NCBI GenBank assembly: GCA_026414565.1
Contig: JAOAIT010000055.1
Location: forward strand, 124,001-188,000
Length of the DNA stretch: 64,000 nt
Direction of reading: 5' to 3'
Origin: Verrucomicrobiia bacterium
GTDB lineage: Bacteria; Verrucomicrobiota; Verrucomicrobiia; Limisphaerales; Fontisphaeraceae
The translations under genes and the position numbers were made by a program. This document shows, in pieces, positions 1-64,000 of this stretch. The notes beneath the pieces are model-generated. The model saw only the letters and a program-made list of their open reading frames with translations. It searched no databases and was not told where the DNA came from. How positions within the stretch are numbered: the first letter of the stretch is position 1; the number at the start of each line of letters is the position of its first letter.

Positions 1-1011
1 CCGCTGGCGGGCATCGTTCAACTGAAACTCCTGTTTCTGGGCCTGAAGCTGCGCGATCTGCTGCGCCTGCTCCGGGATGTTCGGATCCAGCGATTCGATG
101 AGATAATCAAACCGTTTCAGGTTGGTGTCCGCGATGGCCTTTTCCAGCGAGGGATCCGCCCCGCCTTCGGAATTGCGGATGCGCTCGTAGTATTCGAGGG
201 CCTTGTCGTAATCCTTCTTCTGCGCATGCAGCTCGGCCAGATCGCGCAGCACTTTCAGATTGTTGGGCTCGCGCGCCAGGCGCTCCTCTTTTTCCCGGAT
301 GAGCTGCGTGGTGACATCTTCGGTTTTCACCTGCCGGCTTTCCTGCTCCAGGGCCACGGCTTCCTCCTTGTCTTTGAGGACGTCGCGGTAACTGCCCTGA
401 CCATCGGCCAGCGCGCCAAAGCCCGTTTCATCCAGGGTGCGCCGGGCGGAGAGATTTTTGTAGGCCTGGGCCACTTCCGCATCGTTGGGGTTGGCCTTCA
501 GCATTTCGCTGTAGATGGCCTCCGCCTTGGCGATCTGATGGATGCGCTGGTAGGCCTCGGCCAGTTGCAGGCGCAGGGCGCGGTCTTTGGGCGAGGCCTT
601 GGCGAGAATTTCCAGCGACAAGATGGCGGTGCGCGGAAAATCCGCCGCCAGGGCGGCCTCGGCCAGCACGCGGTGGGCGGCGGAATTATGCGGGTCGTTG
701 TTCAAGATTTGTTCGGCAATGGCGATGGCTTCGATGGGGTCTTTGCGCATGGCCAATTGGGCTTTGGCCACCAGCGGTTGCGAGCTGGCGGCGCCGATCA
801 CCTTCTTGAACAGCCCCGCTTTGGCCCCCGCTTTCTTGAACTGGGCGGCCCGCAGCAGCTCGCGGCACTCGTAGAAACCGGGTTCGCGGGCCAGGACCTG
901 CTCGAAATGAATGAACGCGTAATCCAGGATGTTGCGTTGCAGGGCAACCTTGCCCTTCTCAAAAATCTCGCGCACTGCCGGCGGGATTTCATTGATGGTT
1001 TTCTCAGGCAT
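1..1011 (-). CDS. TPR-repeat protein (3' end beyond window)
   Basis: Reading frame open from ATG at 1011 to the window edge (337 codons seen, starting MPEKTINEIP), so the C-terminus is missing. The translation is helical and shows repeated tetratricopeptide pairs, e.g. around residues 15-45, 110-180 and 235-280 with N-D/P-N-D turns between helices (LKANPNDAEVAQAYKNL). No signal peptide or membrane segment is visible, so a cytoplasmic scaffold is likely. It lies 75 bp downstream of the ACP gene on the same strand and may be the last member of that operon. Partner unknown. Confidence 0.8.
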   Translation of the reverse strand, partial: MPEKTINEIPPAVREIFEKGKVALQRNILDYAFIHFEQVLAREPGFYECRELLRAAQFKKAGAKAGLFKKVIGAASSQPLVAKAQLAMRKDPIEAIAIAEQILNNDPHNSAAHRVLAEAALAADFPRTAILSLEILAKASPKDRALRLQLAEAYQRIHQIAKAEAIYSEMLKANPNDAEVAQAYKNLSARRTLDETGFGALADGQGSYRDVLKDKEEAVALEQESRQVKTEDVTTQLIREKEERLAREPNNLKVLRDLAELHAQKKDYDKALEYYERIRNSEGGADPSLEKAIADTNLKRFDYLIESLDPNIPEQAQQIAQLQAQKQEFQLNDARQR

Positions 1012-1086
1012 AACAACTCAGGTCCCACTTTGCTTTGCAGGCTTGCATTATTCCACATCAAAGCCGCCGGCCGGGCAAGTCCTGAT

Positions 1087-1377
1087 TTACGCGGGCGGGC
1101 CGGCGCTGCCGGTGCTGGCGCCGCGGTTTTGCAGCACGGCCTCCGTCATGGTGTTGATGTTTTGCAGGACGCGCCGGGCGGTTTCGGGATCGGCAATCTT
1201 CAGGCCAAAATGCTTGTCAAGCATGACCACCAACTGCAGGGCGTCCACGCTGTCCAGCCCCAGGCTGTTGGGGCCAAACAACGCCTGGTCATCGCCAATG
1301 TCCCCGGCGGCGACCTGCAGCATGAGGTTCTCGACCATCAACTGTTTGATTTGCGCTTTGATTGCCTGCGTGTCCAT
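1087..1377 (-). CDS. acyl carrier protein
   Basis: 96 aa, four-helix ACP fold. The motif LGLDSVDALQL places the phosphopantetheine-accepting Ser at residue 43 (Asp42-Ser43). It would carry acyl or polyketide intermediates for the two ketosynthase-type proteins and the reductase encoded just upstream. Its ATG overlaps the TAA of the reductase gene by one base (TAATG), which indicates translational coupling. The C-terminal tail after residue 80 (GASTGSAGPPA) is low complexity. Because it sits with a KS/KS-like pair, it is more likely a dedicated pathway ACP than the housekeeping acpP; that part is inference. Confidence 0.9.
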   Translation of the reverse strand: MDTQAIKAQIKQLMVENLMLQVAAGDIGDDQALFGPNSLGLDSVDALQLVVMLDKHFGLKIADPETARRVLQNINTMTEAVLQNRGASTGSAGPPA

Positions 1378-2108
1378 TAAAGAATTCCTCCGTCCACTTT
1401 GAGCACCGCCCCGGTAATGTAACCCGCCTCGGCGCTGGCCAGAAAGCGCACCGCGGCGGCGACTTCCTCGGGGCGGCCAAACCGCCGCATGGGCACCTGG
1501 CGGGCGCGGGCCTGGCGTTCAGTCTCCGGCAGTTGCATCAGATCCCCGCTCTCGATGTACCCGGGGCAAACAGCGTTCACAGTGATGCCCAACCGGGCCA
1601 CTTCCTTGGCCAGAGACTGGGTGAGAGCAATCACGCCCGCCTTGGCGGCGGCGTAGTTGGTCTGGCCGGCCGGCGCAAGCAGGGCGCTCAAGGAGGCGAT
1701 GTTGACGATACGCCCCTGGCGTTGGGCAATCATCCGGGGCAGGGCGGCCTGGCATCCCAGAAACACGCCTTCCAGGTTGACCCGCACAATGTCCCGCCAC
1801 ACCTCGCTGGGCATCTGGCCCAGGAGCATGTCCTGATGCCGGCCGGCGTTGTTCACCAAAACATCCAGGCGCCCTTCCTGTTGCTCCAGGGCGCCGAGCG
1901 TCTGTTGCCAGGAGGCCTCGCTGGTGACCTCCAGCTCAACACAGGCGCAGCGGCCGGGAAATTCCGCGCCCAGGGCTTCGGCGCGCTCGCGGTGCTGGCG
2001 CACGCCCAGCCAAAGGCGATTGGCGGGTGACTCCTGCAGGAAAGCACGGGCGATGGCCAGTCCCAAACTGCCATTGCCACCGGTAATCAACACGACCCGC
2101 GCTTGCAT
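1377..2108 (-). CDS. fabG: 3-oxoacyl-ACP reductase (FabG-type SDR)
   Basis: 243 aa, full-length classical short-chain dehydrogenase. It has the NADPH-binding TGGNGSLG motif near residue 9, NNAG at 86-89, and the catalytic set Asn111, Ser139, Tyr152 and Lys156 (YAAAK). The C-terminal VDGGIL is typical of FabG. It reduces the beta-keto group of ACP-bound intermediates made by the adjacent ketosynthase. It follows the KS-like gene by 56 bp and overlaps the ACP start by one base. Whether it serves core fatty acid synthesis or a special lipid or polyene cannot be told from sequence alone. Confidence 0.9.
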   Translation of the reverse strand: MQARVVLITGGNGSLGLAIARAFLQESPANRLWLGVRQHRERAEALGAEFPGRCACVELEVTSEASWQQTLGALEQQEGRLDVLVNNAGRHQDMLLGQMPSEVWRDIVRVNLEGVFLGCQAALPRMIAQRQGRIVNIASLSALLAPAGQTNYAAAKAGVIALTQSLAKEVARLGITVNAVCPGYIESGDLMQLPETERQARARQVPMRRFGRPEEVAAAVRFLASAEAGYITGAVLKVDGGIL

Positions 2109-2164
2109 GATAACGGGAGGGGATAGTGCCGGAAAGTCGCCGGGGACGGCAACTGCAAATCACC

Positions 2165-3193
2165 TCATCCGCGCACCCAGGCGGCAGTCATGGCTTGATG
2201 GTTGCAACCGGCAACGCTCACGACTCCCGCCGTGGCCTGGCCTTGGGCCACGGCATCCGCCGCCAGAATCGTCTGCCAGGCGGTGGCGGCCGTGAAGGCG
2301 TTGCCCAGCAGGCTGCGCACTGCAAGCTGTTGGCCCGGCCAGTCGCTCCAGGCTTCCCGCTCGACGCCATCATGGCGCGGCAAGGCCATGCGGCTGTCAC
2401 ACAGCAAAGCCCGGGGGCTGGCAAAAGGTTGCATTTGCTGGCGGGCGGCGCGCATGGCGGCTGATCGTCCTCCCGGCAGCACATAGGCAAAGGGATCGCT
2501 CACCGCGGCCAGGTGCGGCGCGGCCCCAGACGGCGGGCGGCGGCCCAGCAACACGGCGCCGGCGCCTTCACTGGCAATGTGCCGGCGCAGAAACAAACGA
2601 AAGGCGTCGGCGGGCAGCCAGTCCAGTTCTTCGGCGGCCACCACCAGGCATTGCTCGACACGCCCGGCACTCAACCATTGGGCGGCCAGCGCCAGGCCGG
2701 CGAGGTAGGCGGTGTCATCGCCAATGAGCGTATAAACCGGCCCGGTCAGGCCCAGGAGGGCGGCCAGATGACTGGCCGGGGCGTTGAGCACGGTTTCCGG
2801 GAACAACATCGGACTGGCGGTGAGCGGATCCCGAAGTGCCTCGGCATAAAACCGCCGGGTGTAATTCAGTGGCCCCGCCATGGTGCAGAAAATCAGGCCC
2901 AGCCCCGGCCGCGGCGCCAGGGGGGAAGGATGGCCCAGCGCCTCCAACGCCGCAGCCACGGTAAAATGACTGATGTTGCTCGTGCGCCGCAGACGCGGAT
3001 GCGCCAGGAAGCCGGGCCGCGTCGGGGGCGGCGGCACTTTGCGCGCTGGCAGCGGGGTGCTCCAGCCCGGCCGCTCCAGCTCGTTCACCGGCAACGGCTC
3101 ATGGCGCAGCACGGCTTCCCGCAGCGCGGCCACACCCCATCCCGCAGGGCTGACAGCCCCCAAGCCGAGGATATGGAAGGTGATCTGGCTCAT
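2165..3193 (-). CDS. degenerate ketosynthase (chain-length-factor-like)
   Basis: 342 aa; the ATG at 3193 overlaps the TGA of the upstream ketosynthase (ATGA), which fixes the start even though the frame stays open further upstream. It has a thiolase-fold N-terminus (ILGLGAVSPAGWG) and the GP-V-Y segment that normally leads into the nucleophile elbow. The active-site Cys is missing: the aligned position is Asp160 (TLIGDDTAY). No HGTGT His motif is present and the second His region reads LLGNAF. About 70 residues shorter than its neighbour. By analogy with KS-beta/chain length factors it probably forms a heterodimer with the active KS; function is inferred. Confidence 0.75.
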   Translation of the reverse strand: MSQITFHILGLGAVSPAGWGVAALREAVLRHEPLPVNELERPGWSTPLPARKVPPPPTRPGFLAHPRLRRTSNISHFTVAAALEALGHPSPLAPRPGLGLIFCTMAGPLNYTRRFYAEALRDPLTASPMLFPETVLNAPASHLAALLGLTGPVYTLIGDDTAYLAGLALAAQWLSAGRVEQCLVVAAEELDWLPADAFRLFLRRHIASEGAGAVLLGRRPPSGAAPHLAAVSDPFAYVLPGGRSAAMRAARQQMQPFASPRALLCDSRMALPRHDGVEREAWSDWPGQQLAVRSLLGNAFTAATAWQTILAADAVAQGQATAGVVSVAGCNHQAMTAAWVRG

Positions 3194-4431
3194 GGCCGGC
3201 GGCGCAGGATTAGGGTGGCATTGGCCCCGCCAAAACCAAAAGAGTTGCTCAAGGCGTATTCCAACACCGCCTCCTGAGGCTGGTTGACGATGGGCAGGGC
3301 ACAGGCCGGATCGGGCACTTCCCAACCGGCGTTGGGGGGCAGCCATTGCTCGCGCAAGGCCATCAAGCAAACCACCGCCTCCACCGCGCCCGCTCCCCCC
3401 AACAAATGGCCGATGACACCCTTGGTGGAGCTCACGGGGGGGATGGCTTGCTGTGAGGCCGCCCAGCGTTGAATGGCGGCGGCCTCGGCGCTGTCGTTCA
3501 GCGGAGTGCCAGTGCCGTGGGCGTTGATGTAACTCACCTGTTCAGGGCGGAGTCCTGCCATGGCCGTGGCTTCCTGCATGGCCTGAAGCGCCGCCTCGCC
3601 TTGCGGATGAGGCTGGGTCAGGTGGTGGATGTCAGTCGCCGCGCCATAACCCGCAATTTCTCCCAGGATTTCCCCGCCGCGCTGGCGGGCGTGCATTTCG
3701 CTTTCCAGCGCCAGCACGGCGGCGCCTTCGCCCAAGGCCAGCCCGTCCCGCCGGCGGTCAAAGGGCCGGCATTGGGTCAGGGAAAGGGATTGAAGCGAGT
3801 CAAACCCGCAAAACACCAGTTGACTCAGGGCATCGTAACCCCCGGCGAAAACGCGCTCGGCCAGGCCCCAGCGGATCAGATCAAAGGCGTGGCCAATGGC
3901 GTTGGCGCCGGAGGCGCAGGCGTTGGCGATGAAAATCGTGGGGCCGTGAAAACCCAGGGCGCGCTGGACGTTCAGGGCCTGGCGCTGGGCCTGGTAATGC
4001 AGGCCGCGGCCGGCCTGGGCGCGGAAGTTCCGGGGGTGAGTGAGGGCATGGCGAAAATACTCCTCCCCCCGTCCCATGCCGGCGCTGGTGGTGCCCAAAA
4101 CCATGGTGATCGGCTGGTGTTTCTCCCAACCGGCCTGCTCCCAGGCTTCCCGGGCAGCGTGATAAAGCAGATGATTGGCGCGGTCCCAGCGCCGCCATTC
4201 ATGGGGATGAATGCCAGGGGGCGGCTCGGACATCGGCAATTCCACTTCGGCGGCGGTTTTGGCGCGCTGCCGGGACACATCAAACAGGCTTACCGGCCGA
4301 AAGGCGGGTTTTCCCCGTCGAAAACCGGCGGCGTTGGCTTGCCACCCCCGGCCCAGGGCGGTAATGATGCCGGCCCCGGTGATGACCACCCGGGCGGCGG
4401 ATGTGCTGCACTGGCCGGCTTGAAATAACAC
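3190..4431 (-). CDS. beta-ketoacyl-ACP synthase II-type (active KS)
   Basis: 413 aa, FabF-like length. The catalytic triad is intact: Cys172 (NACASGANAIG), His305 (NAHGTGTP) and His342 with Lys337 (STKGVIGHLLGGAG); the C-terminal NSFGFGGANA glycine loop is present. It would catalyse decarboxylative condensation of malonyl-ACP with an acyl-ACP. The start used is a GTG at 4431; RVVITGAG begins at residue 14, so the N-terminus is about 10 residues longer than usual and a later GTG is possible. First gene of a minus-strand operon (KS, KS-like, reductase, ACP, TPR). Confidence 0.9.
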   Translation of the reverse strand: MLFQAGQCSTSAARVVITGAGIITALGRGWQANAAGFRRGKPAFRPVSLFDVSRQRAKTAAEVELPMSEPPPGIHPHEWRRWDRANHLLYHAAREAWEQAGWEKHQPITMVLGTTSAGMGRGEEYFRHALTHPRNFRAQAGRGLHYQAQRQALNVQRALGFHGPTIFIANACASGANAIGHAFDLIRWGLAERVFAGGYDALSQLVFCGFDSLQSLSLTQCRPFDRRRDGLALGEGAAVLALESEMHARQRGGEILGEIAGYGAATDIHHLTQPHPQGEAALQAMQEATAMAGLRPEQVSYINAHGTGTPLNDSAEAAAIQRWAASQQAIPPVSSTKGVIGHLLGGAGAVEAVVCLMALREQWLPPNAGWEVPDPACALPIVNQPQEAVLEYALSNSFGFGGANATLILRRRP

Positions 4432-4582
4432 GCCTCAAAATGCCCCTACGGCGCGCCAAACTTAGGAATATCCCGGGGTGAAGTCAAACTTGGATGATGC
4501 GGCGCGGGCAGATGCGCCGGGGCCCGAGCAACTTTTGGCTTTGAACGGGTTAGTGGAGTAAAGCAAACTGGCGTTGCTGCGT

Positions 4583-5878
4583 ATGCCGCAATTTACTTAC
4601 AAAGCCCGCCGCCGCAACGGCGAGGTGGTCACCGGGGTGTTGGAGGTGCCGGACCGCTCCGCCGCGCTGGCGCAAATCGAGCGTCTGGGGCTGCTGCCCG
4701 TGATGGTGGACCAGCCCAAGGGCGGCGTGGTGGTGGACAAGGCGGCCCGGAAGGGCGTCGGTGCCCCCGCCGCGGCCGGGGCGTCGGCCCTGTTGCCGCC
4801 GGGGCTGCGGGAGCTGTTTCTGCGCCAGCGCCGGCCCAAACTGCAAGAGGTGGCCACCTTTACCCAGCAACTGGCGAATCTGCTGCACTCGGGCATGCCG
4901 CTGACCGTGGCGCTGAACAGCATGACCCATCTGGAAAGCAAGGGTATTCCGGCGGAGGTCAGCCGCCAGTTGCGGCAGGATGTCACCGAAGGCCGGAGCC
5001 TGTCCGATGCCATGGCGCGGCAGCCGCTGATTTTCAGCGACATGTACGTGAACATGGTGCGGGCCGGCGAGCAAAGCGGCGCGCTGGTGGATGTGTTGCG
5101 GCGGCTGGCAGAACATTACACCCGGTTTGCGGAGGTGCAGGCCAAGTTTGTGTCGGCCCTGATCTACCCGGCGGTGGTGACGTTCGTCGGCATTGGCATC
5201 ATCGTTTTCTTCATGACCTTCATGCTGCCGAAATTCAAGGAGATCTTTGAAGGCATCAAGGTCCCCCTGCCGCGGCCCACACAGATTTTGATGAAAGTGG
5301 GCGATTTGATGGTCAGCCCCAGTTTCTGGGTGATCTCCGGCCTGGTGATCTCGGCGCTGGCAGTGCTGTTCATGCGCTTCAAAAACTCCCCGGGCGGCCG
5401 GCGCACGCTGGACGGCTGGAAGCTGCGCCTGCCGGTGGTGGGGCAGATTTTCCGGCTCAACCTGTACGCCCAATTCGCGCGGGTGCTGGCGACGCTGCTG
5501 CAAAATGGCGTGCCGGTGCTCACGGCCCTCAAGATCACTGAGCAGGTCATCCCTAACCAGGTGTTGAAGGAGGCCATTGCCCAGACCCGCGAAGCGGTGA
5601 CCGATGGCAAAACCCTGGCCCAGCCGCTGGCGCGCAGCAAGGTGTTCCCGCAGCTCATGATTGATTTGATCAAGATTGGCGAGGAAACCGGCGATGTGCC
5701 GGGGGCGTTGCGCAATCTGGCCGATACCTATGAAAATGAGTTGAGCTTGGCGTTGCGGGTGATGACCAATTTGATTGAGCCGGTGATGATCATCGTCATG
5801 GCCGTGGGCGTGGGGCTGCTCCTGTTCAGCATCCTCTCGGCCATGTTTGAAATCACCAACAGCATTGGACGCGGATGA
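4583..5878 (+). CDS. gspF: type II secretion / type IV pilus inner-membrane platform protein GspF/PilC
   Basis: 431 aa. Begins MPQFTYKARRRNGEVVTG, the classic GspF/PilC N-terminus, so ATG 4583 is preferred to the TTG nine bases earlier. Two tandem T2SSF domains (about 85-205 and 285-410) repeat the F-x-Q-L-A-x-L-L-xx-G-P motif (FTQQLANLLHSGMP; FARVLATLLQNGVP). Hydrophobic helices lie at roughly 190-220, 245-270 and near the C-terminus. It forms the cytoplasmic-membrane platform that couples the ATPase to pseudopilus assembly. TGA overlaps the next gene (ATGA). Neither ATPase nor secretin genes lie in this window. Confidence 0.92.
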   Translation: MPQFTYKARRRNGEVVTGVLEVPDRSAALAQIERLGLLPVMVDQPKGGVVVDKAARKGVGAPAAAGASALLPPGLRELFLRQRRPKLQEVATFTQQLANLLHSGMPLTVALNSMTHLESKGIPAEVSRQLRQDVTEGRSLSDAMARQPLIFSDMYVNMVRAGEQSGALVDVLRRLAEHYTRFAEVQAKFVSALIYPAVVTFVGIGIIVFFMTFMLPKFKEIFEGIKVPLPRPTQILMKVGDLMVSPSFWVISGLVISALAVLFMRFKNSPGGRRTLDGWKLRLPVVGQIFRLNLYAQFARVLATLLQNGVPVLTALKITEQVIPNQVLKEAIAQTREAVTDGKTLAQPLARSKVFPQLMIDLIKIGEETGDVPGALRNLADTYENELSLALRVMTNLIEPVMIIVMAVGVGLLLFSILSAMFEITNSIGRG

Positions 5879-6387
5879 AGCGGCGGCCGGGCGCAAAGGT
5901 GACAGGTGGACCCGCGGCGGGCGCGGGGCGGGGGGCGTTCACCTTGGTGGAACTGATGATTGTGGTGGCCATCATGGGGCTGGTGGTGGGCATCGGCATC
6001 CCCGCCATCTTCCGGGCGGCCGAGAAAGACGCCCTGCGCGCCACCGTCACCGCCATGATGGAGGCCTGCCAGGCGGCCCGGGCCCAGGCGATTTTAAGCG
6101 GCCAGACGCAGACGCTGATGTTGCGGCCGCGCGAGCGCGCTTTTGAAGCGCCGGGCAAAGGCTCGTTTGTGGTGCCGCAAAACGTGGGCATTGACGCGTT
6201 GGAGGTCAATTTTGTGGACGTGCGCGAATTCGACCACGCGCCGGTGCGCTTTTATCCCAACGGCACCAGTGACGAATTTACCGTGGTGTTCTCCTCCGCC
6301 CGGCATGAGCAGCGTTTCATTGAATTGGACTGCATCACCGCGCTGCCGCGGCTGGAAAATGAGCAGACCACCCGCTACCGGCGTTGA
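5875..6387 (+). CDS. gspH: pseudopilin GspH-like
   Basis: 170 aa. A basic leader of about 20 residues is followed by AFTLVELMIVVAIMGLVVG, the prepilin peptidase site and hydrophobic alpha-1 spine with Glu5; residue -1 at the cleavage site is Ala rather than Gly. The rest is a GspH-like minor pseudopilin globular domain (FYPNGTSDEFTVVF). Translationally coupled to gspF by a 4-base overlap and followed 3 bp later by the next pseudopilin. Product acts in the periplasmic pseudopilus. Confidence 0.85.
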   Translation: MKRRPGAKVTGGPAAGAGRGAFTLVELMIVVAIMGLVVGIGIPAIFRAAEKDALRATVTAMMEACQAARAQAILSGQTQTLMLRPRERAFEAPGKGSFVVPQNVGIDALEVNFVDVREFDHAPVRFYPNGTSDEFTVVFSSARHEQRFIELDCITALPRLENEQTTRYRR

Positions 6388-6390
6388 GAC

Positions 6391-6843
6391 ATGAGATGGC
6401 ATGGACATGAGGGACGACTCCTGAACCCCGCCCGCCGCGCCTTCACCCTGGTGGAGGTGATGATTGCAGTGGGGATCTTTTTTATCGCCCTGCTCTCCAT
6501 CCTGGGGGTGATGACTCGCGGTCTGGCCGCGGCGCGCGGCCTGCAGATCAGCGCGCCGGACACCGGCATGCTGGCGGCGGAGCGCTATGTCACCAACATG
6601 CTCGACGAAGCCACCTCCAGCGGAGATTTTGGCGACGCTTATCCGGGGTTCACCTGGGAGCGCGACGAGTACCCCGTGGCCTCCAACGGCTTGTGGCGGG
6701 CGGATTTCTTCGTCTTCAAACGCACCGATCGGGGCCCGCTGTTGTATGACACCCTGAGCATCTGGCTCTACAAACCGGATTCCAAAATGAAAGGCGGCAT
6801 CAGCCGCCCCGCGTTTGAAAGTGACAACGTCGATTTGCGGTAA
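6391..6843 (+). CDS. gspI: pseudopilin GspI-like
   Basis: 150 aa minor pseudopilin. The leader ends ARRAFTLVEVMIAVGIFF, giving the prepilin methylation/cleavage motif with Ala before Phe1. The position in the F-H-I-J-K gene order and small globular C-domain (PGFTWERDEYPV) support GspI, which nucleates the pseudopilus tip with GspJ and GspK. The stop codon is 4 bp before the gspJ start. Confidence 0.8.
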   Translation: MRWHGHEGRLLNPARRAFTLVEVMIAVGIFFIALLSILGVMTRGLAAARGLQISAPDTGMLAAERYVTNMLDEATSSGDFGDAYPGFTWERDEYPVASNGLWRADFFVFKRTDRGPLLYDTLSIWLYKPDSKMKGGISRPAFESDNVDLR

Positions 6844-6847
6844 GGCC

Positions 6848-7660
6848 ATGAATGCGCCGCACTTTATACCTCCCTGGCACCGGCTCCCGCGTGGCTTCAC
6901 GCTGCTGGAGGTCATGCTGGCGCTGGGCATTTTTTCCATGGTTTTGGTGTCCATCTACGCCACCTGGAGCGCGTTGACCAAGGGCGCCCGCATTGCCGGG
7001 GACGCCACCGCGGCGGTGCAGCGCGCCCGCATGACCGTGCGGGCCATTGAGGACGCCTTGAACACAGCCCAGATTTACGCCGGCAACCCGGATAAATACT
7101 GGTTTGAAGCCCGCAAGGCAGGGGAGTTTTCCGCCCTGAGTCTGACCGCCCGCCTGCCGGCTACTTTTCCCGGCAGCGGTCTGTACGGGGAGCAGCGCCT
7201 GCGGCTGGTGGAATTCATTGTGGAAGAGGGGCCGGACTCGACGCGGGAGTTGCACCTCTATCAAAAAGCGGTGCTGGCGCCGGACAATGAGCCGCCCTAT
7301 CGCATCACGCTGGGGCGGGATGTCACGCTCTTCAAACTCGAGTTCTGGGATCCGCAAAAAAAGGACTGGGTGGACGAGTGGCTCAACCGCCAGACCAACA
7401 GCATCCCCCCGCTGGTGCGGGTGTCGGTGGGCATGGGGCCCCGCTCGCGGCAGTTTGGCGATGACCGCGAGCTGGTTTCGCGCGTCATTGCGCCGGCGGC
7501 GATCGTGGTGCCGCGCGAGTACCAGATCCCGGGCACGGCCCAGCCGCCCACCCTGCCGCCCGGCACGCCGGTGCGCAGCGGCAGCGGCACCGTGACCCCG
7601 CCCGTTACTCCCACCCCGGCGCCGGGGCTGGGCTTCCCGGGCGGCATCCCGGGCAACTGA
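6848..7660 (+). CDS. gspJ: pseudopilin GspJ-like
   Basis: 270 aa from the ATG at 6848; the in-frame GTG 33 bases earlier lies inside gspI and is not needed. Prepilin motif LPRGFTLLEVMLALGIFSMV has the canonical Gly-Phe cleavage site and Glu5. The central domain (residues about 55-210) resembles GspJ, with paired strands reading ELHLYQKAVLAP and DVTLFKLEFWDPQKKDWVDEW. A Pro/Gly/Thr-rich C-terminal tail of about 50 residues (TPAPGLGFPGG) is unusual and may be a flexible linker in the pseudopilus tip. Confidence 0.82.
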   Translation: MNAPHFIPPWHRLPRGFTLLEVMLALGIFSMVLVSIYATWSALTKGARIAGDATAAVQRARMTVRAIEDALNTAQIYAGNPDKYWFEARKAGEFSALSLTARLPATFPGSGLYGEQRLRLVEFIVEEGPDSTRELHLYQKAVLAPDNEPPYRITLGRDVTLFKLEFWDPQKKDWVDEWLNRQTNSIPPLVRVSVGMGPRSRQFGDDRELVSRVIAPAAIVVPREYQIPGTAQPPTLPPGTPVRSGSGTVTPPVTPTPAPGLGFPGGIPGN

Positions 7661-7670
7661 ACCAGGCACG

Positions 7671-8792
7671 ATGCGCACCCGCCCACCATCTCCCGTTCAC
7701 CGTGGCATTGCCCTCATCATTGTGATGGTGGTCATCACCTTTTTTAGCATGCTGGCCGCAGCGTTTGCCTACCGCATCAAGGTGGAGACACGGCTGGCGC
7801 GCAATGCCGCTTACAATGCGGAAATGGACTGGCTGGGGCGCTCGGGGGTGGAACTGGCCAAATATGTCATCGGGGTGCAGCGCACCATTCCCAATGAGCC
7901 GTACGATTCGCTCAATCAAAAATGGGCCGGGGGTCCGGGCAATTCCAACAGCATCCTCGCCAACGTCCGCCTGAATGACATCGAGCTGGGCCGGGGGCGG
8001 TTCAGTGTGAAAATCACCGACTGTGAGCGCAAAATCAACATCAACCTGGCCAACGAAATCATCCTCAATCATGTGCTGGCGGTGATTGGCGTGGAGGCGT
8101 CCGAGTCGGCGGCCATTGTCGGCTCCATTCTGGACTGGATTGATCCGGATGATCAGACCCATTTGAACGGCGCGGAAAATGATTATTACCTTTCGCTGGA
8201 CCCGCCCTACCGCGCCAAAAATGGGCCCTTGGACGACATCAATGAATTGTTGCTCGTCAAGGGGGTGACGCCGGAGCTTTTCTGGGGGCCCAAATACTCC
8301 GGGCCGCCCACGGTCACCCAGCGCTCACGCACCCGCTTTGGGTTGGAGCCGGAGCCGGTCACTTACTCGGTGGGGCTGGTGGATGTGTTCACGCCGTTGT
8401 CGGCGCGTTTTGTGAACATTAACACGGCCAGCGCCACCGTGTTGCAAATGTGCCCGGGCGTGGATGAAACCATCGCCCAGGCCATCATCGAGCAACGCGC
8501 CGGCCCGGACGGGGTGGACGGGACGGAGGATGACACGCCCTTTCGCAACGTCATGGAATTAACCCGCATCCCCGGTCTCTTTGGGCCGGGAGCCGCGCCC
8601 CCGGCGCCGGGACAGCCAGGCCGGCCGGCGGCGCCGCCAGCCAGTCCGCTCACGAGTTTTTTCAGCACGCAAAGTTTTACCTTCGAGGTGGAGGTGGACG
8701 TGCGCCTGGACGACCAGCAGCGCACGTATTACGCCATCCTCCGGCGCGTGGACCAGCGCAACGTGCAGGTGCTCAACCTGTGGTGGCGCTGA
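7671..8792 (+). CDS. gspK: general secretion pathway protein GspK
   Basis: 373 aa. Single hydrophobic N-terminal segment GIALIIVMVVITFFSMLAAAFAYR with little prepilin Glu5 character, as is normal for GspK. Then the GspK domain with DWIDPDD and the helix-hairpin-helix-like stretch FVNINTASATVLQMCPGVDETIAQAIIEQR near residues 245-275. GspK caps the pseudopilus with GspI/GspJ. Last gene of the F-H-I-J-K run, 10 bp after gspJ. A Pro-rich insertion (around 305-325) follows PGLFGPGAAPPAPG. Confidence 0.87.
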   Translation: MRTRPPSPVHRGIALIIVMVVITFFSMLAAAFAYRIKVETRLARNAAYNAEMDWLGRSGVELAKYVIGVQRTIPNEPYDSLNQKWAGGPGNSNSILANVRLNDIELGRGRFSVKITDCERKININLANEIILNHVLAVIGVEASESAAIVGSILDWIDPDDQTHLNGAENDYYLSLDPPYRAKNGPLDDINELLLVKGVTPELFWGPKYSGPPTVTQRSRTRFGLEPEPVTYSVGLVDVFTPLSARFVNINTASATVLQMCPGVDETIAQAIIEQRAGPDGVDGTEDDTPFRNVMELTRIPGLFGPGAAPPAPGQPGRPAAPPASPLTSFFSTQSFTFEVEVDVRLDDQQRTYYAILRRVDQRNVQVLNLWWR

Positions 8793-8884
8793 GCCCGACC
8801 ACGCCGGGCGCCCGGCCCGCCAACTTGAATCTTGCCACGCCGCCGCAAATCCCGCTTCAATAGGCCACCAACCGAAGTAGCATT

Positions 8885-9763
8885 ATGATTTTAATGGGCA
8901 TTGGCGATGAGGCGGGCGCGCATCTCGACGCGCAAATCAAAGCACTGCACACCCTGGGCTGGCAGTACCTCGAGGCGCGCGTGGTGGAAGTGCCGGGCTT
9001 TCCCAAGGGCAATTTTCATGACATTCCGGAGCCGGCCTTCGAGCAGGTGGTGGAAAAATTGCAGCAGGCGGGCCTTCGCGTGTACTGCTTCGGCTCGGCC
9101 ATCATGAATTGGGCCAAAACCGTCGAGACGCCCTTCGAGGTGACCCTGGCCGAGGTCGAGCGGGCCATCCCGCGGATGCAGCGGCTGGGGACAAAATACG
9201 TGCGGATCATGAGCTTCAAGCCCGGCCCCGAGGACGACACCATCCCGCCGGTCGTGTTCGAGCGCGTGCGCGAGGTCACCCGCCGGTTTCTGGACGCCGG
9301 ATTGCAACCTGTGCACGAGAATTGCATGAATTATGGCGGCATGAGCTGGCGTCATGCCCTGGAGCTGCTGGAAAAAGTGCCCGGTCTCAAATGGGTGTTT
9401 GACACTGCCAACCCAGTCTTCAATCCCGATCGCTCACGGCCCCGGCCGTGGCCGCGCCAGGATGCGTGGGAGTTTTGGACGCATGTGCGCGATCACGTGG
9501 TGCACATCCACATCAAGGACGCCACGTGGAATCCGGCCAAAAATGATGCGGACTACAACTGGCCCGGCGAAGGGCAGGGGTATGTGCGGGAAATTTTGCG
9601 CGACGCCCTGGCGCGTGGTTATCAGGCGGGGGTTTCGATTGAGCCGCATCTGGCGGTGGTGTTTCACGATGCCAGCAGCCAGGCCTCCGCCGACGCCGCC
9701 TTCCAGAGTTTCGTGGAGTACGGGCGGCGGCTGGAGCAATTGATCGCCAGTCTGCGCGCCTGA
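8885..9763 (+). CDS. sugar phosphate isomerase/epimerase-like TIM-barrel protein
   Basis: 292 aa, xylose-isomerase-like TIM barrel (AP endonuclease 2 superfamily). Metal-ligand positions typical of the family are visible: Glu in LQPVHENCMNYGG, Asp in KWVFDTANP, His in VVHIHIKDA, and Glu in GVSIEPHL. No signal peptide, so cytoplasmic. Substrate cannot be assigned; relatives act on keto-sugars, inosose or hydroxypyruvate. Stands alone on the plus strand between gspK and convergently oriented DUF4416. Confidence 0.8.
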   Translation: MILMGIGDEAGAHLDAQIKALHTLGWQYLEARVVEVPGFPKGNFHDIPEPAFEQVVEKLQQAGLRVYCFGSAIMNWAKTVETPFEVTLAEVERAIPRMQRLGTKYVRIMSFKPGPEDDTIPPVVFERVREVTRRFLDAGLQPVHENCMNYGGMSWRHALELLEKVPGLKWVFDTANPVFNPDRSRPRPWPRQDAWEFWTHVRDHVVHIHIKDATWNPAKNDADYNWPGEGQGYVREILRDALARGYQAGVSIEPHLAVVFHDASSQASADAAFQSFVEYGRRLEQLIASLRA

Positions 9764-9811
9764 GGCAAAGGCCCCGGCGAGGACGGCGGCGCAGAATGGC
9801 GGCCGGGCGCG

Positions 9812-10375
9812 CTAAGCGCACGACGGCGGCGCTTCGCGCAGTTGCGCCAGCAGCCGGGCGCGCATCTGCTCCAACCAATGCTGCAGCTCCGCGCCGGCGT
9901 AGTCGGGATAGGTCCACGGCAGGGCGGCGAAGCGGCCGTCGCGGTAAAGCAGCGCCAGGTCCGCGTACACCCCGCGCCCCAAATAAACCCGGTGCGGACT
10001 TTTCTTGCCGGTGGCGAGGATGAGATTTTCCACGGTGAGCATGCCCGGATCCAGATTCACGCGGCGGCGGCCGTCGGAATGAGCCAGGCGTTTCTCGAGG
10101 GACGCCGTGTAGTGCTTGATCTCCACGAGCCGCTCGGGGGAAGTCAGGGGCGCAAAGGACACCGCCAGCCGCCACAGGGGCGCGCCCATTTCCGGCTCAT
10201 AATAACGGGTAAAATTGAAGGGCAGGGGCGGGCTGATTAGATCCGGCGCGCCGAGGACAGCCTCCATGGCGTTCATGGCCTCGGTGGCTTCCGCCGTCAC
10301 CGCCCCCTGCGGCGAGCCACCGTAGAGCAGGGACAGAAAAACTTTGGCGCGGGGCGGTGGCTGAAACTCGCTCAT
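9812..10375 (-). CDS. DUF4416 family protein
   Basis: 187 aa, full DUF4416 length. Conserved features are visible: FNFTRYYEPEMGAPLWR, a VEIKHYTASLEKRLA helix, RRVNLDPGMLTVENLILATGKKSPHRVYLGRGVYADLALLYRDG, and LPWTYPDYAG near the C-terminus. The family has no established biochemical function that I know of. The ATG overlaps the stop of the radical SAM gene upstream by four bases (ATGA), so the two are co-translated and may work together. Confidence 0.85.
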   Translation of the reverse strand: MSEFQPPPRAKVFLSLLYGGSPQGAVTAEATEAMNAMEAVLGAPDLISPPLPFNFTRYYEPEMGAPLWRLAVSFAPLTSPERLVEIKHYTASLEKRLAHSDGRRRVNLDPGMLTVENLILATGKKSPHRVYLGRGVYADLALLYRDGRFAALPWTYPDYAGAELQHWLEQMRARLLAQLREAPPSCA

Positions 10376-11355
10376 GCGGGCACGGGAAGACAGACTTCAC
10401 CCTGGCGCAGGTTGCGGGCCTCGAGCAATGCCGCCAGTTGCTGGTACAGGCGGTTGGGCTCCCATTCCCAGCGCGGCGCGAGCAGCAAATCCGGCCGGCA
10501 GGTGCTCCACAAGCGATGCAGCACCACCGTGCGGGGGATTTCCGGCAGCAGCGCGCACAGCCAGTCCAGATACTCCGCGGGTTCGGGCAGCGGCCAGGGA
10601 CGGCGCGCATACTGACGCGCCAGCGGAGTGCCTTTGACAATTTGGAGATGGTGCAGCTTGAGGTGTTGCACGCCGGCCGCCACCACCATCTGCACACTCT
10701 GCCGCATATCTTCCAGCCTTTCACCGGGCAGACCGAGAATCAGGTGCGCCCCCAGCTCGAAGCGGCTGCGGCTGCGTATGCGCACGGCTGCCGCCATGAA
10801 ATCGGCGGTGGTATGGCCGCGGTTCATCGCCGCCAGCACCTTGTCATTGGCCGTTTGCAGGCCCACCTCCACCATCACCACCTTGTTGCGCCAGGCCTCC
10901 GCCAGGGACTCCAGACGCTGGAGGAATTCTTCCGAGGCATAATCCGGCCGGGTGCTCACAATCAACCCCAGACAGTCCGGATCTTTCAAGGCGGTCTGAA
11001 AGGCGTGCGCCAGGGTGGGCCAGTCTCCCGCCGAGGCGGTTTCCTGTTGAAAACCCGCCATAAAACAGCGGACCCGCAGTTGCCGCAAATAGGCGCGCCC
11101 CAGTTCCAGCTGCTCTTCCACCGACTGGCCGGGCTGCAGGTAATAAGGCCGAAAACTCTCCGGCGCACAATAGGCGCATCCTCCCTGCTCGCGGTGCGGA
11201 CAGGAGATGCCGGTGGTCAGGATGATTTTCCCTACCGGTTCACCCCATCTGCGGCGGGCATAATCACGCCATAAATTGATGCGCTTCGGCGCCATCATCA
11301 CGCGCGAGTTGTACAATATATCACGCCGCTGCCAACCGACAATCGGTTGGCTCAT
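10372..11355 (-). CDS. radical SAM protein, TIGR01212/YhcC-type
   Basis: 327 aa from the ATG at 11355; other starts (ATG at 11298/11295, closer to KRINLWRDYARRRWGE, or one 21 bases upstream) are possible. Radical SAM 4Fe-4S cysteines lie in GISCPHREQGGCAYC, with the extended spacing seen in the YhcC group. Further family signatures are QTANDKVLAAMNRGHT, GAHLILGLPGE and HLKLHHLQIVKGTPLA. Function in bacteria is unproven; relatives resemble Elp3/MiaB-type enzymes. Overlaps DUF4416 (ATGA). Confidence 0.87.
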   Translation of the reverse strand: MSQPIVGWQRRDILYNSRVMMAPKRINLWRDYARRRWGEPVGKIILTTGISCPHREQGGCAYCAPESFRPYYLQPGQSVEEQLELGRAYLRQLRVRCFMAGFQQETASAGDWPTLAHAFQTALKDPDCLGLIVSTRPDYASEEFLQRLESLAEAWRNKVVMVEVGLQTANDKVLAAMNRGHTTADFMAAAVRIRSRSRFELGAHLILGLPGERLEDMRQSVQMVVAAGVQHLKLHHLQIVKGTPLARQYARRPWPLPEPAEYLDWLCALLPEIPRTVVLHRLWSTCRPDLLLAPRWEWEPNRLYQQLAALLEARNLRQGEVCLPVPA

Positions 11356-11368
11356 CTTAAGACAAATA

Positions 11369-11396
11369 CCCCCCACGCCGCAGGGCTGGCGGGGGG
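11369..11396 (-). terminator. possible terminator hairpin after DUF1080 gene
   Basis: In the 62 bp between the DUF1080 stop and the radical SAM start, CCCCC-A-CGCC pairs with GGCG-GGGGG around a GCAGGGCT loop (about 9 bp with one bulged A). Read on the minus strand the stem is followed by TATTTGTCTT, a mixed U-rich tract, so terminator strength is doubtful. Confidence 0.35.
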
Positions 11397-11417
11397 CGAT
11401 AGCCGGCCGGCCTTGGC

Positions 11418-12152
11418 TTACAACGGCTTGATGCGGATGTTCTTGAACTGCACCACCATGGGCGGGCCAACGTGAATTTGCAGTGCAATCACCCCGGACT
11501 TGGCGGCCTTGGCGGTGTGTTCGTCCACCACGTCCACGGTCTGCCGGCCATTGATGAAGTGCTGCAGATGGTTGCCTTTGGCAACGATGACGTAGTCATT
11601 CCAGTCCTCATTTTTGATCGAGGCCTGGATTTCGTTGGAATCTCCCACGGAGCCCACCACTTCAATTTTGACCTTGTTGGCATCCTGCGGATCGGCGCGC
11701 AGGATCGTCTTTTCCCCGCGCTTGGCCAGAATGCCCCGCCCGCCTTCTTCATAAAGAATGCCGGAGTAATTTTTGCCCGCTTCGAAGTCGGCCTGGTACC
11801 CCTGCACAATGGGGCCGAAGGGGCCGTCCTTGGGCACGCGGCTGCGGTATTGAATGCCGGAGTTGCCCTTTTCGATGCGATAGGACAGGCGCAGCTCAAA
11901 ATCACTGAACTCCCGGTTGGTGTACACCAGGAAGGTGTTGTGGGTCAGCTTGGGCTCCGCCTTGGTGATGCCGGTGATGACGCCCTCTTTGACGCTCCAC
12001 AAGTCCGGATTGCCGCGCCAGCCCGCCAGATCCCTGCCATTAAACAGGGAGATGAAGCCGGGTTCGACGGTTTGCGCCTGCGCCGGCAGGGGGTGGAGCG
12101 ACCAGATCGTGGAGCATGCCAGCACGGCGAGGAAAAGCGATGTTCTTTTCAT
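11418..12152 (-). CDS. secreted DUF1080 (3-keto-disaccharide hydrolase-type) protein
   Basis: 244 aa from ATG 12152, chosen because it starts a clear signal peptide (MKRTSLFLAVLACSTIWSL, cleavage likely after AQA near residue 26); the longer upstream frame is not supported. The mature protein is one DUF1080 beta-jelly-roll domain: FISLFNGRDLAGWRG, FSDFELRLSYRIEKGNSGIQYRSR, WNDYVIVAKGNHLQHFINGRQTVDV, and the C-terminal strand VQFKNIRIKPL. DUF1080 proteins are abundant in Verrucomicrobiota and Planctomycetota; some hydrolyse 3-keto-glycosides. Exported, monocistronic, divergent from the cyclophilin gene. Confidence 0.88.
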   Translation of the reverse strand: MKRTSLFLAVLACSTIWSLHPLPAQAQTVEPGFISLFNGRDLAGWRGNPDLWSVKEGVITGITKAEPKLTHNTFLVYTNREFSDFELRLSYRIEKGNSGIQYRSRVPKDGPFGPIVQGYQADFEAGKNYSGILYEEGGRGILAKRGEKTILRADPQDANKVKIEVVGSVGDSNEIQASIKNEDWNDYVIVAKGNHLQHFINGRQTVDVVDEHTAKAAKSGVIALQIHVGPPMVVQFKNIRIKPL

Positions 12153-12258
12153 AAGGTATTCAGCGTCAGTTGACCATGAGAATGGACGTCTCGCAACCCT
12201 AAAACCTTCATCCTTTTTGCGTGACAAATGCCGCCGCTTGTGGCACATGCTGCGCTCC

Positions 12259-12879
12259 ATGAAAACAATGCGTCTTGGCTTGTTGGCATGGGCGTGCAGT
12301 CTGGCGCTGGCCTGCGTGGCCTGGGGCGCCGAAACCTCCACTTCAACCGAGGGCAAAAAATTGAATACCAACGAAGTTGCAGTCTTGAAAACCACGCTGG
12401 GCGAGATGGTCATTGAATTCTGGCCCGACGTGGCGCCGAAAACCGTGGAAAATTTCGTCACCCTGGCCAAAAAGGGGTTTTATGACGGCACCTGTTTCCA
12501 CCGCATCATTAAAGGTTTTATGATCTAGGGCGGCGATCCCCTCACCAAGGACCCGGCCAAAGAGGCCATGTGGGGCACCGGCGGACCGGGCTACACCATC
12601 AAGGCGGAGTTCAATGACCGGCCCCATGACAAGGGCGTGATCTCCATGGCCCGCAGCGCCCATCCCGACTCGGCCGGCTCGCAATTCTTCATCGTCCACG
12701 CCCGGGCGCCGCACCTGGACCGCCAGTACACCGCCTTTGGCAAGGTGATCAAGGGCGAGGACGTGCTGGACAAGATTGCTTCAGTGCCGTGCGCGTCCAA
12801 CGGGCGCGAGATGAGCAAGCCGACCCAGCGCATTGAGGTTATCAGCGTCAAGATCGTGGATCGGGCCACGCTCAAGTAG
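12259..12879 (+). pseudogene. exported cyclophilin-type peptidylprolyl isomerase interrupted by in-frame TAG
   Basis: Signal peptide (MKTMRLGLLAWACSLALACVAWGA) followed by a complete cyclophilin domain in one frame, broken only by TAG at 12526-12528. The first part ends KGFYDGTCFHRIIKGFMI and the frame resumes GGDPLTKDPAKEAMWGTGGPGY, so the amber codon replaces the near-invariant Gln of the FMIQGGDP motif (CAG to TAG). Downstream catalytic features remain: SAGSQFFIVHARAPHLD and YTAFGKVIKGEDVLDKI. The gene's own end is also TAG. Either a fresh nonsense mutation, a sequence error, or read-through. Without read-through the product is an 89-residue fragment lacking the active site. Confidence 0.8.
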
Positions 12880-12901
12880 GCCGCAGTCTATGGCTTCAGT
12901 T

Positions 12902-12936
12902 CACCCGCGGAGCCATCTCCGCGGGTGTTTTGTTTT
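12902..12936 (+). terminator. rho-independent terminator downstream of cyclophilin gene
   Basis: Perfect 11-bp stem CACCCGCGGAG / CTCCGCGGGTG with a CCAT loop (12902-12927), followed by TTTTGTTTT (12928-12936). It lies between the converging cyclophilin and queA genes and has the right polarity to end the plus-strand transcript. Confidence 0.85.
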
Positions 12937-12941
12937 CCGGC

Positions 12942-14015
12942 TCAGAGGAGCAACATCGCATCGCCGTAACTGAAAAAGCGATAGCGTTGCGCCACCGCCT
13001 CGCGATAGGCGCGCAGGATCAGCTCGCGCCCCTCCGTGCGGCCGGGCGCCGCAAACGCGCTCACCAGCATCAGCAGCGTGGATTTGGGCAGATGGAAATT
13101 GGTCAGTAAAACGTTCACCGCGGCAAAGTGGCACGGAGGATGGATGAACAGGCGGGTCCGGCCGGTCTGGGACACGATATGTCCCCCATGCAGCCGGGCC
13201 ACCGTTTCCAGCACGCGCAGCGCGGTGGTCCCCACCGCCACCACCCGCCCGCCGGCGGCACGGGCGCGCTCAATGATTTCCGCCGCCTCGGGGCTGACGG
13301 CATAACGCTCCTCGTGCATGACGTGGTCTTCCACCCGCGCCACTTTCACCGGGGCAAAGGTGCCCACGCCCACGTGCAGCGTTACGCGCGCCAGCGCCAC
13401 CCCCTGCGCCTGTAACTGCGATAACAGGGCGGGGGTAAAATGCAGCCCCGCCGTGGGCGCGGCCACCGAGCCGGGCGGGCCGGCATAAACCGTTTGATAT
13501 CGTTCCGCGTCCTCCGGCGCGGCGTGGCCGTCCGGCCGGTGGATGTACGGCGGCAGGGGTGGCTCGCCCAATTCGGGCAGTTGCATCCACACATCGGCGG
13601 CTCCCCGGAAGCGGAGGCGCCGGTGCCCCTCCGCATTGATATGTGTCACTTCAACACTTATCCCGCTGTCAGCCTGCTGACGATTGAGCACCTGCAAGGT
13701 GGCGCCCACCGGCGCTTTGCGTCCCGGCCCGGCCATCGCCCACCAGTCATTGGTCCCCACCTCTTCCAGCAGCAGCAGCTCTACCAAGGCCCCGCGACGT
13801 GTGCGGGCCTGAAGCCGGGCGGGGATAACCTTGGAATCGTTGACCACCAGGACATCCCCCGGCCGCAGCCAGGCGGGCAGATCCCGGAAGGTGCGATGAT
13901 GCAGCGCCCCCGTGGCGCGTTCCACCACCAGCAGCCGCGAAGCATCCCGCCTGGGCGCGGGGGTCTGGGCAATCAATTCTTCAGGCAGCGGGTAATCAAA
14001 ATCATCTGTCCGCAT
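12942..14015 (-). CDS. queA: S-adenosylmethionine:tRNA ribosyltransferase-isomerase QueA
   Basis: 357 aa. The ATG at 14015 is chosen because MRTDDFDYPLPEELIAQTPA is the standard QueA N-terminus; the frame is open further upstream, but that stretch has no family similarity. Family motifs include VVNDSKVIPARL, ERYQTVYAGPPGSVAAPTAGLHFT and the C-terminal TNFHLPKSTLLMLVSAFAG-like segment. It transfers the ribosyl moiety of SAM to preQ1 in tRNA, forming epoxyqueuosine, in the cytoplasm. Divergent from mraZ. Confidence 0.95.
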   Translation of the reverse strand: MRTDDFDYPLPEELIAQTPAPRRDASRLLVVERATGALHHRTFRDLPAWLRPGDVLVVNDSKVIPARLQARTRRGALVELLLLEEVGTNDWWAMAGPGRKAPVGATLQVLNRQQADSGISVEVTHINAEGHRRLRFRGAADVWMQLPELGEPPLPPYIHRPDGHAAPEDAERYQTVYAGPPGSVAAPTAGLHFTPALLSQLQAQGVALARVTLHVGVGTFAPVKVARVEDHVMHEERYAVSPEAAEIIERARAAGGRVVAVGTTALRVLETVARLHGGHIVSQTGRTRLFIHPPCHFAAVNVLLTNFHLPKSTLLMLVSAFAAPGRTEGRELILRAYREAVAQRYRFFSYGDAMLLL

Positions 14016-14384
14016 CACGCCGCTTTCTGCCACAAGCCGCCTAAAGAGCAAACCCAAATTCGATGAACCGCCGCACTTAAAACCAGGATATGCGTTAAAA
14101 TCACCCTCGGAAAACATCGCCTGAAAGAGGGAGAAAAGCGCGGCTATGACGTTAAAGTAGTCCTCTTTGTGCGACACGCCCAAAAGAGCCAAATCAGCCA
14201 TAAAGTGGTGCCAAAAAAATGGTGGATAAGTTTTGGAAATCATCGGCGGAATGACAGCACCCCGGCGCCAAGGCCATGGCCTCGTCCGCAAAGTAACATT
14301 TATAAACTATTCAATATCAGTATGATACAAAAATTATAACAAGGTTGTTGAGAACAGGAAACGAGAGGGAATCAGGCTGAAAAC

Positions 14385-14404
14385 CGTGGATAAACTGTGG
14401 ATAA
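14385..14404 (-). promoter_or_regulatory. pair of DnaA-box-like 9-mers upstream of mraZ
   Basis: 14396-14404 reads TGTGGATAA, the exact complement of the consensus DnaA box TTATCCACA. 14385-14393 reads CGTGGATAA, one mismatch from it. Same orientation and 11 bp apart, close to one helical turn. They sit just upstream of the mraZ promoter-like sequence. Binding by DnaA is inference. Confidence 0.5.
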
Positions 14405-14422
14405 CTTTTTTGTGAAAATGTA

Positions 14423-14469
14423 TTGACGGGGGGGCGGTGTGGGATAAAGTGGCATAAAAGTGTGACTTT
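14423..14469 (+). promoter_or_regulatory. mraZ promoter with MraZ-box-like triple repeat
   Basis: A -35-like TTGACG (14423-14428) and a -10-like TAAAGT (14445-14450) are 16 bp apart. Across and downstream of the -10 lie three direct repeats with 10-11 bp period: GTGGGATAAA (14439), GTGGCATAAAA (14449), GTGTGACTTT (14460). MraZ proteins are known to bind tandem GTG(G/K)-type repeats of this period in front of their own gene, so this is a credible autoregulatory operator. Exact transcription start not determinable. Confidence 0.6.
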
Positions 14470-14484
14470 TTGGGAAGAATGGTC

Positions 14485-14955
14485 ATGCTTTTGGGTGTCA
14501 TGTCCGCTGACGGCAATGAAGTCTATTACCTGCTCGAACATCGCCACACCGTGGACGATAAAGGCAGGGTTTGCATTCCCGCTGACTGGCGGGCCCCAGC
14601 CGGACAGGAGACCACGTTCTTTCTCATGTTGTGGGACAAGAACGATCAGCCGCCGTGTTTGATGGGTGTGCCGCCCAGCGGCATGCAGGAGTTGCTGCGG
14701 CGGATCAAAGAGTTGCCGTTTTTTGACTCCTCGGCGGAGAGCTTGCAGCGCCTGGTGGCGCGCTCGACAAAAGTCACGGCGGACAAGGTGGGCCGGATCC
14801 GGCTGCCGGAGCAACTGGCCAAGGCGGCCAACCTGGGCAAGGAAGTGGTGCTGAAGGGGTTGTTGTTTCGTTTCCAGATTTGGAATCCTGAATACTACGC
14901 CCAGGTGCAGGCCAAGGATCTGGACCGGCGCGATGAGTCGCAGAAATTAGTCTAG
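14485..14955 (+). CDS. mraZ: transcriptional regulator MraZ
   Basis: 156 aa. Two AbrB/SpoVT-like MraZ half-domains: HRHTVDDKGRVCIPADWR near residues 19-36 and TKVTADKVGRIRLPEQLAKAANL near 94-116. Start chosen at 14485 because GGAAG (14473-14477) lies 7 bases upstream; in-frame ATGs at 14479 and 14500 are alternatives. MraZ binds repeats in its own promoter and regulates the dcw operon. First gene of the division cluster; the following gene starts 3 bp after its TAG stop. Confidence 0.93.
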   Translation: MLLGVMSADGNEVYYLLEHRHTVDDKGRVCIPADWRAPAGQETTFFLMLWDKNDQPPCLMGVPPSGMQELLRRIKELPFFDSSAESLQRLVARSTKVTADKVGRIRLPEQLAKAANLGKEVVLKGLLFRFQIWNPEYYAQVQAKDLDRRDESQKLV

Positions 14956-14958
14956 CCT

Positions 14959-15495
14959 ATGAGTCTGGCGCAGTATCTGGCTTTGGGTAATAGCATCAAG
15001 CAGGTGAGCGGGCCGGGCCGTTACAAATTGCCTGCCGGGCCGGTGCTGCCGCGCTTTGAGGGCTGGCAACGGGAGAGGATGCCGGGGAAGCGGCCCGGCG
15101 GGGGCACAGCCGGGAAAACGCCGGTTGATGCTTCGCCAGCCCCGGTGGCGAAGGTGGCGGAGCGGGTGGAAAGCCTGCCGTCCGTGCCCGTTGAGGCGGC
15201 GCCCGTGCCGGCGGAGACGGGGGCGCCCGTATCCGCCCCCATTGCGGCCCCGGTCCGCGGCCGCTGGTTGTTGCAACCGCGCAGCCGGAGGGACGAGCAA
15301 AGCCCGCTGCCCCGGCAGGGGGAGCTGGCCTTGGGGCTGGTGCAGCCGGTGCGGAATGATTTGCGGGATTCGGATTGGGAAGTGGTGCCGGTCAAGGCGG
15401 CGCCGACGCCGGGGCCGGCCCGGCCCTCCTGGTGGGCGCGGTTTTGGCAGTGGTGCAGGGCGCGATGGCGGCGCTCCAATCGGCGGAGCCGATGA
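14959..15495 (+). CDS. uncharacterised Pro/Ala/Arg-rich protein between mraZ and rsmH
   Basis: 178 aa, no family recognised. The N-terminus (MSLAQYLALGNSIKQVSGPGRYKLP) looks ordered, then a long Pro/Ala/Val-rich stretch (about 55-100), then GRWLLQPRSRRDEQSPLP and a Trp/Arg-rich basic tail (PSWWARFWQWCRARWRRSNRRSR). The tail could bind membrane, nucleic acid or peptidoglycan precursors; this is speculation. It is 3 bp after mraZ and 1 bp before rsmH, so it is surely co-transcribed and is a lineage-specific member of the cluster. Confidence 0.75.
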   Translation: MSLAQYLALGNSIKQVSGPGRYKLPAGPVLPRFEGWQRERMPGKRPGGGTAGKTPVDASPAPVAKVAERVESLPSVPVEAAPVPAETGAPVSAPIAAPVRGRWLLQPRSRRDEQSPLPRQGELALGLVQPVRNDLRDSDWEVVPVKAAPTPGPARPSWWARFWQWCRARWRRSNRRSR

Positions 15496-15496
15496 G

Positions 15497-16426
15497 ATGT
15501 CTGAATTTGTCCACCAGCCGGTGATGGTGGAAGAAGTGCTGGCCTGGCTGCAGCCGCGGGCGGGCGGACGTTATGTGGACGGCACGGTGGGCGGCGGGGG
15601 GCATGCGGCGCGGATTCTGGCGGCCAGCGCTCCGGATGGCTGGTTGTGCGGGTGCGATCGGGATGCGCAGGCGCTGGCGGCCGCGGCGGAGCGGCTGGCG
15701 GCCTATGCGGGGCGGTTCGAGCTGCGGCAGGGGAATTATGCAGAGCTGGATGCCTGGGTGCCCGCCGGCAGTTGCGATGGAGTGCTGCTGGATTTGGGCG
15801 TCAGTTCGCCGCAGCTCGACCAGCCGGAGCGGGGATTCAGTTTTGCCCAGGATGGTCCTTTGGATATGCGGATGGATGCGCGGCAAAGCCTGACGGCGGC
15901 GACCTTGATCAATGAGGCCCCGGTGGAGTATCTGGCCCGCATTTTTCAGGAGTACGCGGATCAACCGGGGGCGTGGGGGCTGGCGCGGGCCATCGAGCGC
16001 GAGCGGCAGCGGCGGCGGTTTGAGAGCACGCGGCAACTGGCGGATTTCATTGCCGCGCGCCAGCCGCAGGCGGGACGGCGGACGCATCCGGCCACGCAGG
16101 TGTTTCTGGCGTTGCGCATCGCCGTGAACGACGAGCTGGGCGGCCTGCAGCGGGGGCTGGCGGCTGCGGAACGGGTGTTGAAGCCGGGTGGGCGGTTGTG
16201 CGTCATCACCTTTCACTCGGCGGAGGATCGGTTGGTCAAGGCTTTCGGACGCGAGGCGGCCCGGGACTATGAGTGTCCCGGCGGGGTGGATGTGCCGGAG
16301 CTGCGGCGGCCGCGCCCGCCGCGGATGCGGTGGTTGACGCGCAAGGCGGTGCGGGCGGCGGCGGCCGAGTGTGCGGCCAACCCCCGCAGCCGCAGCGCGC
16401 AGCTCCGGGTGCTGGAAAAATGTTAA
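15497..16426 (+). CDS. rsmH: 16S rRNA (cytosine-1402-N4)-methyltransferase RsmH (MraW)
   Basis: 309 aa from ATG 15497 (MSEFVHQPVMVEEVLAWL, the standard RsmH start); a longer frame begins inside the preceding gene and is rejected. SAM-binding motif I is VDGTVGGGGHAARIL (27-41). Other signatures are LLDLGVSSPQLDQPERGFSF, GPLDMRMD, FLALRIAVNDEL and the ITFHSAEDRLVK motif. Methylates C1402 of 16S rRNA. Second enzyme-coding gene of the dcw cluster in the conserved position after mraZ. Confidence 0.95.
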   Translation: MSEFVHQPVMVEEVLAWLQPRAGGRYVDGTVGGGGHAARILAASAPDGWLCGCDRDAQALAAAAERLAAYAGRFELRQGNYAELDAWVPAGSCDGVLLDLGVSSPQLDQPERGFSFAQDGPLDMRMDARQSLTAATLINEAPVEYLARIFQEYADQPGAWGLARAIERERQRRRFESTRQLADFIAARQPQAGRRTHPATQVFLALRIAVNDELGGLQRGLAAAERVLKPGGRLCVITFHSAEDRLVKAFGREAARDYECPGGVDVPELRRPRPPRMRWLTRKAVRAAAAECAANPRSRSAQLRVLEKC

Positions 16427-16445
16427 GTGCGGGTGGCGACGAGTT

Positions 16446-16865
16446 ATGAAAAACCGGAAACGTCAGACGTCGGCGGTGCGGTTCGGGGTGGCGCTCAAGA
16501 CGGTTTTGTTGTGTGCGCTGCTGGCGGCCGCCGGAGTGGGCTACGTGGGTTTGAAGAATCAGATTCACCGGCTTTCGCAGGACATCGTGCGCAAGGAAAA
16601 GCAGTTGGAGCAACTGCGCGCCGACAACGCCCGGCAGGCGCGGCAACTGGCCACGCTGCGGGCGCCGCCGTTTCTGCATACCCGGGCCGCGGAGCTGAGC
16701 CTGGGGCTGGTGCCGCCCCAGCCGGCGCAGATCGTCCGGCTGCCCGAGCCGCAACTGCCGCCGGGCGCAGGGACGGCCGCCGGCCCGGGAGAAACCACCG
16801 GCCGCTGGCAACTGGCCGAGGCTCCCGCCGCCGGGCTGCCGGCGGTCCGCGCGGCATTGCGCTGA
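16446..16865 (+). CDS. ftsL: cell division protein FtsL-like
   Basis: 139 aa from ATG 16446 (MKNRKRQTSAVRFG). One transmembrane helix at about 15-33 (VALKTVLLCALLAAAGVGYVG), then a short coiled coil (about 38-68, QIHRLSQDIVRKEKQLEQLR), then a Pro-rich periplasmic tail. Sequence is poorly conserved but size, topology and position between rsmH and ftsI match FtsL, the bitopic partner of FtsB/FtsQ in the divisome. No FtsB gene is evident nearby. Confidence 0.75.
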   Translation: MKNRKRQTSAVRFGVALKTVLLCALLAAAGVGYVGLKNQIHRLSQDIVRKEKQLEQLRADNARQARQLATLRAPPFLHTRAAELSLGLVPPQPAQIVRLPEPQLPPGAGTAAGPGETTGRWQLAEAPAAGLPAVRAALR

Positions 16866-16953
16866 GACAAAACGATTTTGCCGCCACCCGCGCCGACACT
16901 GAAAATTGAGGGTTCGGTAGGCGGCGCGGGTGGCAGGCGGGTTGAGCGTTTTC

Positions 16954-18858
16954 ATGATCACCGCCCAACAACTGCGGCGCATGGGCTTTCTGGCCGGGCT
17001 GCTGCTGCTCGGCTTTGCCGGCCTGGGCTACCGCCTGGTGGAGCTGCACGTCGTCAGGCACGAGGTGCTCCTGCCGCAGTCGGAAGCCAACACGCGCCGG
17101 GAGTTTTTGTTCACCCCCCGCCGGGGGGAGATTCGCGACATCCGCGGCAACCCCCTGGCGGTGAGTTTGCCCGCCAAAACCGTCTGCGCGGACCCCAGTT
17201 TGATCGGGCCGCATGCGGCGGACATCACGCGGGCGCTGGCGCCGGTGCTGGCCCTCCCGGAGGCACGGCTCTACGAGCTGCTGAGCCGCCGCTGGCGCAC
17301 CAATGCGCAGGGGCAGTGGATGACCAACCGGTTTGTCATTTTGAAACGTAAAGTGCCGCTCGAAACCTGGGAGCAGGTGCGGCGCGTGATGACCAACATG
17401 ACCTTTGGCCTTGAAGGCAAAACCTTGAGCCGCACGCAGGCGCAGTTCTACCACAACCTGCGGCATAAGGCCATTTTCCCCTATCCGGTGGACGATCAAC
17501 TCCGCGTGTATCCCAATCAGCGCCTGGCGTCCCATGTCCTGGGTTACGTGGGCTTGCACGAGGTGGAGGTCAACGGCCAGCCGGTGTTTGATACGGTGGG
17601 CATGGACGGCATTGAGCGCCTCTTTGATCGTCATCTGGCCGGCGTGCGCGGCTGGCGTGTCACCGAGAAGGATGGGAAGAATCGCGAGCTGGTGTTTTTG
17701 CGGCAGCAGGATGTGGAGCCGGCCGACGGCTTGAATGTGGTCCTGACCCTCGATGCCCAGGTGCAATACATTGTGGAAACGGAGATCGCTGCCGCCGCCC
17801 GGCAACACCAGCCCGACAGCATCACCTGTCTGGTGGTGCGCCCGCGCACGGGCGAAATCCTGGCCATGGCCACCCTGCCGGATTTTGATCCCAATGCCCC
17901 CGGCGATTATCCGCCGGAGGCGCGGCGCAACCGCATGGTCACCGACATGAACGAGCCGGGCAGCACCTTCAAGGTCGTGGTGGTGGCCGGGGCGCTCAAT
18001 GAGGGGCTGGTCCGGTTGGAGGATGTCATTTTCTGTGAGAACGGCGCCTTTGCCTTTGGCGGGCGGGTGCTGCATGACCACCACCGCTATGGCAATTTGA
18101 CGGTGGAAGGCATCATCACCAAATCCTCCAACATTGGCGCGGCCAAGATCGGCCTGCTGCTGGGCGAGCAGCGGCTGTACGAATACATTCGCGCCTTCGG
18201 CTTCGGCGAGCGCACAGGTGTGAGCCTGCCGGGGGAAATCCCCGGGCTGGTGTATCCTCCCAAGCATTGGGAAAAGGTGAAAATCGCCCAGATTCCGATG
18301 GGCCACGGCCTGGCGGTGACGCGAATGCAGATGGCTTATGCAATGTGCGCCATCGCCAACCACGGCCTGCTCATGCGCCCGCTGCTGGTGGACCGGCTGG
18401 AGGACAACGAGGGCAAGGTGGTGGCCAAATACAGTCCCCAGCCCGTCCGGCAGGTGATTAAACCGGAGGCGGCGGCCCAGATGGTGCGCGCCTTGAAGAC
18501 GGTGGTCACCCGCGAAGGCACGGCCTACAAGGCCCGCCTCGAGCATTACACCTGCGCCGGCAAAACCGGCACGGCCCAAAAGCCCGAAAACGGCACCTAT
18601 TCGCATGACAAGTATTATTCCTCCTTCATCGGCTTCTTCCCCGCCGATCAGCCGGAAGTCTGCGTGTCGGTGGTGATGGACTACCCCAAACACGGCTACT
18701 ACGGCGGCGAAGTGTGCGGGCCGGTGTTTCAGCGGATTGCTGAGCGCATCGGCAACTACTTGAATTTGCGTCCCGATATCGAATCCCCCCCGGCCACCGG
18801 CGGGCGGCTGGCGGCCCGGCCGGAGGGACGGTCGCTGTCGGGCATGGCGCGTGACTGA
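16954..18858 (+). CDS. ftsI: peptidoglycan transpeptidase FtsI / PBP3
   Basis: 634 aa from ATG 16954 (a GTG 24 bases earlier is an alternative). N-terminal membrane anchor at about 11-32, pedestal domain with RRGEIRDIRGNPLAV, then the class B PBP transpeptidase domain: Ser337-Thr-Phe-Lys340 (EPGSTFKVV), Ser391-Ser-Asn393, and Lys537-Thr-Gly (CAGKTGTAQKP). Cross-links septal peptidoglycan in the periplasm. The C-terminus extends about 30 residues past the transpeptidase domain as a basic low-complexity tail. Located in the usual place between ftsL and murE. Confidence 0.94.
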   Translation: MITAQQLRRMGFLAGLLLLGFAGLGYRLVELHVVRHEVLLPQSEANTRREFLFTPRRGEIRDIRGNPLAVSLPAKTVCADPSLIGPHAADITRALAPVLALPEARLYELLSRRWRTNAQGQWMTNRFVILKRKVPLETWEQVRRVMTNMTFGLEGKTLSRTQAQFYHNLRHKAIFPYPVDDQLRVYPNQRLASHVLGYVGLHEVEVNGQPVFDTVGMDGIERLFDRHLAGVRGWRVTEKDGKNRELVFLRQQDVEPADGLNVVLTLDAQVQYIVETEIAAAARQHQPDSITCLVVRPRTGEILAMATLPDFDPNAPGDYPPEARRNRMVTDMNEPGSTFKVVVVAGALNEGLVRLEDVIFCENGAFAFGGRVLHDHHRYGNLTVEGIITKSSNIGAAKIGLLLGEQRLYEYIRAFGFGERTGVSLPGEIPGLVYPPKHWEKVKIAQIPMGHGLAVTRMQMAYAMCAIANHGLLMRPLLVDRLEDNEGKVVAKYSPQPVRQVIKPEAAAQMVRALKTVVTREGTAYKARLEHYTCAGKTGTAQKPENGTYSHDKYYSSFIGFFPADQPEVCVSVVMDYPKHGYYGGEVCGPVFQRIAERIGNYLNLRPDIESPPATGGRLAARPEGRSLSGMARD

Positions 18859-18876
18859 CCACCTGAGGGCCTGAAC

Positions 18877-20397
18877 ATGCAAACCACCATGACCTTGCGC
18901 GAACTGGTGAAGGCCTTGCAGCCCACCCGTGTGGACGGCTCGCTCGACCGGCAGGTCAGCGGCATCGTCTATGATTCGCGCCGCGTCACCCCGGGCATGT
19001 TGTTTGTGGCGGTCCCGGGCCAGAACACCGACGGCCATCAGTACATTCCGGAAGCAATCAGCCGCGGCGCCGTGGCGGTGGTGAGCGAGCGCAACGGCTA
19101 TCCCACCACCCGCGTCACGCGCATTTTGGTGCCGGATGCGCGCGAGGCCCTGGCGCGGCTGGCGGCCGCCTTCTACGGCCATCCCTCGGCGCGGCTCCAG
19201 ATGATTGGCGTGACCGGCACCAACGGCAAAACCACCGTGGCCTTCATGGTGAAAGCCATTCTGGAGGCGGCCGGCTGCCCCAGCGGCTTGATGGGCACCG
19301 TCCGCTATGAAATCGGCGAGCGCGTCATCCCGGCCTCGCGCACCACGCCGGAATCGGTGGAAATTCAGGCCATGCTGGCCCAGATGCTGCGCAGCGGCTG
19401 CCGGGCCTGCGTGATGGAGGTCAGCTCCCACGCCTTGGATCAAAAGCGCGTCCTGGGGGTGGAATTTGATGCCGCGGTGTTCACCAACCTGACCCAGGAC
19501 CACCTCGACTGGCACGGGACCATGGAAAATTACTACGCCGCCAAGGAAAAGTTGTTCCGCTCCAGTGGCGGCAGCAAAAAACAGGCCGCGGTCATCAATA
19601 TTGACGATGCGTACGGCGAGCGTCTGCTGCGCGCCAGCGATTGCGCCGTGAAGCTGACCTATGGTTTGTCCGAGGCGGCCCAACTGCGGGCCGTGGACGT
19701 GGAACTGGGGGCCCATGGCTGCCGCTTTCGTGTCGAGGGCGGCCCCGAGGTGTTTCCTTTGCAGTTGCCCCTGATCGGGCGGCACAATGTCTATAACGCG
19801 CTGGCCGCGGCGGGGGCCGCGCTGGCGTTGAAACTGCCGGTGACGGCCATTCGTCAGGCGCTCGAGCATCTGCCCCCGGTCCCGGGCCGGCTGGAGCGGG
19901 TGGACGCGGGGCAGCCGTTCACGGTCCTGGTGGATTACGCCCATACCGATGACGCCCTGCGCAATGTGCTCCGCACGCTCAAAGAGATCACCCCCGGCCG
20001 CCTCCTGGTGGCCTTTGGCTGCGGCGGCAGCCGCGACAAGGGCAAGCGCCCCAAGATGGGCCGCGTGGCCGCCGAGCTGGCCGATTTGACGTTTGTCACC
20101 AGCGACAACCCCCGCAAGGAATCGCCCGAGGAAATTGCCGCCGCCATTGTCGCCGGCTACCACGAACTCCGCCGGGAAGGCTGCATCGTGGAGCTGGACC
20201 GTCGGCGGGCCATTGAGGAAATCCTGCGCCAGGCGCGGCCGGGGGATACGGTGTTGCTGGCCGGCAAGGGACACGAGACCTATCAGGAATTTCGCGACAC
20301 GGTGGTGCCGTTTGATGACCGGGTCCATGCCCGGGAAGTGCTGGAAGTGCTGGGCTACCGTCCCGGCAAGGGCAAAACCACCGCTAAACCGAGCTAA
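18877..20397 (+). CDS. murE: UDP-N-acetylmuramoyl-tripeptide synthetase MurE, meso-diaminopimelate type
   Basis: 506 aa. ATP-binding GVTGTNGKTT at 111-120, EVSSHALDQKR, and the substrate-selecting motif Asp410-Asn-Pro-Arg413 (SDNPRKESPEE), which in MurE indicates meso-DAP rather than lysine addition. This implies a Gram-negative-type DAP peptidoglycan. Start supported by GAGGG at 18864-18868, eight bases upstream. Cytoplasmic. Lies 18 bp after ftsI and 4 bp before murF. Confidence 0.95.
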   Translation: MQTTMTLRELVKALQPTRVDGSLDRQVSGIVYDSRRVTPGMLFVAVPGQNTDGHQYIPEAISRGAVAVVSERNGYPTTRVTRILVPDAREALARLAAAFYGHPSARLQMIGVTGTNGKTTVAFMVKAILEAAGCPSGLMGTVRYEIGERVIPASRTTPESVEIQAMLAQMLRSGCRACVMEVSSHALDQKRVLGVEFDAAVFTNLTQDHLDWHGTMENYYAAKEKLFRSSGGSKKQAAVINIDDAYGERLLRASDCAVKLTYGLSEAAQLRAVDVELGAHGCRFRVEGGPEVFPLQLPLIGRHNVYNALAAAGAALALKLPVTAIRQALEHLPPVPGRLERVDAGQPFTVLVDYAHTDDALRNVLRTLKEITPGRLLVAFGCGGSRDKGKRPKMGRVAAELADLTFVTSDNPRKESPEEIAAAIVAGYHELRREGCIVELDRRRAIEEILRQARPGDTVLLAGKGHETYQEFRDTVVPFDDRVHAREVLEVLGYRPGKGKTTAKPS

Positions 20398-20401
20398 ACC
20401 C

Positions 20402-21805
20402 ATGCAACCCGCCACCCTGCATGAACTGGCCCAGGCCTGCCGCGGTGAATGCCGCGGGCCGGCGCAGGTGGTCATTGAGCGGGTGTGCACCGATTCCCGC
20501 CAGGTGCGGCCGGGGGATTTGTTTGTGGCCTTGGAGGGACCGAGATTCGACGGCCACGCTTTTCTCACGGCCGCCCTGGAGGGCGGGGCGCGGGCGGTGC
20601 TCGCAGCGCGCCGCCGGTTGTCCGGCCTGCCACCTGCGGCCCCCGCCATCCTGGTGGACGACACCCGGGCCGCGCTGGCGGAGCTGGCCCGGCGCGAGCG
20701 GCAGTTGTTTGGCGGCGTGGTGGTGGGCGTGGCCGGCTCCCACGGCAAGACCACCACCAAGGAGCTGGCGGCGGCGGTGTTAGGCCCGACGCGGCGGGTG
20801 CTGAAAAGCGCGGCCAGCTTCAACAATGATATTGGTGTCCCCTTGACACTTTTAGGCCTGGAGCCGGCCCACGAAGTGGCCGTCGTGGAGCTGGGCACCA
20901 ATCATCCCGGCGAGCTGGCTCCCCTGGTGCGGCTGGCCGCCCCCCGCTACGGCCTGCTCACCGCGCTGGGCCGCGAGCACCTGGAGTTTTTCGGCTCGGT
21001 GGACGGCGTGGTGGAGGAGGAGGGCTGGCTGGCCGAACTCCTGCCGGCCGAAGGCCGTTTGTTTGTGTTGGGGGATGACCCGTTGGCAACGCGCGTCTGC
21101 CGCCGCGGCCCGGCCCCGGTGACGCGCGTGGGCTTCGGCCCGCACAACGACTGGCGCGCGCAGCTCCTGGGCATGGATGAACGAGGCGCCACCTTCCAGG
21201 TCTCCGCGCCTCGCCCGGATTATCAGCGCGAATTTACGCTGCCCTTGCTGGGCAAGCATCAAGTGCTCAATGCCCTGCTGGCCCTGGCCCTGGCGGCCGA
21301 ATTGGGCGTGGCGGCCGCGGACGCGGCGCGCGGACTGGCCGCCTGCCGCCCGGCCCGGATGCGGCTCGAGTTGCAGGAATTTGAAGGCATTCGTGTGTTG
21401 AATGACGCTTACAACGCCAATGCCGATTCCACCCGCGCCGCCCTGGACACACTGGCCGCCCTGCCTTGCGCCGGCCGCCGGTGGGCCGTGCTGGGCGACA
21501 TGGCCGAGCTGGGGCCGCATGCCGAAGCCGCCCATCGTGAGGCCGGGCAACTCGCCGGGGAGCTCCGGTTCGATGTGCTGGTGGCAGTGGGGGAAAAAGC
21601 TGAACCCACCGCCGAGGCCGCCCGCCAGGCGGGTCTGGAGCGGACGCACGCGTTTAGCACACTGGAGGCGGCCGCGGAATATCTGTCGCACGAGTTGCGG
21701 GCGGGGGATCTGGTGCTATTGAAAGCCTCGCGCGCTGCCCGGCTGGAGCGGTTGATCGAGCGGTTATGGCCTCCCGCCGGTGTGGGCGGCCAGGTCGCGC
21801 TTTGA
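20402..21805 (+). CDS. murF: UDP-N-acetylmuramoyl-tripeptide-D-alanyl-D-alanine ligase MurF
   Basis: 467 aa from ATG 20402 (MQPATLHELAQACRGE); the open frame extends back into murE but that part is not MurF-like. Mur ligase ATP site VAGSHGKTTTK (110-120), SFNNDIGVPLTLL and ELGTNHPGEL motifs, and NDAYNANADSTRAAL near residue 337. Adds D-Ala-D-Ala to the tripeptide precursor. Four bases after the murE stop. Confidence 0.94.
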   Translation: MQPATLHELAQACRGECRGPAQVVIERVCTDSRQVRPGDLFVALEGPRFDGHAFLTAALEGGARAVLAARRRLSGLPPAAPAILVDDTRAALAELARRERQLFGGVVVGVAGSHGKTTTKELAAAVLGPTRRVLKSAASFNNDIGVPLTLLGLEPAHEVAVVELGTNHPGELAPLVRLAAPRYGLLTALGREHLEFFGSVDGVVEEEGWLAELLPAEGRLFVLGDDPLATRVCRRGPAPVTRVGFGPHNDWRAQLLGMDERGATFQVSAPRPDYQREFTLPLLGKHQVLNALLALALAAELGVAAADAARGLAACRPARMRLELQEFEGIRVLNDAYNANADSTRAALDTLAALPCAGRRWAVLGDMAELGPHAEAAHREAGQLAGELRFDVLVAVGEKAEPTAEAARQAGLERTHAFSTLEAAAEYLSHELRAGDLVLLKASRAARLERLIERLWPPAGVGGQVAL

Positions 21806-21812
21806 ATAAGCC

Positions 21813-21989
21813 ATGGCACGCAGTGCATCCAAAAAAAATGTTTTGCGGCGGCCGCCGGCGCCGTTGCCGGAGGCGGTGGTTGCGGCGCGGGCGCTGGCGC
21901 TCGGCCTGCCGCGTTTTGCCGTGCGCCTGGCGGGCGGGGCGCGTTTGAAACCCTCCGCCTTCCCGGGGCCGCGCCGGGTTTGCGAGTAA
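21813..21989 (+). CDS. possible 58-aa small protein between murF and mraY
   Basis: ATG at 21813, seven bases after the murF stop; TAA at 21987-21989, one base before the mraY ATG. It therefore fills the only sizable gap in this part of the operon with a tightly fitted frame. The product is basic (MARSASKKNVLRRPPAPLPE start, RLAGGARLKPSAFPGPRRVCE end) and GC at third codon positions is high after the first ten codons. No homologue recognised. It could equally be non-coding spacer in a GC-rich genome. Confidence 0.35.
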   Translation: MARSASKKNVLRRPPAPLPEAVVAARALALGLPRFAVRLAGGARLKPSAFPGPRRVCE

Positions 21990-21990
21990 C

Positions 21991-23145
21991 ATGCTGTACT
22001 ACCTCAGCCAATATTTGCTGCATGCCGTCGAAGGGACGCCGGCCGAGGATACCTTGTCGTTCCTCCGCCTGTTCAAGTACCTCACCTTTCGCGGCATTGC
22101 GGCCGCCGCCACGGCGCTGCTGCTGAGCCTCTGGCTGGGGCCGTGGTTCATCGGCTGGCTCAAACGCCTGAAGATCAGTCAGCATTACGTGGACAAGGCG
22201 GAGGAGAGCGGCATCGAGCGCATGAAACCCGGCGACAAACGGGGCGTCCCCACCATGGGCGGGCTGCTCATGGTGCTGGTCATCAGCCTGACCACGTTGC
22301 TCTGGGCCCAGTGGAACACGCTGGTGCAGTTGACGCTGCTGGCCGCCATCATTTTGGCCGGCCTGGGATTCATGGATGATTACGCCAAGATCACCCGCCA
22401 GCGCAGCGACGGCGTCACGGCCCGCACCAAATTGCTGGTGCAATTTTTCATGGCCTTCTTCATCGCCGCCTATTTGTGGTATCTGCCGGCCACGCGGCAC
22501 TTGGTGAGTGAAGTCTGGGTGCCCTTTTACAAACATCCCGTGCTCACCGGCGCGGCGGGCGCGGTGGCGGGCATTCTGATTGTGGTGCTGGCCATTGTGG
22601 GCACCTCCAATGCCGTCAACCTGACCGATGGCCTGGACGGCCTGGCGATCGGCTGCACCACCATCGTCGCGTTTGTTTTTCTGGTGATGACCTACGCGGC
22701 CGGACGGGTGGACTTTTCCCAATACCTGCAAATCACTTATGTGCCGGGCGCGGGCGAGCTGACGGTGCTGGTGGCGGCGCTGATCGGAGCAGGGCTGGGT
22801 TTCCTTTGGTTTAACTGTTATCCGGCGCAGGTGTTCATGGGCGACACCGGCTCGCTGGCGCTGGGCGGCATTCTGGGCATCGTGGCGGTGCTCATTCAGC
22901 AGCCCTTTGTGCTGCTGATTGCCGGCGGGGTGTTTGTGCTCGAGGCCGTTTCCGTGATGCTGCAGACAGGGTACTTCAAATACACGCGCCGCCGCTACGG
23001 CGAGGGCCGCCGCATTTTCTTGATGGCGCCCCTGCATCATCACTTCCAGAAAAAAGGCTGGCTCGAAACCCAGGTGGTGACCCGGTTTTACATCATGTGC
23101 GTGCTCTTTGCCGTGCTGGCGCTGGGCACGTTGAAGATACGTTGA
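21991..23145 (+). CDS. mraY: phospho-N-acetylmuramoyl-pentapeptide transferase MraY
   Basis: 384 aa polytopic membrane protein with about ten hydrophobic helices. Catalytic aspartates Asp129-Asp130 (GFMDDYAKITRQ), the NLTDGLDGLAIG loop, NCYPAQVFMGDTGSLALGG and the LHHHFQKKGW cytoplasmic loop are all present. Makes lipid I from UDP-MurNAc-pentapeptide and undecaprenyl phosphate. Begins one base after the small ORF and ends 3 bp before murD. Confidence 0.96.
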   Translation: MLYYLSQYLLHAVEGTPAEDTLSFLRLFKYLTFRGIAAAATALLLSLWLGPWFIGWLKRLKISQHYVDKAEESGIERMKPGDKRGVPTMGGLLMVLVISLTTLLWAQWNTLVQLTLLAAIILAGLGFMDDYAKITRQRSDGVTARTKLLVQFFMAFFIAAYLWYLPATRHLVSEVWVPFYKHPVLTGAAGAVAGILIVVLAIVGTSNAVNLTDGLDGLAIGCTTIVAFVFLVMTYAAGRVDFSQYLQITYVPGAGELTVLVAALIGAGLGFLWFNCYPAQVFMGDTGSLALGGILGIVAVLIQQPFVLLIAGGVFVLEAVSVMLQTGYFKYTRRRYGEGRRIFLMAPLHHHFQKKGWLETQVVTRFYIMCVLFAVLALGTLKIR

Positions 23146-23148
23146 GGC

Positions 23149-24630
23149 ATGGCGTGCATGAACTGGCCTCCGCATAAAGTGATCGTGATTGGCCTGGGCC
23201 GCAGCGGCCGGGCGGCCGCCGCCTGGCTGGCCCGCCAGGGCGCCCACGTTCTGGCCGTGGACGCGGCGGATTCCCCCGATTTGCGCCGCGCCGCCGAGAC
23301 CCTGCGGACGGCGGGCGTGGAAGTGCAACTGGCGGTGAAGGAGCCGGTGGCCGGGCCGTTTGATCTGGCGGTGCTGAGTCCCGGCGTGCCGCTCGAGCAG
23401 CCGCTGGTGCAGCGTTTGCAGCAGGCGGGCACGCCCCTCTGGGGGGAGCTGGAGCTGGGTTGCCGTTTCCTCCGCTGCCCCTATGTGGGCATCACGGGCA
23501 CCAACGGCAAAACCACCACCACCGAGCTGGTCGAGCGCCTGCTCAATCACTGCGGCCGCCGCACCGTGGCGGCGGGCAATATCGGCCTGCCGGTTTGCGC
23601 TGTCCTGGAGCAAAGTGCGGACTACGAGATATTGACCCTCGAGGTCAGCTCCTTCCAATTGGAGACCATCCAGACCTTTCGTCCGCAGGTGGCGGTATTG
23701 ATGAATGTGACGCCGGATCACTTGGACCGCTACCCCGGCATGGAAGATTACCTGCGTGCCAAGGCGCGGATTTTCATCAATCAACAGCCCGAGGATTGGG
23801 CGGTGGTGCAATGCGATGCTTGGGAGCAAATGCGCGCCCAGGGATTGGGCGTCAACGCCCGGCGCATCCTCTTTAGTGCCACCCAGCCCGGCGGGGACTT
23901 GTGGTTGGAGCGCGGCATCATCTGCTCGCGCCTGCCCGGTTGGGAAGGGCCGCTGCTGGATATGCGCCAGTGCCGCCTGCGGGGAGTCCACAATGCGGAA
24001 AACCTCATGGCCACCCTGGGCGTGGCTTACGCGTTGAGCCTGCCCAAAACACCCGCCCTGAATGCCCTGAAAACCTATGCGCCCGCCCCGCATCGTTGCG
24101 AATGGGTGGCCGAAATCAAGGGCGTCCAGTACATCAACGATTCCAAAGCCACCAATGTGGATGCCGTCCGCAAGGCCATCCTGTCCATGCCCCAGGCCGA
24201 AACCTCCGGCCCCAACATCTGGCTCATTGCGGGCGGTAAGGACAAAGGCCTTGATTTCCATGAGCTGGGACCGCTGCTGGCCCAGCGGGTCAAAGGCGCC
24301 TTTCTCATCGGTGAGATGCGGCATAAGATGCGGGCCGCGTGGCACTTATACGTCCCCTGCGAGCTGGTGGAGGATTTGCCCACGGCAGTCAAACTGGCCG
24401 CGGGGAAGGCGGTGGCCGGCGATGTGGTGCTGCTCTCGCCCGCCTGCTCCAGTTTCGACCAATTTCGAGATTACCAGCATCGGGGGGACGTTTTCCGGTC
24501 GGTGGTATTGTCTCTAAAAAACACAATAGATTGTGGTTGCATATCCTTGACGGCACAACATAATGGAGATGCCGTCAATAAAACCAAAAATGGCGGCCCT
24601 GAGAAGGCACAGGATTTGACAAAGCAGTGA
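23149..24630 (+). CDS. murD: UDP-N-acetylmuramoylalanine-D-glutamate ligase MurD
   Basis: 493 aa; ATG at 23158 (MNWPPHK) is an alternative start. N-terminal Rossmann GLGRSGRAAAAWL, ATP site GITGTNGKTTTTE (114-126), MNVTPDHLDRYPGMEDY, NDSKATNVDA and the C-terminal SPACSSFDQFRDYQHRGDVF. The conserved enzyme ends near residue 455. A further tail of about 38 residues (ISLTAQHNGDAVNKTKNGG) is encoded by conspicuously AT-rich DNA and has no counterpart in usual MurD. Cytoplasmic ligase adding D-Glu. Confidence 0.94.
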   Translation: MACMNWPPHKVIVIGLGRSGRAAAAWLARQGAHVLAVDAADSPDLRRAAETLRTAGVEVQLAVKEPVAGPFDLAVLSPGVPLEQPLVQRLQQAGTPLWGELELGCRFLRCPYVGITGTNGKTTTTELVERLLNHCGRRTVAAGNIGLPVCAVLEQSADYEILTLEVSSFQLETIQTFRPQVAVLMNVTPDHLDRYPGMEDYLRAKARIFINQQPEDWAVVQCDAWEQMRAQGLGVNARRILFSATQPGGDLWLERGIICSRLPGWEGPLLDMRQCRLRGVHNAENLMATLGVAYALSLPKTPALNALKTYAPAPHRCEWVAEIKGVQYINDSKATNVDAVRKAILSMPQAETSGPNIWLIAGGKDKGLDFHELGPLLAQRVKGAFLIGEMRHKMRAAWHLYVPCELVEDLPTAVKLAAGKAVAGDVVLLSPACSSFDQFRDYQHRGDVFRSVVLSLKNTIDCGCISLTAQHNGDAVNKTKNGGPEKAQDLTKQ

Positions 24631-24719
24631 AAAATTTGCCTCGGGCTTTTTTGAGGGAAAAGCCCGGGGCAACAACTAAACCCAAACCTCAAAGAAAGGA
24701 CGCTGAATGCGTTAAAGTT

Positions 24720-25580
24720 ATGAGCAGTCAAAACCCGCTAATGCCGCAAGGCGCTCTGGATGAGCAGAGGCCGCGCAGCAAATCGAATGTCTATATCGCC
24801 GTGTTTGCCATCCTGGCATTTCACGTGGTCTTGTTGGGGGCTTTGTTGTTGCAGGGGTGCAAGGACAACCGGGGCGGTGCCTCCGTGGCCAACAACAACG
24901 AGGCCGGTCTGGTATTGCCGAGCAACCCGCCACCGGCCGATTTGGGCATGGCCAATCCCTTTGCCCCTCCGCCGGATGTGGCGTCGAATCCCGTGGGGAC
25001 GACCGCGCCGCCTGCCCCGGTGAACACCCTGGCCGGAGGCGGGGCCACGTTGCCGCCCACTCCCGGACCCGCGGTGGTGACTCCGCCGACGGCCACTCCG
25101 GCTCCGGCGGCGACGGCCGCCGGCGTGCGCGAGCATGAAGTGCAGGCCGGTGAGAATTTCACCACGATTGGCAAGAAATACAACGTCAGTCCTACAGCCA
25201 TCGCCAAGGCCAATCCCGGCGTGGACTCGCGCCGCCTGCGCGTGGGTCAAAAACTTAAAATCCCCGAGGCGGCGGCCACCGTGGCGGCGGCGCCGGAAAC
25301 GCGCGCTCCGGCTGCGACGCCGGCGGCGGCGCCCGTGCCGGCGGGGGCGGTGACCTATGAGGTGAAACCGGGTGACACGCTGACCAAGATTGCCCGGAGC
25401 CAGGGGACTTCGGTGGAGAAAATCAAATCTGCCAACAACCTGAAGACCACCATGATTCGCGCGGGGCAGAAACTGGTGATTCCGCCGCGTCAGGAGGCCG
25501 CCCCGGCGGCGCCGGCGGTGCCGCCGACCAGCACGGGTTATGTGACACCCTTGCCGGGCCGGACGACCGCTTCTCTGTAA
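24720..25580 (+). CDS. membrane-anchored protein with two LysM domains
   Basis: 286 aa from ATG 24720; a GTG at 24627 overlapping the murD stop would add 31 residues. One membrane-spanning segment at about 24-46 (VYIAVFAILAFHVVLLGALLL) ending in QGC, which could also be a lipobox-like cysteine. Then a Pro/Ala-rich linker and two LysM repeats, HEVQAGENFTTIGKKYNVSP (from about 138) and YEVKPGDTLTKIARSQGTS (from about 218). LysM binds GlcNAc-containing glycans, so this is likely a periplasmic peptidoglycan-binding divisome accessory. Its place between murD and ftsW is unusual. Confidence 0.85.
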   Translation: MSSQNPLMPQGALDEQRPRSKSNVYIAVFAILAFHVVLLGALLLQGCKDNRGGASVANNNEAGLVLPSNPPPADLGMANPFAPPPDVASNPVGTTAPPAPVNTLAGGGATLPPTPGPAVVTPPTATPAPAATAAGVREHEVQAGENFTTIGKKYNVSPTAIAKANPGVDSRRLRVGQKLKIPEAAATVAAAPETRAPAATPAAAPVPAGAVTYEVKPGDTLTKIARSQGTSVEKIKSANNLKTTMIRAGQKLVIPPRQEAAPAAPAVPPTSTGYVTPLPGRTTASL

Positions 25581-25598
25581 AGAGGGTTCAGTGGACCG

Positions 25599-25633
25599 GG
25601 CGCCCGGTGGCCTCAGCCGGGCGTCCGTTTTTT
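25599..25633 (+). terminator. candidate rho-independent terminator/attenuator inside the dcw cluster
   Basis: GGCGCCCGG (25599-25607) pairs with CCGGGCGTC (25617-25625) with one G-U, loop of nine bases, then CG and six T residues (25628-25633). It lies between the LysM gene and ftsW, 29 bp before the ftsW start. It may end or attenuate the upstream transcript, so ftsW onward may have its own promoter or be expressed by read-through. Confidence 0.65.
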
Positions 25634-25661
25634 CCCGGAAGTGAGGCAAGGCAACTTTTTC

Positions 25662-26813
25662 ATGCGCCGCGAGAGAAATACCCTGCCGCTGGTGGCCCAT
25701 CTGCTGATTGGCTGCGTGGGGGTGTTGCTGGCGTTGGGCATGGTCAGTCTCTACAGCGCCAGCATGACGGCCCGGGGGGCGCAACTGGTGCAGCAGCAGG
25801 TGATGTGGTGCGCGCTGGGCCTGATGGCGGCGGCGGTGTGCGCCGCCATGGACTACCGGCGCTGGCAGCGCTGGGCGGTGCCGCTGGCGGTGCTGGCGAG
25901 CTTGGCCCTGCTCCTGGTGTTTGTGCCGGGCCTGGGCAAAACGATCAAGGGCGCCCGCCGCTGGATTCAGTTGGGGCCGGTCAATTTTCAACCCAGCGAG
26001 CTGGCAAAACTGGCCGCCATTATCGCGCTGGCCGCTTACGCCGCCCATCGGCAGCGGCGCATGTCGCGCTTCAAGGAGGGGTTGCTGATTCCGGGCGCCT
26101 TTCTCGGGGCCATGGGGGCATTGATTTTGGCAGGGCGCGATTACGGCACCACGTTGCTTTTTTTGAGCGTGGGGGGATTGATTTTGTTGGTGGCGGGGGT
26201 GCGCTGGCGCCATGTCCTGCCGCTGGCCCTGCTGGTGATTGCAGGGTTTGCAGCGGCCATCTGGAACAACGATGTCCGGCGCACGCGCGTGCTGTCCTTT
26301 TTGTATCCGGAAAAATACGCCGAGACCACCGGTTACCAGGCTTACCAGGCCATCCTGGCCTTTGGCTCCGGCGGGGTGGACGGGCGCGGACTGGGCGACG
26401 GACGGCAAAAAACATTTGTGCCGGAAGTGCACACGGATTTTGTGTTGACGACGGTGGGCGAGGAGCTGGGCCTCAAAGGCAGCCTGGCGGTGGTGGTGGC
26501 GTTCATGGTGTTGTTGATCTGCGGGATTGCCATTGCGGAGCGGGCCGCCGATTCCTTCGGCATGTATCTGGCTTTTGGCATCACCGCCCTGATCGGTTTG
26601 CAGGCCTTTGTCAATATCGCGGTGGTCACCAGTTTGTTGCCCAATAAAGGATTGCCGCTGCCCTTCATGAGCTATGGCGGCTCGAATTTGTTGATGATGA
26701 TGGCGGCGGTGGGCATTTTGTTGAGTGTCGCCCGCCGCGGCGTGGAGCTTGAGCCGGCGCCGGCCAACCCCTTTGAAGGCGAGGCCCCATCCCTGCGGGA
26801 GGAGGAGGCATGA
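25662..26813 (+). CDS. ftsW: lipid II glycosyltransferase FtsW
   Basis: 383 aa from ATG 25662, with AAGG 10 bases upstream; a GTG 21 bases earlier is less likely. SEDS-family polytopic protein (about ten helices). Conserved RRWIQLGPVNFQPSELAKLA, RDYGTTLLFL, HTDFVLTTVGEELG and GLPLPFMSYGGSN. Polymerises septal glycan strands together with FtsI. The stop overlaps the murG start (ATGA). Confidence 0.94.
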   Translation: MRRERNTLPLVAHLLIGCVGVLLALGMVSLYSASMTARGAQLVQQQVMWCALGLMAAAVCAAMDYRRWQRWAVPLAVLASLALLLVFVPGLGKTIKGARRWIQLGPVNFQPSELAKLAAIIALAAYAAHRQRRMSRFKEGLLIPGAFLGAMGALILAGRDYGTTLLFLSVGGLILLVAGVRWRHVLPLALLVIAGFAAAIWNNDVRRTRVLSFLYPEKYAETTGYQAYQAILAFGSGGVDGRGLGDGRQKTFVPEVHTDFVLTTVGEELGLKGSLAVVVAFMVLLICGIAIAERAADSFGMYLAFGITALIGLQAFVNIAVVTSLLPNKGLPLPFMSYGGSNLLMMMAAVGILLSVARRGVELEPAPANPFEGEAPSLREEEA

Positions 26814-27985
26814 GGAGCCGGATGCCGGAGTCACAACCCCTGGTGGCGATTGCCTGCGGCGGCACGGGCGGTCATTTGTTTCCCGGCCTGGCCGTGGCGG
26901 AGGAGCTGCAGGCGCGCGGCTGCGGTGTGTGGCTGCTGATCTCTCCCAAAGAAGTGGATCAACAGGCCGTGCAGGGCGTGCGCGGCATGGAGATCAAGGT
27001 GCTCCCGGCGGTGGGCTTGAGCGGACATCGTTATCTGGCTTTCTTGCACGGTTTCTGGCGGTCTTATCAGCAGAGCCGCGCATGGTTTCAGGCGCGGCCA
27101 CCGCAGGCCGTGCTGGCCATGGGCGGTTTCACCAGCGCTCCGCCGGTGCACGCCGGACGCCGGCTGGGAGCCGTCACCTTTTTGCACGAATCCAACACCA
27201 TCCCCGGCCGGGCCAACCGCTGGCTGGCGCGGTTTGTGCAGCAGGCCTTTGTGGGCTTTCCGTCCACGGTGACGCGCCTCAAACATCCGCGCGTGGTGCA
27301 CACGGGCACGCCGGTGCGCCCGCAATTCCAACCCATGGAGCCGGCCGCGGCGCGGCGGGCGCTGGGGTTGCGGCCGGAGGTGCCCACCCTGCTCGTCATG
27401 GGCGGCAGCCAGGGAGCGAGGCCCATTAATGAACTGGTGCTGCGCGATTTGGATGCCTTGCAAAAGGCGCTGCCCGGCTGGCAATTTGTGCATCTCACCG
27501 GTCAGCGGGACGAAGAGCGCGTCCGCCAGGCCTATGCCGCGCGTCAGCTACCGGCCCTGGTGCGGGCCTTTTTTTCGGAAATGGAGCTGGCCCTGGGGGC
27601 GGCCACCCTGGCCATCAGCCGCGCCGGCGCCTCCTCCTTGGCGGAGTTTGCGGCCATGCGGGTGCCGGCGATTTTAATTCCCTATCCGGCGGCGGCGGAT
27701 AATCATCAATACCACAATGCGCGCGCGCTGGCCGAGGCTGGCGCGGCGGTGCTGCTGGAGCAGTCGGCGGCCACGCCGGCGCGTTTCCTGGGTGAAATTA
27801 CGCGCCTGGCCAATGACGAATCGGCCCGAAGACAAATGGCCGAAGCGGTGGCGCGCTGGCATCATCCGGACGCAGCCACGCGCATCGCCGAGCAAATGGT
27901 GACATTGATGCGCACGTGGAATGGGGCGGGCAGCACGGTCAAGCCCGAGCACCCGGCGGCCACGGCGGGCAAGGTTTTGGCATGA
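26810..27985 (+). CDS. murG: UDP-GlcNAc: lipid I GlcNAc transferase MurG
   Basis: 391 aa (ATG 26810, overlapping ftsW by four bases; ATG 26822 also possible). GT28 fold: N-terminal ACGGTGGHLFPGLAVAEEL glycine loop, HESNTIPGRANRWLA, MGGSQGARPINELV, ISRAGASSLAEFAAMRVPAILIPYP and ADNHQYHNARAL. Converts lipid I to lipid II at the cytoplasmic membrane face. The stop overlaps the murC start (ATGA). Confidence 0.95.
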   Translation: MRSRMPESQPLVAIACGGTGGHLFPGLAVAEELQARGCGVWLLISPKEVDQQAVQGVRGMEIKVLPAVGLSGHRYLAFLHGFWRSYQQSRAWFQARPPQAVLAMGGFTSAPPVHAGRRLGAVTFLHESNTIPGRANRWLARFVQQAFVGFPSTVTRLKHPRVVHTGTPVRPQFQPMEPAAARRALGLRPEVPTLLVMGGSQGARPINELVLRDLDALQKALPGWQFVHLTGQRDEERVRQAYAARQLPALVRAFFSEMELALGAATLAISRAGASSLAEFAAMRVPAILIPYPAAADNHQYHNARALAEAGAAVLLEQSAATPARFLGEITRLANDESARRQMAEAVARWHHPDAATRIAEQMVTLMRTWNGAGSTVKPEHPAATAGKVLA

Positions 27986-29529
27986 ACGGTTACGAGTTGG
28001 ACACGTGGGGGGTGGAAGAGCTGCTGCGCCAGGCCGGCAGCAGGCTGGCGGTGCATTTGATTGGCGCCGGCGGCTGTGGCATGAGCGGCCTGGGGCATCT
28101 GTTGCTGGACCTGGGCTGCCGCGTCAGCGGCTCGGATCTGCAGGACAATGCCGAGACGGCCGGTTTGCGCGCCCGCGGCGCCGTGGTGCATCAGGGACAT
28201 GCGGCGTCCCATGTCACCGCGGCCGCGCCCCAACTGGTGGTGCGCAGTTCCGCCGTGCCCGAGGACAATCCGGAATGGCGCCAGGCACGGGAGGCGGGCC
28301 TGCCGGTGACCCGGCGCGCCCCGGTGCTGGCCGCGCTGGCGCATCGGCAGCGGCCCTTGTGCGTGGCCGGCATGCACGGCAAAACCACCACTTCCGCCTG
28401 GCTCGCGTATGCCCTGGAGCAACTGGGGGCGGCCCCCAGTTATGCCGTGGGCTGGCTCACGCCGCAGTTGACGCCCCATGCGCGGTTTTCCCAGGGCCGC
28501 GTGAACGGGCAGCCCCCCTGGTTCGTGCTGGAGGCCGATGAAAGCGACGGCACCCTCCTGGAATTCCGTCCCCAGGCGGCCATCCTGCTCAATGTGGACG
28601 AGGACCATCTGGATTATTTTCAGGACTTTGCCGCGGTGCGTCTTGAATTCCAGCAGTTTGCGGATCAAGTCCGCGGCGGCCCGCTGATTTATTGCCTGGA
28701 TGACGAGCGGCTGGCGGCGCTGATGAAAAAACGGTCCGATGCCCTGACCTACGGCTGCCATCCGCTGGCCCATTACCGGCTGGAATTCATCCATTGCCGG
28801 CCTCTGCCCGGCCCGGCGGGGGCCACACCGGAGCCGGTGGCCTGCTTCGAAATCTGGCATCAACGGCGGCGGCTGGGTGAATTCTCCACGCGCCTGCTCG
28901 GCGCCCAGAATCTGAGCAATGCGGCGGCCGTCATCGCCATGCTTCATCAGTTGGGCTATCCGGCCGAGGACATCGCCCGCGTGCTGGCCGGTTTCCGCGG
29001 CGCCGCCCGGCGCCAACAGTGCCTCTATCGGGACGAGCGCTGCGCGGTGTATGACGATTACGGCCACCATCCCAACGAAATCCGGCTGACCTTGCAGGCC
29101 ATGCGCTCGCTTTCGCCGCAACGCCTCTTGGTGGCCTTTCAGCCGCATCGCTACACCCGCACGCAAAAACTCGTGGAGCAATTTGCAACTTGTTTCCAGG
29201 GGGCGGACCGCCTCTGGCTGCTGCCCATTTACCCGGCCAGCGAGCCGCCCATCCCCGGCGTGGACAGTGAATGGCTGGCCCAGGCCATTCGCGCCGAAGG
29301 CCAGGCGGCGGAGGTTGTGGCGGGCCCGGAGCTTCTGGCCCAACAGGTGCGCGCGGCCCTGCGGCCGGGAGATTTGGCCTTGTTCATCGGCGCCGGGGCC
29401 GACATCACGGTGGCCGCGCACCGGCTGGCTGAACAATTGCGGGCGGAAAACCCGGGGGCCGCGAGCGCCGCAGGAAGCGGTGGGATGGCGGCGCCTCCGG
29501 GGCGGCCCTGTTGCGGACGTTATCGGTAA
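27982..29529 (+). CDS. murC: UDP-N-acetylmuramate-L-alanine ligase MurC
   Basis: 515 aa from ATG 27982, which overlaps the murG TGA. IGAGGCGMSGLGHLLL Rossmann loop (27-41), ATP site AGMHGKTTTS (129-138), EADESDGTLLEF, NVDEDHLDYF, DDYGHHPNEIR and FQPHRYTRT. The C-terminal 30 residues after GAGADITVAAHRLAEQL are a low-complexity extension. Not fused to MurB (length excludes it). Cytoplasmic; adds L-Ala to UDP-MurNAc. Confidence 0.95.
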   Translation: MNGYELDTWGVEELLRQAGSRLAVHLIGAGGCGMSGLGHLLLDLGCRVSGSDLQDNAETAGLRARGAVVHQGHAASHVTAAAPQLVVRSSAVPEDNPEWRQAREAGLPVTRRAPVLAALAHRQRPLCVAGMHGKTTTSAWLAYALEQLGAAPSYAVGWLTPQLTPHARFSQGRVNGQPPWFVLEADESDGTLLEFRPQAAILLNVDEDHLDYFQDFAAVRLEFQQFADQVRGGPLIYCLDDERLAALMKKRSDALTYGCHPLAHYRLEFIHCRPLPGPAGATPEPVACFEIWHQRRRLGEFSTRLLGAQNLSNAAAVIAMLHQLGYPAEDIARVLAGFRGAARRQQCLYRDERCAVYDDYGHHPNEIRLTLQAMRSLSPQRLLVAFQPHRYTRTQKLVEQFATCFQGADRLWLLPIYPASEPPIPGVDSEWLAQAIRAEGQAAEVVAGPELLAQQVRAALRPGDLALFIGAGADITVAAHRLAEQLRAENPGAASAAGSGGMAAPPGRPCCGRYR

Positions 29530-29535
29530 GCATCC

Positions 29536-30471
29536 ATGCGAGCGCACCTCCATATTGCCGTGTTCATGGGCGGCCCCTCCGCCGAGCGCGAGGTTTCGTT
29601 GCGCTCCGGCGCGGCGGTGGCCCGTGCCTTGCGGGGGCTGGGACACACCGTCACCGAGGTGGACGCGCAGCCCGGCCGCTGGCGGCTGCCGCCGGGGACG
29701 GATGTCGTTTTTCTGGCGCTCCACGGCACCTATGGGGAGGATGGCGCGGTGCAGGAGGAGTTGGAGCGGCTGGGCGTGCCCTATACCGGCTGCGGTCCCG
29801 AGGCCAGCCGGGTGGCCTTTGACAAGGTGCTCACCAAGCAACGGTGCCAGGCGGCGGGTGTGCCCACCGCGCCCTTTGTCGTGGTGGAGCATCCGGCCGC
29901 CCCCTGGCCGGCCGGCTGGACGCCGCCGCTGGTGGTCAAGCCAGTCTGTCAGGGCTCCAGTGTGGGCCTGGCTTTTGTGGACGCGCCCGACCAATGGCCG
30001 GCCGCTCTGGCCCAGGCGCTGCAACACGACCGCCGCGCCCTTGTCGAACCGCGTTTGTTCGGGCGCGAAACCACAGTGGGCCTTCTGGACGGTCAGCCTT
30101 TGCCGGTGGTGGAGGTGCGCCCCAAACGTGGCGCTTATGATTACCATAATAAATACACCGCAGGGGCCACCGAGTATCTGTGCCCCGCGCCCCTGCCGCC
30201 CGAGGTGACCGCCCGCGTCCAAGAGGCGGCCCTGGGGGCATTTCATGCCATCGGCGGCCGCGATTATGCCCGGGTGGACATCATGGTGACGGAAAACGGC
30301 CAGCCCATGGTGCTGGAGATCAACACCCTGCCGGGCATGACCGAGACCAGTTTGCTGCCCAAGGCGGCGGCAGCGGCGGGCCTGGACTATGCCGCCCTCT
30401 GTCAACGCATGGTTGACCTGGCTTTGCGCCGCGCAGACGCCGCGGTTGCCGTGAGGACGAACGAAGTTTAA
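29536..30471 (+). CDS. ddl: D-alanine-D-alanine ligase
   Basis: 311 aa ATP-grasp enzyme. MGGPSAEREVSLRSG N-terminus, HGTYGEDGAVQEELERLGVPYTG, VVKPVCQGSSVGL, and the C-terminal metal/ATP motif LEINTLPGMTETSLLPKAA. Makes the D-Ala-D-Ala dipeptide used by MurF. It begins 6 bp after murC with no murB between them, an arrangement worth noting because murB is commonly found here. Confidence 0.95.
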   Translation: MRAHLHIAVFMGGPSAEREVSLRSGAAVARALRGLGHTVTEVDAQPGRWRLPPGTDVVFLALHGTYGEDGAVQEELERLGVPYTGCGPEASRVAFDKVLTKQRCQAAGVPTAPFVVVEHPAAPWPAGWTPPLVVKPVCQGSSVGLAFVDAPDQWPAALAQALQHDRRALVEPRLFGRETTVGLLDGQPLPVVEVRPKRGAYDYHNKYTAGATEYLCPAPLPPEVTARVQEAALGAFHAIGGRDYARVDIMVTENGQPMVLEINTLPGMTETSLLPKAAAAAGLDYAALCQRMVDLALRRADAAVAVRTNEV

Positions 30472-30479
30472 TCGGCATC

Positions 30480-31442
30480 ATGTGGCCCTTTGGAAAAAAG
30501 AACAAGAGCCGGCGGGCGGACCCCCCGCGCGTGCTGGAGGTGAACCGTGGCGGGGTGCGGTTGCGCTCGGATCGCCTGCGCACGGCCTCCAAAGCCATGG
30601 CCTTCTCCATGCTGGCCCTGCTGGGCATGTTTCTGCTCTGGCGAAGCTGGAGCTGGTTGATGGACCAGTTGATCTACAACAACCCCTCCTTCTCCATCCA
30701 GACGATCGACATCCAGACCGATGGCGTGATCTCGCCCGAACAAATCCGGCGCTGGGCGGATTTGAAGGTGGGCCAGAACCTTTTTGCGCTGGATCTGAAC
30801 CGGGTGAAGCGTGACCTCGAGCTGGTGCCGATGATCGCGTCGGTCTCCGTCGAGCGGGTGCTGCCGCAAACGCTGCGCCTGCGCATCACCGAGCGCGAGC
30901 CGGTGGCCCAGGTCCTGCAGCCGATGGGCCCGGGGGTGCGCGATCCGGTGGTCTTCACCCTCGACGCCTCCGGCTATGTAATGCTGCCGGTGACCCCCGG
31001 CCAGCGGGCGGTGCCGTGGACGGCCACCAACCAGTTTCTGCCGGTCATCACCGGCATCAACTACGTCGAACTGCGCCCGGGCAAGGTGGTGGAATCGCCC
31101 CAGGTCAAGGCCGCGCTGCGGTTGATCACCATCTTTGAACGCTCGCCCATGGCCGGCTTGGTGGACCTGCGCTGGATTGATTTGACCAGCCCGGAAGTAA
31201 TGGTGGTGCACACCGGGCAGGGAAGCCGGATTTGTTTCGGCATGGAGAATCTGGAACGGCAGCTCTGGCGATGGCGCGCCGTGCATGATTACGTGCAGCG
31301 CCAGGGCCGGGCGCTGGCGTCGCTCGATTTGTCCGTCGCCAACAACGTGCCCTACACCACTGTGGACGCTGCGGCCGTACCGCCTGCCCCCCCCAAACCG
31401 GCCAAGACCGTCCGCAACACCAACCGCAAAAAAGATGTCTAG
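30480..31442 (+). CDS. ftsQ: cell division protein FtsQ
   Basis: 320 aa bitopic protein: basic cytoplasmic N-terminus (MWPFGKKNKSRRAD), membrane helix at about 42-58 (MAFSMLALLGMFLLW), POTRA domain (about 77-145, FSIQTIDIQTDGVISPEQIRR, LPQTLRLRITEREPVAQV), then the FtsQ beta domain. Divisome assembly factor. The last eight bases overlap ftsA, which supports translational coupling. A Pro/Lys tail (PAPPKPAKTVRNTNRKK) follows the beta domain. Confidence 0.88.
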   Translation: MWPFGKKNKSRRADPPRVLEVNRGGVRLRSDRLRTASKAMAFSMLALLGMFLLWRSWSWLMDQLIYNNPSFSIQTIDIQTDGVISPEQIRRWADLKVGQNLFALDLNRVKRDLELVPMIASVSVERVLPQTLRLRITEREPVAQVLQPMGPGVRDPVVFTLDASGYVMLPVTPGQRAVPWTATNQFLPVITGINYVELRPGKVVESPQVKAALRLITIFERSPMAGLVDLRWIDLTSPEVMVVHTGQGSRICFGMENLERQLWRWRAVHDYVQRQGRALASLDLSVANNVPYTTVDAAAVPPAPPKPAKTVRNTNRKKDV

Positions 31443-32646
31443 AAGCTCTGTCATCGTGGGTCTGGAGATCGGCACCGCCAAAGTGGTGGCCGTGGTGGGT
31501 GAGATGAATGCCGCCGGCGCCTTGAATCTGATTGGCATCGGCCAGTGCGCCTCACGCGGCGTGCGCAAGGGCGAGATCGTGGACCCGGTGCAGGCCGCCG
31601 AAGATGTGCGCGTGGCCATTGCCGAGGCGGAGAAAAACGCGGACGTCGAAATCCGCAGTGTATGTCTGGGCGTCACCGGCGGCCATATTCAGGGGCTGAC
31701 CAACCGGGGGGTGCACCAGATCGTCTCGGTGGATCGGGACATCACCGAGGAGGACGTGCAGCAGGTGATTCAAAATGCGCGGGCGGTGGTCATTCCCTCC
31801 TCCAACGCCATCATCCACACCATGCGCCAGGATTTCACCGTGGACGGCCAGTCGGGCATTCCCAACCCCGTCCGCATGTTGGGCAGCCGGTTGGAGGTGG
31901 ATGTGCACGTGGTGCACGGCAATGACAACCGCATCAAGACGGCCATGCGGGTGGTGCAGGGGTTGCAGCTCGGTTTGGATGGCGTGGCCTTCAACGGCCT
32001 CGCCTCCGCCCTGGCGGTGCTGAGCCACGAGGACAAGGAGATGGGATCTCTGGTCATTGACCTGGGGGCGGGGGTCACTGATTATGTGGTCTATGCGGGG
32101 GGATTGTGCAAACACACCGGCGTGCTGGCGGTGGGAGGCGACCACATCAGCAATGATCTGGCCATTGGCCTCAAGGTTTCGCTCGGGCGCGCCGAGCAAC
32201 TGAAAATCGAGTATGGCAGCGCGCTCACCCGCCCCGAGTGGCACGGCCAGAACCTCTCGCTGGAGACGGAGCACGGCCTCCAGATGCGCACCATCAACCT
32301 TGAACACCTCAACCGCATCATGGCGTTGCGCATCGAGGAAATCCTGCAGCTCATCGAAAACGATCTGGCCCAGGCCGGCTGGCTGGACCATTTGCGCCGC
32401 GGCGTGTTCCTGGTGGGCGGAGGGGCGCGCATCCCCGGCATTCAACAACTGGCCGAGCAGATCTTTCAACTGCCGGTCTATCTGGGGCGCAACGGCTCGA
32501 TCAACAGCATTCAATCCACCCAGGACCAGCCGGAGTTCGCCACCGCCATCGGCCTGGTCAAATACGCCTCCATTCAACAAAAACGGCAGCCCAGTCTGTT
32601 GGAGCGCTTCCGCGATACCTTGAGTGGATTGGTGGCGCGCGGGTGA
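31435..32646 (+). CDS. ftsA: cell division protein FtsA
   Basis: 403 aa from ATG 31435 (MSRSSVIVGLEIGTAKVVAVVG); the longer frame inside ftsQ is rejected. Actin-fold ATPase with phosphate-1 GLEIGTAKV, the SHS2/1C domain around residues 80-160, phosphate-2 LVIDLGAGVTDYVVYAGG and FLVGGGARIPGIQ. The C-terminal helix SLLERFRDTLSGLVARG fits the amphipathic membrane-targeting segment that tethers FtsZ to the membrane. Confidence 0.95.
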   Translation: MSRSSVIVGLEIGTAKVVAVVGEMNAAGALNLIGIGQCASRGVRKGEIVDPVQAAEDVRVAIAEAEKNADVEIRSVCLGVTGGHIQGLTNRGVHQIVSVDRDITEEDVQQVIQNARAVVIPSSNAIIHTMRQDFTVDGQSGIPNPVRMLGSRLEVDVHVVHGNDNRIKTAMRVVQGLQLGLDGVAFNGLASALAVLSHEDKEMGSLVIDLGAGVTDYVVYAGGLCKHTGVLAVGGDHISNDLAIGLKVSLGRAEQLKIEYGSALTRPEWHGQNLSLETEHGLQMRTINLEHLNRIMALRIEEILQLIENDLAQAGWLDHLRRGVFLVGGGARIPGIQQLAEQIFQLPVYLGRNGSINSIQSTQDQPEFATAIGLVKYASIQQKRQPSLLERFRDTLSGLVARG

Positions 32647-32655
32647 AGACCATTT

Positions 32656-33975
32656 ATGAGCGAACAATCTCCTTCGGCACCGATGCCTGCCGCCAAGCCG
32701 GCGGCCCCCAAAATCACGGTGATTGGCGTGGGGGGAGCGGGCGGCAACCTGGCCGCCCTGCTGGCGCGCGCCCCTTGGCCGGGCATCCGTTGTGTGGCGG
32801 TGGACACCAGTTGGCGCGCCTTGCAAATGCGCGCCGGGGTGGAAACGTTCCTGCTGGGCCGCCCGGTGCTGGGCGGCCTCAGCGCCGGCGGTGACCCCAA
32901 GCAGGGAAGAGCGGCAGCCGAAGCCAGCGAAGCCGAGCTGCCGGCGCTGGTTGCCGGTGCGGAGGTGGTTTTTCTGCTGGCGGGGCTGGGTGGGGGCACG
33001 GGCAGCGGCGCCGCGCCGGTGATTGCCCGGGCAGCCAGGGCCGCCGGCGCCTGGGTGGTGGCCATCGTTGCCATGCCCCTCGAAATGGAAGGCTCGCGCC
33101 GCCGACGCCAGGCCATCCTGGCCCTGAGCCGCCTGCGCGACGAAGCCGACATCACCATACCCCTGGATAATCAGACGCTCCTGGAAAAGGGCGATGCCGG
33201 CCAGACCGTTCCGCAGCTCCTCTCTGCGGCCAACGAGCGGCTGGCGAATGTGGTGGCCGCCTGGTGGCGCCTGCTGGCCCTGCCCGGGTTGATGCAACTG
33301 GACCTGGGCGCCCTGCGCACGGCCACCGCCGGCCGGGCGGTGGAATGTCAACTGGCCGCCGCCGAGGCGGCGGGGGACAATCGTACTTTTGAGGTCTGGT
33401 CCCAATTAAGCCAGCAGTTGGGAGCGGGCCAGGCCGGCGAATGGCAGAAATGGGGGTTCATGGTGGTGGGCGTTGCGGGCGGTGAGGACTTGCTGCCGGC
33501 CGATCTGGAGTGGCTGAGTGCCCAGCTCCGGCAGCAGGCCCCCCAAGCCCACCTCGTCTGGGGCGTGGCGTGTGATCCGGCTTTGCGCGGACGCCTGCTT
33601 GTTACTTTAATGGCCTCCACCCTGGCAGGACGGGAAGTTGAACCGGTCACGCCCGCCGAAGCCCCGGCGGCTGAAGCCCCGCCGCGGCCCGCACCCGCGG
33701 ACGAATCCGAAGCCCAAAGTTTTCTCCCTCCCGCCGCGCCGCGTCCACCGGCGCGCATCGTGCCGCCGCCTCCGGAAGTCCCGCCCGAAAAAGCCCGCCA
33801 GCATTTTCGCAAACAGGGCGGGCGTGTGCGCGGCAAACGGGCCGGGGCGGAACAAGTCATGCTGCCGCTGGAGGTGGTTTCCAAAGGGCGCTTCGATAAA
33901 AGTGATCCCACCATCCGGGATGGTGAGGATTTGGACGTCCCCACCTACATTCGCCGCGGGGTCAAACTCAATTAG
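32656..33975 (+). CDS. ftsZ: divergent cell division GTPase FtsZ
   Basis: 439 aa. N-terminal GVGGAGGN (24-31), tubulin signature Gly112-Gly-Gly-Thr-Gly-Ser-Gly118 (Ser in place of the usual Thr), and the conserved C-terminal FtsA-binding peptide DLDVPTYIRRG. The T7 synergy loop reads GLMQLDLGALRT: Asp216 matches E. coli Asp209, but the position of catalytic Asp212 is Ala219 and Asn207 is Gln214. The nucleotide-contact NTD also reads VDTS. A Pro-rich linker spans about 330-390. Family membership is firm from motifs and position after ftsA; GTPase rate and polymer dynamics are likely altered. Last gene of the cluster. Confidence 0.9.
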   Translation: MSEQSPSAPMPAAKPAAPKITVIGVGGAGGNLAALLARAPWPGIRCVAVDTSWRALQMRAGVETFLLGRPVLGGLSAGGDPKQGRAAAEASEAELPALVAGAEVVFLLAGLGGGTGSGAAPVIARAARAAGAWVVAIVAMPLEMEGSRRRRQAILALSRLRDEADITIPLDNQTLLEKGDAGQTVPQLLSAANERLANVVAAWWRLLALPGLMQLDLGALRTATAGRAVECQLAAAEAAGDNRTFEVWSQLSQQLGAGQAGEWQKWGFMVVGVAGGEDLLPADLEWLSAQLRQQAPQAHLVWGVACDPALRGRLLVTLMASTLAGREVEPVTPAEAPAAEAPPRPAPADESEAQSFLPPAAPRPPARIVPPPPEVPPEKARQHFRKQGGRVRGKRAGAEQVMLPLEVVSKGRFDKSDPTIRDGEDLDVPTYIRRGVKLN

Positions 33976-33988
33976 GCACCCGGGCCGC

Positions 33989-36100
33989 TCAGCGCGCGGC
34001 CTGGTCCAGGGCTTCCAACACCATGCGCGGGGTGAGCAACTCCGGCAGGACAATCGGCGGTTTGGAGGCGTCCCTGGGATAGACCAGCACCAGCGGCACG
34101 CCCGCCCGGCCATGCCGCGCCAGCTCTTCGATCACGGTTTTATTCTTGCGATAGCTGTTTTCCAACAACGCCACCGCATTGATGGCTTTGAGTTTTTCGC
34201 GCACTTCCGGGATTTCTAGGCTGGTTTTGGCGTTGACCTGGCACGTCAGGCACCAGGAGGCCGTGAAGTCCACCAACACCGGACGCCCCTGGGCGCGCGC
34301 GGCGGCCACGGCCTCCGGACTCCACCGGCGCCACTCAATGCCGTTGGGATGCAGGCGGATGATTTCTTCACCGCCCGTTGATGGCTCCGGCGGATGACGC
34401 CAGCGGGCCACATTTTCCAGTAGATAAAGGTTGATGGCCGCCAGCAGGGCGATGAGGACCCAGGCTCCCTTGCGTGCCTGGCCCTGCACCCAAACGCCGT
34501 AAATCCAGGCCCCCAGGGCCACCACCAGCAGCACCATCCCCAGCCAGACGGCGCGGCCGGTGCCCAGGGCCTCGATGGCCAGGCTGAGCAGCCAGACCGC
34601 GGTGGCCAGCATGGGAAAACCCATGAATTGCTTGAATCGCTCCATCCACACGCCCGGCTTGGGCAGCCATTTGAGCCACGCCGGATTATACGACAGCACC
34701 ACATAGGGCAGGGCCATGCCCAGCCCAATCGCCAGGAAGAAGGGAGGGATCATGGCCGGCCACGGCTGTGCAAAGGCAAAACCGACGGCCGCGCCCAACA
34801 TCGGCGCCGTGCAGGCGGTGGCCAGAAACGTGGCGAGCACTCCGTTGAAAAAGGCGCCGGCAGTCCCCCCCTTGGCCGTAAGTGACGAGGCGGCGCCCAA
34901 CAAACCGCTGCCGGGCAGAATCTCAAACACCCCAAACAGGTTCAGGCCCACCAACGTCATCACCATGGCCAGCACCATGACAAAGGCCGGATTCTGCAAC
35001 TGAATGCCCCAGCTCACACTCTGCCCGGCCAGCCGCGCCCCTAAAACCACCAGCGCCAGCACCAGAAAGGAGCAGAGCACTCCCGCCGCATACACCATCC
35101 CCAGCCGCCGCACCTCCCGCGGCTGCGCCTGGCTCTGATGCACAAAGCTGAGGATTTTCAACGAAACCACCGGCAGCACGCAGGGCATGAAATTCAAAAT
35201 GAATCCGCCAGCCAGCGCCCCCAAAAGCTGAATCACGTACACCCACAAGCCGGCTTTGGCGGCCGCCGCGGCGGCGGGCGGCGGGGAGGATGGCGCCTCG
35301 CCGCCGGGCTGGAATTCCACGGCAAAGCCCCGCACCTGGTCCTTGAAACCTGCCACCAGCACACCTTTGATGCGTGTCGGCCAGGCGGCGCCGTGGCGTT
35401 TGACCTCCTTGCGCAACTGCCAGCGTCCCGGCGACAACTCCTTGACGGTCGTCTCCCCCGCCACCGTGAATGTCTCCTCGGGCAGGGGAAAGAAATCCGG
35501 GGATTCACTCCCGGGACCGGCCTCCCATTCGATTTCCAATTGACGGAGGTCGCCCTGCGGCGCCCCCCAGCGCGCCGTGGCCTTGGCCCCGGTTTGAGGC
35601 AGCCGTTGCCGGGCCATGGCAAAGTTGGCCGCCTGGGGGGAGGGCACTGCTTGGCGGCCGATGGTCAATTCGGCCACCACTTCCATTTCGCCCGGCAGGC
35701 AGGTGGTTTCGCACTCCAGCCATGAGACCTGGGCACGGAGAGTGACCGGGCCGGCGGGGGCATTGGAGGCGATTTGCAGCGGCACCAACAGCCAGGCCTC
35801 GCGGTAATAAACATAAGTGAACAAACCACTATCCTCATGTTTCTCCGGCACCGGCCACTGAATCTCCCCAGCCTTCAGGAAGGGCGGCAGTTGCCATTTG
35901 ATGGTGGTGGGGCCGCCCGCATCGCCGCCGTACTGCCAATAAGTGTGCAACTTGCCAGGCATGCGCAACTGCACGCCAGCCCAAACGATGTCGCCCGGCC
36001 GGGCCGCCGAGTGCTCCAGCCAGAGCGCCGCCTTGGTCCGCACGGCCGCCTGGGCCACGACGCCCAGCAGCAGGCTCAATGACAGCAAGATTCGTAACAT
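33989..36100 (-). CDS. dsbD: thiol:disulfide interchange protein DsbD
   Basis: 703 aa. Signal peptide MLRILLSLSLLLGVVAQAA; N-terminal DsbD-alpha-like domain with the redox pair in LECETTCLPG (near residue 130); eight-helix membrane domain with FMPCVLPVVSLK and ATACTAPMLGAAVGFAF cysteines; C-terminal thioredoxin-like domain with Cys617-Leu-Thr-Cys620 (ASWCLTCQ). Transfers reducing power from cytoplasmic thioredoxin to periplasmic partners. Convergent with ftsZ, 13 bp apart, with no hairpin terminator visible between them. Confidence 0.92.
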   Translation of the reverse strand: MLRILLSLSLLLGVVAQAAVRTKAALWLEHSAARPGDIVWAGVQLRMPGKLHTYWQYGGDAGGPTTIKWQLPPFLKAGEIQWPVPEKHEDSGLFTYVYYREAWLLVPLQIASNAPAGPVTLRAQVSWLECETTCLPGEMEVVAELTIGRQAVPSPQAANFAMARQRLPQTGAKATARWGAPQGDLRQLEIEWEAGPGSESPDFFPLPEETFTVAGETTVKELSPGRWQLRKEVKRHGAAWPTRIKGVLVAGFKDQVRGFAVEFQPGGEAPSSPPPAAAAAAKAGLWVYVIQLLGALAGGFILNFMPCVLPVVSLKILSFVHQSQAQPREVRRLGMVYAAGVLCSFLVLALVVLGARLAGQSVSWGIQLQNPAFVMVLAMVMTLVGLNLFGVFEILPGSGLLGAASSLTAKGGTAGAFFNGVLATFLATACTAPMLGAAVGFAFAQPWPAMIPPFFLAIGLGMALPYVVLSYNPAWLKWLPKPGVWMERFKQFMGFPMLATAVWLLSLAIEALGTGRAVWLGMVLLVVALGAWIYGVWVQGQARKGAWVLIALLAAINLYLLENVARWRHPPEPSTGGEEIIRLHPNGIEWRRWSPEAVAAARAQGRPVLVDFTASWCLTCQVNAKTSLEIPEVREKLKAINAVALLENSYRKNKTVIEELARHGRAGVPLVLVYPRDASKPPIVLPELLTPRMVLEALDQAAR

Positions 36101-36199
36101 GCGCTTAAATTGTCATGAAAACCGGTTTTGGGCAGGCCTTTTCTGTTTTCCTTTTGCCGCCCGGGGCGTACATTGAACAGGTAAACCTTTGACGGGCTT

Positions 36200-37207
36200 A
36201 TGATGCATGCCTTGCCATCCTGTTCGGGTCTCCACCCTCGCGGGTGGAACTTCTCCTTGTTGCTCGCCGGTGTCTTGCTGTTCTGGCTCAGCGCCGGCGC
36301 GGGCGCCGCGAGCGCGGCCTCGGGCGATGAGCCCGCGGCCGTGCGCAAAGTAGTGCAAGACTGGGTGGACGCCAACAAGGCGCAGGATGCCGAGAAGGCT
36401 CGCAAACTCCTGACCCGTGCCGCGCAAAAACATTTCAACCCCGGCAACCGCATCAACGTGGGCATGGCGACGGTCAAGACGGAGACGGAAGTGGGCGAGC
36501 CGCAGGTGACTGAGGACACGGCCCGCTGTCAGACCGTGGAGACGTTGGGCAAGGCCCGGCTGCACACCGAATACAGCCTCAAAAAGGAGGACGGCCACTG
36601 GCGTATTCACGCCCTCTCCATCATGCTCAATGAGAAGGAGCGCGCCCTCACCCTCGATTTGGAGCAGGGCTTGACGCCCAAGTTTGAGGCCGATCCGCAA
36701 AAGGTGCAGGCGTTTCTGGTGCAACTGGCCCAGATCGCCGCCAAGGCGGCCGCCGGGAATCAGCCCGCCAAGAGCGGCGGCTCACGCCCGGCGACTCCTC
36801 CGGCTTCCCGTCCCCCTCCGCCCACCGAGGTGGAAGCCCCCAAACCGCCGCCTGCGCCCGAGCCAATTGTGCCCCTGGACTTTGGCAACCGTCGCCGCCC
36901 CGTGCAACTGGACTTTGTGGAGTTCACCGGCAGCGGCGCCGAGCGCGGCGTCAAGGTGGCCGCCAAAAACCACGCCAACAAACCCCTGCGCAAATTGACG
37001 GTAAAACTCTACTTCCTCGATTCCGGCGCCAATCCCGTGGGCGAGCGCGAGGCCTTGCTGTTGGCGGCCGAGACGCCGCTGGTGGAAAAGAACAGCGAGG
37101 CCGAGCTGGAGTTCAAAAATGTCATCATCCCGGCTGACGCCCGCAAGGCTATCATCGAGCTGCGGGAAACGCAGTTCACGGATGGCACGCGCTGGCCGGC
37201 CCAGTAA
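36200..37207 (+). CDS. secreted protein with NTF2-like and FxLYD-like domains
   Basis: 335 aa, function unknown. A hydrophobic export segment is at about 17-38 (NFSLLLAGVLLFWLSAGAGAAS). A small alpha+beta domain (about 45-155; VRKVVQDWVDANKAQDAEKARKLLTRAA and a DGHWRIHALSI strand) resembles NTF2/SnoaL-like lumazine-type folds. A Pro-rich linker (about 195-225) leads to a beta-sandwich (about 235-330; VAAKNHANKPLRKLTVKLYF) that resembles FxLYD/CARDB-type domains. Domain assignments rest on pattern only. Convergent with the GH127 gene, 7 bp apart. Confidence 0.75.
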   Translation: MMHALPSCSGLHPRGWNFSLLLAGVLLFWLSAGAGAASAASGDEPAAVRKVVQDWVDANKAQDAEKARKLLTRAAQKHFNPGNRINVGMATVKTETEVGEPQVTEDTARCQTVETLGKARLHTEYSLKKEDGHWRIHALSIMLNEKERALTLDLEQGLTPKFEADPQKVQAFLVQLAQIAAKAAAGNQPAKSGGSRPATPPASRPPPPTEVEAPKPPPAPEPIVPLDFGNRRRPVQLDFVEFTGSGAERGVKVAAKNHANKPLRKLTVKLYFLDSGANPVGEREALLLAAETPLVEKNSEAELEFKNVIIPADARKAIIELRETQFTDGTRWPAQ

Positions 37208-37214
37208 CCCCGCC

Positions 37215-39209
37215 CTATTTTGCGAGCACAGGAAACTCCGTGATCCGCAGCCGTGTGCAGCCGTAGGGCACCAGCTCGAGGGTTTCCAACGGCCCCACGG
37301 CCACCACCGGACTCGCTGGCGGGGCTGCGGCGCTGTTCTGCTCCAGGGTCCATTCCGGCACGCGCCGGCCCCGGCCGGTCAGCACCACCGGCGCTGTGGC
37401 ATTGTCAAACGGCATGGCGCCCACCGGCTGGCGGCGCACCTTGAAACTTTTCCCGGGATTCTTCTCATCCAATAACAGCGCATAATTCCAGGCCGTGGTG
37501 GGATGCACCTCCCAATCCACCACCGGCAGGGTGGGATGATGCCGTTGGAGTTCCTTGAATTCTTCCCCGATGCGCAGCGAGAAATACAACGGACCACGGA
37601 GAATGGCCGCGCTGTTATTATAGCGGCGCTCCACCCGCAACGGCATGGGCAGGCGGAGCTGCACCGTGTCGCCGTCCTTCCAGTTGCGTTGCACATGCAC
37701 AAAACTCCCCGGCGTGGCCTTGAGGGTGCGGGCACCGACTTTCAGCGTGGCATTCGTTGCCCAGGCGGGAATGCGCAAATACAACGGGAATGCCGCCGGC
37801 CGGTCCAAAGCCACTTTCACCAGGATGGTTTCATCGAAAGGATAATCTGTTTCCACCCGCAGCGTGGCTGGCGCGCCATCGGCCACCCGGGCCTGCACGC
37901 GGCAGGGGCCGTAGGCGATGGCGGCCAACCCCTGATCAGGCGTGGCCATCCACAAGTGGGCCACCAGCTTGGGCCAGCCTTGATGCATGTTGGCCGTGCA
38001 ACAACCAAAATTGGGCTCCAGACCGTATAGATTGGAATCATCCCCGTTGGTGGTCCACCGGCGTTTGGCCCGCGAAACCAGCACCTGGTTGGCTTGCTGA
38101 TCGTATTGATGCGCCCAGTAATCCGGCGTGCACGTGCCCGGCTTGCAATTATACGCCAGCATTTCCAGCCGATCGGCCAGCGCGGGATCCCCCAGGTACT
38201 CCACCAGTTTTTCCAGCGAATACATATACTCAACAATCGCGCATAGCTCGGTGCCCTGCGAAGGATGGCGGCCCGCCAGATGCTCATCCCCGCCAAAGCG
38301 GCCACCCACCTGGCCATGGTACTGGTCCAGGTTGCCCATGGCGGCATACAGCGCATGATGGGCGCGGGCGTCGCCGGAGTATTGCAGCCACAGGCCGGGG
38401 TACTTGATGGCCATCGCGAGATTCACGACATGCGTGTCGTGCCGCAGCGGATGCGGCGGGCGATGGCGCGGCTCGCGGAAGGGGAATTCAATGAAGTAAC
38501 CGATCCAGTCAAAGCTGTTGCGGTGGATGGATTCCAGCACGCGCAACGCATCAGCATCGCCGGTGCGGTTGTAGTACCACAGGGCCAGCACCGCATGCTC
38601 CATGGCCCGCACGCCGCGCCACTCGCGATCCGGCCAGTCCGGCGGATTGTCCCGCAGATAGCGCAAATAATTTTGCAGCACCTGCAGGGCGCGCGGATCG
38701 CCGGTGGCCTCGTGATATTGCATCAGCACCTTCGCCGCCACCGCCAGCGGCCAGCGATCCTTGTTTTTCTCCGGGCCGAACCAGCCGTTGGGCTGGCTGC
38801 TGGCGAGGATGAAATCCAGGTACTTTTGCGCGATGGCTTTGAGCTTGGGATCGTCCAGTTGCCACGCCAGCGGCACCAGCCCATCCAAATAATACGGGCC
38901 GCGCTCCCAGGCGTCACCCGTCCCGCCTTTCCAGGCCGAGTCGCGCAGGGACGGCCAGAATTCGTCCAAATGCCCCGTGAGACCCTGCGCCTGCAAGGTA
39001 AGCTGGCGCAGCAGCCAGCCCTCCGGCCGGATGGCCCCCACCGGCAGGGCGGCAAACTTCGCCGGTTGGAGCGGCGGGCGGTTTGTGGGGTAAAAGGCAT
39101 CCGTGGCTTGCGGTGCGCTCATAAGGCAGGTGGCGAAGGCGGCGCAGCCCAGCGCCAGCATCATACCGGCCCAACTGCGCCTGAACGTGAACGTTTGAAC
39201 GGCTTGCAT
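37215..39209 (-). CDS. secreted GH127/DUF1680 beta-L-arabinofuranosidase-like enzyme
   Basis: 664 aa from ATG 39209, which starts an export signal (MQAVQTFTFRRSWAGMMLALGCAAFATC); the longer frame is not supported. All-alpha (alpha/alpha) barrel followed by beta domains. Zn-thiolate catalytic set of GH127 is present: Glu321-x-Cys323 (GTELCAIVEYM) and Cys403-Cys404 (PNFGCCTANMHQGW). DWPDREWRGVRAMEHAVLAL is also typical. Probably removes L-arabinofuranosyl or related groups from plant glycans in the periplasm. Linkage specificity is unknown. Confidence 0.87.
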   Translation of the reverse strand: MQAVQTFTFRRSWAGMMLALGCAAFATCLMSAPQATDAFYPTNRPPLQPAKFAALPVGAIRPEGWLLRQLTLQAQGLTGHLDEFWPSLRDSAWKGGTGDAWERGPYYLDGLVPLAWQLDDPKLKAIAQKYLDFILASSQPNGWFGPEKNKDRWPLAVAAKVLMQYHEATGDPRALQVLQNYLRYLRDNPPDWPDREWRGVRAMEHAVLALWYYNRTGDADALRVLESIHRNSFDWIGYFIEFPFREPRHRPPHPLRHDTHVVNLAMAIKYPGLWLQYSGDARAHHALYAAMGNLDQYHGQVGGRFGGDEHLAGRHPSQGTELCAIVEYMYSLEKLVEYLGDPALADRLEMLAYNCKPGTCTPDYWAHQYDQQANQVLVSRAKRRWTTNGDDSNLYGLEPNFGCCTANMHQGWPKLVAHLWMATPDQGLAAIAYGPCRVQARVADGAPATLRVETDYPFDETILVKVALDRPAAFPLYLRIPAWATNATLKVGARTLKATPGSFVHVQRNWKDGDTVQLRLPMPLRVERRYNNSAAILRGPLYFSLRIGEEFKELQRHHPTLPVVDWEVHPTTAWNYALLLDEKNPGKSFKVRRQPVGAMPFDNATAPVVLTGRGRRVPEWTLEQNSAAAPPASPVVAVGPLETLELVPYGCTRLRITEFPVLAK

Positions 39210-39400
39210 GATCACCAACTTAAGGGCCGCCGCCCCTCCCGGCAAGCGGCGAAAAAGGCTCCGCGCCCCGCTATGCAGGCATGGCCCACCCATGCCGGTG
39301 GGATGGTGATGGCCGTGAGGGCACAACGCGGCGAAGTATGGCCTGCCGAGGCCCGGCATTAGGTTTGCCAGCCTGCCTCCACCCCATTACACTCCCCGCC

Positions 39401-40540
39401 ATGAAAACCACTTCCTTGCGGACGGTGCAGGGCCAGCCTTCATGGCGCATGTCTTCCAGCCGCGTCGAGATGTTTGTCACGCAAACCGGCGGGCACCTGG
39501 GGCCGGTGACGTTTAATCTGGGCGGGCGCACAGTGCAGCCCTACCACGTGGCGCCGTGGGCGGAGGAAAAGGGGTGGAACAAACTGCCCCCCATTCTGCG
39601 GGTATTGCGCGGCGATTTCTTCTGTCTGCCCTTCGGGGCCAACACCACCCCCTGGCGCGGCGAGCAGCACCCGGTCCATGGCGAGACCGCCAACGCCCGC
39701 TGGAAATGTCTGGCGCATATCAACGAGGCCGGCACCCACTGCCTGCACCTGCAGTTGCCCACCCGGATCCGGCCCGGGCTGGTGGACAAGGTGCTGTTTT
39801 TGCGCGAAGACCATACCGCGGTTTATTGCCGGCACGTGCTCTCCGGTTTCACCGGCCCCATGAACTTCGGCCACCACGCCATGTTGCGGTTCCCGGCGGC
39901 GGAGGGTTCCGGTTTAATTTCCACCAGCCGCTTCGTTTGGGGCCAGGTGTTTCCGCAACCCTTTGAGGACCCCGCCCAGGGCGGCTACCAGTGTCTCAAG
40001 CCGGGCGCCCGGTTTGATTCCCTGGCCCGGGTGCCCCGGCTCGATGGCACCACGGCGGATTTAACCGCCTACCCGGCGCGGCGTGGTTTTGAGGACCTGG
40101 TCCTCATGGTGAACGATCCCAAACTGCCGTTTGCCTGGACCGCCGTCACGTTTCCGCAGGAAGGCTATGTTTGGTTCGCCCTGAAGGATCCGCGGGTGCT
40201 CCGGCAGACGATTTTCTGGATTAGCAACGGCGGCCGGCATTATCCCCCCTGGAATGGCCGTCACGTTCACGTGATGGGCCTGGAAGACGTGACCTCCTAT
40301 TTTCACCTGGGCCTCGCGGAATCGGCCGCCCCCAATCCGCTCAGCCGCGCCGGTCATCCCACCGTCGAAAACCTGACGCCCGACATGCCCCTCATCATCC
40401 CTTACATCATGGGCGTGGCGGCGATTCCCAAAGGCTTTGATCGCGTCCAACACATCGAACGCATTCGCGGCGGCATCCGCCTGGTTGCCGCCACCGGCAA
40501 ATCCGCCCGTGCCTCGGTGGCCATGGAATTTTTGGATTGA
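39401..40540 (+). CDS. uncharacterised protein, possibly galactose-mutarotase-like fold
   Basis: 379 aa from ATG 39401 (MKTTSLRTVQGQPSWRMSSS); an upstream in-frame extension is not supported. Sequence is beta-rich (VEMFVTQTGGHLGPVTFNLGG, FCLPFGANTTPW, GQVFPQPFEDPAQGGYQCL, IFWISNGGRHYPPWNGRHVHVMGLEDV), consistent with a galactose mutarotase-like beta-sandwich used by aldose epimerases and glycan-binding proteins. Conserved His and Glu-Asp in the last segment fit that idea. No signal peptide. Substrate unknown; neighbour of GH127 but on the opposite strand. Confidence 0.7.
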   Translation: MKTTSLRTVQGQPSWRMSSSRVEMFVTQTGGHLGPVTFNLGGRTVQPYHVAPWAEEKGWNKLPPILRVLRGDFFCLPFGANTTPWRGEQHPVHGETANARWKCLAHINEAGTHCLHLQLPTRIRPGLVDKVLFLREDHTAVYCRHVLSGFTGPMNFGHHAMLRFPAAEGSGLISTSRFVWGQVFPQPFEDPAQGGYQCLKPGARFDSLARVPRLDGTTADLTAYPARRGFEDLVLMVNDPKLPFAWTAVTFPQEGYVWFALKDPRVLRQTIFWISNGGRHYPPWNGRHVHVMGLEDVTSYFHLGLAESAAPNPLSRAGHPTVENLTPDMPLIIPYIMGVAAIPKGFDRVQHIERIRGGIRLVAATGKSARASVAMEFLD

Positions 40541-40629
40541 ACCTCCGGGCTGTCCCCACCGCCCGGCTGATGGCCGGGAGGCCAGGCGCCTTCCTTGCCC
40601 TGCGGCCGCTCCGTCGCCGTGGCCATGCC

Positions 40630-41862
40630 TCAAGCGGGCCAGACCCGGCCCCAGAGGACTTTGAGATAGCGGCCCTCGGGAGCGCTGGACATCACGGGAT
40701 GATCCGGCGCCGCCCCAGTGCGCTCCAGGATTTGCAGACGGCGATGTCGCCGATGGATGCCGCGGCAGACCAGAAACTCGAAGTCCTCCGCCGCCAGCAG
40801 GCCCGAACAGGAGCAGGTGACCAGCAGGCCGCCCGGCTTGAGCAAGGTGGCCGCCAGGCTGTTCAAATCCTCGTATTTCCGGCGGCCCTGGGCGGCCTCC
40901 TCCCGGCTCGGAATTAACTTGGGCGGATCCAGAATCACCACATCCCAGAGCTGGCCGTTCTGCTGCATCTGGCGGGCGTAGGCAAAGGCATCGCAGTGCA
41001 CCCATTGCACGCGCAGTTGATTGAGATGCGCATTGCGGCGCGCCTGCGCGATGGCCTCCTCGTCCAGATCCACCCCGGTGACCTCCGCCGCCCCGTGGGC
41101 GGCGGCGTTGAGCGCAAAACCGCCGGTGTAACAGCACAAATCCAGCACCCGCGCGCCGTTGGCCCAGGCCCGCAGGCGCTGCCGGTTGTCGCGCTGATCG
41201 CAAAAAAAACCGGTTTTGTGGCCGGTGGCAAAATTGATTTCGTATTTCAGGTCATGCTCGCGCACCCGGACAGAGCGCACGGCCGGCTCGCCGGGGGGCA
41301 GGGGAATCCCTTCGACTTTGGCGATTTGCGGCTCCACGCTCACCACCACCCGGCGGGTGTCCAGGACCTGGTGCAGACGCGGCAGCCAATGCTCAAGCCG
41401 CTGATGCGCCGCCAGGCTGTGAAGCTCCACACTGAGCACGTCCCCCAGTTTGTCCACCACCAGGCCTCCCAGTCCGTCGCCGTCGCTGTGCACCACACGG
41501 AAGGCGTCGGTGTGGGCGGGAAGATTCAGCCGGCGCAACCGTAAATCCAATGCCCGTTCGAACAGGGTATCCGCGTAGGCTTCCGTGATGGTTTCCGCCC
41601 CATGGTAAATCATGCGCAGCGGCACGCGGGCCTTGGGATGGTACCAGCCCGCTCCAAAAGGGCGGCCCTGCTTGTCATACACATGCACCAAAGCCCCCGG
41701 CCGGGCATCGGGTGAGGCGGCCTTGATCATCGCCGGGTAAATGCAGGGATGAAAGGTGATGTACTTGAGCTGCACCCACGGGCGGGCCCAGGCGGTGCTC
41801 TCCACCGCCGGTGCCATCTGGAGCACCGGAGCCGACGTCGCGGGTGTGTGGCGGGATTTCAT
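40630..41862 (-). CDS. rlmI: class I SAM-dependent rRNA methyltransferase, RlmI family
   Basis: 410 aa from ATG 41862; start is not certain and could be nearer VQLKYITFHPCIYP. N-terminal PUA domain (about 30-115; PGALVHVYDKQGRPFGAGWYHP), central EEHEC-like domain (HSDGDGLGGLVVDKLGDVLSVEL), and C-terminal methyltransferase with VLDLCCYTGGFALNAA and the DPPKLIPSREE catalytic motif. RlmI methylates C5 of a cytosine in 23S rRNA (C1962 in E. coli). Cytoplasmic. The far-upstream part of the open frame (41863-42252) lacks family similarity. Confidence 0.9.
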   Translation of the reverse strand: MKSRHTPATSAPVLQMAPAVESTAWARPWVQLKYITFHPCIYPAMIKAASPDARPGALVHVYDKQGRPFGAGWYHPKARVPLRMIYHGAETITEAYADTLFERALDLRLRRLNLPAHTDAFRVVHSDGDGLGGLVVDKLGDVLSVELHSLAAHQRLEHWLPRLHQVLDTRRVVVSVEPQIAKVEGIPLPPGEPAVRSVRVREHDLKYEINFATGHKTGFFCDQRDNRQRLRAWANGARVLDLCCYTGGFALNAAAHGAAEVTGVDLDEEAIAQARRNAHLNQLRVQWVHCDAFAYARQMQQNGQLWDVVILDPPKLIPSREEAAQGRRKYEDLNSLAATLLKPGGLLVTCSCSGLLAAEDFEFLVCRGIHRRHRRLQILERTGAAPDHPVMSSAPEGRYLKVLWGRVWPA

Positions 41863-41987
41863 GCGACTGCCCACCGCCCCAGCCTGCGTCAGCCGCGTCC
41901 AAATTGCAATCCCGGGCATACCCTGCGCCGTCGGCGCGCCCTCCCAGGACGTTGGCAGGGGGGGATTAAAGCCGGCGATGATGAGGC

Positions 41988-42010
41988 GGGCCAGGGGGCA
42001 ACCCTGGCCC
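41988..42010. repeat. inverted repeat in the rlmI-permease intergenic region
   Basis: Perfect 9-bp arms GGGCCAGGG / CCCTGGCCC with a GGCAA loop inside the roughly 290-bp divergent region 41863-42154, followed by CCCCTTTTGC. Could form a hairpin, but the T-run is only four and it precedes no gene end. The rest of the interval shows nothing I can assign. Confidence 0.5.
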
Positions 42011-42154
42011 CCCCTTTTGCCCCCAGAGGGGCGGGGGAGGGGGGCCTGCCGGCGGGAATGTTTGGTTTTGACGAACAGGCCGGGCTTGGCGACATTGGGC
42101 GGCGGGCAATGAAACCCAGGGGCATAACCCGCCTCCCGGCGGCGGCTGGATAAT

Positions 42155-43975
42155 ATGGACGGGACTGGCATGCACCGCCCGCGCAATGTGGATTGGATGC
42201 GCGCGGCGGCCCTGTTGTATGGCGACTGGGGCACCAGCAAGGCGTATGTCATCGGGGCCGCGTTTGTGGCGGCCTCCTACTCCGCCCTCCCCATCATCAT
42301 CGCGGTGTGTTTGCTAACCGCCCTGGTGGGGTATAATTACACCGTCATCTGCAAACACTTCCCGGACGGCGGCGGCGTGTACTCGGCCGCCCGCAGCCAG
42401 AGCCGGTTGGTGGCGGTCATCGGGGCATTCATGCTGGTGGCCAATTTCTGCGTCACCGCCGCCCTGAGCGGTTGGGTGGCCATGGTCTATTTTCGCGTGC
42501 CCGAGCACTACCTGCCGCTGGCCACCATGTCCCTCATCCTCGGCATGGGCCTCATCAATTACTTCGGCCCCAAACACAGCGGCAGTTTTGCCATCTCCCT
42601 GGCCGTGCCCATGGTGGCGGTGGTCATCCTCATCATTCTCCTGAGCCTGCCGCATCTCACCCTCGCCCACATCGAGCCTTCCAGCAAAGGCTTCAGCTTT
42701 CAATGGACGGCGTTTGTGGGGACGATTCTGGCCCTCAGCGGCGTGGAGGCCATCGCCAACATGACCGGCGTCATGAAACTGGACCCCGGCGCCACCATGG
42801 ACGCCCCGCGCGTGGAGAAAACGGCGCGCAAGTCCATCCTGGTGGTGGCGGTGGAGGGGGTGGGCGGCACCATTCTGCTGGGCTGGGCCATGCTTTCGCT
42901 GCCCAAGACGCCGGAGATGGACGGCCTGCTCCACAAACGGTGGGAGGACATGATCAGCCTGCTGGCCGAGCAATACGGCACGATGACCCTGGGGCCGGCG
43001 TTTGGCCATTATTTCGGCATCGTGACGGGCATCATCGTGGGCGTGCTGCTCATCAGCGCCGTCAATACCGCCATCGGGGCGCTCATTGGGTTGACCTACC
43101 TCTTGGGGCGCGACGGGGAGATGCCGCGCTCGTTTGTCAAACTTAACAAATTTGGCGTCCCCTGGCTCCCCATGATCATTGCCACCGTGCTGCCGTTTGT
43201 GGTGGTGGCGTTGTCACCCGACCAGAAATCGCTGATGGAATTGTATGCCATCGGCGTGGTGGGCGCCATCACCGTCAACCTCGGCTCGTGCCTCATGAAC
43301 CGCAAGCTCCACCTGCGCTGGTACGAGTGGGGCGCCATGGCGGTTACTTTCCTCGTGTTGCTGGCGGTGGAAATCACCCTGGCCAAGACCAAGCAGAACG
43401 CCCTCTTTTTCATCGTCTGCATTTTGATTGTCGGGCTGGCTCTGCGCGCCTGGGCCCAGCGCCGCGCCGGTTTCCGCACCATCACCGTCAGCGAGGAGGT
43501 GGCCGCCGTGGTGGCTCCGGCCGAGGGCGAGGAATTTCAACTGCGCATCAACCCCGGCCAGGCCATTCTGGTGGCAGCCCGCGGCATCACGCCCGTCTTG
43601 CGCTTTGCCCTGGAGGAGGCCCGGCTGCGCTCGGCCACGCTCTACGTGTTGTATGTGAAGGAGCTGGCGGTCAACCTCCCCGGTCCGGTCGAGCGCCCGG
43701 AGCATCCGCGATGGCAGGACGACAAGATGGCGGCCACCATCATGTACCGCATGTTGGAGGAGGGCAAACGCAACGGTGTCACCGTCATACCGCTGTATTT
43801 AATCAGCGAAAATCCGGCGGCCACCATCCTCGACTTGTCGGCCACGCTGGGGGTGGATTTTCTTTTCCTGGGCGCCTCGCATCGCAAAGGCCTGGAGAAG
43901 TTGCTCAAGGGCAGCGTCATCACCCAGGTGGCCAAGGATTTGCCGGAAAACATCGAGTTGGTGATTCATGGGTGA
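42155..43975 (+). CDS. APC-family permease with C-terminal universal stress (Usp) domain
   Basis: 606 aa (ATG 42170 is an alternative start). Twelve-helix amino acid-polyamine-organocation transporter region from about 15 to 425; TM1 region has GDWGTSKAYVIGAAFVAASYSALP, with GGGVYSAARSQSRLVAVIG and an NTAIGALIGLTYLLGRDGEMP loop. After a short linker, residues about 455-606 form a UspA-like alpha/beta domain (AILVAARGITPVLRFALEEARL, VDFLFLGASHRKGLEKLLKGSVITQVAK). Probably amino-acid or organic cation transport with a nucleotide-binding regulatory domain. Substrate not predictable. Confidence 0.85.
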   Translation: MDGTGMHRPRNVDWMRAAALLYGDWGTSKAYVIGAAFVAASYSALPIIIAVCLLTALVGYNYTVICKHFPDGGGVYSAARSQSRLVAVIGAFMLVANFCVTAALSGWVAMVYFRVPEHYLPLATMSLILGMGLINYFGPKHSGSFAISLAVPMVAVVILIILLSLPHLTLAHIEPSSKGFSFQWTAFVGTILALSGVEAIANMTGVMKLDPGATMDAPRVEKTARKSILVVAVEGVGGTILLGWAMLSLPKTPEMDGLLHKRWEDMISLLAEQYGTMTLGPAFGHYFGIVTGIIVGVLLISAVNTAIGALIGLTYLLGRDGEMPRSFVKLNKFGVPWLPMIIATVLPFVVVALSPDQKSLMELYAIGVVGAITVNLGSCLMNRKLHLRWYEWGAMAVTFLVLLAVEITLAKTKQNALFFIVCILIVGLALRAWAQRRAGFRTITVSEEVAAVVAPAEGEEFQLRINPGQAILVAARGITPVLRFALEEARLRSATLYVLYVKELAVNLPGPVERPEHPRWQDDKMAATIMYRMLEEGKRNGVTVIPLYLISENPAATILDLSATLGVDFLFLGASHRKGLEKLLKGSVITQVAKDLPENIELVIHG

Positions 43976-44026
43976 GGCGTTTATATTGATTACCCGGCGG
44001 GGCGCGCCCCAACGACCGAAGGCTGC

Positions 44027-46798
44027 ATGAAAGTACCGTGGTTATTCACCTTGTTGGGCGGCTTGATCGTCACCGCAGAACTCCCGGCGGCGGCCCTGAC
44101 CGCCACGCTCGCCCAATGGGGCAGCAACGCCATCGCGGGGGTCAATTTCCCCGCCGGCTTGAAGGATGCCAGTGCCATCGCGGCGGGGCCTAATCATGCG
44201 CTGGTGGTCCGCGCCAATGGCACCGTGCTGGGGTGGGGGGACAACAGTTTCGGCAAGGCCACTCCCCCGCCCGGTTTGCTCAATGTCGTGGCGGTGGCCG
44301 CCGGCGCCAATCATAGCGTGGCCCTGCGGGCCAATGGCACGGTGATAAGCTGGGGCGCCAATGAGTCCGGCCAGACCAACACGCCGGCCTTTACGGATGC
44401 CACGGCCATTGCCGCCAGTGAGTTTTACAACCTCGCCATTTATGGCGGCGGCGCCGTGGCGGCGTGGGGCTCCCCCCCGGCGGCCACGCCCGCCCTGGCC
44501 AATGTCATTTCCATCGCCGCCGCCCCGAGTTACGCCCTGGCGGTGGTCCGGCCGGCCGGCCAGCGCGGTTACGTGGTGGCGTGGGGGTATGGCGCGCCCG
44601 CCGTGCCCGCCAGCCTGGGCTTCAGCGGCACGCTGGATGTGGTGGCGGTGGCGGCTGGTTTTCAACACGCCGCCGCCCTCCTGAGCAGCGGCCAGGTGGT
44701 GGTCTGGGGCAGCAATTACTTCGGCCAGGGCAACATCCCCTCCGGCGTTTATAATATCTTGGGCATCAGCGCCTACAGCAATTATACCCTGGCCCGCCGC
44801 AATGACGGTGCCATTTTTGCCTGGGGGGATTTGACCGGCAGCATTACCCCCCCCGCCGGCTTGAGCAACGTGGTGGCCATTGCTGCCGGCAACCAACACG
44901 CCCTCGCGCTCTTTTGGGAGCCGCTGAGTTTTACGCTGCAACCTCAAAGCGCCACCGTCCTGGTGGGGCAGACCGTTCAATTTCAGGCGGGCGTGACTGG
45001 CAGTGAGCCGATCACCTACCAATGGCAGCGTCAGGGCACCAACCTCCCCGGCGCCACCAATTTCCTGCTGACCCTCGCCAACGTGCAGACCAACCAAGCC
45101 GGCGCTTACCGCGTGGTGGTGGCCAACCCCGTCAGCTCGATCACCAGCACCGCCGCCACCCTCACGGTCCTCGCGCCGCCCGTGGTGGTGACCCCCCCGC
45201 AATCCCAGACCGTCCCCCAGGGCGCGCTGGTGCAATTCACCGTGACCGCCAGCGGCACCTCCCCGCTCAGTTATCAGTGGTACAAGGACGGCACGGCACT
45301 TGCCAACGGCAACCTCTCGGTGTTGTTGCTGCCCAATGTCCAATGGTTTGATGCAGGTACCTACACCGTCGTGATTACCAATATCGCCGGAGCCGTGACC
45401 AGCCCGCCCGCCTCTCTCACCGTGCTGCTGCCTCCCATCATCACCGAGCAACCGCGCAGCCAGACGGTGCTGGCGGGCAGCGCCGTCACCCTCAGCGTCT
45501 CCGCCACCGGGGCCACCTCCTACCAATGGCGCAAGAATAATGTGAACATCCCGGGCGCCACCGGACCCGTTCTCACGTTCAGCCCGGTAAGCACCAATGA
45601 TGCCGGCTTTTATCAGGTCATCGTCTCCAACGCCGGCGGCAATACCCCCAGCGATATTGTTCAGTTGACGGTCCTGGCTGGCGGCGAATCCCGCAGCCTG
45701 GTGGCGTGGGGACAGGAGGAGGTCTTCGTCAGCCCGGTCTGGGTGAGCCTGCGGCCGCCCGGCGGCTTGTCCAACCTTACCGCCATCGCTCTGGGAGGCC
45801 AGCATGGCCTGGTCTTGCGCCGGGATGGGACGGTGGTGGGCTGGGGCGACAACTCCTACGGCCAGGCCGCCGCACCCCCCGGCTTGAGCGATGTCAAAGC
45901 CATCGCTGCCGGCCTGCATCACAGCGTGGCTTTGCGCAGCAACGGCACGGTGGTGGCCTGGGGCCGCAACCAGTTGGGCCAGACCAATGTGCCGGGTGGT
46001 TTGGCGGACGTTAAAGCCATCGCCTGCGGCGCCAATCACACCCTGGCCCTGCGCGCCAACGGGCTGTTGGCCGCATGGGGTGACAATGCCAACGGCAAGG
46101 CCTCGGTTTTCCCTTCCGCCACCAATTTAATCGCCATTGCCGCCGGGGCCGAGCACAGCCTGGCCGTCCGCAGCAACGGCACGGTGGTGGCCTGGGGCAA
46201 CAATGACGATGGCCAGGTGGCCGTGCCTCCCGGTCTATCCAATGTGGTGGCCGTGGCGGGCGGCGATTACCACAGCTTGGCGCTGCGCCGCGATGGCACC
46301 GTGGTGGCCTGGGGCGCGGCCCGGCCGGTGTTCAACTATGACCAGGCCAATGTCCCCACCGGCTTGCGCCACGTCATGGCCATCGCCGCAGGGGGCAGAC
46401 ACAGCCTGGCCTTGCTCGCCAATAACACGGTGGTTTGCTGGGGAGCCAATACTTACGGACAGAGCACCCCCCCGGCAGGACTGGCCGGAGTGGCCATGGT
46501 GGCCGCCGGCCCTGCCCGCAGCCTGGCCCTGGTCCTGCCTCCCCTCCAAATCAGCCCTCCGCGCTTCCTGCCAGGAGGCGTCTTGCGACTGGAAATTGCC
46601 AATCGCGACGGCACACCGCTGGAGGCTGACCGCCTGAAGCGCATTCAAGTATGGACGGCAGGCCGCATCGCAAGCACCGGCGCGGACTGGGTGGCCCTCA
46701 GCAATGCGTTGACCCCGCTCGGCCAGGGGGCCGTCTTCACGGAAACCAACACCTCCCGGCCCTCCCTGCGCCTCTTCCGCCTGACCGAACAACCCTGA
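44027..46798 (+). CDS. secreted RCC1-Ig-RCC1 repeat protein
   Basis: 923 aa. Signal peptide (MKVPWLFTLLGGLIVTAELPAAA). Residues about 30-310 hold RCC1-type repeats of roughly 39 residues (AIAAGPNHALVVRANGTVLGWGDNSFGKATPPPGL pattern). Residues about 312-565 hold three Ig-like domains (QSATVLVGQTVQFQAGVTGSEPITYQWQ; each with Y-Q-W and DAG-Y core). Residues about 570-855 hold a second RCC1 set. A short beta-rich C-terminus ends SLRLFRLTEQP. RCC1 repeats make a seven-bladed propeller, so two propellers bridged by three Ig domains are expected. Probably extracellular adhesion or glycan binding; no catalytic motif seen. Confidence 0.85.
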   Translation: MKVPWLFTLLGGLIVTAELPAAALTATLAQWGSNAIAGVNFPAGLKDASAIAAGPNHALVVRANGTVLGWGDNSFGKATPPPGLLNVVAVAAGANHSVALRANGTVISWGANESGQTNTPAFTDATAIAASEFYNLAIYGGGAVAAWGSPPAATPALANVISIAAAPSYALAVVRPAGQRGYVVAWGYGAPAVPASLGFSGTLDVVAVAAGFQHAAALLSSGQVVVWGSNYFGQGNIPSGVYNILGISAYSNYTLARRNDGAIFAWGDLTGSITPPAGLSNVVAIAAGNQHALALFWEPLSFTLQPQSATVLVGQTVQFQAGVTGSEPITYQWQRQGTNLPGATNFLLTLANVQTNQAGAYRVVVANPVSSITSTAATLTVLAPPVVVTPPQSQTVPQGALVQFTVTASGTSPLSYQWYKDGTALANGNLSVLLLPNVQWFDAGTYTVVITNIAGAVTSPPASLTVLLPPIITEQPRSQTVLAGSAVTLSVSATGATSYQWRKNNVNIPGATGPVLTFSPVSTNDAGFYQVIVSNAGGNTPSDIVQLTVLAGGESRSLVAWGQEEVFVSPVWVSLRPPGGLSNLTAIALGGQHGLVLRRDGTVVGWGDNSYGQAAAPPGLSDVKAIAAGLHHSVALRSNGTVVAWGRNQLGQTNVPGGLADVKAIACGANHTLALRANGLLAAWGDNANGKASVFPSATNLIAIAAGAEHSLAVRSNGTVVAWGNNDDGQVAVPPGLSNVVAVAGGDYHSLALRRDGTVVAWGAARPVFNYDQANVPTGLRHVMAIAAGGRHSLALLANNTVVCWGANTYGQSTPPAGLAGVAMVAAGPARSLALVLPPLQISPPRFLPGGVLRLEIANRDGTPLEADRLKRIQVWTAGRIASTGADWVALSNALTPLGQGAVFTETNTSRPSLRLFRLTEQP

Positions 46799-46853
46799 TC
46801 CCTGAGGGAGTCGAAGTCCTGCCCCGGCCGGACAGCCTCGTGCGTCTCGCGTG

Positions 46854-49800
46854 TCAGCATCCATTCCTTTTTTCCCGCGGCTTGCCGGCGCGGTGGATGC
46901 GGAGGGTGAAACCGCGGCCGTTCTCAAAAGGCTCGACGGTGGCGGTGACTTCCAGGACGGGATGGCGGACGGTGGCCAGGCCGTAGCTGCGGTAGGTGGG
47001 GGCAAAGAGTTCGGTCTCCACCATGCCCGTCCAGTCCGCCAGCGTCAGGAATTTCATCGGCTCGCCGGTGCTCTGGTGGAAGAGCCGCTGCTCGATGACC
47101 AGGCCGCAGGTCACAACGGACTGGCCCACAAATTCACCCAGCCGCGCCACCGGGCAATACGTCTCCCACGCCACGTGCTCAAAGAGTTCGAGCGGATGAC
47201 CGCTGACGGGGAAACCCAACAGCTCGGCCTCCCCTTCCAGGCGCTGGCGGCGGGTGGGTTCCTGCAACGGGGCATCGCCCAGGCGTTCAGCCCCGGGCGG
47301 CGGCAGGAGCCAGCCCTGGCCGCGGCCCGCCTCGGCGGGACCAAAGGCGCGCCGCAGCCATTGCGCCTCCCAGAACAGCCGTGTGCGGCTCAGGCCAAAT
47401 TCGTCCAGCGCCCCGGCGCGGATGAGCAGCTCCATTTCCTCCGGCGCGGGGCCGACGCGCGCGTAGAAATCGCGCACCGACGCAAAGGGGCCCTGTCGCC
47501 GCGCGGCCAGGAGCCGTTCACCAGTGGCCTGCGTCAGTCCTTTGATTTGGGTTACCGGCACGCGAATGGCCCGCGCGGGGAAGGCCGGGCGGGAGGGGGC
47601 CGCCTTCTCCGATGGGAGGGGCTCCGGGACGGAATGAGGCCTGTTCACCACCATGAAGCCCGGCCCCGGTTCATTGACGCTGGGCGGCAGGAGGGGGAGG
47701 CCCAGCCGGTGGCATTCGAGCACATAGACCAGCAGATCATAAAAGCCCTTGCCGTGGCTCAGCACCGCCGCCATGAACTCCGCCGGATGGTATCGCTTGA
47801 GCCAGGCGGAGAGGTACGCTTCCACCGCGTAGGCCGTGGAGTGGGCCTTGCAAAAGGCGTACCCGGCAAAGCCGGTGACCAGATCCCACACCTCGCGGAT
47901 GACGGCCTCAGGGTGTCCGCGCGCGCGGGCGGCGGCGAAAAATTCGCGGCCGATTTCCTGGATGGTTTCCAGCTTTTCCCTGCCCAGCGCGCGGCGGAGC
48001 TGATCGGCGCGGCCGGGCGGCAGGCCGGCAAAGGCCTCGCAAATTTGCAGGACGTGCTCCTCATACACCACCAGGCCGAACGTGCCTCTCAGGCACGGCT
48101 CCAGCGAAGGATGCGGATAATCGGGCGGCTCCAGCCCTTGGTAGCGGCGGCAGAACTTTTGTTTTTTCTGCTCGTTGGCGGCGCCGGGGCGGATGACGCT
48201 GACCAGCGCCACCAGGCCGTCTATTTCGCGGATGTTGCTCTGCCGGCAAAGGCCCACCATGGCAGGTGACTCGATATGATGCACGGCGCGCGCCTGGCCG
48301 CCGGCAATCAGCTCCCAGACGGCGGGATCATCCCACGGGGCGAGGTCCGGCAGCCCGCCGTCCAGCGGCGCCAACGTTTCGGTTTCCCCGGCGGCCGGGC
48401 GCCGGCCGGCGTTTTCAGGCGGCGCCGTTTCCCGGGATATTTCCGCTAGGGCGTCGCGCACCACGGCCAGGCCGCCCTGGGCCAGAATGTCCAGTTTCAC
48501 CAGGCCAAGAGCCTCGACGGCGTCCATGTCGTACTGTGTGGCGGGCCAGCCTTTGTGGGCGCGGAAGGTGGGCGCAAGCTCGTGCATCGGCTGGCGCGAG
48601 AGCACCACGCCGCAGGGGTGCATCTTGGGATACCGCGGGAAACCGTCCAGAAACTCCGCCATCTCCAGGGCGGAGCGGTACGGCTCTTCGTCCAGCGGCA
48701 GATCGCGGCACTCAGGGCTGGCCCGCAGCAGTGGCACAAGCCCGCGGGCGCGGCCCCAGGGGAAATGCTCGGTGAAACGCCGCACCTGATGCTCGGACAG
48801 GCCGAGGGCCTTGCCCACGTCGCCCACCGCGCCGCGGGCCTGGTAGGTGGAGAACCCGCCCACCACCGCGCAATGCTCCGGGCCGTATTTCTCAAAGAGC
48901 AGCGCGATGACATCGTCTTTGCAATCGTGGGGGAAATCCACGTCAATATCCGGCAGCTTGTGCATGGCCATGCGCTCCCGGTTGAGAAAGCGGCGGAAGT
49001 AGAGCTCAAAGCGCAGCGGGCACACCTGGCTGATGCCCAGGCAATAGCAGACCAGCGAATCAGCCGCGCTGCCGCGGGTGAGCCAGTCAATGCCCCGCCG
49101 GCGGCACTCGCGCAGCAAATCCCACACCACCAGGAAATAGTCCTCGTAGCCCACCTCCCCAATGATGCCCAGCTCCTCCTCCAGTTGCGGCCGCACCTGC
49201 GCCCAGCGTTCAGGGTAACGGCGGCGCGCGCCTTCCATCACCAGCCGCCGCAAAAACGCGCGCGCGCTGGAGCCGTCCGGCGGTTGAAACGCCGGGAATT
49301 GCGGCGGGCCGAAGGGGAAGCGAAAACCCCGGCAGCGCGCAGCAATCTCGGCATTGCCGGCCAGGGCGCGGGGGGGCAGGCGGAGGGACTGGCGTAACTC
49401 GGCAGGCGTGCGCCAGTGCAGCTCGCCGGCGAGCTTGGCGGGATGCTCCTGCCGCAGTAGGGTGAGGGTGCGGATGGCCTCCACCACCTCGAATTTCCAG
49501 CGGTCCTGGGGCGTGGCGTAATGCACCGGCTGCCCCCACGCCAGGGGCAGATGCGCCGGAAAACGGGCGGCGTCCTCGGGGGCGCACACCAGCCCGTAAA
49601 AACGGCCGGGAAACCACGCTGCCAGCCGCGCGTCCGCCCCCACCGCCAGCAGGCCGTCCGTCCCTTCCTCCAACTGTTGCCGCGACCATTGCCCCGGCGG
49701 CAGGCTGAGCCACCGGCAGAGCCGGGCATAGCCTTGCTGGTTTTCCACGAACAAAACCAGGGGCCGGCCTTCGAGGGTGATTTCTGCGCCCACCAGCGGT

Positions 49801-51242
49801 TGCAGGCCGGCGGCCTGGGCCTGCTGCACAAACTCCGGCGCGCCATGCAGATGGCCCAGATCGGCCAGCCCCAGCGCGGGCGTTTCGTGCTGTTGCGCCA
49901 GCCGGATGATGTCGCGAATGGCCAGGGTGGACGCCAGAAATGAATAATAACTGCGCACCCGCAACGGAATGACGGGCACGGTGGCCGGGCGCCGGAACGT
50001 CCCGGGCGTGGCCACCGCCTTGCTGCAGCCTGCTTGCCGTGGGGGGGAGTGCTCCCGGGCGGGTTCAGTGGGGGCGCTGCGCTCCGCCAGCAACAGGTCA
50101 TGCCCGCGCTGGACCACGCCCCGGCCGAACTTTTCGCGCAGGGCATCCACGGCGGCGGCCAGGCGGCGGCGCGCGGCAGGGCGGCCATCACCGGGCAGCA
50201 GCTCCAGGGCGCCGGTCAAGTGGCCATCATACAGATGGGTCAGCCGCAACGAGACAAGGCGGAGGCTCACGCGGCGGCGCCAGGCCCGTTTCAGGAGACT
50301 GCGCAGGCGGCCGTACACTTCGGTTTCCACGCACACCGGCTCAGGCAGGCTTTCACTGCATTGATCCTCCGCCATGTCATTGTAACGCACCTTCACGGTG
50401 AGCGTCCGGGCGGCCTGGCCGGTGGCCCGCAGCCTGGCAAACAGCTCGTCGGCCATGCGGCGCAGGACAGCCTGCGCGTATTCCTCGTCGGTGATGTCCT
50501 GCGCAAAGGTTTCCTGCTGGCCCAGCGATTTGGCCGGGGCGCGGCTGGGCACCACGGGGCGATCATCCAGACCGCGCGCAAAGCGATGCAGCGTTCCCGC
50601 GGCGGAACCCACCAGGACTTCGAGCAGCTCCGGCGGGGTGGCCGCGATCTGGCCCACCCGCGCCAGCCCGGCGGCATCCAGACGCGCCCCCAGTTTGGGC
50701 CCCACGCCCGGCAGCCAGCGGTTGGGCAGCGGCGCCAGAAACCCGGCCTCCCTGCCCGGCGGGACTTCAAGCAGCGCGGCGGGCTTGTTCAGCTTGGAGG
50801 CCACCTGGCTCACGAGCTTGTTGGTGGCCACGCCCTCGCTGACGGAGATTTTGAGCGATTGCCGGATCGCTTCGCGCAGGCGCCGGGCCACCTCAAGGGG
50901 CGGACGCCGCGCCCCGGTTACGTCCAGGTAGCCCTCGTCAATCGAGGCCACCTCCACCTCCGGCGTGAAGTCGTAGGCGTAGGAAAACATCCACTGCGAA
51001 AATTGCTCGTACTTTGCAAAATCCCCCGGCAGCAGGATCAACTGCGGACACAACCGGCGGGCCAGCGCCGCGGGCATGGGAGTGTAAATGCCAAACCGCC
51101 GCGCCTCGTACGAGGCGGACGCAATGATGCCGCGCTTTTCCCCGCCCACGGCAACGGGCCGTCCGCGCAGGCGCGGGTCCGCCGCCTGCTCCACCGAGGC
51201 GAAGAAGGCATCGGCGTCAAGGTGGATGATGCCGTTGAACAT
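46854..51242 (-). CDS. dinB-dnaE2: fused Y-family DNA polymerase (DinB) and error-prone DnaE2/ImuC polymerase
   Basis: 1462 codons without interruption. Residues 1-385 are a complete Pol IV-type enzyme: Asp9 and Asp11 in HLDADAFFASVE, steric-gate Phe14, catalytic Asp102-Glu103 in SIDEGYLD, helix-hairpin-helix (LPGVGPKLGARLDAAGL) and little finger (240-350). Unlike ImuB, its catalytic residues are kept. A basic Pro-rich linker of about 35 residues leads to residues 425-1462, a C-family polymerase III alpha: degenerate PHP (Arg428/Arg430 in place of the metal-binding HxH), TRGSAADS, PDIDVDF with Asp765 and Asp767, third Asp918 (VKLDIL), HhH (IKGLTQATGERLL), and OB fold. It ends just after the OB fold, as in DnaE2/ImuC, lacking the tau-binding domain of DnaE1. 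Lies downstream of lexA. Probably a translesion mutasome in one chain. Confidence 0.92.
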   Translation of the reverse strand: MFNGIIHLDADAFFASVEQAADPRLRGRPVAVGGEKRGIIASASYEARRFGIYTPMPAALARRLCPQLILLPGDFAKYEQFSQWMFSYAYDFTPEVEVASIDEGYLDVTGARRPPLEVARRLREAIRQSLKISVSEGVATNKLVSQVASKLNKPAALLEVPPGREAGFLAPLPNRWLPGVGPKLGARLDAAGLARVGQIAATPPELLEVLVGSAAGTLHRFARGLDDRPVVPSRAPAKSLGQQETFAQDITDEEYAQAVLRRMADELFARLRATGQAARTLTVKVRYNDMAEDQCSESLPEPVCVETEVYGRLRSLLKRAWRRRVSLRLVSLRLTHLYDGHLTGALELLPGDGRPAARRRLAAAVDALREKFGRGVVQRGHDLLLAERSAPTEPAREHSPPRQAGCSKAVATPGTFRRPATVPVIPLRVRSYYSFLASTLAIRDIIRLAQQHETPALGLADLGHLHGAPEFVQQAQAAGLQPLVGAEITLEGRPLVLFVENQQGYARLCRWLSLPPGQWSRQQLEEGTDGLLAVGADARLAAWFPGRFYGLVCAPEDAARFPAHLPLAWGQPVHYATPQDRWKFEVVEAIRTLTLLRQEHPAKLAGELHWRTPAELRQSLRLPPRALAGNAEIAARCRGFRFPFGPPQFPAFQPPDGSSARAFLRRLVMEGARRRYPERWAQVRPQLEEELGIIGEVGYEDYFLVVWDLLRECRRRGIDWLTRGSAADSLVCYCLGISQVCPLRFELYFRRFLNRERMAMHKLPDIDVDFPHDCKDDVIALLFEKYGPEHCAVVGGFSTYQARGAVGDVGKALGLSEHQVRRFTEHFPWGRARGLVPLLRASPECRDLPLDEEPYRSALEMAEFLDGFPRYPKMHPCGVVLSRQPMHELAPTFRAHKGWPATQYDMDAVEALGLVKLDILAQGGLAVVRDALAEISRETAPPENAGRRPAAGETETLAPLDGGLPDLAPWDDPAVWELIAGGQARAVHHIESPAMVGLCRQSNIREIDGLVALVSVIRPGAANEQKKQKFCRRYQGLEPPDYPHPSLEPCLRGTFGLVVYEEHVLQICEAFAGLPPGRADQLRRALGREKLETIQEIGREFFAAARARGHPEAVIREVWDLVTGFAGYAFCKAHSTAYAVEAYLSAWLKRYHPAEFMAAVLSHGKGFYDLLVYVLECHRLGLPLLPPSVNEPGPGFMVVNRPHSVPEPLPSEKAAPSRPAFPARAIRVPVTQIKGLTQATGERLLAARRQGPFASVRDFYARVGPAPEEMELLIRAGALDEFGLSRTRLFWEAQWLRRAFGPAEAGRGQGWLLPPPGAERLGDAPLQEPTRRQRLEGEAELLGFPVSGHPLELFEHVAWETYCPVARLGEFVGQSVVTCGLVIEQRLFHQSTGEPMKFLTLADWTGMVETELFAPTYRSYGLATVRHPVLEVTATVEPFENGRGFTLRIHRAGKPREKRNGC

Positions 51243-51557
51243 CCGCAGGGAAGGGGAGGTTGGGGGGCGTTACCAGGTTGCCAGGTGGCAGGGAACAAAA
51301 GAGTATTTTGCTGAATCACCCCCCGCGCTTAAGGGGGGTTCAGCCGGATCATGAGCCCCCCCGGCGCCTCCGGCGATGCGGTTCGTCCAGGAAACGGCGG
51401 CGGGGCGTATGGGCCGGGCCGGATCCTGCTTCGCCAAAGCAGGCCCTCGGCGGCTGATCGCATACCTCGCCCCGCAGAACTTCCGGGCTGCCAGACCGGC
51501 TTCCCCGTCTGCAAAAGTTAAAAACCTTTCACTGTTTTCCTGCATAACTCCCTCCGC
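51243..51557. other. 315-bp gap between lexA and the polymerase fusion
   Basis: No confident gene. Two inverted repeats are seen: CTGAA-TCA-CCCCCC / GGGGGG-TTCAG (51311-51343) and CCTGCTT / AAGCAGG (51425-51443). A minus-strand frame 51545-51270 (91 codons) exists but has mixed codon use and no family match. No copy of the lexA palindrome and no clear Shine-Dalgarno sequence before the polymerase ATG are visible, so how the fusion is transcribed (read-through from lexA or own promoter) is open. Confidence 0.55.
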
Positions 51558-52181
51558 TCACCCCACCTTCCCGCGCACCAGCCCCACCATCACCCCCTGA
51601 ATGACCAGCTCGGCGGCGGGGATGAGCTTGGGATACCTGGGATTTTCGGCCTTGAGGTAGGGGCGGCCACGCTCCACCACATACGTCTTCAGCGTGCTTT
51701 CGTTGTCAATCAACGCCGCCACCACTTCGCCGGGCCGGGGAATCCGGCCGTGTTCCAAAATCACAATGTCGCCGTCTATGATGTGCCGCCCGATCATCGA
51801 ATCGCCCCGCACCCGCAGCGCAAACGTCCGCGCCGTGGGTTGAATGCCCAGCGTGCGCACATCCACCGACACGCACCCCTCGGCCTCCTGCTGCCGGTCC
51901 TCGGCAAAGCCGGCCGGGATGCTGCCAAACAGCGGGATGTCCACCACCGCCTGCCGCAGCCGCGCCAGGGGCGAGGCCAGGCGCCACGAGCGCGCCTTGC
52001 CCGGCTCATGCGCCAGCCAGCCCTTGCGCTCCAGCGCCGCCACGTGACACGCCGCCGCCCGCGGGCTGCGGAAACCAAAATGCGCCGCAATTTCGCGCAG
52101 GCTGGGCATCGGCCCGCCCGCCTGCTGCCGGGCCTGAAACAGCGCCAACACCCGTTTTTGTTGTTCCGTCAACGGTCTCAT
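51558..52181 (-). CDS. lexA: SOS repressor LexA
   Basis: 207 aa. N-terminal winged helix (residues 1-66; SLREIAAHFGFRSPRAAACHVAALERKGWL as in LexA but with a distinct recognition helix). Self-cleavage site Ala90-Gly91 (SIPAGFAED). Catalytic Ser128 (RGDSMIG) and Lys165 (STLKTYVV) of the S24 domain. RecA-stimulated autocleavage would derepress its regulon. The gene lies between DUF1638 and the polymerase fusion on the same strand, with a palindrome directly over its promoter. Confidence 0.95.
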   Translation of the reverse strand: MRPLTEQQKRVLALFQARQQAGGPMPSLREIAAHFGFRSPRAAACHVAALERKGWLAHEPGKARSWRLASPLARLRQAVVDIPLFGSIPAGFAEDRQQEAEGCVSVDVRTLGIQPTARTFALRVRGDSMIGRHIIDGDIVILEHGRIPRPGEVVAALIDNESTLKTYVVERGRPYLKAENPRYPKLIPAAELVIQGVMVGLVRGKVG

Positions 52182-52185
52182 AATA

Positions 52186-52222
52186 ACTATACAAATGTAT
52201 AGTAATCGGGGAAAGAAATCAA
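52186..52222 (-). promoter_or_regulatory. lexA promoter with palindromic operator ACTATAC-N4-GTATAGT
   Basis: Perfect 18-bp inverted repeat 52186-52203: ACTATAC, spacer AAAT, GTATAGT. On the minus strand it contains a -10-like TATACA (52201-52196), 15 bp after a -35-like TTGATT (52222-52217). The palindrome ends only 4 bp before the lexA ATG, so the mRNA leader must be very short. Geometry (5-bp half-site ending in C, N4, G) matches N4-spaced LexA boxes, but the half-site TATAC differs from the GAAC or TGTTC types. Autoregulation by LexA is inferred. Confidence 0.65.
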
Positions 52223-52282
52223 GCCCTCCTCTTGAGCTGCTGCCCTCTCCGCCCGAAAATCGCCGGCGCCCCGGCCCGTTTT

Positions 52283-53044
52283 TCAGGAGATGGCACGGAT
52301 CACGCCGTCATCGTAGGAAGGTTCAATCCGCGCCCCGGCGGGGACTTCCAGAAAATCCTCGCCGCTCCAATCCCCGTGCAACCAGCGGCGCAGGAGGGTC
52401 AAGTCCCCCGCCAATTCCTCAAAAGTCCAGCCGCGTTTCTGGCAAATCTCCTGCACCTGCGCCCGCAAATTGAGCACGCGGGTGAAATCATACTCAATCA
52501 AGATGCCGTGGGTATAGTGGCTGAGCCATTCATTCATGGCCTCGACCAGGTACTGGGCGGCTTCCTCCCCATATTTCTCCACCCAGGCGGTGTAGGTGTC
52601 GCTGCCTTCGGCCACCGGGCCGGGGCGGTTGGGCAGGAGATTCACCCCCTGCGGCAGGGCCCGCTGGCCGCGGCGGGCCATGCACTCCAGCCAGCCGCAG
52701 GTGTAATAATACGCGCCGGGACGTTCCTGCTGCTGTTGCGCGTAACGCTGGCGCGACCCGAGAAAAAAGGTGATGCAATCATGCGCGCGCGGCACGATGA
52801 GCCGCGTGTGGCGCGCCTGCAGGCCGGCAATGAGGTTGCCGCACAGGCCATACCCCAGCAGGATGGCGTCGTACTTGCCCTCCGGCACGGCGTCCACCCG
52901 CGCCTGCACCTGGCCGCGGCCGTGGGCGGGGTTGTCATGATAGCCCTGGGGGAGGAATTCCAAATCCAGCAACAGCGGCGAAGTGGCGGCCAGAAAGCAC
53001 ACCTCGCGCACCATGATTTCACAGGCCAGGACTTTGCAGAGCAT
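52283..53044 (-). CDS. DUF1638 family protein
   Basis: 253 aa. Family features: VLACEIMVREVCFLAA at the N-terminus, ILLGYGLCGNLIAGLQARHTRLIVPRAHDCITFFLGSR, TCGWLECM, and IEYDFTRVLNLRAQVQEICQKRGW. DUF1638 proteins occur near corrinoid-dependent methyltransferases in other organisms; no such gene is here. Conserved Cys residues (in ACEIM, GLCGN, HDCI, TCGW) could bind metal. Starts 3 bp after the ThuA gene and ends 101 bp before lexA. Confidence 0.85.
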   Translation of the reverse strand: MLCKVLACEIMVREVCFLAATSPLLLDLEFLPQGYHDNPAHGRGQVQARVDAVPEGKYDAILLGYGLCGNLIAGLQARHTRLIVPRAHDCITFFLGSRQRYAQQQQERPGAYYYTCGWLECMARRGQRALPQGVNLLPNRPGPVAEGSDTYTAWVEKYGEEAAQYLVEAMNEWLSHYTHGILIEYDFTRVLNLRAQVQEICQKRGWTFEELAGDLTLLRRWLHGDWSGEDFLEVPAGARIEPSYDDGVIRAIS

Positions 53045-53047
53045 GGC

Positions 53048-53785
53048 TCAAGGCCGCCGGGCCACCCAGGCGATGGCCTGGGCCAGCAGTTTCCGGAAGC
53101 TGGGGTTGGTGTAGGCCTGCCCGTCATGGCCAAGCTGAATGGCCGCCACCCGGGCGTTGGCGTAGGTCTTGGCCCACGCCACGATGGGACTGCTGCTCGG
53201 CGTGTCACACAACAAAAGCGGGATCACGTCAGGATGAATATACAGCCCCCCGTAAGTTTCATCGTGAATCTCAAAATCTTTCAACCCTCGCGTGATGGGA
53301 TGGGCGGTGGAGGCGATGCGCACCTGCATCACCACATCATGCTTGAAGGTGGAGCCGGGCCGTTCCACGCCGTCGAGCACCTCCTTTTTCAAGACATATT
53401 TGCCGCCGATGATCTGGCGATACTCCGGCCAGTCCTGGTAATTGGCCAGGCTGTGATGCAGGGCCACCAGCCCCTTGCCCTCCTGCAGGCGCGCCACGAA
53501 ATTGGATTTGGCCGTGGAGGAAATCGGCTGCCACATGTCATACAGCACCATCACGTCCCACTGCCGCGCGGCCTCGGCTTGCCAATAGTCCTGGGCCTGC
53601 GGATGCACCGCCGCCTGAAAGGTGATGTCCGGGTTGTCCTTGAACACCTGCCAGAACTCGTTGGTTTGGTAGTCATGTCCGCCGGTAATGACCAGCACCC
53701 GGATTTTCTCGGCCGCCGTCAGCGAACCGGCCAGCAGAGCGCCGCCCAGCACGGTGGCGATCAACAAACAGCGCAAGGATTTCAT
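53048..53785 (-). CDS. exported ThuA domain protein
   Basis: 245 aa from ATG 53785, chosen because it begins a signal peptide (MKSLRCLLIATVLGGALLAGSLTAA). The rest is a ThuA/type-1 glutamine amidotransferase-like flavodoxin fold: IRVLVITGGHDYQTNEFWQVF, MVLYDMWQPISS, GKGLVALHHSLANYQDWPEY, and RVAAIQLGHDGQAY. ThuA proteins are implicated in trehalose/disaccharide use; many Verrucomicrobiota encode exported versions. Upstream partner of DUF1638 (3 bp apart). Divergent from the sugar transporter. Confidence 0.87.
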   Translation of the reverse strand: MKSLRCLLIATVLGGALLAGSLTAAEKIRVLVITGGHDYQTNEFWQVFKDNPDITFQAAVHPQAQDYWQAEAARQWDVMVLYDMWQPISSTAKSNFVARLQEGKGLVALHHSLANYQDWPEYRQIIGGKYVLKKEVLDGVERPGSTFKHDVVMQVRIASTAHPITRGLKDFEIHDETYGGLYIHPDVIPLLLCDTPSSSPIVAWAKTYANARVAAIQLGHDGQAYTNPSFRKLLAQAIAWVARRP

Positions 53786-53944
53786 GCCCCTACTATGCTG
53801 CCAGACCCGGCGAAAGAAAAGGGAAAGATTGACTTTTCCCTGCCCGTGCCCCCTCCCCACGAATTGCCCTTTGCAGCGGTTTGCGCGCCGGCCCGTGTCT
53901 TTCCTTTCTTGATTCCTGTCTTCCGCCCCGCCTACAGTTTCGCC

Positions 53945-55426
53945 ATGTGGTCATCCAATGCGCCCACCCCCGATTCAACGCGAATGCTCTATGTCTGGCT
54001 GATCTCTGCCGTGGCGGCCCTGGGGGGGCTGCTGTTTGGCTGGGATTGGGTGGTCATCGGCGGGGCCAAACCCTTTTTTGAGCCGCATTTCAATCTCCCG
54101 GCCATGGCGGCGGCCTGGCGGCAGCATCCCTTGGCCCGCGCGGTGGGATTGGACACGCCGGAGGCCTTGAGCGGGTGGGCCAATAGTTGCGCTCTCCTGG
54201 GATGTCTGGCCGGGGCGCTGGTGGCGGGGGTGCTCAGTGACGCGCTCGGCCGAAAAAAATTGTTGATTGCCGCCGCCTTCCTCTTTGCCGTGTCCTCCGT
54301 GCTCACCGGCTGGGCGGGCAGTTTCAATCAATTCGTGGTGTGGCGCATCACGGGCGGCATCGCCATCGGCATGGCCTCCAACCTCTCCCCGCTCTACATC
54401 GCCGAAGTCGCCCCGGCGGCCTGGCGCGGACGGCTGGTGACCCTGAATCAACTGGCCATCGTGGTGGGAATTCTGGCCGCGCAACTGGTCAACCTGGCCA
54501 TCGCACGGCCGGTGCCCGAAGGCGCCACCGCGGCGGACATTGCGGCCTCCTGGAACGGCCAGTACGGCTGGCGCTGGATGTTCACCCTGGTGGCCGCGCC
54601 CTCGCTGATCTTTCTGGCGTGCGCCCTCTGGGTGCCGGAAAGCCCCCGCTGGCTGGTGAAAAATGGCCGGCCCGACGCCGCGCAGCGGGTGCTGGCGCGC
54701 ATCGGCGGCGAAGACTACGCCCGCCGCGAAACCGAGGCCATCAGCGCCACCATCGCGGCCGAGGAGGTCGCTCGGGTGCGGCTGGGGGATTTGCTGGAGC
54801 CGCGATTGTTCAAGGTGCTGGTGCTGGGCTGCGCGCTGGCCGTGCTGCAGCAATGGAGCGGCATCAACGTGTTGTTTAATTATGCGGAGAACATTTTCAA
54901 ACAGGCCGGTCTGGCGGTGAACACCATCCTGTTTTTCATCGTCCTCACCGGCCTGGTCAATCTGGTGTTCACCCTGCTGGCGCTGGGGACGGTGGACCGT
55001 TGGGGCCGCCGTCGTTTGATGCTGCTGGGCTGCGCGGGAATTGGGGCGTCGCATCTGTTGATTGGCGTGGCCTATGCCCAGCACTGGCAGGGGGTGATGG
55101 TGCTCTTGTTCGCGCTGCTGGCCATCGGGTGTTATGCCATGTCGCTGGCGCCGGTCACCTGGGTGCTGATCGCAGAAATCTTCCCCAACCGCATCCGTGG
55201 CGCCGCCATTTCCGTGGCGGTTTCCGCCCTGTGGGTGGCCTGTTTCATCCTCACCTTCACCTTCCCCATCCTCGAGCGGCGCATCGGGACGGGCAACACC
55301 TTCTGGCTGTATGCGGCGATTTGCGCGGCGGGTTTTGTTTTGGTTTATTTCAAGGTGCCCGAGACGCGCGGCAAATCGCTGGAAAACATCGAGCGCGAGC
55401 TGGGCGGCGGGCAGATCCATGGTTGA
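53945..55426 (+). CDS. MFS sugar porter
   Basis: 493 aa from ATG 53945; the frame is open far upstream but only this part is family-like. Twelve membrane helices with sugar-porter signatures: GGLLFGWDWVVIGGA in TM1, DALGRKKLLIAAAFLF, PESPRWLVKNGR, QQWSGINVLFNYAENIF, DRWGRRRLMLLG, and PETRGKSLENIE at the C-terminus. A proton-coupled hexose/pentose symporter of the XylE/GLUT type is likely. Neighbours (ThuA on the opposite strand) fit carbohydrate uptake. Confidence 0.9.
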   Translation: MWSSNAPTPDSTRMLYVWLISAVAALGGLLFGWDWVVIGGAKPFFEPHFNLPAMAAAWRQHPLARAVGLDTPEALSGWANSCALLGCLAGALVAGVLSDALGRKKLLIAAAFLFAVSSVLTGWAGSFNQFVVWRITGGIAIGMASNLSPLYIAEVAPAAWRGRLVTLNQLAIVVGILAAQLVNLAIARPVPEGATAADIAASWNGQYGWRWMFTLVAAPSLIFLACALWVPESPRWLVKNGRPDAAQRVLARIGGEDYARRETEAISATIAAEEVARVRLGDLLEPRLFKVLVLGCALAVLQQWSGINVLFNYAENIFKQAGLAVNTILFFIVLTGLVNLVFTLLALGTVDRWGRRRLMLLGCAGIGASHLLIGVAYAQHWQGVMVLLFALLAIGCYAMSLAPVTWVLIAEIFPNRIRGAAISVAVSALWVACFILTFTFPILERRIGTGNTFWLYAAICAAGFVLVYFKVPETRGKSLENIERELGGGQIHG

Positions 55427-55439
55427 GCGAAAGCCGGTT

Positions 55440-55958
55440 ATGCGTGCGAAAAAATGGCTCTGGATGGGCGCGATTGTGGCCCTCCTGCTGCTCATGGCCA
55501 CCGTCTGGTGGCTCCACCGTTTCCAGCGCTACACGCCCGTGGAGGTGGCCCGGGACCTCCGCGCCGCCATGCAGGTCAAGGGCCATCCCCGGCCGGTGGA
55601 GCGTTTCCTGGAGCTGCGCTACGGGCCGCTGGACCTGCCCACCAACCGGCATCAGGCGTTTCTGGATTTTTTCAACCCCGGCCATGTCGAAGGGCTGCAC
55701 CTCCTGACCAGCCGGCTGCCGGCCGAGCGGCGGAAGACCAACATCCAGGCCATGGCCCAGTGGCTGGCGCAGTATCGCCAGCAACTCCTGCCCGAGGAGA
55801 AACAAATGCTCGCGGCGTATTTCCGCACCCCCGAGGGCCGCCGCGCCATCGAATCCGCCACCGCCAAATATCTTTCGCAGGACGTGTATTACCGGGCGGA
55901 AACGGCGCCTGTGATTCGGGAGCTGATGAACACCCTCAACGATTTGCAATCGCCATGA
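55440..55958 (+). CDS. single-pass membrane protein, unknown function
   Basis: 172 aa from ATG 55440 (ATG 55419, overlapping the transporter stop, is an alternative). One N-terminal hydrophobic segment ([25 protein letters not shown]) then a helical, charged domain ([76 protein letters not shown]). No family recognised. The stop overlaps the following pseudopilin gene (ATGA), suggesting a functional link. Confidence 0.75.
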
Positions 55959-56518
55959 TCCCTTCCCCAAAATGCGCCTGCCGCGGACGCGCGGCTTTTA
56001 CGCTGATTGAGCTGCTCGTGGTAATCGCCATCATTGCCATCCTCGCCGCGCTGCTGCTGCCTTCCCTGGGCCGCGCCAAACGCTCCGCCCGGGCCACCGC
56101 CTGCCTCAGCCAGCTCCGGCAAATGGGCGTGGCCCTGGAGTTGTACGTGCAGGAGCACGAGGACCGCCTGCCTTCCTGTCCCTTGTTGCCCAGCACGGAC
56201 ACCAACTTGACGCCGATCACCACCGTCCTGCAGCCCTACCTTAAAAAGCCGGAAATCTGGCGCTGCCCGGAAGACGAGGAAATTTTCCCGCGTGAACAAA
56301 CCAGTTACGAGTGGAATGCCTTTCTGAATGGCGCCTCCTACACCCGCCCCGAAACCTGGTCTCCCGTCACCCACAGCATCGTGCAAACGATATTTGGCGG
56401 GCGGGTCAACACCCCCTTGATTGGCGACGCCGGCACCTTTCATGCCGAGGGCAGCAGTGGACTGGGCAAAAATGCCTTGTTCTTTGACGGGCGGGTGGAG
56501 CGTGCCCGGCGCCGTTGA
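55955..56518 (+). CDS. type II pseudopilin-like protein (prepilin N-terminal cleavage domain)
   Basis: 187 aa from ATG 55955. Prepilin motif [33 protein letters not shown] near residues 10-40, with Ala at -1. The C-terminal part ends [21 protein letters not shown], the H/F-x-D-G-x-V style ending typical of the large pseudopilin families expanded in Verrucomicrobiota and Planctomycetota. Likely a periplasmic or surface pseudopilus-related protein. Co-translated with the preceding membrane protein. Confidence 0.85.
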
Positions 56519-56525
56519 GGCAGGG

Positions 56526-57686
56526 CTACTTGCCCACGCCCATGACAATCACCACCAGGTCAATGATGAACAGCAGCACAATGGTGGCCTCCAGCACCAG
56601 CATCCAGCGATTGGTGCGATCGGTGTTGAGAAAGTGGTAGAGGTCATCCAGCGTTTTCAATTTGCCATCCAGCACCCGGTGCCAGTCGGCCAGATGGAAC
56701 CGCTGGGAAACCGCCTGATAAATCCGCGCCAGGTGCCAGTCGCCGAAAAACTTGGTGATGTTGCTCAGCTCGTCATTGAAGCGGGCCAGGTCAATTTTCA
56801 GTTCGCGCAACTCGCGCATGATTTGACTGCGGCGGCGGGTGCCCTGGCCGCTTAAATCACGGTAGCTGCGCTCGATCGCGTCGTCCAGCAACCGGTCATA
56901 CGCCTCCAGCTCGGCCAGTTGCAGATTGGCCAGCTCCAGAATGTAAAGCGTCTCCTCAAACTCCCCCGGATTGTCCACCACCAGCGCGGCGTCCCAGTCC
57001 ACCACCGTCAGATCATCCTCGTAATAGCTCAGGTACAAGTTGGTGGATTCCTCCGCCTCCTGGGTGGAAAGCGACTCCAACTCCGGCTCCTGGGTGAGCA
57101 ACGCCGCCACTTCCCGGCGATGTTGCGCCAGCCAGTTTTCCGCGCGGATTTTGCCGCCGTCGGCAGCCTTCAGGGGCGCTTCCAGACAAAAAACGGTGTA
57201 GGCCTCCTCCTCCTCCAGCCGCTCCACCGGCCGCACGAAGTGGGATTTCAGCTCCTCCCGGATCTGCTCCGCCAGTTGGCGCACCTCGGTGTACAAATCG
57301 CCATTGGTGAAGGTTAAATCATGGTATTGGACGAGTTCTTTCAATTCGTTGACTTGAAACGGCACACGCACCGACAGACTCATGGCGCCCACGGGAAACA
57401 GTTTGACCGTGACTTCCAGCCGCACCGGCCCGTGGGGGCCAATCCGCTCCCACGGCGTCAGCCGCACCAGCAACGGCCGATGCAGCATTAGGTAACGGGG
57501 ACTCCGCTTGCTGGTGTCCACGCAATAATCAGCCACCGGCTGCCCCCGCAATTCCCGCAGGGCCAGCGGATTGATGTCATACGCCAGGTCAAAGGCATAC
57601 AAGTACACCACCGAGCCCCGATAACGGGCCGCCGTCGTTGCTGTCCTGGACTGCCCTTCCTCCGCGGTCTGCCACGCTGTGATCAT
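56526..57686 (-). CDS. C-terminally anchored membrane protein, Rmd1/DUF155-like
   Basis: 386 aa. An alpha/beta N-terminal half (VYLYAFDLAYDINPLALRELRG, a TVKLFPVGAMSLSVRVPF strand), a long helical region with coiled-coil character (about 255-335), and a C-terminal membrane helix (WMLVLEATIVLLFIIDLVVIVMG). The last 70 residues (HLARIYQAVSQRFHLADWHRVLDGKLKTLDDLYHFLN then LE and the helix) resemble the Rmd1/DUF155 family. Several acidic Glu clusters (RLEEEEAY, STQEAEEST). Function unknown. Assignment is tentative. Confidence 0.65.
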   Translation of the reverse strand: MITAWQTAEEGQSRTATTAARYRGSVVYLYAFDLAYDINPLALRELRGQPVADYCVDTSKRSPRYLMLHRPLLVRLTPWERIGPHGPVRLEVTVKLFPVGAMSLSVRVPFQVNELKELVQYHDLTFTNGDLYTEVRQLAEQIREELKSHFVRPVERLEEEEAYTVFCLEAPLKAADGGKIRAENWLAQHRREVAALLTQEPELESLSTQEAEESTNLYLSYYEDDLTVVDWDAALVVDNPGEFEETLYILELANLQLAELEAYDRLLDDAIERSYRDLSGQGTRRRSQIMRELRELKIDLARFNDELSNITKFFGDWHLARIYQAVSQRFHLADWHRVLDGKLKTLDDLYHFLNTDRTNRWMLVLEATIVLLFIIDLVVIVMGVGK

Positions 57687-57808
57687 ATCCCACCTTAAGA
57701 TACGTCTTCCCCCGCCCCGGGCACAAGCGGCTTTTGGGGCGGAGGGAAAATCTCCCTTTGCGGTTGCTTTGGCCGGACGGGTGGCTTAACTTGGCCGCCG
57801 ACAAACCG

Positions 57809-58213
57809 ATGCGCATTATGTTGCAACGTAGATTCTTCCTCTGGGCGGCCGCGCTCCTGCTGGCCGTGGGTGTTCAAGTGCAGGCCGCCGACCAGCCCAA
57901 GAAGGGCGTGCTCCGGCACGTCGTCATTTTCAAATACAAGGAAACCGCCTCGGCCCAGGACATTGCACGGGTGGAGGAAGCCTTCCGGGCCTTGAAGAAA
58001 TCCATACCCGGCATCGTTTCCTTCGAGAGCGGCGTTAATGTCAGCCCGGAAAATCTAAACAAAGGTTTCACGCACTGCTACATTCTGACCTTCCGCACCG
58101 AGAAGGACCGCGACGCCTACCTGGTGCACCCGGAGCACCAGAAGTTTGTCGAGATCGTCAAGCCCGTCCTGGCGGAGCCGCTGGTCATTGATTTCTGGGT
58201 GCGGGAGAAGTGA
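57809..58213 (+). CDS. exported Dabb (stress-responsive A/B barrel) domain protein
   Basis: 134 aa from ATG 57809. Signal peptide (MRIMLQRRFFLWAAALLLAVGVQVQAA) followed by one Dabb dimeric alpha+beta barrel: LRHVVIFKYKETASAQDIARVEEAF, FESGVNVSPENLNKGFTHCYILTF, and DRDAYLVHPEHQKFVEIVKPVL. Ligand unknown. Three bases before murA on the same strand; a functional link to murA is doubtful. Confidence 0.87.
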   Translation: MRIMLQRRFFLWAAALLLAVGVQVQAADQPKKGVLRHVVIFKYKETASAQDIARVEEAFRALKKSIPGIVSFESGVNVSPENLNKGFTHCYILTFRTEKDRDAYLVHPEHQKFVEIVKPVLAEPLVIDFWVREK

Positions 58214-58216
58214 GCC

Positions 58217-59521
58217 ATGGCCGGTGCCTTGCGCGGCGGAGTTTTCCGCGTGACGGGCGGCGTGCCGCTGCAGGGCGAGGTCACGCCGCAGGGCAATAAA
58301 AACGAGGCGCTGCCCGCTTTGGCTGCCTGCTGCCTCACGGCCGAGCCGGTGCGGCTGGAAAACCTGCCGGCCATCGAGGATGTGGACGTGATGATGCGCA
58401 TCCTCGCCGCCGTGGGGGTTTCCGTGCAGGAGGAGCCGGAGCGTCAGACCGTGCTGGTCCGCGCCGCGGCCGAGCCCAACCCCCAGTTGCCCGTGGAATT
58501 ATGCGCCCGCCTCCGCGGCTCGGTCACCCTGGCCGGTCCGTTGCTGGCCCGTTGCGGCCGCGTCTTTCTGCCCCTGCCGGGCGGCGACAAAATCGGGCGG
58601 CGCCGGCTGGATACGCATCTGCAGGTTTTTCAGGAATTGGGCGCGGAAATCACCGCCACCGGCCAGGGCTATGAAATCGCCGCCCGCCGCCTGCGGGGCG
58701 CCGACATCTGGATGGATGAGGCCAGCGTGACGGCCACCGAAAACGCCGTTTGCGCCGCGGCCACGGCCGAGGGGGAAACCATCCTGCGCAACGCCGCCAG
58801 CGAGCCGCATGTCCAAAACCTCTGCCACCTGCTCAACCGCATGGGGGCGCGCATCGAGGGCATCGGCTCCAATGTGCTCCGCATTGCCGGCGTGCCCGCG
58901 CTCCACGGCGCCACTCATCGCATCGGGCCGGATTATCAGGAAATTGGCAGCTTCATTGCGCTGGCGGCGGTGACCCGCGGACGGCTCATGATTCGCCAGG
59001 CTGGCGTGCCGCATCTGCGCATGATCCGCGCCGCCTTCAACCGCCTGGGCGTCCGCACCGAGGCCGTCGGCGAGGATGATTTGCTCATCCCCTCAGAGCA
59101 GACCCTCCGCATCGTCAATGATTGGGGCGGCGCCGTGCCCAAAATTGATGACGCGCCCTGGCCGGGGTTTCCCGCCGATTTAACCTCCGTGGCGCTGGTG
59201 ACCGCCACCCAGTGCACCGGCACCGTGCTGATTCACGAGAAAATGTACGAGTCCCGCCTCTACTTTACCGACAGCCTCATCAGCATGGGGGCCCGCATCA
59301 TCTTGTGCGACCCGCATCGCGCCGTGGTCATTGGCCCGGACCGCCTGCGCGGGGCGCGGCTCAACAGCCCGGACATTCGCGCCGGCATGGCCATGTTGAT
59401 CGCGGCCTTGTGCGCCGAGGGGGAATCGGTCATTCAAAACATCATCCAGATTGACCGCGGCTTTGCCAACATTGATCACCGGCTGCGGCAGTTGGGGGCG
59501 CGCCTCCAACGGGAAATCTGA
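58217..59521 (+). CDS. murA: UDP-N-acetylglucosamine 1-carboxyvinyltransferase MurA (Asp-type)
   Basis: 434 aa EPT-fold enzyme. Lys28-Asn29 ([10 protein letters not shown]; Asn in place of the more common Ala) and the loop [15 protein letters not shown], where Asp124 replaces the usual catalytic Cys115, as known for Chlamydia and Mycobacterium MurA. Also [10 protein letters not shown] and [23 protein letters not shown]. It catalyses the first committed step of peptidoglycan synthesis. The Cys-to-Asp form remains active but is not alkylated by fosfomycin. Located outside the dcw cluster. Confidence 0.93.
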
Positions 59522-59650
59522 ACTGCCGCTCCCCTTGCGCGGGTCAAGCTGCCGCGGGGCATCCCCGCCGCCATTCCGGTGCCTGAGCAGACCCATCCAT
59601 CCGTCCGCCGCTTTTCCTCCCTCACCGCCGGAAAAAATCGCCTGGGCGGT

Positions 59651-59699
59651 TTGACAAGGGGGCAAATGCCGTTATATTGAAAGCGGACTAAAACAGTCC
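59651..59699 (+). promoter_or_regulatory. promoter and IscR-type operator of the rrf2-iscU-iscS operon
   Basis: -35 TTGACA (59651-59656), 16-bp spacer, -10 TATATT (59673-59678), one of the best promoter matches in the window. Seven bases later comes GGACT-AAAAC-AGTCC (59685-59699), whose core GACTAAAACAGTC fits the GACTRWWWYAGTC core of type 1 IscR sites. It overlaps the expected +1, so cluster-loaded regulator would repress. The rrf2 ATG is at 59708, implying a short leader. Confidence 0.75.
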
Positions 59700-59707
59700 T
59701 GTTTAAC

Positions 59708-60181
59708 ATGCAAATCACGCGGGCCAGTGAATATGGAGTCATCGGGCTGACCGCCCTGGCACGGCGTCCGGCGGGCGCCGTGGTCATGATTGATGAGGTC
59801 AGCCGCGAGATGGACATCCCGCGCAGTTTCCTGGCCAAGATTTTCCAGTCCTTGGTGCGGGCCGGCCTGGTGCAATCCGTGCGCGGCACCGGCGGAGGCT
59901 TTCGTCTGGCACGGCCGGCGGAAGCGATCACGGTGCTCGACATCATTGAAGGCGTGGAAGGCCCCATTGCCCTGCAGCGGTGCTTGGAGGAGAAGCCGGA
60001 TTGCGTGCACATGACCCACTGCGCCTTGTGCGGCCTGCTGGCCGAGGCGCAGGGGCGGTTGCGCGAGACCCTGGCCCGCACCACCCTGGCGGAGCTGGCC
60101 CGGCGCCAGCCGCCGCGGCTGGCGGTGAACGGCGAGGCGAAAAGGCCCCAGATTTTTTTGAAACCTGAACCAGTGCCCTGA
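59708..60181 (+). CDS. Rrf2-family Fe-S regulator (IscR-like)
   Basis: 157 aa. Rrf2 winged helix (RASEYGVIGLTALARRP, IPRSFLAKIFQSLVRAGLVQSVRGTGGGFRLARP). Cysteines Cys92, Cys99, Cys105 and Cys108 (RCLEEKPDCVHMTHCALC) sit where IscR binds its [2Fe-2S] cluster, with spacing one residue longer than in E. coli IscR. Immediately upstream of iscU and iscS, preceded by an IscR-like operator, so it is very probably the autoregulated Fe-S sensor of this operon. Confidence 0.87.
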   Translation: MQITRASEYGVIGLTALARRPAGAVVMIDEVSREMDIPRSFLAKIFQSLVRAGLVQSVRGTGGGFRLARPAEAITVLDIIEGVEGPIALQRCLEEKPDCVHMTHCALCGLLAEAQGRLRETLARTTLAELARRQPPRLAVNGEAKRPQIFLKPEPVP

Positions 60182-60201
60182 ACTTAAAGCGAAATCCGAC
60201 T

Positions 60202-60654
60202 ATGAGCGAAACCTACACCCTCTACAACCAGACCGTCATGGATCACTTCATGAATCCCCGCAACATGGGGGACTTGCCCGATGCGGATGGGGTGGGCGAA
60301 GTGGGCGCCGCGGCCTGCGGCGACATCATGAAGATCAGCCTGAAAATCCAGGACGGCAAGATCACCGATGCGCGCTTCAAAACCTTCGGCTGCGGCTCCG
60401 CCATTGCCAGCTCCAGCATGGCCACCGAGCTGATCAAGGGCCGCACGGTCGAGGAAGCCTTGAACTTCTCCAACCAGGAAGTGGTGGACGCCTTGGGCGG
60501 CCTGCCGCCGGTGAAAATCCACTGTTCGGTGCTGGCCGAGGAGGCCCTGAAGGCCGCACTGGAGGATTACCTCAAGAAACATCCGGAAGTGGCTGCCAAG
60601 GTGAAGGAAAAAGAAGCCGCCCAGGCCGCCGCGCCGGAGACCGCCAACGCCTGA
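60202..60654 (+). CDS. iscU: Fe-S cluster scaffold IscU/NifU-N
   Basis: 150 aa. Three ligand cysteines Cys39 (AACGD with Asp41), Cys64 (FGCGSA) and Cys108 (PPVKIHCSVLAEE), all in IscU context; N-terminal VMDHFMNPRNMGDL. The Ala/Glu-rich C-terminus (KEKEAAQAAAPETANA) is an extension. Receives sulfur from the IscS-type desulfurase encoded 4 bp downstream. hscA/hscB/fdx are not in the operon. Confidence 0.94.
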   Translation: MSETYTLYNQTVMDHFMNPRNMGDLPDADGVGEVGAAACGDIMKISLKIQDGKITDARFKTFGCGSAIASSSMATELIKGRTVEEALNFSNQEVVDALGGLPPVKIHCSVLAEEALKAALEDYLKKHPEVAAKVKEKEAAQAAAPETANA

Positions 60655-60658
60655 TTTT

Positions 60659-61927
60659 ATGCGCCGCGTTTATTTGGATCATTTGTCGGCGACGCCCCTG
60701 CTGCCGGAGGCCTTCGAGGCCATGAAACCCTATTTCATGGAGGCCTTTGGCAATGCGTCGTCCTTGCATCAGTACGGCTTGCAGGCGCGGGATGCGCTCG
60801 CCCGGGCGCGCTCGCAGATTGCCGCCCTCATCAATGCCGAGTCCGCCGAGGAGATCTTTTTCACCTCCGACGGCACGGAGTCGGCCAACCTGGCGATCAA
60901 AGGGGTGGCCTATGCCAACCAGCGCCGCGGTAACCATCTGGTGGTCAGCGAAATTGAGCATCCCTCGGTGCTCAATTCGGTGGAGTTTCTGGAGAAACAG
61001 GGCTTCACCTGCACCCGCGTCAAGGTGGATGGTGAAGGCTTCGTGAATCCGGAAGACGTCCGCGCGGCCATCACTGACAAGACCATTCTGGTGGCGGTGC
61101 ATCATGCCAATCACGATATTGGGAGCATCGAACCCGTCCGCGAAATCGGCCGGATTTGCGCCGAGAAAGGCGTGCCCTTCTACGTGGACGCCGAGGCCAG
61201 CGCCGGCTGGCTGCCGATTGACGTGCAGCAGATGGGCGCCAGCCTGTTGTCCTTCTCGCCGCACAAGTTCTACGGCCCCAAGGGTGTGGGTGTGCTCTAT
61301 CGCAACAAAAAGGCGCGGTTGGTGAGCATCATTCACGGCGGCGTGCAAGAGGGCGGCCGCCGCGCGGGCACCGAAAACGTGCCGGCAATCGTGGGCGCGG
61401 GGGTGGCGGCCGAAGTGGCCCTGCGCGAGCTGAACCAGCGGTTTGCTCACACGGCGCGCCTGCAGAAAAAATTGTGGGAAGGCTTGAAGGCCAATGTGCC
61501 GTACATCAAGCTCAACGGCCCTGAACCCGGCCCGCGCCGCCTCCCCCATACCATCAACATCAGCACCGAGTTCATCGAAGGCGAAGGGCAGCTTTTGATG
61601 TGCGACCTGAACGGCATCGCGGTGGCCAGCGGCTCCAGTTGCGTGAGCAAGTCCCTCAAAATCAGCCATGTGCTGGCGGCCATCGGCCTGGACCATGCGC
61701 TGGCGCAGGGCAACATCATCATGTCCCTCGGCAAGGACACCACGGACGAAGACATTGACTACGTGATCCAGACCTTCGCCAGGGTGGTGGTCCCCAAACT
61801 TCGCAACATGTCCCCCATGTGGGATGAGTTTCAGCGCGGCATCATTGACTCGGTCATCAGCCCCACCGGCCGCGGACGCTCCTTCACGGAACATGCCGCC
61901 GCCGTATCCGGCAAGCCGGCTCACTAA
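60659..61927 (+). CDS. iscS: cysteine desulfurase IscS/NifS family
   Basis: 422 aa, PLP fold type I. PLP Lys203 (SFSPHKFYGPKG), His101 (SEIEHPSVLNS), Asp177 (YVDAEASAGW; the usual Gln after it is replaced by Glu-Ala) and catalytic Cys328 (SGSSCVSK). The N-terminus MRRVYLDHLSATPL has Leu-Ser where most have Asn-Ala. A C-terminal tail of about 25 residues (SPTGRGRSFTEHAAA) follows the core. Donates sulfur to IscU. Ends 17 bp before a strong terminator. Confidence 0.93.
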   Translation: MRRVYLDHLSATPLLPEAFEAMKPYFMEAFGNASSLHQYGLQARDALARARSQIAALINAESAEEIFFTSDGTESANLAIKGVAYANQRRGNHLVVSEIEHPSVLNSVEFLEKQGFTCTRVKVDGEGFVNPEDVRAAITDKTILVAVHHANHDIGSIEPVREIGRICAEKGVPFYVDAEASAGWLPIDVQQMGASLLSFSPHKFYGPKGVGVLYRNKKARLVSIIHGGVQEGGRRAGTENVPAIVGAGVAAEVALRELNQRFAHTARLQKKLWEGLKANVPYIKLNGPEPGPRRLPHTINISTEFIEGEGQLLMCDLNGIAVASGSSCVSKSLKISHVLAAIGLDHALAQGNIIMSLGKDTTDEDIDYVIQTFARVVVPKLRNMSPMWDEFQRGIIDSVISPTGRGRSFTEHAAAVSGKPAH

Positions 61928-61944
61928 AGCATTTACTTCGGGGC

Positions 61945-61980
61945 GCAGGGCCGGCCGTCGCGCCGGCCCTGCACTTTTTT
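61945..61980 (+). terminator. rho-independent terminator of the isc operon
   Basis: Perfect 11-bp stem GCAGGGCCGGC / GCCGGCCCTGC (61945-61955, 61962-61972), six-base loop, then AC and TTTTTT (61975-61980). Strongest terminator in the window; it closes the rrf2-iscU-iscS transcript. Confidence 0.92.
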
Positions 61981-62033
61981 CGGAAGGCATAAAACCATTC
62001 GTCAACCCTGCCCCGAGGGTGTAGATTACCAGC

Positions 62034-62366
62034 ATGGCCGCTCGCATTTTTCCACCGCGCCGGTCGTATGGCCTGCTGTGCCTCATCTTGGGCGCGTCCA
62101 TGCTGATTTGGGGCCAGACACTGCTGGCCTCCCGCCTGCACGGGAAAACCTACATCATTTACTGGACGCTCTGCTTCCTGGTCACCAGTTTGGCCTTGAT
62201 TCTGGCCTTGTGGGAAACCCGGCGGTTGCGCATCCAGTTGCAGGAGGAGGAAAAGGCTCTGTTTCGCGAGATGGTCCGGCAAATTGAACTGGCGCGCCGG
62301 GAAAAGGAGGCCAGGCAGGACTCCCCAGAACCTTCCCCGGAAAAGGGCGGCAAGGAACGTCAATAA
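62034..62366 (+). CDS. small two-helix membrane protein with coiled-coil tail
   Basis: 110 aa. Two hydrophobic segments at about 12-32 (YGLLCLILGASMLIWGQTLL) and 40-59 (YIIYWTLCFLVTSLALILAL), then a charged coiled coil (ETRRLRIQLQEEEKALFREMVRQIELARREKE) and a Pro/Ser/Lys tail. No family recognised. Stands alone between the isc terminator and trpF. Confidence 0.75.
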   Translation: MAARIFPPRRSYGLLCLILGASMLIWGQTLLASRLHGKTYIIYWTLCFLVTSLALILALWETRRLRIQLQEEEKALFREMVRQIELARREKEARQDSPEPSPEKGGKERQ

Positions 62367-62516
62367 CCCAAGGCTCCCTCCGCCGCGCAAAGCCTGCCTC
62401 CATTGGGGGGTGTCTCCGAATGAAGTGTGGATTGGCCGCCATGCGCAAACCCGGGGCAGGGGAGTTGGAATTGCTTGCGCCTTGGCCTGCGGGGCCTTTG
62501 CTGCTAGGTTTTGTCC

Positions 62517-63131
62517 ATGCCGTTAAGGATTAAAATATGTGGCATCACGTCCGCAGCCGATGCCCAGGCGGCAGTGGCGGCGGGCGCGGATGCGTTGGGT
62601 TTTGTGTTCTACGAAAAAAGCCCGCGTTACGTGACCCCGGCGCAGGCGCGGGACATCGTGGCCGCGCTGCCCCCCTTCGTGGTACGCGTGGGGGTGCTGG
62701 TCAACCCGGCGGCCGAGCTGGTGCAGGAAGTCCTCGCGGCGGGGATGCAGGTATTGCAGTTTCATGGGGACGAAACCCTCGAGCAATGCCGTCAGCAGCC
62801 CGTGCCGGTCATCAAAGGCTTCCGCCTGCAGGACGAATTGTCCCTGCTGACCTGCCGCGACTATACCGGCCTGCCGTGGTTGCTGGACAGTTATGTGGCC
62901 GGTCAGGCAGGCGGTACGGGCGCGGTGTTTAATTGGGAACTGGCAGTCAAGGCCAAGGCCTCCAATCCCCTCATCATCCTGGCCGGCGGCTTGACGCCCG
63001 ACAATGTGGCCGAGGCCATTCGGCGGGTGCGCCCCTACGCGGTGGATGTATCCAGCGGAGTGGAAGCGGCGCCCGGCCGGAAAGATGCCGCCAAACTGCG
63101 TGCCTTTGTGGCCGCCGCCCGCGCAGCGTGA
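62517..63131 (+). CDS. trpF: phosphoribosylanthranilate isomerase TrpF
   Basis: 204 aa from ATG 62517 (MPLRIKICGIT; an in-frame TTG six bases earlier is not needed). TIM barrel with catalytic Cys8 (KICGIT), the ADALGFVFYEKSPRYV loop, VLQFHGDET, the catalytic Asp in LLDSYVAGQAGGTG, and phosphate loops ILAGGLTPDNV and VDVSSGVEAAPGRKD. Third step of the anthranilate branch of tryptophan synthesis. No other trp genes lie beside it. Confidence 0.95.
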   Translation: MPLRIKICGITSAADAQAAVAAGADALGFVFYEKSPRYVTPAQARDIVAALPPFVVRVGVLVNPAAELVQEVLAAGMQVLQFHGDETLEQCRQQPVPVIKGFRLQDELSLLTCRDYTGLPWLLDSYVAGQAGGTGAVFNWELAVKAKASNPLIILAGGLTPDNVAEAIRRVRPYAVDVSSGVEAAPGRKDAAKLRAFVAAARAA

Positions 63132-63301
63132 GCCGATGAGGTACCCCATGGGGCTGCGGGGCAGCCCGCCGGCCCTTGCATTTTGCGCCTCCTGCACGTA
63201 GGGTGAAGCCGGGCGGCGAATAAAGACGCCTGCCCACCGTCCAAACCCATGGGAGGCGGCCTGCCTGAACAAATGGGCCGCCCATGAGTCTAAGCTGTGT
63301 T

Positions 63302-63931
63302 ATGAAAACGAACTTTGGGAAACATTTTATTTGTTTGGGGCTGGTGGCCGCGGTGGTGGCCGGTTGCGCCTCCGCGGGCGTGAAAAATCCCTCAGGCACC
63401 GGCGTCAAGGTGTTGCGCCCGGACGAGGCGGGCTTTGTGGCCGGCACGGGCATTGAATCGCAGGACCTGGTGGCGGTCACCGACAAGATCGCCCGCAACA
63501 TCCTCAACGTGCCGGAAATCAAGAACGCCCCCACTCCTCCCTACATCGTCCTGGAGCCGGTGATTAATGAAACTCGTTTCACCATCAACAAGGACATGTT
63601 TCTCACGCGCATTCAGACGGAGCTGATCAGCAAGGCCGGCGGCAAGGTGCGTTTCCTGGCTCGTGAGCGCCTGGCCGCGCTGGAGCGCGAGCGCGACCTG
63701 AAGCGCACCGGCCAGGTGACCTCCACCTCCGATCCCAAGCTCCAGGAGTTCAAAGGCGCCGATTATTTCCTCACCGGCAAGCTGCAAAGCCTCACCACCC
63801 GCACCTCCCGCGGCACCAGCGACTATATCCTTTACACCTTCGAGCTGATTGACGCCCGCACCAGCGTGATTGTCTTCAAGGACTCGATGGAGGTGAAGAA
63901 ACAGGGGCAGGAAGACGCGGCCTACCGCTAA
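63302..63931 (+). CDS. LpoB-like lipoprotein (penicillin-binding protein activator family)
   Basis: 209 aa from ATG 63302. Lipoprotein signal with lipobox VVAGCAS (Cys near residue 21). The domain after residue 45 resembles LpoB/PBP activator: DLVAVTDKIARNILNVPEI, PPYIVLEPVINETRFTINKDMFLTRIQTELI, KGADYFLTGKLQSLTTR, and YILYTFELIDARTSVIVFKDSMEVKKQG. In E. coli LpoB stimulates PBP1B from the outer membrane; a peptidoglycan role here is by homology only. Confidence 0.8.
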   Translation: MKTNFGKHFICLGLVAAVVAGCASAGVKNPSGTGVKVLRPDEAGFVAGTGIESQDLVAVTDKIARNILNVPEIKNAPTPPYIVLEPVINETRFTINKDMFLTRIQTELISKAGGKVRFLARERLAALERERDLKRTGQVTSTSDPKLQEFKGADYFLTGKLQSLTTRTSRGTSDYILYTFELIDARTSVIVFKDSMEVKKQGQEDAAYR

Positions 63932-63959
63932 ACCCCTGCGGCGCCTGCCGCTCCGGACT

Positions 63960-64000
63960 ATGAAACCCCTGCCGGCCCTGTGTTTATGCGCCCTGCTGTG
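63960..64000 (+). CDS. start of an exported protein (cut by window edge)
   Basis: ATG at 63960, 28 bp after the lipoprotein stop, opens a frame that reads MKPLPALCLCALL to the window end, which looks like the beginning of a signal or lipoprotein peptide. Probably co-transcribed with the LpoB-like gene; genomes often pair LpoB with another lipoprotein. Only 13 codons are visible. Confidence 0.55.
   Translation, partial: MKPLPALCLCALL

Follow-up and report, generated by a model that had tools for sequence, protein, structure and literature searches.

A reading frame from a Verrucomicrobiia bacterium joins a Y-family DNA polymerase to a C-family one, which raises the question of whether the two enzymes are truly made as one chain and, if so, to which of the known mutasomes that chain is related. 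We analyzed a 64,000-nucleotide stretch of DNA around this frame (here called the window, whose numbering is used throughout). A preliminary description, made from the sequence alone, had presented the frame as an active DinB polymerase fused to a DnaE2/ImuC polymerase, a covalent pair with fixed 1:1 stoichiometry and no need for ImuA.

A single frame spans both polymerases

The gene reads from an ATG at 51242 to a stop whose end is at 46854 on the minus strand, as a single frame of 1462 codons; upstream of that ATG, the frame is open for 9 further codons only (1471 in total), and stops are present when the interval 46854-51242 is read on the plus strand. The gene, its parts, and the elements directly upstream are as follows.

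46854..51242, minus strand: fused dinB::dnaE gene (1462 codons plus stop, ATG to TGA)
50232..51242, minus strand: DinB (Y-family) half, residues 1-337, catalytic D9, D102, and E103 (Pfam IMS and IMS_C, PDB sequence matches to DNA polymerase IV, fold matches)
50196..50210, minus strand: residues 345-349 (ALELL), degenerate at the site where unfused relatives have the QxxLF clamp motif (alignment)
50085..50186, minus strand: RecA-N-terminus-like motif, residues 353-386 (score against E. coli RecA 1-40; model)
49971..50072, minus strand: linker, residues 391-424, predicted disordered and fast-evolving (pLDDT, dN/dS)
49263..49970, minus strand: PHP domain region, residues 425-660, with substitutions of the first metal-site histidines (Pfam PHP; alignment with the genome's own DnaE1)
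47703..49262, minus strand: C-family core (palm, thumb, fingers), residues 661-1180, with D765, D767, and D918 (Pfam; E. coli residue mapping; Pol III alpha fold matches)
47379..47702, minus strand: helix-hairpin-helix region, residues 1181-1288 (Pfam HHH_6)
47304..47318, minus strand: QGWLL, residues 1309-1313, candidate clamp-binding motif at the site of E. coli alpha QADMF (alignment)
46869..47135, minus strand: C-terminal OB-fold-like strands, residues 1370-1458 (model)
51558..52181, minus strand: lexA, directly upstream of the fusion (Pfam LexA_DNA_bind and Peptidase_S24; TIGR00498 above cut-off)
52186..52203, minus strand: candidate LexA box, the perfect palindrome ACTATACATTTGTATAGT, immediately upstream of the lexA start (palindrome search)

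Pfam domains of both enzymes follow one another along the chain, with IMS at residues 8-150, IMS_C at 238-337, PHP at 427-514, DNA_pol3_alpha at 663-921, the finger domain at 969-1108, and HHH_6 at 1181-1288. NCBIfam returns DinB models for one half and DnaE models for the other, none of its 23 matches spanning both. The catalytic residues claimed for the two polymerases are all present: D9, D102, and E103 in the first half and D765, D767, and D918 in the second (which align with D401, D403, and D555 of E. coli Pol III alpha) do not vary in any of the 70 fusions aligned, i.e., 69 one-frame loci plus the window.

The uninterrupted frame is likewise confirmed, since among the best 80 of 253 confirmed relatives (genome_contigs) 69 loci have one frame across both halves, the other 11 being cut at a contig end (6), interrupted (4), or aligned from residue 73 only (L068). 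A genome of the same genus (G001), assembled as one 4.7-Mb contig, contains the fusion at 89% identity, which speaks against an assembly join. By Pfam, the window's own genome (G000; 71 contigs, 97% complete) encodes two C-family proteins, a separate replicative-type DnaE (DnaE1) and the fusion, and one Y-family protein, which is the fusion. Between G000 and G001, dN/dS amounts to 0.06 in the DinB half (the lowest of six segments), 0.13 in the PHP region, 0.12 in the core, and 0.11 at the C-terminus, and to 0.45 in the RecA-like stretch and 0.78 in the linker: both halves are under strong purifying selection, and the linker is not.

Architecture of the two halves

The DinB half matches solved DinB structures in fold. 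Directly after it, unfused relatives possess a clamp motif (QIDLF, QINLF, or QMDLF in four of four Bacteroidota, QRPLF in Desulfosarcina, and QLDLF in G061, a genome of the same phylum but another class), whereas the corresponding pattern, Qxx[LMI][FLM], occurs in 1 of 70 fusions (L058). In the DnaE half, the pattern Qx[WYF][LMI][FLIM] is present in 51 of 70 fusions and its last three letters alone in 8 more, with neither in 11, such that the full pattern is missing in 19 of 70. As judged from these alignments, the fusion has apparently lost the clamp motif of its Y-family half and mostly retained a putative one in its DnaE half.

Beyond the degenerate site lies a stretch resembling the N-terminus of RecA. 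Its score of 48 against E. coli RecA 1-40 in the window was reached by none of 5000 shuffles, and that of the fusion consensus (36) by 4 of 5000; across the 70 fusions, scores range from 14 to 48 (median 30). The structure model places a helix at residues 353-372 with moderate confidence. The DinB half and PHP domain are confidently modeled, linker residues 391-417 have a pLDDT below 50, and the pTM of 0.51 leaves the mutual placement of the halves unfixed.

The DnaE half is modeled with a mean pLDDT of 87.5, and its fold matches solved Pol III alpha structures of E. coli, M. tuberculosis, and 2hpi, which we take to be from Thermus aquaticus. Replicative DnaE1 has intact PHP histidines and a C-terminal tau-binding part, both of which are missing in the fusion: the window's PHP domain reads PxRxR where the genome's own DnaE1 reads HxHxH, and the chain stops after the OB-like strands, 95-130 residues short of the end of a replicative alpha (the profile ends at 1090 of 1220 in 2hpi and at 1065 of 1160 in 5fku). 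The NCBIfam error-prone DnaE model scores 497 bits, under its cut-off of 939, and the DnaE1-type model PRK05673 scores 594 bits, also below its own cut-off.

Distribution of the fusion family

Within the window's order, members of the fusion family (split and DinB-only members counted) are found in 125 of 320 genomes at an E value of 1e-110 or better, corresponding to 68 of 154 good-quality genomes and 66 of 118 genera. An even sample of the phylum yielded 5 of 387 genomes at 1e-150, the window's own among them; in both searches, two candidates were scored per genome at strict thresholds, which renders absences soft. A search with the DnaE of G061 as query, scored in the same way, mostly matched replicative DnaE.

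Going by record titles, 76 of the best 80 of 253 loci are labeled Verrucomicrobiota, two "bacterium" only, and two (L066 and L085) Klebsiella pneumoniae, which we take for mislabeled bins. Carriers include the cultured Brevifollis gellanilyticus NBRC 108608 (L087) and an apparently single-cell genome (L052; SCGC). In the plasmid collection, at least three records reach a coverage of 80% or more in a single place; among the matches listed, the annotation of plasmid rows H1, H2, and H4 shows separate genes, and H3 (79%, unannotated) consists of two frames. A phage origin was rejected because the best 80 of 281 relatives in IMG/VR match the DnaE half only, all starting at residue 392 or later and none including the DinB half. 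The possibility of a defense-system protein was also rejected, PADLOC giving 0 families.

Phylogeny, fusion, and probable fission

In the C-family tree, built with a quick method, the fused DnaE halves form one clade, inside of which fall the split genes and a row at a contig edge (L022). Its sister is the unfused DnaE of G061, in which a separate matching DinB is encoded on another contig, beside other open frames. Next come the PolY-linked DnaE of Bacteroidota and Desulfosarcina (SH-aLRT 99, branches long), whereas six ImuB-linked or similar DnaE2 proteins form a separate group (100), and DnaE1 also stands apart. The DnaE of Streptomyces and of an Abditibacteriota member fall on the ImuB-linked side (91), although on long branches, that of Streptomyces being very long. 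Because the Streptomyces DnaE, which is counted as DnaE2B in the available part of PMC12926913, groups away from the fusions, the label DnaE2B is not settled for them. Gene order in the Bacteroidota is dinB then dnaE, and in two of the three operons with annotation the genes overlap by 1 or 4 bases.

Four relatives have unlinked genes: in G480, G481, and G482, dinB adjoins lexA and dnaE is on another contig, and in G053 the two genes are on different contigs, with no lexA seen near dinB. All four branch among fused members of their own families, and forcing the fused rows together is rejected (p-AU 6e-42 for the DnaE half and 1e-5 for the DinB half). The fewest changes between fused and split states number four on the DnaE tree and five on the DinB tree. 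The simplest history suggested by these trees would be a single fusion followed by two or more fissions; re-fusion is possible. Since unlinked relatives nest inside the fused clade, the covalent bond is not indispensable, which also weakens fixed 1:1 stoichiometry as a reason for the fusion. The four split DinBs have not regained a clamp motif. Separately, a small-genome family, f32 (G033 and G640), has DinB alone, and its place in the tree is unsure.

The lexA neighborhood

A lexA-like gene lies on the same strand within 800 bp upstream of the fusion in 64 of 67 loci (exceptions L058, L074, and L097), counting those loci that include the 5′ half and 800 bp or more of upstream sequence (seven others were too short). 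The gap is 60 bp or less in 42 of the 64; it measures 54 bp in G001 versus 315 bp in the window, where it holds no second candidate LexA box, such that cotranscription of lexA and the fusion in the window is presumed from their arrangement. No significant copy of the 315-bp gap was detected elsewhere in the window or in the stretches of G001 compared with it, and a 91-aa frame between the two genes has no Pfam match.

Palindromes with arms of 6 or more were detected between -60 and +6 at 52 of 59 lexA starts, whereas 100 shufflings of the sequence gave 6.0 such starts on average and 11 at most. The 59 starts are those of helix-turn-helix (HTH)-bearing genes with full upstream sequence from the 80 loci and the window. 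TGTTC-N4-GAACA is contained in 9 of these 59 regions. Searching the window's own genome with its candidate box recovered the lexA site alone at two or fewer mismatches, versus 5 for a reversed control pattern. The window also has two sites with 3 mismatches, at 33154 and 39810.

The lexA-like frame of 69 loci (from the 80 loci and the window) bears an HTH in 59 and lacks one in 10, the latter including L059, which runs off its contig, and L106, which belongs to a different lineage and has a truncated HTH. At nine Verrucomicrobiaceae-type loci (L086, L087, L090, L091, L092, L102, L104, L107, and L135), the gene upstream of the fusion encodes a 150- or 151-residue S24 peptidase that lacks the LexA DNA-binding domain. 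In four of four tested, Pfam reports Peptidase_S24 alone, the LexA and UmuD models being under their cut-offs, and the alignment displays Ala-Gly, Ser, and Lys, presumably the self-cleavage residues. Three HTH queries found no HTH beside these genes, which makes a frameshift origin unlikely. TGTTC-N4-GAACA precedes the gene in nine of nine loci by inspection (eight by automatic search with 6-base arms). From its sequence and position, the peptidase looks like a UmuD analogue that would have been re-made from LexA beside the fused polymerase.

Relation to the ImuA-ImuB-DnaE2 mutasome

The DnaE2/ImuC identity given in the preliminary description is not borne out, as the C-family half lies outside the ImuB-linked DnaE2 clade and groups with the DnaE of Bacteroidota dinB-dnaE operons. 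For the same reason, catalytically dead ImuB is not the closest comparison. An ImuB query (from G007) had no match in G000 or G001 and matched in four of four controls (G007, G014, G044, and G049). Because a Novosphingobium ImuA query matched none of six genomes, a verrucomicrobial ImuA (from G014) was used instead; in G000 and G001, it gave one 26-bit match each, to frames of 380 or 393 codons taken as RecA, and in the controls E values of 1e-168 (G014 itself), 2e-58 (G007), and 8e-49 (G044), with G049 failing (only 3e-4). The fusion chain contains no DUF6504 by Pfam, a domain that we equate with ImuB-C on the basis of its match to the C-terminus of an ImuB.

The claim that the protein works without ImuA thus holds to the extent that the window's own genome has none beyond that weak match to a RecA-length frame, but this is not a consequence of the fusion, since active PolY and DnaE2 without ImuA are already known as separate genes (PMC6511836 and PMC12926913, from the portions available). 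The RecA-N-terminus-like motif suggests that RecA may take the place of ImuA. Across the window's order, ImuB-type DnaE2 occurs in 63 of 320 genomes and seldom alongside the fusion family: the two coincide in 5 of 320 genomes versus 24.6 expected (Fisher p 2e-9, uncorrected for kinship, with two candidates scored per genome in either search). These five (G040, G458, G660, G665, and G694) were identified by comparing two lists by eye, and G665 is in the fusion list at 8e-111 only, the edge of the threshold.

Proposed function and alternatives

The fusion is genuine and widespread, a single-chain form of a mutasome type that was already known, and its mechanism is proposed as follows. It is probably an SOS translesion polymerase that unites an active DinB and an active DnaE2-like enzyme, i.e., a covalent form of the Bacteroidota mutasome of active PolY, DnaE2, and RecA. 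Upon DNA damage, RecA would be activated and LexA removed, whereupon the lexA-dinB::dnaE operon would be expressed as part of a presumed SOS response, yielding a single protein that would be stable in the cell. The RecA-like helix that follows the DinB half may dock on RecA, and the QGWLL motif of the DnaE half may hold the sliding clamp; the DinB half would then insert opposite the lesion and the DnaE half, on its flexible linker, would extend, with no proofreading expected from the degenerate PHP domain.

A more elaborate version, which we offer tentatively and consider rather unlikely, is a Pol V-like mutasome in one chain, in which the DinB half, lacking an anchor of its own, is brought to DNA by a DnaE half bound to the clamp, insertion gives way to extension in cis, and the upstream S24 peptidase (LexA, or the HTH-less UmuD-like form in Verrucomicrobiaceae) serves as the RecA-activated subunit, a UmuD analogue re-made from LexA. 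The notion that DinB is carried by DnaE predicts a clamp motif in split DinBs, and their failure to regain one disfavors it. It is improbable that the fused frame supplies two working proteins, with internal initiation or proteolysis in the linker producing loose or separate DinB and DnaE. The linker is predicted to be disordered and is unconstrained (dN/dS 0.78), close relatives have unlinked genes, and an ATG is present at the junction in 16 of 70 fusions; yet the window has no junction ATG, an ATG or GTG preceded by an SD-like sequence occurs in 5 of 70, and in 69 of 80 loci (best 80 of 253) no stop interrupts the frame across a linker that is otherwise free of constraint.

Similarly, the Y-family member is the organizer in known mutasomes and is dead in ImuB and Streptomyces DinB2 (PMC6511836, in the part available), from which it could be argued that one polymerase site matters here, with the Y half mainly a scaffold or the DnaE half mainly a tether. 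Three catalytic carboxylates per half that are identical in 70 of 70 fusions, the lowest dN/dS of the six segments in the DinB half, and a chain in which DUF6504 (taken as ImuB-C) is not found all render this quite improbable. A fused ImuB-ImuC, with a true ImuC as its DnaE half and ImuB catalysis regained or kept, is very unlikely: the NCBIfam error-prone DnaE model is among the matches (497 bits), and quick trees with long branches leave a margin of error, but that model is under its cut-off of 939 and below PRK05673 (594 bits), and the fused clade joins Bacteroidota and Desulfosarcina (SH-aLRT 99) apart from the ImuB-linked group (100). As to an assembly or annotation artefact that joined neighboring genes, for which the dinB/dnaE overlap in two of three Bacteroidota operons means that one error could suffice, its probability is negligible; an assembly or frameshift join is ruled out by the fusion in single-contig G001, in a cultured isolate, and in many independent bins.

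On the preferred reading, an SOS translesion polymerase with two active sites, the fusion is a one-piece version of a lesion-bypass team that is encoded elsewhere as separate proteins. The partnership of PolY and DnaE2 has so far been inferred from gene neighborhoods and models (PMC6511836 and PMC12926913, available portions), and a conserved gene fusion constitutes strong evolutionary evidence that they work together. With a single purified chain, the hand-over from insertion to extension becomes testable by single-site mutants, without rebuilding a multi-protein mutasome.

Comparison with known systems

The preliminary description knew of no characterized example, and in the literature searched, with partial coverage, we found no report of the fusion; the available portions of PMC6511836, PMC12926913, and PMC8565304 contain no mention of one. 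Among single polymerases, DinB (Pol IV) shares with the Y half its fold and active site and supplies the closest solved structures, but Pol IV is a single short chain, whereas the DinB of the fusion occupies the N-terminal portion of a chain with two polymerases. E. coli Pol V (UmuD'2-UmuC-RecA) has, like the fusion, a RecA-N-terminus-like motif after the little finger, and some fusion relatives add a UmuD-like S24 peptidase gene directly upstream; unlike the fusion, Pol V has no C-family polymerase, and UmuC retains a QLNLF clamp motif. ImuA-ImuB-DnaE2 (DnaE2A/ImuC) combines Y-family and C-family proteins under SOS control, as the fusion presumably does, and in both the DnaE has a degenerate PHP domain; for the dead ImuB with ImuB-C, the ImuA, and the DnaE2A clade of that mutasome, no counterpart was found with the fusion. 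ImuB and Streptomyces DinB2 are the dead Y-family members known with DnaE2 (PMC6511836, same part).

The closest likeness is to the putative DnaE2B-PolY-RecA mutasome of Bacteroidetes, in which active PolY and DnaE2, presumably with RecA, are encoded by separate genes (PMC6511836 and PMC12926913, available portions). Both systems have an apparently active Y-family member with a DnaE2 or DnaE2-like partner, in the order dinB then dnaE and without ImuA or ImuB, and both have a RecA-N-terminus-like motif on the Y-family member; in our tree, the Bacteroidetes proteins are the nearest C-family relatives of the fusion outside its phylum. They differ in that the clamp motif of the Y half, degenerate in the fusion, is kept in four of four Bacteroidetes members and in that the fusion adjoins lexA, whereas Bacteroidetes dinB-dnaE operons are under SOS-like control by noncanonical regulators (PMC8565304, in the portion available). 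Above all, the Bacteroidetes mutasome consists of two proteins and the fusion of one chain: active PolY and DnaE2 as separate genes were already known from these bacteria (PMC6511836 and PMC12926913), and what appears to be new is their covalent union.

Surroundings of the fusion

The fusion and lexA are separated by 315 bp in the window, as against only 54 bp in G001, a single-contig genome of the same genus. This gap is strongly foldable, and the rest of the window contains no significant copy of its sequence. Two further genes lie upstream of lexA. Window coordinates of the gap and of these genes:

51243-51557, gap between lexA and the fusion (315 bp)
52283-53044, same strand as lexA, DUF1638 protein
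53048-53860, same strand as lexA, ThuA-domain protein

At nine loci (L086, L087, L090, L091, L092, L102, L104, L107, and L135), the usual place of lexA, adjoining the fusion upstream, is occupied by a gene for a UmuD-like S24 peptidase of 150 to 151 residues without the LexA HTH, itself preceded by a TGTTC-N4-GAACA site. A LexA-like ORF with a truncated DNA-binding part occurs at L106 (5403-5951) / L007 (G042, 900-1448), in a lineage distinct from the HTH-less Verrucomicrobiaceae case.

Split, stand-alone, and elongated forms

Split genes are nested inside the fused clade (L123-L130 in G480, G481, G482, G471, and G473, plus L028/L029 in G053). In G480, G481, G482, and G473, dinB still adjoins lexA, and dnaE, where found, is on a different contig. 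In G471, one copy of dinB (L172) is interrupted. G033 and G640 belong to a small-genome family with a lone DinB of the fused type, and no fusion-type DnaE occurs among the matches listed for them:

L030 (G033), 4586-5785, stand-alone DinB, with EELPLF at the clamp-motif place
L171 (G640), 3120-4319, stand-alone DinB

Some fusion frames are much longer (1,681 codons in L013 and 1,800 in L133) because of insertions. The L129 frame (4080-7745) has a variable loop that contains repeated SRQDACTT-like units.

Plasmid gene rows

Two plasmids carry the following rows:

L114 (Desulfosarcina ovata plasmid, typed mobilizable), 1022-6797, lexA, DUF72, Y-family, dnaE
L115 (Candidatus Manganitrophus plasmid), 111-6060, lexA, RecA-like, Y-family, error-prone dnaE

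The RecA-like second protein of the latter still retains a Pfam RecA match.
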